This document shows positions 1-33,536 of a stretch of 33,536 nt of DNA, piece after piece (the stretch's first letter is position 1; the number at the start of each line of letters is the position of its first letter). A program made the position numbers and the translations under genes. The notes beneath the pieces were generated by a model. The model made no database searches and was not told the origin of the DNA. It saw only the letters and a program-made list of their open reading frames with translations. Source of the DNA: Chloroflexota bacterium (lineage in GTDB: Bacteria > Chloroflexota > UBA11872 > UBA12225); assembly GCA_947446285.1 (NCBI GenBank), contig CANFGH010000003.1:1-33536 (forward strand), written 5' to 3'.

Positions 1-152
1 ACCATCCGGGCGGTCGCATCGGCGAACTCGGCGCGAATATCGGCTGCAACGACGGCCACACCCTCGCCGGCAAGCGACCGTGCCGTTGCCTGACCAATCC
101 CGCCACCCGCACCGGTCACCAATGCCACGCGCCCGTGCAATCCAAGATCCAT
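1..152 (-). CDS. SDR family oxidoreductase, N-terminal part (truncated by window edge)
   Basis: Reverse translation from ATG at 152: MDLGLHGRVALVTGAGGGIGQATARSLAGEGVAVVAADIRAEFADATARM; glycine-rich Rossmann motif TGAGGGIG. Confidence 0.8.
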   Translation of the reverse strand, partial: MDLGLHGRVALVTGAGGGIGQATARSLAGEGVAVVAADIRAEFADATARM

Positions 153-276
153 CTCTTGCCACCTTCGACGTGATTCGCCTCCCAGAGGGGGCCACGCAGG
201 ATAATCCCACCTGCCGCCCGACAAGCCCGATTCGCGCGTGTGGCGCCACACCACGTTCGCGGATATCCTCCGCACC

Positions 277-1134
277 ATGCGATCAGGTGTAGTTGGACTT
301 CTGCCGAGCGACCCCGCCCAAATCACGGCCGCGCACGCCGCCGTCATCCGAGACTTGGGCTTCACCGGCGCAAGTGTCATGCTTCCGGATCCCGATGGGG
401 TCTCGAAGGATGTCCTCGCGCACGCACGGCAGGTCCTTGCGGACGCTGGCGTCCATGTGGCGCAGGCGAACGCAAGGTATCCATCACTCGTCCATGCGGA
501 CCCGGAACGGCGTGCCGAGGGGATCCGACTGGCCCAGCGCGCGTGCGTCGGGGCCCACGTCCTTAATCCAGACTTCCTGTTGATCCGCCCTGGCAGTCTC
601 AACGTGACGGGGGACTGGCGCCCGCATCCGGGGAACCACACCGCCGAGACCGAGGCCCGTCTCGTGGCAAGCCTCGCTGCTGTATGTACGGTTGCGTCAT
701 CCGAAGGGGTCACGATCGGTCTTGAGTGTGGAAGCATCTCGCCCCTCGATACACCCGCGCGGGTCCGGCGCGTGATCGACGCGGTTGGATCACCCGCACT
801 TCGCTACAACTGCGATCCGGTCAACTTCGCCTCGACATTCCCTTTGGCTTATGACACCTCGGCGCTGATCGCCGACATCTTCCATCACCTTTCGGACTAC
901 ATCGTCTGTGCCCATGTGAAAGATCTGCGGGTCAGTGACGGCATGCCAATCAAGGTGGAGGAATGTGCCCCGTCCGAGGGCATCTTCGACTTCCCGGCGT
1001 TCTTCCGCGCCTACGAGGCAATCCGGCCGAATGGCTTCGCCCTCATCGAACACCTTCCGGACGAACGGATCCCGGCCGCCAAGCAGGCCGTCGACCGCAT
1101 CGTCCACGAGATGGGACTGCACTGGGTCGCTTAA
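277..1134 (+). CDS. sugar phosphate isomerase/epimerase family (xylose isomerase-like TIM barrel)
   Basis: ORF track 238..1134; ATG at 277 (MRSGVVGLLPSDP...) preferred over GTG 238. GLECGSISPLDTPARVRRVIDAVGSPALRYNCDPVNF and CAHVKDLRV are typical of AP-endonuclease-2-like TIM barrels. Confidence 0.75.
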   Translation: MRSGVVGLLPSDPAQITAAHAAVIRDLGFTGASVMLPDPDGVSKDVLAHARQVLADAGVHVAQANARYPSLVHADPERRAEGIRLAQRACVGAHVLNPDFLLIRPGSLNVTGDWRPHPGNHTAETEARLVASLAAVCTVASSEGVTIGLECGSISPLDTPARVRRVIDAVGSPALRYNCDPVNFASTFPLAYDTSALIADIFHHLSDYIVCAHVKDLRVSDGMPIKVEECAPSEGIFDFPAFFRAYEAIRPNGFALIEHLPDERIPAAKQAVDRIVHEMGLHWVA

Positions 1135-1220
1135 GACGATCCACCTGACTGAGAAACAACCAGAGATTGCGTACACCTCTCGGGATATGTGTCCGACAAG
1201 GGTGCGACAGGAGACGACAA

Positions 1221-1967
1221 GTGACCGGACGACTTTCAGGCAAGGTGGCCATCGTTACCGGTGGAGCCCGCGGAATTGGCGGGGCAACGGCGATCCAGTT
1301 CGCCGCCGACGGTGCCCGCGTCGTCATCGCTGACATTCGTGACGCAGATGCCACGGAGACACTTGCAACGATCCACGCACATGGGGGCGAAGCGGTATTC
1401 GTCCAGACCGATGTCACCGATGAGGCAGCTTGCGCCAACCTCGCCGAACGCGCAGTTGCGGCGTTCGGTCACGTCGACTGCCTCGTCACGTGTGCCGGCA
1501 TCCTGCAAGGTGCGTTTGTCCCGCTTGACGACTTCCCGCTGGAAACATTTGAGCGGGTGCAGGACGTCAACGTGCGGGGAAGTTTCCTGACTGTCAAGCA
1601 TTGCGCGCCGAAAATCGCCGCCACCGGTGGTGGGGTCGTCCTTTGCATCGCCTCGGGCGCGGGGGTCAAGGGTGGCAGTTCTTCAATCGCCTATGGAACC
1701 AGCAAGGCCGCCGTCCACGGCATGGTCATGGTCCTCGAGTCCCGGCTAGCACCGCAGAACATCCGCATCCACGCAATCTGTCCGGGTTCGATCGACACCC
1801 CCCTCAAGCGCGATAATGTGCGCGATGGCGCGATTGCATCCGGTCACGACCCCGAAGCGGCCTTGGCAAATGCCCACCTCGCCTCACCAGACGGCGTCGC
1901 CAAGGTGCTTGCATTCCTCGCCAGCGCCGATGCCGACTACGTGCGGGGAACCATCTTCACCCGCTGA
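1221..1967 (+). CDS. SDR family NAD(P)-dependent oxidoreductase
   Basis: GTG start at 1221 preceded by AGGAG; VTGRLSGKVAIVTGGARGIGGATAIQFAADGARVVIADI; SIAYGTSKAAVHGM catalytic YxxxK. Confidence 0.87.
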   Translation: MTGRLSGKVAIVTGGARGIGGATAIQFAADGARVVIADIRDADATETLATIHAHGGEAVFVQTDVTDEAACANLAERAVAAFGHVDCLVTCAGILQGAFVPLDDFPLETFERVQDVNVRGSFLTVKHCAPKIAATGGGVVLCIASGAGVKGGSSSIAYGTSKAAVHGMVMVLESRLAPQNIRIHAICPGSIDTPLKRDNVRDGAIASGHDPEAALANAHLASPDGVAKVLAFLASADADYVRGTIFTR

Positions 1968-1989
1968 CGAGTCTGTCCCTGCATGGTCC

Positions 1990-2033
1990 AAAAAAATGTG
2001 GGTGGCGAACCGGCAACCGGTCCGCCACCCACA
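1990..2033 (-). terminator. Rho-independent terminator of the 2061..3494 gene
   Basis: TGTGGGTGGCGaACCGG-CAA-CCGGTcCGCCACCCACA (17-position stem, one mismatch) preceded on + by AAAAAAA (U-tract on minus transcript). Confidence 0.85.
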
Positions 2034-2060
2034 CTAGGGTCTCTAGCTGGGTCTCAGACG

Positions 2061-3494
2061 CTACTTGGAGCAGTCACCGAGCGACTTGGCCATGTCGCGT
2101 TCGAGTTCCGGGAGCACATCCTTGGCCGTCCGCTGCTTCTCTGCGAGTTCCTTGTTGAAGTCGATCAGTTGCTGCCGGAAATCGGTCCACGCGCATGACG
2201 GGGTGAACGCACGTCCGTACTGACCGGCAATCTCGCCGAACCGACGGAACACCGGGTTGTCCTTCACGTATGCCTGCGACTGGAGCGACTTGCGCGGAGG
2301 GGGTGAACCACGCAATTCATGGAACTTCTGCATGTTCGCCGCACGCGTGTAGAACTCAACGAACTTCCACGACGCATCCGGCACCTTGGTCTGGGCGCCA
2401 ACGCAGAGCCAGTTCGTGAACACGGCAGTCTGCTGAGCCTTGCGCTTGATCGGAGTGGCAATCCCGAGGTTCTCAAGACCGCCATTCTTCCGCATCGCGA
2501 GACCAACGCCCGGACCAGCCTCGGTCATGGCCTGCTGACCTGTCTCGAAGGCACCTTGCAGTCCCTTTGGATCGGCTAGCTTGAACTTGTTGAACACGTC
2601 CCAGATGAACTGGCCCCAATCCTGGGCCGCCGCCGTGTCCACCGTGACCTTGGCGCCATCGGCCGTCACGTAGTCGCCCCCGGCCTGGTACATGTACGCG
2701 CACCACGAAGACCAGTTAGTCGTCATGCCATATCCGGAGACGGCAATCTTGTCACCCTCGGTCTTGGTGAGACGGCGTCCCCAGTCAAGGAGCTCCTCCC
2801 ACGAGGTCGGCTGCTTCTCGGGATCCAGACCGGCCGCTCGGAACAAGTCCTTCCGGTAGACCAGCACGCGCGCATCGGATGTGACCGGGACACCGAAGTT
2901 CTTGCCACCGGACGTCGTCGCGTTCACCGCAGATTCGGTGAAGTCGGACGACTCGCCCCAGACCTTCACGTACGGTGAGATGTCTAGGGCCATTTTCTTG
3001 CCGGCCATCGACCCAACCCACTCCGCACCACCAGTGAAGACATCCGGTAGCGAACCGGCAACCATCACCGCGTTGAGACGATCGGCAACACCAGTCCAGT
3101 TCTCCCACTTGACCACGACCTTGATGTTCGGCTGTTCCTTCTTGAACGCCGGCATTAACTCGTCGTCCCACCACTTCTGCACTTCCGGACCGTGGTCGTT
3201 GATCCAGACTTGCAATTCGGTTTGCGCACTGATCACGGTCGGAACCGTCTTCGCTGCGGGCGCAGCCGGGGCCACCGTTGGAGCCGGTGCGGTCGTTGGT
3301 GCAGCGGCTGCCGGTGCAGGTGCCTTGGTTGGTTCCGCCTTGGCGGCTGGTGCCGCCGGCGCCGTGTCGCCACCGCATGCCACGAGGGCCACACCCGCAA
3401 CCGCACTCGCCAGGACACCCCGACGTGCACTCACCGAACCCAACACGTTGTCATCCCCATTGACAGCCTGACCTGCCTGTTCCTGATCTGCCAT
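2061..3494 (-). CDS. extracellular solute-binding lipoprotein (family 1 carbohydrate-type ABC SBP)
   Basis: SARRGVLASAVAGVALVACGG twin-arginine/lipobox region, Ala/Pro/Lys linker, SBP_bac_1-like body (NIKVVVKWENWTGVADRLNAVMVAGSLPDVF). Confidence 0.85.
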   Translation of the reverse strand: MADQEQAGQAVNGDDNVLGSVSARRGVLASAVAGVALVACGGDTAPAAPAAKAEPTKAPAPAAAAPTTAPAPTVAPAAPAAKTVPTVISAQTELQVWINDHGPEVQKWWDDELMPAFKKEQPNIKVVVKWENWTGVADRLNAVMVAGSLPDVFTGGAEWVGSMAGKKMALDISPYVKVWGESSDFTESAVNATTSGGKNFGVPVTSDARVLVYRKDLFRAAGLDPEKQPTSWEELLDWGRRLTKTEGDKIAVSGYGMTTNWSSWCAYMYQAGGDYVTADGAKVTVDTAAAQDWGQFIWDVFNKFKLADPKGLQGAFETGQQAMTEAGPGVGLAMRKNGGLENLGIATPIKRKAQQTAVFTNWLCVGAQTKVPDASWKFVEFYTRAANMQKFHELRGSPPPRKSLQSQAYVKDNPVFRRFGEIAGQYGRAFTPSCAWTDFRQQLIDFNKELAEKQRTAKDVLPELERDMAKSLGDCSK

Positions 3495-3578
3495 GTTCCA
3501 CCCCCACAGATTGGCGTTACGTACCGCAAAACAGACTCCGACCGACGAACGCCATTGACGGTCGTAGCGCACTCCCAA

Positions 3579-4472
3579 TTAGGTCAGTGAAAGACCTGCC
3601 TTGGCATATATTGGTCGCAGGCTGTCAAGGCCCGCGGTGGCGTATGCCTCCGGCGCGACTCCCGCCATGCGGGGACCAAGCACCTCGAGCGCGACAAAGC
3701 CATCGAACCCCGTGTGACTGATCGCCGACAACCAGTCGGCCAAGGGGAAGTTCCCCTGGCCCGGCATGATCCGGTCAAAGTCGTGGAGTTCGTGCCTTGC
3801 CACATCTGACTTTCCGTCATTGATGTGCAACAACGTGATCCATTCGCCCGGGGTTTCACGGATCTGGGCAATCGTTCCATTCGACCCGTACCAGTGGTAG
3901 GAGTCGAGTGTGATGCCGACATTTCGCGACTTCACCTCGTGAAGTAGTTCATTCGTTTCAGCGAGGGACTGGACGAACGGGTGCGTTTCCCCGCGAGAGG
4001 TCCAATGGGTGACCGTCTCCGGCTTATATACCGGGCACCCAAGGAACTCAAGCCCGATCCGGACACCCGTGCCATCGAGCGCGGCATCCATGCGCTTGAT
4101 GCGTTCAACGGCAATCGGCCACGCTTCCGCCTTTGGCATCGTGGCAAAGCGGCTGATTGCGCCGCCAGTGGTAGTCCCACCAAGCGCCACGACATCCGCT
4201 GCGAGCGCATGGACATGTTCGAGCGCCTTCTCAAACTCTTCCTCTGGGGAAAAGACGCCGGCGCGCACAACACCACCAATGGTCCCGGGTACAACACCGT
4301 TCGCATCCAGGAGATGGCGAACCTTCGCGTTGTCACCGTAGGCATGCGCCTCGGCAAGGCTGAAATCGACGGCCGGATAGCCCGTCCGACCCGCAAGAAC
4401 GACCTTTTCCTCAAACGTGAGATTGCCACCACCGAGTTGCGAGCCATGCAGTGTTGGACGGATACGTGCCAT
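3579..4472 (-). CDS. sugar phosphate isomerase/epimerase family TIM barrel
   Basis: ATG at 4472 (MARIRPTLHGSQLGGGNLTFEEKVVLAGRTGYPAVDFSLAEA...); GVRIGLEFLG, NVGITLDSYHWYGSNG, LHINDG metal-site-like motifs. Confidence 0.75.
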   Translation of the reverse strand: MARIRPTLHGSQLGGGNLTFEEKVVLAGRTGYPAVDFSLAEAHAYGDNAKVRHLLDANGVVPGTIGGVVRAGVFSPEEEFEKALEHVHALAADVVALGGTTTGGAISRFATMPKAEAWPIAVERIKRMDAALDGTGVRIGLEFLGCPVYKPETVTHWTSRGETHPFVQSLAETNELLHEVKSRNVGITLDSYHWYGSNGTIAQIRETPGEWITLLHINDGKSDVARHELHDFDRIMPGQGNFPLADWLSAISHTGFDGFVALEVLGPRMAGVAPEAYATAGLDSLRPIYAKAGLSLT

Positions 4473-4645
4473 GACTGTCTTCCTTCCGTGCCTGCCGGGT
4501 TGACGACCCGTCGGCCAATCAGGTCCGAGACACCTAAATGAAACCTTGGACCCCGGTGAACAGGATACGACGTTTTCCTGCAATGTCCTATCCCAACAGG
4601 GGGGAGGCACGAGGAAACTGATGCTAGAACAGCACTCCGTGCCGA

Positions 4646-5749
4646 TCAGGTAGATGAGGGCCCGGAACCAGACGGTGGGCGGTGACGTCGGCGAAGAAAC
4701 TCCTCAAGTGCGTCGACCATGGCCGCGCCACTCGGCAACTCCTCGCCCGCGACCGCCGGGCCGTCATCATCGTCGTCGTCGTCGTCCTGACCTTCGCGGT
4801 ATTGGCGTTCGAGGTCGCGGACATACTCCATTGCCTCAGGATCACGCGATACAGCTTCGCGCACCTGGTCACCGAAACGCGTCGCCGCGTCATCGATGGT
4901 CTGAAGATCCAGAGAGACTTCAACCATCCGGACAAGTTCCCGCAACATGCGGGATGCAACCACCGGGTTCGGACTGGCAGAGATGTAGTGCGGCGCATGC
5001 CCCCAGATCGAGAGGACCGGGTACTTCCGTTCCGCAAACCGCGACGTCAGGACCCCCACAATCCCGGTCGGGCCGCGGTACTTGCTCGCCACGAACTTGT
5101 GAGGTCGCAGCAGCGGGTGTCGTTCAGGGTTCGTTGCCGACTTCGACACATGCGGGGGCACAGTATGGGGAATGTCTGTATTGAGAGACCCGAGACCGAC
5201 GACGAGTTCAACACCGATGCGCCTCGCGACGTCTAACACGATGTCCGCAAACTGACGCCAACGCAGGTCTGGTTCGGTTCCAAGCACGACGATGAGGTCG
5301 CGCGCCTCGGGCGCATCAGACGGGTCAACACACGTGAAGAAGTCGACGGTCGGCCAGATGATCTGTCGGCGGCGCCCCTTACGGGCCGGCTTGACCACGG
5401 GCCTCGTCTCGGTGAAGACGAAGTACTCCTCCGCATCCACCCACCCAAACCGGTCTCCATCTCGTTGGGAAACGATCAGGCGGGCCGCCGTCGAGGCTGC
5501 CTCACCCGCGTCATTCCAACCCTCGAAGGCAAAGACCAAAGTAGGGTGGCGAAGAACCGGTATGCCGGTCAGCGTGAGCGAAGCCGGCAATCTCTCGCCA
5601 TCAATCGTGCGCCTACCCCGGCTGCGACTGCGGCTGGCGGCACGGGATTCATCCGGCAAGTCCACCAAATCTTCATCTAGGCCGGGGATTTCAAGCCGAA
5701 AGTTGAACCGCTCGTCGAAAACGTCGCCCGTCTCACCCATCTGACGCAC
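4646..5749 (-). CDS. PAC2 family protein (proteasome assembly chaperone-like / ATP-grasp-related)
   Basis: HPTLVFAFEGWNDAGEAASTAARLI and FTETRPVVK are typical of actinobacterial/Chloroflexi PAC2 proteins; Asp-rich C-terminal run DDDDDDD. Confidence 0.8.
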   Translation of the reverse strand: MRQMGETGDVFDERFNFRLEIPGLDEDLVDLPDESRAASRSRSRGRRTIDGERLPASLTLTGIPVLRHPTLVFAFEGWNDAGEAASTAARLIVSQRDGDRFGWVDAEEYFVFTETRPVVKPARKGRRRQIIWPTVDFFTCVDPSDAPEARDLIVVLGTEPDLRWRQFADIVLDVARRIGVELVVGLGSLNTDIPHTVPPHVSKSATNPERHPLLRPHKFVASKYRGPTGIVGVLTSRFAERKYPVLSIWGHAPHYISASPNPVVASRMLRELVRMVEVSLDLQTIDDAATRFGDQVREAVSRDPEAMEYVRDLERQYREGQDDDDDDDDGPAVAGEELPSGAAMVDALEEFLRRRHRPPSGSGPSST

Positions 5750-5820
5750 CCATCATACCCGAGTGACCTGACGGACCGCTGCACCACGGAGACGTTGATC
5801 ACGACTGACCTAAATAGCGA

Positions 5821-5850
5821 GAGGCACGCCCACTGGTGTGGACGTGCCTC
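5821..5850 (-). terminator. hairpin terminator downstream of the 29-aa bS22-like ORF
   Basis: GAGGCACGcCCAC-TGGT-GTGGaCGTGCCTC, 13-position stem with one mismatch; only weak T-richness afterwards on minus strand. Confidence 0.6.
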
Positions 5851-5891
5851 GTATTCTGGTGCGGCTCCGCCTAGTTTCCCAGACGGTGCGC

Positions 5892-5981
5892 TCACTTGCG
5901 CTTGTGACGCTCGCGCTTGAGACGCTTGCGGTACTTGTGACGCGAGATTTTGCGCCGACGCTTCTTAATGACCGAACTCAT
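5892..5981 (-). CDS. bS22-like / AURKAIP1-COX24 domain small basic ribosome-associated protein
   Basis: 29-aa ORF read by hand: MSSVIKKRRRKISRHKYRKRLKRERHKRK*; S-V-I-K-K-R-R core as in mycobacterial bS22; too short for the supplied ORF track. Confidence 0.8.
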   Translation of the reverse strand: MSSVIKKRRRKISRHKYRKRLKRERHKRK

Positions 5982-6074
5982 GTGGCCTTGTTATGGCACA
6001 TTCCGGCGCAACCTGTCAACTGATCACACAAACCAGCCACGCTTCAGGCCAGATCGCAACCCAGACGCACCCGG

Positions 6075-7175
6075 TCACCGCCAGTCGATGGCCCCGTGCC
6101 CACCAGCGGCATCGATGACCCGGAGGTCATTCGACGATGGGGTGAGTACGTACACACCACCGCCTGAGACGAGGGCAAGCCTGGTTCCATCGGGCGACCA
6201 CGACGCTGATGGACTGTCCTCACCCAATGTCGTGAGGCGGCTGAACCCGGTGCCATCAAACGCAACGGAAAACAGGTCCATCGGCACCCCATGTGCCCTA
6301 CCACGCGCCGAAGCAACCCGGGCATCCAGCCAGGCGCGTCGAGGCAGTGGGGTAACCGTCGGCACTGGCGTGAACGGAGACGCCGCCGAAAAGACCAGTT
6401 TGCTTCCGTCACGGGAAAACCGCGGCCACGATGCGTTGTCCGCCAGTGTGGGAGGGACGACCGTCCGGGTACCGAGCCCGTCATTTGTCCCCACCTCAAT
6501 CGTGCGCCCGTCGATCGTTCGACGAACCCATGCCAGGTAGCGACCATCCGGGGAAAGCGCCGCGTCAAAGCCACCTCGCACGACAACCTCCGGCGACGCC
6601 TGTCCCGGTCCGACGGCGACGCGAACCACTTCCTCGATGGTGTCTCGCACGACCGCACCATCAATCACCGGCGCAACATGGTTCGCATACACCGTACGCC
6701 CATCAGGAGACCACGTTGGACGGTCATATGCGCCACCCTCGCGGTCATGCACCAAAAGCTGTCGGGTGGACCCGGTCGCGACATCCAGGAGAGAGAGATC
6801 GGTCCCAGGCAGAATCAGCGCCGGCGACGCACCGCGCGAGACGGTGAGGGGCGGCGTGTACGCGTAGACAACTTGCTTGCCATCGGGTGACCATGCCGGG
6901 TCCCGTGCGACTGCTCCCGAAGGGACCGCGAGAATGACCTTCCGGGACCGCCCATCAGCCGACAACTGGACGAGACTGCCTTCAGACCCAAAGATCAGTC
7001 GCGGTTCACCATCGGATCCCCCAAACCCGAATGAGCCGATCCCGCCGAACTCGCACGACGCGAGTGCAAAGACGCAGCTCACCCCGGCCTGCAGTCCCCG
7101 GCGCGACCAAGTTCCTGCTGTTGGGACCCGTTTCGGGCCAAGAAGAGGCGCACCATCGCTTGACGCCCGACCCAT
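6075..7175 (-). CDS. TolB/WD40-like beta-propeller lipoprotein
   Basis: Start [10 protein letters not shown] at 7175; lipobox-like FALASC; repeated PxWSPDGxxxxY/[15 protein letters not shown] blades. Confidence 0.75.
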
Positions 7176-7199
7176 CAGCGACCTATAGTCGATGGCATG

Positions 7200-7219
7200 C
7201 CGATGGTGCGAACCATCGG
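7200..7219. promoter_or_regulatory. 20-bp inverted repeat, candidate operator or leader hairpin
   Basis: CCGATGGT-GCGA-ACCATCGG perfect 8-bp arms between tRNA-Pro and divergent lipoprotein gene. Confidence 0.45.
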
Positions 7220-7248
7220 GGACGGCGTCCGGTCCCACCGGCGCAGTG

Positions 7249-7325
7249 CGGGGAGTGGCGCAGCCTGGTAGCGCGCAGCGTTCGGGACGCTGAGGTCGGA
7301 GGTTCAAGTCCTCTCTCCCCGACCA
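7249..7325 (+). tRNA. tRNA-Pro (anticodon CGG), CCA encoded
   Basis: CGGGGAG acceptor pairs CTCCCCG + ACCA; anticodon stem CAGCG/CGCTG with loop TTCGGGA; T-arm GGAGGTTCAAGTCCTC. Confidence 0.95.
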
Positions 7326-7442
7326 TCACCGATGACCGTAAACACACGGTCACCGATCAGGCCTTGGGTCACCAACTCGGTACCGGCACGGGATGTTCCA
7401 AGCAGGGGAAGACGGGTCACAGCATAACCCGCCCCGTGATCG

Positions 7443-7718
7443 TCATGCCTCTGGTTGGACCAGTGTCACCAAGCCAAGCCCGACGACCATCGCGAGACCA
7501 CCTGCCCACCATAGGTCGAGTTCCATGTGCCCGAGGGTTGCGCCACCGACCGAGGCAACCACGAAGCAGCTGATGCTCACGACGACAAAGAGGGATGCAA
7601 CCGGACTTGGTGATGCACCTCCCACGATCAATGAGTAGTCGTGGTGGTCACCCTTGGTGGAATCAGTCCCTGTCGCCTTGGGCGACGCGGTTGGTCGGGA
7701 ACGGTTCTGGTCACTCAT
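7443..7718 (-). CDS. small membrane protein, two predicted hydrophobic segments
   Basis: MSDQNRSRP start at 7718; SPVASLFVVVSISCFVVASVGGATL and WWAGGLAMVVGLGLVTLV hydrophobic stretches. Confidence 0.55.
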   Translation of the reverse strand: MSDQNRSRPTASPKATGTDSTKGDHHDYSLIVGGASPSPVASLFVVVSISCFVVASVGGATLGHMELDLWWAGGLAMVVGLGLVTLVQPEA

Positions 7719-7773
7719 CGCGAATTCCCACGTCTCGGGCACGCCAAGCCACAACTCCAGATGGCCGACGGGT

Positions 7774-8118
7774 TCATTCGCCCGGCCTTGCGGGAGCCTT
7801 CGCGTCGCCGGACGTGCCACGGGCGACCAATCGCGACGGGGGTTTCGCCGTCATTGCATCCTCAAGGCCAGGAACGTCAATCCCGCAGAAGGCTTGAACG
7901 TCATAGCCGTATAGGAATACCCGGCCGTCTGGCACGTGTTCACCGCCCTGCGCACCAATCACGTCGCCGGTCTCGGCATCGATGTACACCATCTGCCGAC
8001 GCAGGATGTACCCGGGGAAATACTTGGAAATCTGGAACCACTTGCGCTCGGGAACGTGTTCCCGCGCCCACGCGAACCGATCCCGTTCAAGCAGCCATCG
8101 CTGTACGTTTTGCGCCAT
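7774..8118 (-). CDS. hypothetical protein
   Basis: MAQNVQRWLLERDRFAWAREHVPERKWFQISKYFPGYILRRQMVYIDAETGDVIGAQGG...; plausible codon usage and composition; family not recognised. Confidence 0.55.
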   Translation of the reverse strand: MAQNVQRWLLERDRFAWAREHVPERKWFQISKYFPGYILRRQMVYIDAETGDVIGAQGGEHVPDGRVFLYGYDVQAFCGIDVPGLEDAMTAKPPSRLVARGTSGDAKAPARPGE

Positions 8119-8265
8119 GATCAAACTCACCGTAGCACCTTGTCGGACCAACAGTCAATCAATGGTTGACGCTTCTCCGAAGCCATGGCTACCATCTTTG
8201 GCCACCCGGCCGTTCTGCCGGTGTGCGTTTTCGCACCAGACGCCCCGGAGAACCGGAAACCGACG

Positions 8266-8841
8266 ATGCCCGTACGAATCGTGCTTGCCGATGACGAGGC
8301 CATCATCCGGATGGATCTCAAGGAGATGCTGACATCTCTCGGCTATGTGGTTGTCGGTGAAGCAGGCGACGGCCGGAGCGCCGTGAACCTTGCCCGCGAA
8401 CTGCGTCCAGACCTCGTCATCATGGACATCCAGATGCCTGATCTCGATGGCATCGACGCAGCCCAGGAACTATCGGCCGAATCGATTGCCCCGGTGCTTC
8501 TCTTGACCGCGTACTCACAGCAGGAACTGATCCAACGTGCCCGGACCGCCCCGGCGGTTGTCGGGTATCTGGTAAAGCCATACCGCGAGAGCGATCTGGC
8601 ACCTGCCATCGAGGTAGCCCTGGCGAGGTACCGGGAGTTCCGCACTATCCAAGGCGAACTGCACGACATCCACGAATCCCTAGAGACGCGCAAGGTCGTC
8701 GAACGGGCCAAGGGTCTCCTGATGGACACGCAAGGTCTCAAGGAGGCCGAGGCGTTCCGCAAGATCCAGAAGCTCTCGATGAACGCCCGGAAGTCCATGC
8801 GCGAGGTCGCCGAGGCAATCCTGCTCGCCAACGAGCTGTGA
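8266..8841 (+). CDS. response regulator with ANTAR RNA-binding output domain (AmiR/NasT/PdtaR-like)
   Basis: MPVRIVLADDEAIIRMDLKEML receiver, DLVIMDIQMPDLDG phospho-Asp, VKPYRESDL; C-terminal RKVVERAKGLLMDTQGLKEAEAFRKIQKLSMNARKSMREVAEAIL = ANTAR. Confidence 0.93.
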   Translation: MPVRIVLADDEAIIRMDLKEMLTSLGYVVVGEAGDGRSAVNLARELRPDLVIMDIQMPDLDGIDAAQELSAESIAPVLLLTAYSQQELIQRARTAPAVVGYLVKPYRESDLAPAIEVALARYREFRTIQGELHDIHESLETRKVVERAKGLLMDTQGLKEAEAFRKIQKLSMNARKSMREVAEAILLANEL

Positions 8842-8846
8842 TCGAA

Positions 8847-8892
8847 CACCTGACCGCCACTCGCCGACCGTCAGGTGCGCAGGCATGCCTGC
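8847..8892. promoter_or_regulatory. tandem hairpin/palindrome after the ANTAR response regulator
   Basis: CACCTGAC-N15-GTCAGGTG (8847-8877) followed by perfect palindrome GCAGGCATGCCTGC (8879-8892). Confidence 0.5.
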
Positions 8893-9004
8893 CCGCATCG
8901 GAATGCGTGGAGGCACTCGACGGCAATCAGGTCCCCGGGCATCACTTCGGGCATCTGAATGCGCCGAGCCACGGTCTTTCCTCCTGCGCCAACCGCCACG
9001 CGCC

Positions 9005-12000
9005 ATGCGCACAAGCGTTCAACTACTGGTGACGAACATGCGCCGACACGTCGCACCGGTGGCACTTGCACTCACCATCCTCACCGCCACGCTCCTCTTC
9101 GCCTGGAAGCTTATCTTTACCGGCCTCGTCGTGATCGGGTACGACACGATGGCCTACATGTACCCGTACCGGGCCTTCGCCGCCGAAGCATTGCGCGACG
9201 GTCGCATTCCCCTCTGGAACCCGTGGATCTACTTCGGAGTTCCCTTTCTCTCCAACCTCCAGAGTGCGGTCTTCTATCCCTTGCACCTCCTGTTCCTGGT
9301 GCTTCCCGCACCCTTCGCCATGAACGCATCGGTAGCGTTGCACTTTTTCCTCGCCGCATGGTTCGCCGCCCTTGCCGCCCGGGGAATGGCCGAACTCGAT
9401 TGGTGGAGTGCCGGGGTCGCCGGTTGCATTTTTGGGTTTTCCGGGTTCATCGGCGCCCAAGTCGGGCACCTCAACCAACTCAATGCTGCCGCGTGGCTGC
9501 CACTTGCGTGCCTCACCCTGCACAACGCACTCGCCACCCATTCACTTCGGTGGGCCGTGGCGACCGGAGCCATCCTCGCCATCCAGCTGCTTGCCGGGCA
9601 CGCCCAAGAGAGCTACATGACCGTCGTCGCGATCGGCGCCTACGCGATCTTCAGGATTGGCGTCACTGGGTGGACCCTCGCCATTCCCGGGCGCGCGCCA
9701 GCCCGAGATCCGCTCGGAACCTGGGTCAAGGCAACGCTTGCAGACCGGACCCGGCATGGCACGGATGGCGCGACAACGACCCAAGATGGACAACACGGCG
9801 GCTCCACCGAACAGGTCCGGCGCCGTGTTGCACTCCGGAATGCAGCATGGACAACCGGGCTTCTGGGGTTGGCCGGTGCCATCGCCGCCGGCCTCAGCGC
9901 CCTGCAGACGCTACCGACCACCGAACTGACCGCTGCCTCGATTCGCGCAACCGGTATGCCGTTGGGTGAGGCCGTCGCCTTCTCGCTCCCGCCACGTGAA
10001 CTCTTCGTCGGGCTGCTGCCTACTTTCGGACTGGCCTCGCCCACCAGCAATGAATACATCGGGTGGCTCGGATTCATGGGGTTCATCCTGGCACTCTGCG
10101 GGGTAACCTTCCGCGCCCGCCACCCGGCAATCCTCTTCTTCACACTGCTCGCGCTCGTCTCACTCCTTCTCGCCCTCGGAAATCACACGCCCATCTATTC
10201 GCGCATCTTTGTTTTGCCGGGCATGAACCTTTTCCGCGTGCCCGCACGCTGGCTCTTCCTCACAACCTTTGCCGGATCGATCGTCGCTGGCGCCGGGTTC
10301 TCGTTCCTGAAATCGCCCGGACCTGACCACCACGGCACCCCCGCACCACGGCCGTGGTACCGCCTCATCGCCGCAAGCCGCCTGCTCATTGCGGTTCTCG
10401 TCGCGAGTGGGGCGGCGACCCTGTTGTGGCCAGCCCAACATGTCCGTTCCGAGGAAACCGCACCGCAACTCATCATGGTCTGGGCCACCTTGGGAACTGG
10501 CGCCGTCGTCCTGACATTCGTCGCCCTTGCAACCGCCCCATCACGCGTTGGGGCCATCCTGATCACCGTCGCCACCATCGCCGAACTCTGGGCATCGGCA
10601 ACCAGCCTCGAATACAACAACCCGAACCCACCCGGCGTCTACACCGACAGCCGCCCCGTCATTGATGCCCTTCGTGTCAACCTGCCCCCTGGCCGCATCC
10701 TTGCGGTGGCCCGCACCGGATACCAGCCATACGACGCACCGCTCATCCAGGGCGATCACGGCGCGCTGCTTGGCCTGAGAGGGGTCGGCGCCGGCCTCAT
10801 CAACACCAAGTACAAGGACACCCTCAACCCCAATCTGCCGATGGTCTTCAAGGTTCCCGTCGTGGATGGCTACGACGGTGGCGTGCTTCCGTTCCGACGC
10901 TACGTCGACTTCAAGTCGCTCATCGTTCCATCCGAGCGCAACCAGCCCGATGGCCTCCTGCGCGACCAACTCAGTCGGGACCTGGTTGCACCCCTGCCGT
11001 CCCTGAGCCGCCTGCGCCAATGGGGCGTCACCTACCTCCTGCGCGACACCATCGACGACCGACAGATTGACGGTGTCTACTTCGATGCCGACGCTGCACT
11101 CACCGTGCGCACGGGCACTCCGGTGAACATCCCGGCACCCGTCCTCGCCCTCCCGTCGGTCCTGGCACGCGCCGACCTTCCCCAAGGTTCGGCACCCGCA
11201 TCCCTGACCGCCTCGCTCGTCGGACCGGACGCCCCCGGGCCGCGCATTCGCGACGTGCGGGCGGTCGGCCTGATCGTGTCCAGCGCGACCAACGGCCTCG
11301 GGATCGCGACCATGGTCATCACTGCACGCGACGGCAACGACGCACCACTCTGGACCGGACGCTTCAAGGTTGCACCGGAGGTCAGCGCCACCCTGGCCAG
11401 CGTTGCCTCGGTGACACCGTTGCCAAGCACAAACCCCGCCAAGCCCAGCGAGCACGTCGTCCGCCTTCCCGTGTCGGTTGACCGAAACGACGCCATCGCA
11501 TCATTTACGTGCACCCTCGAGCCACTCGATACCGACACCGAATCGTCAAGTGTTCACGCATTCACCGTCATCGGTGACGGCCAGTCGTGGCCGACAAGCC
11601 TCATCCACGGCGGTGGCCTGCAGCTCGTCCACCGGTCAGATGTCAAGGTCTATCGTCTCCTTGAGCCTCCGCCAAGGGTCCGCCTTTCAACGAGGACAGT
11701 CACCCGGTCATCCGCCGCTGAGGCCCTCACCTACCTGCGCGATGCGCCAGAAGGCGATGACACCGTCGTGCTCGAGACGGCACCGGTGAGCGATCCCAAT
11801 GAACCGGCCTGGCGAACCCGTCTCCGACCGTGGCGGGACGCAGTATGGCGCTTCCTTGGACGCAACGCCTATGCCGGCTACCTTTCTCCAACCGAGCAGG
11901 AAAGCCTTCCCGACTCTATTCAGCCTGGTCCGCGCGAAGCGTCCATAAATCAGATGGCGCGGGCCGAGCGTAGCGAATTTGAATCAGGTGGGGCGGGGTG

Positions 12001-12613
12001 GGGCGAAGCGAACCTCCTGCCGGCAACTGCCGTGGTAATAGAGGCCGAAGCCGCCGAGTATCTTCGCATCCGCGTCGACACATCCGTTCCGGCAATCATG
12101 ATGGTTCGGGATACCTTCTTCGCCGGATGGACCGCTGCCATCGACGGACGTGACGCCCCGGTCTGGCGTGGCGACCTCCTCTTCCGTGCCATCCCGGTCC
12201 CTGCCGGACAACACGTCGTCGAAATGCGTTTCCGTCAAGCCAGCGCCGACGCCGGGTTCACCATTTCAGTCGTCACCGCACTCCTGGCAGTGGTGCTCAT
12301 GGTGATCCCGTGGACGGCCACGTCGCGCCGACAGTGGCCTCCTTCACGTCCCTCGTCTGGTCCACGGGAATCCATGGCCACCATGACCGTGCCAAACGAC
12401 CGGAACCCCGGGACCGTGGATCCCGATGCACTACCCCGGGACCGCCCACTACGCGGAGACGTCGCAACCACGCGCATCCTCGATGACGACACACGCCAGA
12501 CCGCACTCTTCATTGCCTCGACCGACGATCCGGAAGTCGCACGCGAGATACCCAGTCGGGGCAGCGTCTTTCCACCATCTCCGCCACCACGCCCGGGCGG
12601 TGACGTGACATGA
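9005..12613 (+). CDS. YfhO family large membrane protein
   Basis: MRTSVQLLVTNMRRHVAPVALALTILTATLLFAWKLIFTG..., YPYRAFAAEALRDGRIPLWNPWIYFGVPFLSNLQSAVFYPLHLLF, multiple TM segments, C-terminal FFAGWTAAIDG..VEMRFRQ as in YfhO. Confidence 0.87.
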   Translation: MRTSVQLLVTNMRRHVAPVALALTILTATLLFAWKLIFTGLVVIGYDTMAYMYPYRAFAAEALRDGRIPLWNPWIYFGVPFLSNLQSAVFYPLHLLFLVLPAPFAMNASVALHFFLAAWFAALAARGMAELDWWSAGVAGCIFGFSGFIGAQVGHLNQLNAAAWLPLACLTLHNALATHSLRWAVATGAILAIQLLAGHAQESYMTVVAIGAYAIFRIGVTGWTLAIPGRAPARDPLGTWVKATLADRTRHGTDGATTTQDGQHGGSTEQVRRRVALRNAAWTTGLLGLAGAIAAGLSALQTLPTTELTAASIRATGMPLGEAVAFSLPPRELFVGLLPTFGLASPTSNEYIGWLGFMGFILALCGVTFRARHPAILFFTLLALVSLLLALGNHTPIYSRIFVLPGMNLFRVPARWLFLTTFAGSIVAGAGFSFLKSPGPDHHGTPAPRPWYRLIAASRLLIAVLVASGAATLLWPAQHVRSEETAPQLIMVWATLGTGAVVLTFVALATAPSRVGAILITVATIAELWASATSLEYNNPNPPGVYTDSRPVIDALRVNLPPGRILAVARTGYQPYDAPLIQGDHGALLGLRGVGAGLINTKYKDTLNPNLPMVFKVPVVDGYDGGVLPFRRYVDFKSLIVPSERNQPDGLLRDQLSRDLVAPLPSLSRLRQWGVTYLLRDTIDDRQIDGVYFDADAALTVRTGTPVNIPAPVLALPSVLARADLPQGSAPASLTASLVGPDAPGPRIRDVRAVGLIVSSATNGLGIATMVITARDGNDAPLWTGRFKVAPEVSATLASVASVTPLPSTNPAKPSEHVVRLPVSVDRNDAIASFTCTLEPLDTDTESSSVHAFTVIGDGQSWPTSLIHGGGLQLVHRSDVKVYRLLEPPPRVRLSTRTVTRSSAAEALTYLRDAPEGDDTVVLETAPVSDPNEPAWRTRLRPWRDAVWRFLGRNAYAGYLSPTEQESLPDSIQPGPREASINQMARAERSEFESGGAGWGEANLLPATAVVIEAEAAEYLRIRVDTSVPAIMMVRDTFFAGWTAAIDGRDAPVWRGDLLFRAIPVPAGQHVVEMRFRQASADAGFTISVVTALLAVVLMVIPWTATSRRQWPPSRPSSGPRESMATMTVPNDRNPGTVDPDALPRDRPLRGDVATTRILDDDTRQTALFIASTDDPEVAREIPSRGSVFPPSPPPRPGGDVT

Positions 12614-13896
12614 CCCCCACCATGCCACGTCTGCGCGTCACGTTGGTCGCGCCGTTCGCCCGGCAACCCAAGGCGACGACCAGCGCCCGCACCATCCCGC
12701 TTGCGCGCGCCCTCGCGTCGCGTGGGCACACCGTCACCGTGATCATTCCCCCCTACGACAATCCCGCCGAGGGTGGGCGAGACGAAGTCATCGACGGCGT
12801 CCGCATCCAGTCGATGCGCGTTCCCAGGCGCGTCGCCGAGGCAAGTCCGCTCCAGGCGCTTGCCCAGCCGATACTGGCACTGCAAACCGCCCGCGCCACC
12901 ATCGCAACGCGCCCCGACGTCGTCCATCTGTTCAAGCCAAAGGCAGTCACTGGCCTCACCCATCTCGAGTTGCGACGCCGTCATCTTGTTCACGGCCTCC
13001 CACGCCCACCGGCAATCGTGGTCGATACCGACGACTGGGAAGGCGACGGTGGGTGGAACGACTACGAAGCCTATCCGTGGTGGCAGCGACAAATCGTCAA
13101 TGCGCAAGAACGATGGGGGATCGCGAATGCTGACGCCGTCACCGTCGCCAGCCAAACCCTCCAGGCACAGGCATGGGGTTACGGCCAACCGCCCGCCCGC
13201 GTCGAATACCTCCCAAACGGACTTGACGACCGCGACTACCCCAACTGGTGGACAGCTAGCGCGCCCGGCGATTCCGGGAAGCCAAGCAGCGAGCAGGTCC
13301 GGGCACGCCTCGGCATCGGGCCGGGGCCAATCATCCTGCTCTACACGCGCTTCTTCGAGTTCGCACCCCTACGCGCCCTCGAAACCTTCATCGGCATCCG
13401 GAAAGCCGTTCCCAACGCCATGCTCCTCGTCGTCGGCGCCGGCAAGTTCAACCAGGAACGGGACCTCGAAACCGAAGCACGATTGCGGGGATTGACCGGT
13501 GCGGTGCACCTGGCGGGATGGCAACGGCCTGACGCACTGCCGGAGATCCTGTCTCTTGCAGACGTCGCCATTGCCCTCGCCGACGACAACCTCGCCAACC
13601 GTGCCAAGTGTTCGGTCAAGCTGCTGCAACTCTTGCGACTCGGTATCCCGGTGATCGCCGACGCAACTGGCGAGCAATCGAACTACATCGTCCCGAATGT
13701 CTCCGGGATCCTCGTTGCCCCGGGAAACACCGAGGCTATGGCGTCAGCCGCGATCACATGTCTCACCGATCCCGGCCTCCGTCAGGCAATCAGTGCCCAT
13801 GCCCGCACGCGCGCCAAAGATCACTTTGGTTGGGACATGCTCGCGCCAGCCGCCGAACGGGCATACCTCGCCGGTCTTGCCCGCCGCGACCGCTGA
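12610..13896 (+). CDS. glycosyltransferase family 4 (GT-B)
   Basis: Overlaps previous stop by ATGA; RVTLVAPFARQPKATTSARTIPLARALASRGHTVTVI..., ILLYTRFFEF, SVKLLQLLRLGIPVIADATGEQSNYI. Confidence 0.83.
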   Translation: MTPTMPRLRVTLVAPFARQPKATTSARTIPLARALASRGHTVTVIIPPYDNPAEGGRDEVIDGVRIQSMRVPRRVAEASPLQALAQPILALQTARATIATRPDVVHLFKPKAVTGLTHLELRRRHLVHGLPRPPAIVVDTDDWEGDGGWNDYEAYPWWQRQIVNAQERWGIANADAVTVASQTLQAQAWGYGQPPARVEYLPNGLDDRDYPNWWTASAPGDSGKPSSEQVRARLGIGPGPIILLYTRFFEFAPLRALETFIGIRKAVPNAMLLVVGAGKFNQERDLETEARLRGLTGAVHLAGWQRPDALPEILSLADVAIALADDNLANRAKCSVKLLQLLRLGIPVIADATGEQSNYIVPNVSGILVAPGNTEAMASAAITCLTDPGLRQAISAHARTRAKDHFGWDMLAPAAERAYLAGLARRDR

Positions 13897-14034
13897 CCTC
13901 ACGGGTCACGCTGGGGACGCCCTCACCAAGACGGAATAGAAGCGAAGCGCATCCGATCAAGTGGGACGACTGGGAGGGGTGGTCGCAGGGGATACGTGTC
14001 CGCACCCGCAAGCCCATTCGGGAGGGCAACAGAC

Positions 14035-16422
14035 CTACCCGCGAACGGCGTCGATCGCGTCGAGGATCGCCTCACCCGTCGCCGGCAGGGCCAACCCCAC
14101 CCGTTCCGGATGCGAGCCACGGGGCGCGAAGGAAGCGACCGCGTCCCGGATTGCCTCGCGCACGCACAAGCCAAGCATGAGCGGAGGCTCGCCAACCGCC
14201 TTGCTTCCGTAGATCACACCGGGTTGCGCCGCCCGCGGGAGCAGTGTCACGCGCCAGTCTCCGGGCACATCGGTGGATGCGGGGATCTTGTAAGTGCTTG
14301 GGGCATGCGTCAGGAGGCGGCCATCGATACCCCACACCACCTCCTCCATCGTGACCCACCCCATCCCCTGGATGAAGCCTCCCTCAACCTGCCCGGTGTC
14401 AACCAATGGGTTCAAGCTTGACCCCACATCGTGGAGGATGTCCACCCGCAGGACACGCATCTGACCGGTAAACCCATCCACCTCGACTTCCGCAATCGCC
14501 GCGCCACAGGCGTAGTAGTGGAATGGCTTCCCACGTCCCGATGCCTTGTCGAACCAGATACCCGGTGTCCGGTAATACCCGGTGGACGACAGCCCGACAC
14601 GCGCCAAATAGGCCGCCCGCACGACACTTGCAAAGGCGACGCGCTGATCCGGTCTCGACCGCACCGAGACCTGCCCATCACCGAAATCGACATCGTCGGC
14701 ATGGACGGCCGGGGCGCCATGCGCCGTGAGGAGTTGGGCTGCAACCGGAGCCAGACGCCCCCGCAACGTCAGACAGGCATCACGAACCGCACCACCATTC
14801 AGGTCCGACCCGGATGATGCCGCTGTCGCCGACGTATTCGGCACCTTGTCCGTGCGCGTTGGCATCATCCTGATTGACGCGAGCGGCACACCCAGAACCT
14901 CGGCCGCCACCTGCGCCATCTTGACCTGCAGGCCCTGTCCCATCTCTGTGCCGCCATGATTGACTTGCACACTTCCATCACTGTAGATCAGCACGAGTGC
15001 ACCCGCTTGGTTCAAGAACGTGGTGGTGAACGAGATGCCAAACTTGACTGGCGTAACCGCGATGCCCCGACGCATTCCACCACCGAGGTCATTCGCCGCC
15101 CTGATTGCCTCGCGTCGCGAAACGAACTCCCCAGAATCCTGTACACCCTCCCAGATGATCGCGAGCCGGTTGTCACCAATCTCCTGCCCATAGTGGGTCG
15201 TATTGGTCTCACCCGATCCGCGATATAAGTTGCGTGTCCTGACGTCATGGGGGTCCATGCCGATCGCCCGCGCCGCGCAATCGATGATCTCCTCAGCGAC
15301 CGCCACCCCCTGAGGCCCACCGAACCCCCGGAATGCGGTCTGCGACGTCTTGTGAGTCTTCAGGACTTGCCCGCGGACGCGCATCACCGGGAAGAAGTAG
15401 CCATTGTCGGCATGGAACATTGCCCGGCCAAGCACCGCATCGGACAGGTCAAGCGACCAACCGCCGTCGGCATACAGCTCCAGGTCAAGTCCGCAAAGGT
15501 CACCCGACCGACTGACCACCACCCGGTAACGCGCTAGGAAGGGATGGCGCTTGCCGGTGAGGATCATGTGACGGTCCCGGTCCAGGCGCACTTTCACTGC
15601 GCGTCCGGTCTTCCACGCCCCGATCGCCGCCACGGCCGCCCAGGCATTGGCCTGCGTCTCCTTGCCTCCGAACCCGCCGCCCATCCGGACGCACTGCACA
15701 ACCACATCATTGAGCGACAGCCCAAGGGCGTGCGCGACAATGGCCTGCGTCTCCGACGGATGCTGTGTCGAACTGTGGACCATCATCCGGCCGTCCTCAT
15801 CTGCAAGGGCAACCGAGACGTGGGTCTCCAGCGGGAAGTGGTCCTGCGCACCCATCCGGAACTCACCGCTCACGATGGCGTGACCCGCCTCACCCGCCCC
15901 CACCAACTCCACATCCACATCCCCACGTCGGATCCACTGTGGATCGGTGTGGACACTGCCCAATCTGATTGCATCGGCGGGATCAAGGATTGCGTCGAGT
16001 TTCTCGTAGGTCACTACCACCCGGCCAGCGCCCTGTCGCGCCGCCTCAACCGACGTGCCAAGCACCCATGCGATGGCCTGCCCGTGATACGTCGCAACAT
16101 CCCCAGCGCCGAGGAAGAGTGGTTCGTCGTGCCGCAACGGTCCCGAATTGTTCTCGCCAGGCACATCCTCACGGGTCAGGATCGTGACCACCCCGGGGAT
16201 GGTGGTTGCCTCGGAAACAGCAATCGCCACTACCCGTGCGTGCGCGTGCGGCGACGTGACCGGCCACCCGTGCAATGCACCCGGAGGGAGTGGCAGGTCA
16301 TCGGTATACCGGGCCTGTCCGGTGACATGTAGCCGGGCGCTCTCATGCGGGGTCGGCCGTCCGACCACCCGGGTCATCGTGTCCGGCATCTCACCGATCG
16401 CTTCCAGTTGCCGTCTCGGCAA
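14035..16422 (-). CDS. xanthine dehydrogenase, molybdopterin-binding subunit
   Basis: MTRVVGRPTPHESARLHVTGQARYTDDLPLPPGALHGW; VRMGGGFGGKETQANAWAA; C-terminal YGSKAVGEPPLMLGLCVREAIRDAV (catalytic Glu motif characteristic of XDH). Confidence 0.93.
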   Translation of the reverse strand: MPRRQLEAIGEMPDTMTRVVGRPTPHESARLHVTGQARYTDDLPLPPGALHGWPVTSPHAHARVVAIAVSEATTIPGVVTILTREDVPGENNSGPLRHDEPLFLGAGDVATYHGQAIAWVLGTSVEAARQGAGRVVVTYEKLDAILDPADAIRLGSVHTDPQWIRRGDVDVELVGAGEAGHAIVSGEFRMGAQDHFPLETHVSVALADEDGRMMVHSSTQHPSETQAIVAHALGLSLNDVVVQCVRMGGGFGGKETQANAWAAVAAIGAWKTGRAVKVRLDRDRHMILTGKRHPFLARYRVVVSRSGDLCGLDLELYADGGWSLDLSDAVLGRAMFHADNGYFFPVMRVRGQVLKTHKTSQTAFRGFGGPQGVAVAEEIIDCAARAIGMDPHDVRTRNLYRGSGETNTTHYGQEIGDNRLAIIWEGVQDSGEFVSRREAIRAANDLGGGMRRGIAVTPVKFGISFTTTFLNQAGALVLIYSDGSVQVNHGGTEMGQGLQVKMAQVAAEVLGVPLASIRMMPTRTDKVPNTSATAASSGSDLNGGAVRDACLTLRGRLAPVAAQLLTAHGAPAVHADDVDFGDGQVSVRSRPDQRVAFASVVRAAYLARVGLSSTGYYRTPGIWFDKASGRGKPFHYYACGAAIAEVEVDGFTGQMRVLRVDILHDVGSSLNPLVDTGQVEGGFIQGMGWVTMEEVVWGIDGRLLTHAPSTYKIPASTDVPGDWRVTLLPRAAQPGVIYGSKAVGEPPLMLGLCVREAIRDAVASFAPRGSHPERVGLALPATGEAILDAIDAVRG

Positions 16423-17890
16423 GGCATGCGTCGAACAAGCCGGTGATCAGGCGTTGCCGGTAAGACGCCGATCCCCGGTGATCCGAGAGCGGCGCAAACG
16501 CGGATCCCAATCGGGCACGGGCATCCGCGACATGACTATCACCATTGCGCCATACCGCACCGATCAGCGCGTCCTCCGCACCAATCGCACGCAACGGGGT
16601 TGCCGCAACGCCTCCGTACGCGAAGCGCGCCGAGACCACCCTCTCATTGCCATCGAGAACCACCATGAACGCCGCCGCGACAGTCGAGATATCCACCCGG
16701 TTCCGGCGGGCAACCTTGCGCACAAACGCGACACGTCGCCCACCGCGAGGCACCACGTCGTCGTCAACCCGCAGCGCAATCAGGAGTTCGTCTGCGCCAA
16801 CCGCCGTCTGTCGATAGCCCGTGAAGAAATCCGACACTCGGACCTCACGGATCCCCGATCTTCCACCGATCAATGCAACCGCGCCATGTGCGAGCCAGAC
16901 CGGAGACATGTCGCCGATCGGCGACGCCGTCATCAGGTTGCCGCCGACTGTCGCGCGGTTCCTGATCTGGCGCGATGCGAACCATGGCAGCATGTGCCCG
17001 GCCAACGGCGCCCCGCCATCGCGCAAAAAATCTTCCAGGGCAGTCATGGTCACCCCGGCGCCAATCGTGATGCTCCCCTCGGCACGCGAGCAGTTTGAGA
17101 AGATCGGGTCGCGGATGGCATCCAGTGATAGGATGCCCTGATACCTTCGAAACCCGCGCGTGATTTCAACCCCCACGTCGGTGGCACCGGCAATCACGCG
17201 CAGTCCGGGTTCACTGGCACGGCGGGCAATCGATTCGGCAAGCGTGGACGGTCGATACGCCACGACCGCCGAACCCAGTCCGGCCGTCACCGCACCAACA
17301 ACGGGATCTTGCAGGCACCTTGCGAAGCGGTCCGTGCCCTCCGAACGATCGACTGACCCGGCGCCAGACGTCAGTGTCGCGACCGCGCGCAATGCGCGAT
17401 ATCCTGTGCATCGACACAGGTTCCCTGCGAGAACCTCGCCACCCGGGTCGGGAGACTGTGCGTCCGCCACCAATGGCGAGTAATACGACGCAAACATCGT
17501 CATCACGAAGCCGGGCGTACAAAAACCGCACTGGGAGCCGCCGGTGCTAGCGATTGCCTCCTGGACCGGGTGGAGTTCAGTTTCCGCCCTGACTGCCCCA
17601 TGTCCAGTGTCAACGACGCCTTCGACCGTCCAGACTTCCGCTCCCGGCAACTGCGCTGCCAGTGCCAAGCAGCCATTGATTGCCCGATAGGCGGAAGGGA
17701 GGGCCGAACCTTGGACCGGGTGAGTGGTCTCCCGGACAACGACCGTGCACGCACCGCAGTCACCCTCGGCACACCCCTCCTTGGTGCCGGTCAGTCCGCG
17801 TTCACGGACAAGGTCGAGCAGGGTGACGTGCGGATCGGTTCCCTCAAGTTCAACGCGAACGCCATTGAGCAGGAAAGAAGCCGAGGTCAC
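16391..17890 (-). CDS. xanthine dehydrogenase, fused 2Fe-2S and FAD subunit
   Basis: GTG start at 17890; KEGCAEGDCGACTVVV, GGSQCGFCTPGFVMTMF, NLCRCTGYRAL (two 2Fe-2S sites), IAGATDVGVEITRGFRRYQGILSLDAI and ATVGGNLMTASPIGDMSP (FAD domain). Confidence 0.93.
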   Translation of the reverse strand: MTSASFLLNGVRVELEGTDPHVTLLDLVRERGLTGTKEGCAEGDCGACTVVVRETTHPVQGSALPSAYRAINGCLALAAQLPGAEVWTVEGVVDTGHGAVRAETELHPVQEAIASTGGSQCGFCTPGFVMTMFASYYSPLVADAQSPDPGGEVLAGNLCRCTGYRALRAVATLTSGAGSVDRSEGTDRFARCLQDPVVGAVTAGLGSAVVAYRPSTLAESIARRASEPGLRVIAGATDVGVEITRGFRRYQGILSLDAIRDPIFSNCSRAEGSITIGAGVTMTALEDFLRDGGAPLAGHMLPWFASRQIRNRATVGGNLMTASPIGDMSPVWLAHGAVALIGGRSGIREVRVSDFFTGYRQTAVGADELLIALRVDDDVVPRGGRRVAFVRKVARRNRVDISTVAAAFMVVLDGNERVVSARFAYGGVAATPLRAIGAEDALIGAVWRNGDSHVADARARLGSAFAPLSDHRGSASYRQRLITGLFDACLAETATGSDR

Positions 17891-17984
17891 CCCACACCTT
17901 CCGAACACTTTGGTCCAATACGACGACGTTCCGGTCGACGATTGCGCGCCGCACCGCCCGCACCGCCCGCACCGCTGGAAACGA

Positions 17985-19016
17985 TTACTCGCCCGCCTCG
18001 TCCGGTTCGGATTCGAGCCACGCGTCAATCCCATTCAGGATGCGCTGCTTCACATGTTCCGACGCACCGGACGCCCGCGCGCTCACCCGTGCAAACTCGG
18101 CCAACTGTCCGTCGGTCAAGTTGAAGGCATCACGCACCAGACGGTATTCATCGCAGATCAGGGCGCCGAAGAACAGCTGGTCATCGGTGTTCAGCGTGAT
18201 CGGCACGCCAGCATCCATCAGCTTTGGCAACTGATGCAACTCGATGTCCTGGGCAACACCCAAGAGCAGGTTCGATGTTGGGGCAACGTCACACGTGATC
18301 TGATGCTCGTGCAAGTAAGCCAAGAGGAACGGATCCTCGACCGCTCGCACTCCGTGCGCGATGCGGTGCGGGAATGTCGACTTGATTGCAGCCCACACAC
18401 TCTCCGGTCCCATTGCCTCGCCAGCATGCGGAACGACCAGCAAACCCGCTTCGCGTGCAATGTGACACGCTGGTGCAAAGGGTTCCGGCGGGATCCGTTC
18501 GTCACCCGCAATCCCGAACGCAACGATCCCGTTGTCCTTGTTTCTCGCAGCGAACCGCGCCGCCTCAACCGTACCTTCGACCCCGAAACCACGATTGATG
18601 CCCATCATCAACCCCACCTCGGTGCCCGTTGCGCGGGTCCCCTCAGCAAACCCTTCCTGCATGATCGCCCACGCACCATCAGTGTCGTAATCCTTCAGGC
18701 GGATCTGGGCACCACGAAACGGATGTTGGTTGCCAAGATATTGCGGAACCCCCATGGGTTCCGTGTACCAAACACCTTGGGCAGCTTCATCCTCAACCAG
18801 TTCCCGGCAGATACGCTTCAGGGATTCAGGGCGCTTGATAACAGCCGCCGCCTTGGCATAGACCTGCACGAATTCAGGAAGGTTGCTGAACGTCTGGTTC
18901 GCCTCAGGCATGCCCTCGAGTTCGGCAAGTTCCTTGATGGTGGACGGCCTTGCGCTTCCCTCCAGATGGAGGTGCAAATGTGCCTTTGGCAGTCGGACGA
19001 TTGATCGTCGCTTCAT
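17985..19016 (-). CDS. adenosine deaminase family protein
   Basis: MKRRSIVRLPKAHLHLHLEGS, VVPHAGEAMGPESVW, RIAHGVRA, APTSNLLLG, ITLNTDDQLFFG. Confidence 0.85.
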   Translation of the reverse strand: MKRRSIVRLPKAHLHLHLEGSARPSTIKELAELEGMPEANQTFSNLPEFVQVYAKAAAVIKRPESLKRICRELVEDEAAQGVWYTEPMGVPQYLGNQHPFRGAQIRLKDYDTDGAWAIMQEGFAEGTRATGTEVGLMMGINRGFGVEGTVEAARFAARNKDNGIVAFGIAGDERIPPEPFAPACHIAREAGLLVVPHAGEAMGPESVWAAIKSTFPHRIAHGVRAVEDPFLLAYLHEHQITCDVAPTSNLLLGVAQDIELHQLPKLMDAGVPITLNTDDQLFFGALICDEYRLVRDAFNLTDGQLAEFARVSARASGASEHVKQRILNGIDAWLESEPDEAGE

Positions 19017-19164
19017 GTCTTCGTCACTCCTGAGGGCCACGATGCCGTCTACGCTACCTTTACGGTCAAGTGTACGGTTCGAGACCCTGTATGGGCACCA
19101 TCTCAATCTGGCTTCAAACGGACAACCCTGTACTGGTGCCAATAATCAGGCTCGAGAGCAACCG

Positions 19165-20742
19165 TCAGTTCGTCGCAGGCACTATGACCCGGCCAACACC
19201 CCCTGCCATAAGGAGCCCTATTTCCTCGCGGGTGGCGGTAGCTGCCTCAACCTCACCGACGATCCTACCCCTGAACATCACCAGGATCCGGTCCGAGACC
19301 GCCAGGAGTTCGTCGAGTTCCGCGGATACGAGCAGCACGGCGGCACCGGCATCCCGTGCCGCAATCAGGGCACCGTGAATGAACACTACCGAACCAACAT
19401 CAACGCCTCGGGTCGGTTGTGATGCCACCAAAGCACGGACATCGCGCGACAGTTCGCGGGCAATGATGACCTTCTGCTTGTTTCCACCCGAAAGCGATCC
19501 GACCCGTGCCTCCGGGTTCGCAGGTCTGACATCAAACCGTCCCACCAGATCGCGCGCCTGATCCCGCATTGCCTTCGCCTGCATGACCATCCAGCGGGAA
19601 AACGGCAACCGGTAATAGCGGTTCAGGATCATGTTCTGCGCAACCGTGAACGGAAGAACAAGTCCGTGGCGCTGCCGATCCTCCGGAATGTGGGCTAGCC
19701 CTGCATCTGTTCGTTCGCGCACGGTCGCACGGGTCAAGTCGCGTTCACCGAGGTGGAGAGACCCTGATTGGGTCGCCCGAAGTCCGGTTATCGCCTCGAC
19801 GAGTTCGGTCTGGCCATTTCCCTGCACGCCAGCCACACCCACGATTTCGCCGGTTCGCACTGAAAGCGACACACCATCGACAGCCCGGACCCGGCGGTCA
19901 TCGTTCACCACAAGCTCGCGCACAACAATCACCGGATTTCCCGGAACCGATGGCGCCTTCTCCACACGCAGGAGAACATCGCGCCCGACCATCAGAGATG
20001 CAAGCGACTCTGGCGTGGCGTCGCGTGGCAGGACCTCGCCAGCGACCGCTCCCCGCCGCATCACGACGATCCGGTGGGCCACGTCAAGCACCTCACGCAA
20101 CTTGTGAGAGATGAAGACAATCCCGGTTCCCTCGTGGGCAAGTCCCCGCAGCACCTTGAAAAGGTCGTCCGCCTCCTGAGGGGTCAGGACCGCGGTCGGT
20201 TCGTCCAGGATCAGCACCCGCGCGCCACGGTACAGCGCCTTGATGATCTCGACCCTTTGCTGCTGTCCGACCGAGAGATCCTTCACCAAGGCCCGGGGGT
20301 CAATATCGATGCCGAAACGCCGCCCCAACGCCGTGATCTGCGCTTCGAGGTCACTCAAGTCCAGAATGCCACGTCGAGACGGTTCAACACCCAGGGCAAT
20401 GTTCTCGGCAACCGTGAACGGCGGGACAAGCATGAAGTGCTGGTGCACCATGCCGATCCCGAGAGCAAGTGCATCCCGCGGCGACTGGAGACGCACGGGT
20501 CCTCCGTCGATCAGCACGCTTCCGGCATCCGGCGCGGTCATGCCGAAAAGCATGTTCATGAGCGTCGTCTTGCCGGCACCATTCTCACCGAGCAACGCGA
20601 CGATCTCACCACGACGAACCCCGAACTGCACCTCCTTGTTCGCAATAACTGACCCGTATCGCTTGGTCAGTCCCCGCGCCTCAAGGACATACCCCTCAGA
20701 GGACGGGGGAATTCCCAGCACGCTGCCACCACCAACGGTCAT
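19165..20742 (-). CDS. ABC transporter ATP-binding protein, two fused ATPase domains (nucleoside/BMP-linked type)
   Basis: Walker A GENGAGKTT, signature LSVGQQQRVEI and second signature GSLSGGNKQKVIIAREL; adjacent to two permeases and BMP protein. Confidence 0.92.
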   Translation of the reverse strand: MTVGGGSVLGIPPSSEGYVLEARGLTKRYGSVIANKEVQFGVRRGEIVALLGENGAGKTTLMNMLFGMTAPDAGSVLIDGGPVRLQSPRDALALGIGMVHQHFMLVPPFTVAENIALGVEPSRRGILDLSDLEAQITALGRRFGIDIDPRALVKDLSVGQQQRVEIIKALYRGARVLILDEPTAVLTPQEADDLFKVLRGLAHEGTGIVFISHKLREVLDVAHRIVVMRRGAVAGEVLPRDATPESLASLMVGRDVLLRVEKAPSVPGNPVIVVRELVVNDDRRVRAVDGVSLSVRTGEIVGVAGVQGNGQTELVEAITGLRATQSGSLHLGERDLTRATVRERTDAGLAHIPEDRQRHGLVLPFTVAQNMILNRYYRLPFSRWMVMQAKAMRDQARDLVGRFDVRPANPEARVGSLSGGNKQKVIIARELSRDVRALVASQPTRGVDVGSVVFIHGALIAARDAGAAVLLVSAELDELLAVSDRILVMFRGRIVGEVEAATATREEIGLLMAGGVGRVIVPATN

Positions 20743-20784
20743 GGCCGGTCCCACATCGCGGTCGCGATCACCGGATTACTCATC

Positions 20785-21786
20785 TCAGTCCGCCTCATAG
20801 GGTGTGCCGACGGCCGCGGGCGGACTGACACGGCCAATCACGCCGGCAAGGATGACGATCGTGAGCAGATACGGAAACATCCCCACAATCTGGGCTGGCA
20901 CGGGAATTCCGAATTGTTGGGCATTGATGTGCAAGGCATTTGCCGCCCCGAACAGCAGCGACGCAGCCCACGCACCCGCAGGCGTCCATCCACCAAAGAT
21001 CAGCGCCGCCAAGGCAATGAACCCACGGCCATTTGTCATCAGCGGTTCGAACGCCGGAACCGATTCCAGCGTGAAATACGCGCCACCAATCCCGGCAATC
21101 GCCCCACCGATCATCACGGCGGTGTACCGGGTTCGAATGACACTGATCCCAGCCGCGTGCGCGGCCCGAGGCAGTTCCCCGACTGATCGGAGGCGCAACC
21201 CCCACGGCGTGTGGAAGATCACCAGGTGCGTCAAAGGCACAAGCAGGAGCGCCATCCACGCGATCGGTTGCTGCTGGAAGACTGGCCCGACTACCGGCAA
21301 ATCGGCAAGCACGGGTATCCGGAGCGCAGGCAACAACCCTGCCCCAACGAGTGCCTGGCGACGCACCACTTCTGTCGAGAGGAACCCAGTGATCCCGGCA
21401 GCCATGATGTTAATCACGGTGCCGCTGACAATCTGGTCCACCCGGAGTGAGACCGATAGCCAGGCGTGAAGCGTTGCCATCGCCACCCCGACCGCCATGC
21501 CTGCCAAGACACCGATGAGAAGGCTCTTGGTAACTGCGGCCCCAAGGAATGCCCCGAAGGCCGCCGAGAGCATCATGCCCTCAATGGCGATGTTCGCCAC
21601 CCCACTCCGTTCGCAAAGCAAACCGGCAAGGGCACCAAGTGTCAGGGGTGTCGCGAACCGCAGCATCGTTGCCAGCATGCTTGCGGCGACAATCGATGCC
21701 GAGACATCCGGCGACCGCAATACCTCAGCGCCCCCGATGAGCAAACCGATGCACCCGATGATGAACGCGAAGCGGCCTCGCGTCAC
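20785..21786 (-). CDS. ABC transporter permease (nucleoside type)
   Basis: GTG start 21786 in GTGA overlap with upstream stop; FATPLTLGALAGLLCERSGVANIAIEGMMLSAAFGA. Confidence 0.9.
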   Translation of the reverse strand: MTRGRFAFIIGCIGLLIGGAEVLRSPDVSASIVAASMLATMLRFATPLTLGALAGLLCERSGVANIAIEGMMLSAAFGAFLGAAVTKSLLIGVLAGMAVGVAMATLHAWLSVSLRVDQIVSGTVINIMAAGITGFLSTEVVRRQALVGAGLLPALRIPVLADLPVVGPVFQQQPIAWMALLLVPLTHLVIFHTPWGLRLRSVGELPRAAHAAGISVIRTRYTAVMIGGAIAGIGGAYFTLESVPAFEPLMTNGRGFIALAALIFGGWTPAGAWAASLLFGAANALHINAQQFGIPVPAQIVGMFPYLLTIVILAGVIGRVSPPAAVGTPYEAD

Positions 21787-22916
21787 CGGCCACTCTCCGA
21801 ATCTGCGACAGGTGCCGTTGACGCAGCGACTGGATCTGCTTCGGTTTGCGCCGGGCCAATCCGGTAGATCCACCGGATGATCTGATCAGCCGCGATCATC
21901 AGGAGGACCAGCGCCTGGATCACGGAAATGATGTCCGTGGAAATCTGGGTGCGGAATTGCAACTTCGTCGCACCAGTTCGAAGTGCGGCGAACAGGATTG
22001 ACGACAGCACCACCCCGGATACCGTGTTCCTTCCAAGCAACGCTATGGCAATGCTGTCGAACCCGTACCCGACGTTGAACCCAAGCGTGCTTCGGTAGTT
22101 GACCCCGGCCACTTGCACGGCGCCAGCAAGGCCCGCAAGCATTCCCGAAACGCCCATGGCCCAGGTCATGCGCCGGACGACGTTGACCCCTGCATACGAG
22201 GCCGCATCCGGATTGATCCCCACCATCCGGAGTTCAAATCCCGTGGTCGTCTTCCACAGGACAAACCAGACCAAGACCGCGACACCGATCACAAGGATCA
22301 CCCCACTGTGGAGGCCAGGAACGAGATCAGGCAGACGTGCCGTCTCCGCCACCTTCGGCGTCTGCGCGATCACATTCAACGGCGAACGGTCGCGCAACAC
22401 CCCATTCAGCAGATACGCCGCGAGTTGCCCTCCGACGTAATTGAGCATGATGGTCGTGATGACCTCATGCGCACCGGTTCGCGCCTTCAGCAGTCCGGCG
22501 ATTCCGCCCCAAATGGCACCTGCAAGGCATCCAGTGAGGAGCACGAGGGGCAAGTGGATGACCAACGGCAGTGAGGTGACCGTGAAACCGACCCATGCAC
22601 TTGCAAGTGCGCCGACCGCCAACTGTCCCTCGGCACCAATGTTGAACATCCCTCCGCGAAACCCGACCATGACGGCCAATCCCGTGAAGACGTAGGGAAC
22701 CATTCGGAGGACCGTATCGATGGTTGCAGCCCGCGACCCGAACGCGCCTTCAATCAGGGCCTGGTACGCCTCGACGACGAACCAGATCCCGAACCATGGA
22801 CCGTCAATCCTCGGGCCTGAGGCCCAGATGATGACGCCTCCGATGAGCAACGCCGTCACGATGGCAAGCGACGGAATCAGCCCGCCGATCAATCGCGCCC
22901 TGACGGCCTGCGTCAC
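21783..22916 (-). CDS. ABC transporter permease (nucleoside type)
   Basis: PYVFTGLAVMVGFRGGMFNIGAEGQLAVGAL and HEVITTIMLNYVG, typical of YufP/NupP-like permeases. Confidence 0.9.
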   Translation of the reverse strand: MTQAVRARLIGGLIPSLAIVTALLIGGVIIWASGPRIDGPWFGIWFVVEAYQALIEGAFGSRAATIDTVLRMVPYVFTGLAVMVGFRGGMFNIGAEGQLAVGALASAWVGFTVTSLPLVIHLPLVLLTGCLAGAIWGGIAGLLKARTGAHEVITTIMLNYVGGQLAAYLLNGVLRDRSPLNVIAQTPKVAETARLPDLVPGLHSGVILVIGVAVLVWFVLWKTTTGFELRMVGINPDAASYAGVNVVRRMTWAMGVSGMLAGLAGAVQVAGVNYRSTLGFNVGYGFDSIAIALLGRNTVSGVVLSSILFAALRTGATKLQFRTQISTDIISVIQALVLLMIAADQIIRWIYRIGPAQTEADPVAASTAPVADSESGR

Positions 22917-22946
22917 CGTGCGTACACCTTCCCCGCCAATGAAACT

Positions 22947-22978
22947 GGCACGGCATCCCTCGGAAGGGACGCCGTGCC
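22947..22978 (-). terminator. intercistronic hairpin (attenuator/partial terminator or 3' stabiliser) between BMP gene and permease genes
   Basis: GGCACGGCaTCCCT-CGGA-AGGGAcGCCGTGCC, 14-position stem with one mismatch, followed on minus strand by AGTTTCATT. Confidence 0.6.
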
Positions 22979-22998
22979 GGAAGTGTCAATATGGGCGC

Positions 22999-23030
22999 CC
23001 CGGCGATGCATGGACCCACCCATCGCCGGG
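22999..23030. promoter_or_regulatory. second intercistronic inverted repeat
   Basis: CCCGGCGATG-N12-CATCGCCGGG perfect 10-bp arms just after BMP stop codon. Confidence 0.5.
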
Positions 23031-23038
23031 AACGGTTC

Positions 23039-24178
23039 TTAGCCCTTGGCCGGCTTGACGTTGGTCTTGAGCGTGCCGGCATCGAGATCCTTGCGGATGG
23101 TCTCAAGCTTGGTCTTGATCTCGGCGCTGACCTTTGAGTCAAGATCATGGAACGGTGCGAGGCCAACCTTGCCGTTGACGTTCCCTCCCTTGAACTTGCC
23201 ATCAGATACTGCCTTGATCAGATCAGAGACGCCCTGGTCGATGATCTTCATCCCGCTTGAAAGCAGGACGGCCTTCGCCTCTGGGACGGTGAGGTACTGA
23301 TCGGTATCGACACCGATCGCCAGCACACCCTTGTCCTTGCGTTCCGCGACACCGTAGAGAGCCCCGTTTCCGGTCTTGCCGCCGGCACCGAAGATCACAT
23401 CGACACCCTTGTCGGCCATGGAAAGCGCCGTGGCCTTGCCCCACTCGGGATCGTCGAAGGTCTTCTCCGGTCCCACGTCGCTGTGATAGACGATCTGGAG
23501 ATCGGCATCAGCCTTGGCGAACTTCACTCCGGCACGGAAACCCTCGCCGAACCGCCACACGGGTGGCACGACATCGGTGGCAAGCACCGCGCCGACCTTG
23601 CCACTCTTGGAGACGAGCGCCGAAAGGACACCAACCATGAACCCGGCCTTGTCCTCCTCGAAGATCAGTCCGGCGAGGTTCTCGACCGGCTTCTCCTGGA
23701 ACTGATCAACACCGATGAACTTGATCGTCGGATTGGCCTTCGCCGCCTCAATCGTCGCATCGCCGAGCAGGAAGCCGACCGTGACGATCACGTCGTACTT
23801 CTCGGATACGAACTGCTGGATGTTCTTCTTGTAGTCGTTGGGATCCCGGGTCTCGACGTACTTCGACTCACCCTTGATCGCCGCCGCGCCAGCCTTGGCG
23901 CCATTCCAAGCCGACTCGTTGAAGCTCTTGTCGTCGACCTTGCCGACGTCAGTCACGAGGCCGACCTTGAGCACCTTGGCCGCCACCGTCGGCTCGGGGG
24001 CCTTGGTTGGGGCAGCCGCCGCCGCGGGTGCGGTCGTTGGTGCTGCGGGCGCCGGAGCTGCCGGTGCCTTGGTTGGTTCAGCCTTCGCTGCAGGCGCGGC
24101 CGGAGCCGCCTCACCACCGCATGCTGCCAAAATAGGCAACGCTGCCAGCCCAAATAACAGATTACGCCGTGTTCTCAT
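23039..24178 (-). CDS. BMP family nucleoside-binding lipoprotein (ABC SBP)
   Basis: MRTRRNLLFGLAALPILAACGG lipobox; KVGLVTDVGKVDDKSFNESAWNGAKAG; GGAGGAG RBS upstream of ATG 24178. Confidence 0.92.
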   Translation of the reverse strand: MRTRRNLLFGLAALPILAACGGEAAPAAPAAKAEPTKAPAAPAPAAPTTAPAAAAAPTKAPEPTVAAKVLKVGLVTDVGKVDDKSFNESAWNGAKAGAAAIKGESKYVETRDPNDYKKNIQQFVSEKYDVIVTVGFLLGDATIEAAKANPTIKFIGVDQFQEKPVENLAGLIFEEDKAGFMVGVLSALVSKSGKVGAVLATDVVPPVWRFGEGFRAGVKFAKADADLQIVYHSDVGPEKTFDDPEWGKATALSMADKGVDVIFGAGGKTGNGALYGVAERKDKGVLAIGVDTDQYLTVPEAKAVLLSSGMKIIDQGVSDLIKAVSDGKFKGGNVNGKVGLAPFHDLDSKVSAEIKTKLETIRKDLDAGTLKTNVKPAKG

Positions 24179-24294
24179 CACCACTCCTCCATTGGAACAA
24201 CCACTGGGTGCGCCAGCTGACTGCTTCCCCGCCCCCTGCGCAGTCGACTTCCGCGAGTATAGCGAGGAAAGGCCACGCTACCGGCGACACACCC

Positions 24295-25632
24295 CTACCC
24301 AGACAACCTCGCCAAGGCATGGGCAAGCACGCGCACGCCATTCGCGATCTCTTCCGGGGCGGTGAACTCATCAGGCCGATGGCTTACCCCACCGCGGCAC
24401 GGCACAAAAACCATCGCCGTGGGACAGATGCGAGGCATGAACAACGCATCGTGATAGGCGCGGCTCGGCAACTGGTGGGTTGCAAGTCCAGCATCGGCTG
24501 CACTGGCCTCCAAGACATCCCGCAGATCACGATGCATGGTTTCTGGCAGGTCGGTGGTTACCACCTCAAGGTCTATCCGAACTCCCCGTCGCGAGGCAAT
24601 CCCGGCAGCGTCGTCGCCTAGCTGCCGAAGCACGCCATCCCGTCTCGCCCCCTCGACGTCGCGTACATCAATGGAGAGTCGAACCTCCGATGGAACCCCA
24701 TTCACCGCCCCGGGAAAGACCGCTATCTGACCGACCGTTCCGACGGTGTCGATGCTTCCAGTTCCACGGGCGGCAGCTTCCACGCAGAGGATCAGTTCGG
24801 CAGACGCAGTCAACGCATCGTGTCGATCTGGCATCAGCAAGCCGCCGGCATGCCCGCCCTCGCCGGTGATCACTGCCCGGACCGTCGCCGGCGCCGCGAT
24901 CGCGGTCACCACCCCAATTGGCAGGCCAAGCCGCTCAAGCACCGGACCTTGCTCAATGTGCAGTTCCAGAAAGGCATGGTAGGTTCCTTCCGGAACCCTG
25001 ACGTTCTCCAAGGGCCCGGACCAGCCTGCCTGACGGCGTGCCTCCTCGACACCGTGACCTTCGCCATCTCGCAGGGAACGAGCCTGGTCTGGTGACATTG
25101 CACCGGACATCAGTCGGCTGCCAAGGCACCCAACGCCAAACCGCGTCGGTTCCTCACTGGCGAACACGATGATCTCGAGAGACCGCGTCGGGACGAAACC
25201 GGCGTGCTGGAGTGCCCTCACCGCCTCGATTGCCCCGACGACACCCACGCACCCGTCATACAGCCCGGCATTCGGAATGGCGTCCACGTGCGACCCGGTT
25301 GCCACGGGAGGCAGTGACGGGTCCGACCCGGACCACCGGGCATAGATCGTCCCGATCTCATCGGTGCGCAGTTCCAGTCCAACTTCTTCAAGGAGACTCG
25401 ATACATACGCGCGCCCAGCTACGTCAGTCGGTGTCCAGAGAACCCTAGTCACGGCGGGTGGGGGCGCATCGGTAAACGTGGCCAAGTGCGCCAACTGTGC
25501 CTGTATCCGACCCGCGTCAACGCTAATGCGACTGGTCTCAACCGCAGGCTGGTTCCGCCGCGCAGTCGCAAAATCTGAAGAACCGTCCTCAGATCTGCGA
25601 CCTTGGGATGGAGCGGCACGATCAGTCATCAT
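24295..25632 (-). CDS. M20 family Zn-dependent amidohydrolase, probable ureidoglycolate amidohydrolase (UAH type)
   Basis: GSHVDAIPNAGLYDGCVGVVGAIEA, SEEPTRFGVGCLGSRLMSG, FLELHIEQGPVLE, GVVTAIAAPATVRAVITGEGGHAGGLLMP, SIDTVGTVG, SRAYHDALFMPRICP..FVPCRGGVSHRPDE; resembles plant UAH from memory. Confidence 0.75.
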   Translation of the reverse strand: MMTDRAAPSQGRRSEDGSSDFATARRNQPAVETSRISVDAGRIQAQLAHLATFTDAPPPAVTRVLWTPTDVAGRAYVSSLLEEVGLELRTDEIGTIYARWSGSDPSLPPVATGSHVDAIPNAGLYDGCVGVVGAIEAVRALQHAGFVPTRSLEIIVFASEEPTRFGVGCLGSRLMSGAMSPDQARSLRDGEGHGVEEARRQAGWSGPLENVRVPEGTYHAFLELHIEQGPVLERLGLPIGVVTAIAAPATVRAVITGEGGHAGGLLMPDRHDALTASAELILCVEAAARGTGSIDTVGTVGQIAVFPGAVNGVPSEVRLSIDVRDVEGARRDGVLRQLGDDAAGIASRRGVRIDLEVVTTDLPETMHRDLRDVLEASAADAGLATHQLPSRAYHDALFMPRICPTAMVFVPCRGGVSHRPDEFTAPEEIANGVRVLAHALARLSG

Positions 25633-26399
25633 GCGTCTCCGGGTGCGATGGTCAAATCAAGCAGCGGATTGCGGTTTCCGTTCTTGTAATACAGGTACCG
25701 TGCTGGCTCATTCCCGATCGCTGCGAACCACTGCGGGCAGAACGGTCCCATCCACATCTGATCCTCGCGCTGCACCGGGTACCACTGGTCCTCCAGACGA
25801 TAGATGCCACCACCCTGCAGGAAGATCACCCCGTGCTCCATGTAATGGCTTTCCACCAGGGGCAGACATGCGCCCGGTTCAAACGTGAACACATTCATGG
25901 CAATGTCGAACCCCGGCAGATCGGGCAAGAGGGACTGAAGCCGGGCACGGGGATCCCCAAGAAACGGCACCTTCTCAATCTCATCCAAACGTGAAACAAC
26001 CACAAATGCCGGTTCCGCACCGTGCGGCGCGGTGATTGCGCGACGGTCAAGCACGAACACCCGACTCGCGGTTACCGCGTCCATGCCGGTGACTGTCCCC
26101 GACGGGGCGAACGCAAATCCCTCCTCATGCAGTTCGTGCACATCGTGTCCTGCTCGGAACTTCACGCTTCCTTCAAGGACGAAGACAAATCGCTCGACCC
26201 CCACCGGCGGAGGTGCAGCGTGCCCGCCCACCGCCATCTCGGCGATGTACTGGACGAAGCCCGCCCCGACCTGCGGCGAGATTGTCACGATCGTTCGCGT
26301 GCCGGTCCACCCGGGAAAGGACGTCTTGACATGACTTTCTGGGGTGATTACTGCATGCCTCGCGCCAATGAATGTACGTGTGGTCGGTGGCAGGGCCAT
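25629..26399 (-). CDS. allE: (S)-ureidoglycine aminohydrolase (bicupin)
   Basis: MALPPTTRTFIGARHAVITPESHVKTSFPGWTGT..., FVFVLEGSVKFRAG, FEPGACLPLVESHYMEHGVIFLQGGGIYRLEDQWYPVQREDQMWMGPFCPQWF. Confidence 0.88.
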   Translation of the reverse strand: MALPPTTRTFIGARHAVITPESHVKTSFPGWTGTRTIVTISPQVGAGFVQYIAEMAVGGHAAPPPVGVERFVFVLEGSVKFRAGHDVHELHEEGFAFAPSGTVTGMDAVTASRVFVLDRRAITAPHGAEPAFVVVSRLDEIEKVPFLGDPRARLQSLLPDLPGFDIAMNVFTFEPGACLPLVESHYMEHGVIFLQGGGIYRLEDQWYPVQREDQMWMGPFCPQWFAAIGNEPARYLYYKNGNRNPLLDLTIAPGDA

Positions 26400-26453
26400 G
26401 GCTTCTATTCCTCGAGTGTGGTTCCCGAAGGTTCGGGTGCGGACCATCTGTGG

Positions 26454-27809
26454 TCAGGCGTGCGTGGCGGGACGCACGAGCCGTCCCTGGGGTTCGCCAA
26501 CCGGCTTGCCATCGATCGCAACCGTTATCCCCCGCAGGATTGTTCGATGCGCTCGTCCGGTGAAGGATCTTCCTACGTAGGGGCTCTGCAAGTGCCGGTA
26601 ATGAAGGTCCGAGCGCGCCAGAACGGTGTGTTCATCGGTAGCCACGAACGTGAGATCGGCATCGGCCCCAACGGCAATCCGTCCCTTGCGAGGCGCAAGG
26701 CCGAAGCGGCTCGCAGGACCGGCAGCGACCAGCGCCGCAATCTGTGCAAGAGATAACCCGTGTGCCGGACCCTCGGTCAGGAGCGCACCAAGCGTCGATT
26801 GCACTCCCGAGATACCTCCCCAGACTGCGAAGAAATCATCGCCGTCCTTCATGGACGGAGGGGCAGGGGAGTGATCCGATACCACCATGCCGACCCCGCC
26901 ACCAACGACAACTTCCCAGAGACGCGCCCGTTCTTCAGCATTGCGAACCGGTGGGGCACACTTCGCAATCGCTCCGAGCACATCAATGTCCTCGTCCGTG
27001 AAGGTGAGGTAGTGCGGACAGGTCTCGCAAGAAACGTCGATCCCGCGCGCCCGGGCAGCGGCCACGATTGCCGCTCCACGGCCACTACTGACATGCACGA
27101 TATGCAGGCGAGCACCCGTCGCCTCGGCGAGATGAATCGCCCGCACGATGGCCTCGGTTTCGGCAACAACCGGGCGCGACGCCAGGTATGACCGGACGTC
27201 CCTTCCTCCGGATGCCCGCAACCGTGCCGTCAAACCTCGGGTGATCGCGTCGTTTTCGGCATGGACGGCCATGACCATGCCCAGTTCCGCCGCAATGGTC
27301 ATCCCGTCCATGAGGGTCAGATCATCGGACGCGGCAAACTCCGGCAAGCCACTGTCGGACATGAACGCCTTGACCCCGATCACTCCCCGGGCATGCAGTT
27401 CACGTAGGCGGTCGACGTTTCCCGGCACCAATCCGCCCCAGAGGGCGAAATCGACGTGCGCGATGCGTGAGGCAATTGCCAGTTTCTCGTCGAAGCTTGC
27501 TCCGTCCAAGGTCAATGGCAGGTTATTGAGGGGCATGTCGCCGAATGTCGTGCCCCCGCCGACGGCAAAGGCACGGCTACCCGTAGAAAGCCCCTCCCAG
27601 TTGGTGCGCCCCGGTTCATTGAAGTGGACGTGGGTATCCACGGCGCCCGGAAAGACATGAAGCCCTGAGGCATCGATCGCCGTGGCGGATCCGGCGTGCA
27701 GATCCGGCCCGATGGCGGAAATGATTCCGTCTTGAATTTCGATGTCTTCCCGCCAGACAGACCCGTCACGGACGACCAAGCCACCCCGAACAACCTGCCT
27801 GCCGGTCAT
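26454..27809 (-). CDS. allB: allantoinase
   Basis: VFPGAVDTHVHFNEPGRTNWEG, KAFMSDSGLPEF, HIVHVSS, CETCPHYLTFTDED, VSDHSPAPPSMK: cyclic amidohydrolase/allantoinase signatures. Confidence 0.92.
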   Translation of the reverse strand: MTGRQVVRGGLVVRDGSVWREDIEIQDGIISAIGPDLHAGSATAIDASGLHVFPGAVDTHVHFNEPGRTNWEGLSTGSRAFAVGGGTTFGDMPLNNLPLTLDGASFDEKLAIASRIAHVDFALWGGLVPGNVDRLRELHARGVIGVKAFMSDSGLPEFAASDDLTLMDGMTIAAELGMVMAVHAENDAITRGLTARLRASGGRDVRSYLASRPVVAETEAIVRAIHLAEATGARLHIVHVSSGRGAAIVAAARARGIDVSCETCPHYLTFTDEDIDVLGAIAKCAPPVRNAEERARLWEVVVGGGVGMVVSDHSPAPPSMKDGDDFFAVWGGISGVQSTLGALLTEGPAHGLSLAQIAALVAAGPASRFGLAPRKGRIAVGADADLTFVATDEHTVLARSDLHYRHLQSPYVGRSFTGRAHRTILRGITVAIDGKPVGEPQGRLVRPATHA

Positions 27810-29152
27810 CACTCCCTGCCTCCCGCATTCGCCATTCCATGCCAATCACCGGAACGGACGCGTTCCGCCACGACCTGAACGGTCTGGACAAGCAGGCCCA
27901 GGGCAACCGCAACATCGGCCTCGATGACCGATTCATCTGGATGATGACTGATTCCACCCGGTGACCGGACGAAAAACATCCCGACCGGCGCGATGGTCGC
28001 CATCACCATTGCATCGTGGCCCGCACCGCTGACTACCTCGCGCAACTCGCTACCGAACGTTCGTCGGGAGGCCTCCTGGATTGCATCGATCACCCTGGGG
28101 TCGCACGCCACCGGCGCAACATCCATGATTCCATCCACGTCAACACCAAGGCCCCGCGACCCCGCGATTGACCCGATGGCATCGATGATTATCCCGACCG
28201 CCTCCTGAAGCGTCGTCCCGACCGCGTGGCGAATATCCAGCGAGAACGTCACCTCGCCCGGGATCACATTCGCCGATCCCGGATTCACCTTCAGTGCGCC
28301 AACCGTCGCGACCAATCCCGGTGTCTGCCTCGCCACACGTTCGACCGCCAGCACCGCCTCGGCGGCACCGGCCAATGCATCCGCCCGCAAACGCATCGGT
28401 GTGGTCCCTGCGTGATTGGCGCATCCGGTCAAGGTGACGCGTCGGCGGGTCTGCCCAGCAATCGCTGATACCACCCCAATCGCCTCACCCGCGGCATCAA
28501 GGACCGGTCCCTGTTCGATGTGGGGCTCCAGATACAGAAGAACCTCATGCGGCGCATACGCAGGCCGTTGACCGGCCACGTTTTCCGGGTCAAGCCCGGC
28601 GTCTCGCAACGCCTGCCCAAATGAGACCGCGTCATCATCGAGGCGCGCCAGAAGTTCAACAGGCAGGTCTCCAACCATCATCCGGCTGCCGAGGAACGGC
28701 AGTGAAAACCGCGCACCCTCCTCGCCTGCAAACGCCACGACATCGATCCCGAACGGCTGGGACGGAAAGAGCGAACTACTCGGTGTGACAAGCGTCTCCA
28801 TCAGGGCAATGCCAAGCAGTACGCCAAGCGGACCGTCAAATCGTCCGGCATTCCGAACGGTGTCGATATGTGACCCGATGACAATGACCGGGACATTCGC
28901 GGCACCCGATGGTCGCCACCGACCGGTGACATTTCCGACCGGATCAATCGTGACCTGTCCACCGGCATCCCGCATCCACGACGCGACCAATCGCTCGGCT
29001 TCGCGTGCAGCAGTTGTGAGCGGCCTCCGCGTCAGATTGCCAGGTTGCTCACTGACCAGTCCAAGCTCGGCGCACCGTTCCAGCACCACCGACGCGCGCG
29101 CAGCCTGGCCGGGATCACGCTCGCCGCCACCGGGCCCAGGCCGAAGTGTCAC
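27809..29152 (-). CDS. M20 family Zn-dependent amidohydrolase, probable allantoate amidohydrolase
   Basis: GTG start 29152; GSHIDTVRNAGRFDGPLGVLLGIA, AFAGEEGARFSLPFLGSRMM, LEPHIEQGPVLDAAGEAIGVVSAIAGQTRRRVTLTGCANHAGTTPM, SGAGHDAMVMA. Confidence 0.82.
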   Translation of the reverse strand: MTLRPGPGGGERDPGQAARASVVLERCAELGLVSEQPGNLTRRPLTTAAREAERLVASWMRDAGGQVTIDPVGNVTGRWRPSGAANVPVIVIGSHIDTVRNAGRFDGPLGVLLGIALMETLVTPSSSLFPSQPFGIDVVAFAGEEGARFSLPFLGSRMMVGDLPVELLARLDDDAVSFGQALRDAGLDPENVAGQRPAYAPHEVLLYLEPHIEQGPVLDAAGEAIGVVSAIAGQTRRRVTLTGCANHAGTTPMRLRADALAGAAEAVLAVERVARQTPGLVATVGALKVNPGSANVIPGEVTFSLDIRHAVGTTLQEAVGIIIDAIGSIAGSRGLGVDVDGIMDVAPVACDPRVIDAIQEASRRTFGSELREVVSGAGHDAMVMATIAPVGMFFVRSPGGISHHPDESVIEADVAVALGLLVQTVQVVAERVRSGDWHGMANAGGRE

Positions 29153-29154
29153 GG

Positions 29155-29535
29155 TCAGCTGCCACGGTAGGTGCTGTACGCCCACGGGGACAACAGCAAC
29201 GGTACGTGATAGTGCGCGTCGCCATCGGCAATCCCGAACCGGACCGGCACCGTCTCCAGAAAGGACGGATCAGGCAACGTCACGCCACACTGTCGGAAGT
29301 ACTCACCAGCGTGGAAGACCAATTCGTACCTTCCGGACAGCAGGTCTCCCGGTTGCACCACGGGACCGTCGACACGGCCGTCACCATTGGTTACGACCTC
29401 ACGGACGCGCACACGCTCACCACTGACGGAATCAAACCGGAAGAGCTCAATACGCATGCCGGCCGCCGGGCATCCATGCATGGTGTCCAGCACGTGCGTC
29501 GTCAGTCGACCACCAGTTACCGACACGTCTTGCAA
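29155..29535 (-). CDS. uraH: 5-hydroxyisourate hydrolase (transthyretin-like)
   Basis: RLTTHVLDTMHGCPAAGMRIELF and C-terminal HYHVPLLLSPWAYSTYRGS hallmark. Confidence 0.96.
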   Translation of the reverse strand: MQDVSVTGGRLTTHVLDTMHGCPAAGMRIELFRFDSVSGERVRVREVVTNGDGRVDGPVVQPGDLLSGRYELVFHAGEYFRQCGVTLPDPSFLETVPVRFGIADGDAHYHVPLLLSPWAYSTYRGS

Positions 29536-29538
29536 ACC

Positions 29539-30468
29539 TCAGGCATCGCGGTGCACCACGAGGCTGATGCTGCCGTACGGCGGTCGCGGGTCACAATAGG
29601 ACACCACCTTGCTGCCATCGTCGGCCCGTACAACCACGTCCCAAAGGCGGTTCTGGGCCTCGAAACTCACGGTCGCGAGTTGCGGAAACCGCGCGAGTAT
29701 GCGCTGGCCCATCTCCCAGACAAGGTGCTGGATTGACATGCTCACGAACTCATGGAAGGTCGCGGCGCACAGGTCGCGTACCTGCTCTGCCGGTACGTAG
29801 GTCACATGGGTCGGATCCAGAAGCGCACTGGTGTCCGAGTAGGTCCACCCTACATCGAGGAAGATGTACAGCGGCCGGTCAACCCGTTCCTCGAGGGTCG
29901 TGAAACCGTCCCGCACAAACCGTGCGAACGCTGACCCTGTGACCTTGATCAGTTGCAACCCTGCGATCCCGCACTCATGGTGGGTCACGTGGGTTCCAGA
30001 ACCGTCGCGTTTGACGTCCAGCGAAGCCGTCCCTGTCTCGTCACGCCCGTGGCTGAACAGCACGTTGCTCGGCCCAAAACCATCGTCCGTCGGCACCACC
30101 GAAGCGCGATACGGCAACTCACGCCCGCGAACGCGCACCCAACCCATCTGGGGGTACGTCACAAGGAACTGCGTCCCAAGAAACTCCAGGAACCCTTCAA
30201 GTGTCGCCCCGGTGTACGCGATCGCCATCTGATGCACAAAGTTCTTCATCGAGTCGGTCGCGACCACCTGGGAATTGTCCCCCTCGGTGTACGACGCCAG
30301 GAAACTGTCGCCGTAGACCTCGACATCCACGTCATAGGCAAACAGGGTGTTCGCCCGACCCGTGAACGAGGATTCGGGGATGGCCTTGACCCCGGAGAGG
30401 GGAGACGCGTAGAAGCGGTACAAGGAGACACTCGACTTGCCGTATCGGATTTCAGGGCTCATGGTCAT
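29539..30468 (-). CDS. urate oxidase (uricase), PucL type
   Basis: IRYGKSSVSLYRFY, YTEGDNSQVVATDSMKNFVHQMA, YPQMGWVRV; adjacent to uraH and OHCU decarboxylase. Confidence 0.93.
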   Translation of the reverse strand: MTMSPEIRYGKSSVSLYRFYASPLSGVKAIPESSFTGRANTLFAYDVDVEVYGDSFLASYTEGDNSQVVATDSMKNFVHQMAIAYTGATLEGFLEFLGTQFLVTYPQMGWVRVRGRELPYRASVVPTDDGFGPSNVLFSHGRDETGTASLDVKRDGSGTHVTHHECGIAGLQLIKVTGSAFARFVRDGFTTLEERVDRPLYIFLDVGWTYSDTSALLDPTHVTYVPAEQVRDLCAATFHEFVSMSIQHLVWEMGQRILARFPQLATVSFEAQNRLWDVVVRADDGSKVVSYCDPRPPYGSISLVVHRDA

Positions 30469-30520
30469 CGTCCTTGGTGGAGCGTAACCGAATCAGTAGC
30501 TAATGAACCGGCCTTGAGGA

Positions 30521-31027
30521 TCACGCCACATCAACGTCAGGCACCAATTGATCCAGCCTGATTTCGGCAATGCGCTCAATCTGTGCCAAAGCCGTGCGTA
30601 TCTCTTGGTCGCGGTTGTTTCCCAGGCGCCGCTCGAATGCCTCAAGGATGCCTGCGCGCGTGGTATCGCGTACCGCAATGATGAACGGGAACCCAAACCG
30701 GTCGCGATATCGGGAATTCAGGTCGTGAAACCGTCGGAATGCCGCTTCAGGCATCTGGTCAAGCCCCGCACTCGCCTGATCGGCAGTCGACGACGTACTC
30801 AGGCGAACCCGTGCACCGAGATCAGGATGCGCGCAGATAAGCGTTAGGTGCGCTTCGGGATCAGCACGGCGAACCACTGCAACCATCGCACCGTGCAGCT
30901 CGGTACGCGTCGCGAACGGACGGGCATCGACAACACCCTCGGCGACCCACGGCGAATGTTCGAAGATCTCCCCGAGAAGCCGCACGAATTCAGACCGGTC
31001 GCATGCGTTCAGCGTCTGCACGTCCAT
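30521..31027 (-). CDS. uraD: 2-oxo-4-hydroxy-4-carboxy-5-ureidoimidazoline (OHCU) decarboxylase
   Basis: MDVQTLNACDRSEFVRLLGEIFEHSPWVAE, LICAHPDLGARVR, FPFIIAVRDTTRAGILEAFERRLGNNRDQEI. Confidence 0.94.
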   Translation of the reverse strand: MDVQTLNACDRSEFVRLLGEIFEHSPWVAEGVVDARPFATRTELHGAMVAVVRRADPEAHLTLICAHPDLGARVRLSTSSTADQASAGLDQMPEAAFRRFHDLNSRYRDRFGFPFIIAVRDTTRAGILEAFERRLGNNRDQEIRTALAQIERIAEIRLDQLVPDVDVA

Positions 31028-31038
31028 CGTTAGATTCA

Positions 31039-31147
31039 ACGGTACGACGGAACCGGCCACCAGTGCCACCCAGTGGTTTCGATCCCGTAGCATCCCGAAA
31101 TTGAGAACATCTGACGGATTGAAAAAATGGACCGGCAGTCGTACCGT
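31039..31147. promoter_or_regulatory. divergent intergenic region bounded by a perfect 10-bp inverted repeat
   Basis: ACGGTACGAC (31039-31048) and GTCGTACCGT (31138-31147), between divergent uraD and SBP genes. Confidence 0.45.
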
Positions 31148-31167
31148 CCAACTCAGAGGGAACGTTC

Positions 31168-32595
31168 ATGACCGCGACTACACCCAAGCTGGCCACTGAA
31201 ATCCTGGCGAACCACCAATCCGCCCCACGTCGGGCTATTTCACGACGGCGGTCACTCGTCATCGGCGCCGCGTCAGTCACCACCGTTCTCGCCGCGTGCC
31301 AGGTGCCCGGCACACCAGGGACACCCAGCGCCGATACCGCGGGCGCCAACAAGCCTGCGGGTTCCACTGCCATCGAGGTACGCATCCAGACGGTGACCCA
31401 GTCCGACAACGGGGGGTGGATCACCGAGGCGCTCAATCAGGACATCGACGGACGCAAGGCCAAGCAGCCAAACGTCACCGTGAAAGTGGAGACCTTTGGG
31501 GCCTGGACAAACACCTACCTGCCAGACATTGACAAGGTATTCGCGTCGGGCACCGTCGGCGACCTTGTCTGGTACCCGCCTCGCCACCGGTCGCACCTCC
31601 TGTGGGGAAGCCGTCGCAACCTCGTGCGCGACCTCACTTCCCAATTGCGAAGCATGAAGTTCGACCTCGCCCAGTTCTTCAAGGCATCGATTGACCAGAA
31701 CTCGGACGGGGGCAAACTCTACTTCCTGCCGTTCATCTCCGAACCAGTCTGCCCGATCATCGCGATCAACCGTACGGCTGCCGAATCCGCCGGTCTCACC
31801 ATCCCCACGGACGACTGGACATTTGACGACCTCGCCGAATGGGGGCAGAAAGCCGCTGGACGAGGGCTCTTCGGCTATTTCCGCGCCGACTCCGGTGTCG
31901 ATGCTTTCACGAGCGCACCATTTCTCCGCCAGTGGGGGGTCGAGCCTGTCGACCCAACCGGCAAGAAGGCAACCTTTGCCGATACCAAGGACGCATTCAT
32001 CCAGGCACTGACCTACCGCGCGAACATGGTGAACAAGTGGAATGTGTCGCCACCAGTCAAGCCCCAGGGTCCGAACTACATGGAATTGTTCGGAACCCAG
32101 CAGAAACTCCTTGCGATGGACGGATGGCCGGTCCGCATTGGAGGACTACCGAAGCAATTCAAGTCCATCAACATTGAGTTCGTCTTGACTCCGACCGTTC
32201 GCAAGGGTGACAAGCGCCGCACCCTCCTGAATGAACACGCATACGCGCTGACCAAGGGAAGCAAGAACCCGGATGAGGCGCTCTCGGTACTCACATGGAT
32301 GTGCGGGAAGGAGATGGGCGTCCAAGGTGTGATCCAGGGCTTCAAGGGCCCGGTGTCGCGCCCGGATGTCTGGACGGACCCACGAATCCTAGACCGGGCG
32401 CCAATCTACAAGCGCCTCCGACCCCTGATGGAGAACGTGGAATCCGATTACTTCGTGGCGAATTACCGTGGCGAAGAGTTTGATGCCGCGACCAACTGGG
32501 CCGCTGCGGAGGCTGGTGATGTGACCCCGGCACAGATGGCAGACACCATCCAGCGACAGGCGCAAGAAGTCTTGGACAAGCAGGCAACGGCCTGA
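31168..32595 (+). CDS. extracellular solute-binding lipoprotein (carbohydrate-type SBP), probable Tat-lipoprotein
   Basis: SRRRSLVIGAASVTTVLAACQVPG (twin Arg + lipobox); SBP body VTVKVETFGAWTNTYLPDIDKVFASGTVGDLVWY; no adjacent permease/ATPase. Confidence 0.82.
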   Translation: MTATTPKLATEILANHQSAPRRAISRRRSLVIGAASVTTVLAACQVPGTPGTPSADTAGANKPAGSTAIEVRIQTVTQSDNGGWITEALNQDIDGRKAKQPNVTVKVETFGAWTNTYLPDIDKVFASGTVGDLVWYPPRHRSHLLWGSRRNLVRDLTSQLRSMKFDLAQFFKASIDQNSDGGKLYFLPFISEPVCPIIAINRTAAESAGLTIPTDDWTFDDLAEWGQKAAGRGLFGYFRADSGVDAFTSAPFLRQWGVEPVDPTGKKATFADTKDAFIQALTYRANMVNKWNVSPPVKPQGPNYMELFGTQQKLLAMDGWPVRIGGLPKQFKSINIEFVLTPTVRKGDKRRTLLNEHAYALTKGSKNPDEALSVLTWMCGKEMGVQGVIQGFKGPVSRPDVWTDPRILDRAPIYKRLRPLMENVESDYFVANYRGEEFDAATNWAAAEAGDVTPAQMADTIQRQAQEVLDKQATA

Positions 32596-32631
32596 TCGGA
32601 CAAGGATCCAGCCACTAGAGAACGAATAGCG

Positions 32632-32663
32632 AAGGGCGGACAGTCAATGGACTGTCCGCCCTT
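32632..32663. terminator. strong hairpin terminator shared by convergent SBP gene and csrA
   Basis: AAGGGCGGACAGTC-AATG-GACTGTCCGCCCTT, perfect 14-bp stem, tetraloop, followed by TTGCATTT on +. Confidence 0.88.
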
Positions 32664-32682
32664 TGCATTTCATCCCACCAAG

Positions 32683-33207
32683 CTAGGACTTCGGTTCGGA
32701 AGGGGTGTCGGGCCTCCGAGGTGGCGCCCCCGAGGATGCACCAGCATCCGGCGTACGTGGGCCTCTCGGTCCTTGGCCGGGCCCACCTATCCGGTACCCG
32801 CCCGTTGGCCGCGGTCGCGGGGCACCGCCCCCCGGGGGTGCGGACCGAGGGGGATAGGGACTACGAACCGAGGGGCGAGCTGGGGTCGGCGACTGCGGCG
32901 TCGCGGCATTCCCGGGAGCGCCTGCCTGGGCAGGTTCCGCTGGAGACGCCTGCCGACCAATGCCACCTAGGAGTGACCCAAGACCCGCCATTGCAGACGC
33001 CGGAATTGCGCCACCGGACGACGCAGCAGACGCTGCCCGCCGGTTCTCATCGGTCACGTCCTGCACCAGTTCGTAGCGCAGGACGGTGATGTGCCGTGGC
33101 GCCTGAATGCCGATCTTTACGTGGTCACCCTCGATCGCGAGAACGATGATCTCGATCTCGTCGCCGATCCGGATGCGCTGCTCAGTTTTCCGGCTCAGTA
33201 CGAGCAT
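32683..33207 (-). CDS. csrA: carbon storage regulator CsrA with long Pro/Gly-rich C-terminal extension
   Basis: MLVLSRKTEQRIRIGDEIEIIVLAIEGDHVKIGIQAPRHITVLRYEL is CsrA; followed by about 120 aa low-complexity tail. Confidence 0.93.
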   Translation of the reverse strand: MLVLSRKTEQRIRIGDEIEIIVLAIEGDHVKIGIQAPRHITVLRYELVQDVTDENRRAASAASSGGAIPASAMAGLGSLLGGIGRQASPAEPAQAGAPGNAATPQSPTPARPSVRSPYPPRSAPPGGGAPRPRPTGGYRIGGPGQGPRGPRTPDAGASSGAPPRRPDTPSEPKS

Positions 33208-33255
33208 TCGTCGTTCCTAAACGGTCGTGGTTTTTCGCGGCCGATGGACGGCGGT

Positions 33256-33536
33256 TCAGGAACCGGTGCTGAGCAACGGGTGGCGCAATGAGTAACGCGC
33301 ATCACTCAGGATGACCTGCTTGCCAACCCCGCGCTTGCGGTTCACGATAACCGGAGCAAGCAAGTTGACCGTGGAGAGGCGCGGATCGCCGACGATGGTC
33401 ACAATCGACCAGATATCGGCATCATCCGGGTCCTCGAGCTCGAGTTGGTAGGCATCATCGCCACCGATCTCGGCCGCGTAATCCGGCTGGATCATCGTCG
33501 GGGCAATCACGACGAACGCAAGCGACGGATCCTCGA
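33256..33536 (-). CDS. fliW: flagellar assembly factor FliW, C-terminal part (truncated by window edge)
   Basis: Frame open to window edge: ..EDPSLAFVVIAPTMIQPDYAAEI..VNLLAPVIVNRKRGVGKQVILSDARYSLRHPL; directly upstream of csrA. Confidence 0.93.
   Translation of the reverse strand, partial: EDPSLAFVVIAPTMIQPDYAAEIGGDDAYQLELEDPDDADIWSIVTIVGDPRLSTVNLLAPVIVNRKRGVGKQVILSDARYSLRHPLLSTGS

Follow-up and report, generated by a model that had tools for sequence, protein, structure and literature searches.

Ureidoglycolate amidohydrolase (UAH) is commonly regarded as an enzyme of plants, and the metal of its Arabidopsis thaliana representative (AtUAH; structures 4PXB, 4PXC and 4PXE) is Mn2+. This ammonia-releasing enzyme (EC 3.5.3.19 in the case of AtUAH) is distinct from the urea-releasing enzymes AllA and DAL3 (PMC3793230). 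UAH occurs in plants and in bacteria (PMC6320678), and Yue et al. (2012), as reported in PMC9667741, suggested that the moss Physcomitrella patens acquired both allantoate amidohydrolase (AAH) and UAH from bacteria. The same M20 amidase family includes the AAH of Escherichia coli, AllC (1Z2L, 4PXD), which acts two steps earlier in the same pathway, and the L-N-carbamoylase of Geobacillus stearothermophilus (3N5F).

We analysed a 33,536-nucleotide stretch of Chloroflexota DNA (hereafter the window), in which the gene at positions 24295 to 25632 of the minus strand very probably encodes a true plant-type UAH. Its ORF (445 amino acids counted from the ATG) contains all the motifs quoted in a previous sequence-only reading, which had proposed this function (GSHVDAIPNAGLYDGCVGVVGAIEA, SEEPTRFGVGCLGSRL, GGHAGGLLMP, SRAYHDALFMPRI and VPCRGGVSHRPDE). 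The gene belongs to a purine cluster whose members all lie on the minus strand, with overlaps or gaps of at most 122 nt, and which may be co-transcribed as an operon. Directly upstream is a gene for (S)-ureidoglycine aminohydrolase (UGlyAH), a cupin (25629-26447; TIGR03214, 266 bits versus a cut-off of 200) that reaches 179 bits with AtUGlyAH (4E2Q) and 120 bits with E. coli YlbA (1RC6), and is thus nearer to the plant enzyme. It is preceded by genes for allantoinase (26454-27845, with a start probably downstream of 27845; TIGR03178, 542 bits versus 357.85), AAH, the M20 paralog of UAH (27809-29152), hydroxyisourate hydrolase (29155-29535; TIGR02962, 126 bits versus 87), urate oxidase (uricase; 29539-30468; TIGR03383, 221 bits versus 168) and OHCU decarboxylase (30521-31093; TIGR03164, 188 bits versus 96).

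Downstream of UAH, a BMP-type ABC importer is encoded by genes for a BMP/PnrA-like solute-binding lipoprotein, probably involved in nucleoside or purine uptake (23039-24184; PF02608, 170 bits), two permeases (21783-22916 and 20785-21873; PF02653, 145 and 134 bits) and a protein with two ATPase domains (19165-20754; PF00005 in two stretches). Genes for adenosine deaminase (17985-19142; TIGR01430, 239 bits versus 217) and for two subunits of xanthine dehydrogenase follow. The molybdenum subunit (14035-16422) contains the MoCoBD_1, MoCoBD_2 and Ald_Xan_dh_C domains, and the FeS/FAD subunit (16391-18034) was recognized from its ORF and from homologues beside purine genes in related loci, one of which (L109:4348-5799) carries FAD_binding_5 and Fer2 domains. 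Taken together, these genes form a complete purine-degradation cluster that spans urate to glyoxylate and adds xanthine dehydrogenase, adenosine deaminase and an importer of the nucleoside type.

Allantoinase, AAH and UGlyAH are all present in the cluster at equivalog level, which leaves ureidoglycolate as the remaining step. In the proposed scheme, UGlyAH would make (S)-ureidoglycolate, the substrate of UAH, and UAH, as a two-metal M20 hydrolase, would cut its ureido bond to give carbamate and hydroxyglycine, both of which would then decompose, yielding glyoxylate, CO2 and two NH3. The net reaction would be that of the plant enzyme: (S)-ureidoglycolate + H2O → glyoxylate + 2 NH3 + CO2. The protein is predicted to be catalytically active and, by analogy with AtUAH, may use Mn2+. 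It would thus complete a pathway, encoded in one cluster, that converts imported purine nucleosides to glyoxylate by way of urate, allantoin and allantoate and releases no urea.

Sequence and structure comparisons both point to AtUAH as the closest characterized relative. A phmmer search of the PDB with the window's UAH ranked AtUAH (4PXE) first with 432 bits, followed by the Geobacillus L-N-carbamoylase (265 bits), E. coli AAH (193 bits) and yeast beta-alanine synthase (164 bits), whereas for the paralog the carbamoylase (276 bits) came ahead of E. coli AAH (195) and AtUAH (174). Identity to AtUAH is 50.6% (about 51%) across 411 aligned positions; it falls to 37% for the carbamoylase 3N5F, 31% for E. 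coli AAH and 30% for the paralog. The AlphaFold2 model of UAH (pLDDT 91.6) has the same fold as AtUAH: Foldseek placed 4PXE and 4PXB on top (E about 1e-57, TM 0.88), and the two best fold matches in the PDB are structures of AtUAH, one with glyoxylate and one with (S)-ureidoglycolate. Beta-alanine synthases and N-carbamoylases rank far below AtUAH in both the sequence and the fold searches.

In a genome scan, at least 23 loci among the 80 listed (L001-L022 and L041) encode proteins that are 46-57% identical to the window's UAH, in most cases along the full length, and below these the identity falls to 41% or less. The maximum-likelihood tree that the sequence-only reading had proposed as a check was inferred with IQ-TREE from 81 proteins, with fewer references than ideal: the characterized ones were AtUAH, E. 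coli AAH (EcAAH) and the Geobacillus carbamoylase (GsLcar), plant AAH not being included, and beta-alanine synthase and the Sinorhizobium meliloti carbamoylase were compared by score only. In this tree, 31 of the 81 proteins, including AtUAH and the window's protein, form a UAH clade with 100/100 support that is present in 100% of the bootstrap trees. E. coli AAH and the window's paralog fall outside it, the latter grouping with cluster-borne AAHs (97/92). Clustering with N-carbamoyl-L-amino acid hydrolases, the outcome named beforehand as counting against the assignment, did not occur, 3N5F being likewise placed outside the clade. Tree, PDB sequence ranking and fold ranking thus agree with the predicted UAH function. 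The bacterial members of the clade come from seven phyla (Acidobacteriota, Planctomycetota, Verrucomicrobiota, Deinococcota, Myxococcota, Bacteroidota and Chloroflexota).

These data make it very improbable that the protein is an N-carbamoyl-L-amino acid hydrolase or another carbamoylase whose likeness to UAH is only that of the family. Such an identity would fit with the 37% identity to 3N5F, an enzyme of the same fold for which we know of no role in purine metabolism, and with the fact that the sole NCBIfam model scored above its cut-off is TIGR01879, a general hydantoinase/carbamoylase family amidase. However, the tree separates the protein from the carbamoylase with full support, AtUAH is ahead by 167 bits, the gene lies among purine genes and the protein carries the clade-specific letters described below; a carbamoylase identity was therefore rejected on tree, scores and context. 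The TIGR01879 match bears out half of the expectation that automatic annotation would call both M20 genes N-carbamoyl amino acid hydrolases; the other half failed, since the model that the paralog satisfies is one for 'allantoate amidohydrolase' (NF006775, 481.1 versus a cut-off of 479). The paralog also contains the AAH-type motifs quoted for it (GSHIDTVRNAGRFDG, GEEGARF and CANHAGTTPM).

The residues H115, D126, E160, E161, H225 and H418 of the window's UAH align with identical residues in AtUAH; we take them to be the two-metal ligands and the catalytic glutamate/base of the M20 family. We then compared 34 sequences of the UAH clade with 87 other members of the family, using the numbering of the window's protein. 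A118, L266, R391 and Y393 are present in 33/34 or 33/33 of the clade sequences with data and in none of the 87 others, and P162 is fixed across the clade and found in 7 of the 87 outside it. AtUAH shows the same clade-specific letters (in AIP, EEPTRFG, LMP and SRAYHD). A118, L266, R391 and Y393 lie near active-site motifs and may have a role in substrate specificity.

These letters also bear on whether the protein could be a second AAH, or a bifunctional enzyme acting on both allantoate and ureidoglycolate, which we regard as highly unlikely. The protein belongs to the same family and reaches 370.8 with an 'allantoate amidohydrolase' subfamily model, but the cut-off of this model is 399 and the protein is below the cut-offs of all AAH models. 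Moreover, its identity to E. coli AAH is low, AllC occupies a separate part of the tree and has T, P, G and G at the four clade-specific positions, and no AAH sequence, that of the paralog included, shows A118, L266, R391 or Y393. Finally, the window's cluster already includes an AAH of a separate clade, as do most related loci beside their UAH. A second AAH was thus rejected on model scores, tree and UAH-specific letters, and the plant-type UAH remains our preferred assignment.

Throughout the clade, L113 is the one sequence in which the metal and catalytic residues are not intact, with L021 ending before the last of them. The L113 protein (L113:6691-7935, minus strand, genome G379), encoded next to UGlyAH, shows D126A, E160D, E161A, H225Y and H418S in the window's numbering and retains R391 and Y393. 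The AAH match in the same genome has an in-frame stop, which would fit either decay of the pathway or a partner protein without catalytic activity.

The UAH start overlaps the UGlyAH stop as ATGA, as originally noticed, with the TGA at 25631-25629 and the UAH ATG at 25632-25630 (surrounding sequence: GGAGACGCATGATG). At 25629, a second ATG in the same frame has the more favourable spacing, 7 nt from a GGAG motif versus 4 nt for the first; starting there would reduce the overlap to 1 nt (TGATG), and the genes abut with either start. Residues 1-18 have a pLDDT below 50, the first 30 or so residues are poorly predicted by AlphaFold2 and homology in the PDB sequence search begins around residue 34. 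The ATGA overlap suggests that the two genes may be translationally coupled; in distant relatives they adjoin with variable spacing.

The association of UGlyAH and UAH extends well beyond the window. UGlyAH lies directly upstream of UAH in 19 of the 21 distant loci with enough upstream DNA, versus 1 of 57 other M20 loci in the same scan; the gap is wider (about 0.9 kb) in L018. The sequence-only reading had matched the overlap of the two genes to successive reaction steps, and the genomic context supports such steps through this conserved order and through the position of AAH and UGlyAH upstream of UAH in the window. Within the phylum, the same order is found in the genus and family of the window's genome and in some members of another family (f16), which groups with a Chloroflexaceae MAG. 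The two genes also co-occur across the phylum: of 400 genomes, 8 have both, 6 have UGlyAH alone and 4 have UAH alone (Fisher p 9e-11, uncorrected for kinship). The predicted UAH function thus follows firmly from sequence and gene order combined.

Other bacterial genes of the clade (L001-L022, L041 and L094-L104) are 46-57% identical to the window's UAH outside its own family and mostly have UGlyAH directly upstream, but differ in cluster make-up, some of them being orphans and L113 lacking the metal ligands. No UGlyAH was found near UAH in L005 and L019 or in the wider loci of G260 (L109) and G024 (L110). In the near-complete UAH-bearing phylum-mates G024, G222, G260 and G267, UGlyAH above its cut-off was found nowhere in the genome, and neither was AAH at E 1e-60. 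These orphans fit the UAH assignment poorly: their ureidoglycolate would have to come from a different source, or the enzyme would serve a different purpose in these organisms. Searching 12 genomes for allantoicase, as a source of ureidoglycolate independent of UGlyAH, gave no match; the control likewise matched nowhere.

Such phylum-mates that keep UAH without UGlyAH could also be taken to mean that ureidoglycolate is mainly cut with urea release by an AllA-like protein or oxidized by an AllD-family dehydrogenase, the UAH gene having drifted to another role. The window's genome does encode an AllA-like protein away from the purine cluster (L083:1219-1836, plus strand, contig C72; PF04115, 51 bits), also present in its three nearest kin, and six matches to the AllD family (Ldh_2). 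We nevertheless give this possibility hardly any credence. The match of the AllA-like protein falls mainly in the second half of the family profile, and its scores with ureidoglycolate lyase models are at most 62 versus cut-offs of at least 160. None of the five full-length dehydrogenases exceeds 200, versus 496 for the AllD model TIGR03175 (the sixth match, a partial one, was not scored). Neither gene type lies in the purine cluster, and AllA or AllD as the main route was rejected on these grounds. Urease was not found in this genome either and is present in two near kin; the genome is 89% complete, so absences from it carry little weight. Glyoxylate carboligase was rejected as a glyoxylate sink (best match 359 bits versus a cut-off of 711).

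Since bacterial UAHs have already been described and their transfer to plants suggested, the gene with UAH as its preferred assignment is a well-supported new bacterial member, one that differs from AtUAH in being bacterial, with no organelle targeting expected, and clustered directly after UGlyAH. The bacterial distribution found here is wider than that described in PMC3793230, PMC6320678 and PMC9667741. It is conceivable, though less likely than not, that plants obtained their UAH, and maybe their UGlyAH too, from a bacterium with a similar cluster, in which case the last two ureide steps would have reached them as neighbouring genes. Support for the placement of AtUAH within the clade is 83/74, too low to single out a donor of the plant gene. 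No UAH model is among the NCBIfam matches of the window's protein, and bacterial UAHs are thus likely to be named amidase or carbamoylase. With the UAH clade, its frequent UGlyAH neighbour and the four diagnostic letters, annotators could spot urea-free purine breakdown in at least seven bacterial phyla. The clade also provides a protein set for tracing the origin of the plant enzyme and what separates ureidoglycolate from allantoate as a substrate; the Chloroflexota cluster itself would contribute a near relative of the plant enzyme by which the final two ammonia molecules of purines are set free.

Among the other genes of the window, two encoding ABC-transporter extracellular solute-binding proteins (SBP_bac_1) flank the purine cluster (2061-3578, minus strand, and 31168-32595, plus strand), with no permeases for them identified in the window. 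A tRNA gene is present at 7249-7322 (plus strand; Rfam RF00005, 62 bits). The ORF at 8885-12613 (plus strand) encodes a 1242-amino-acid protein with weak similarity to the membrane protein YfhO and is followed by a glycosyltransferase-like ORF (12610-13896). The protein encoded at 32683-33207 (minus strand) has a CsrA domain and, at its C terminus, a long tail of some 120 residues rich in Pro, Ala and Gly.
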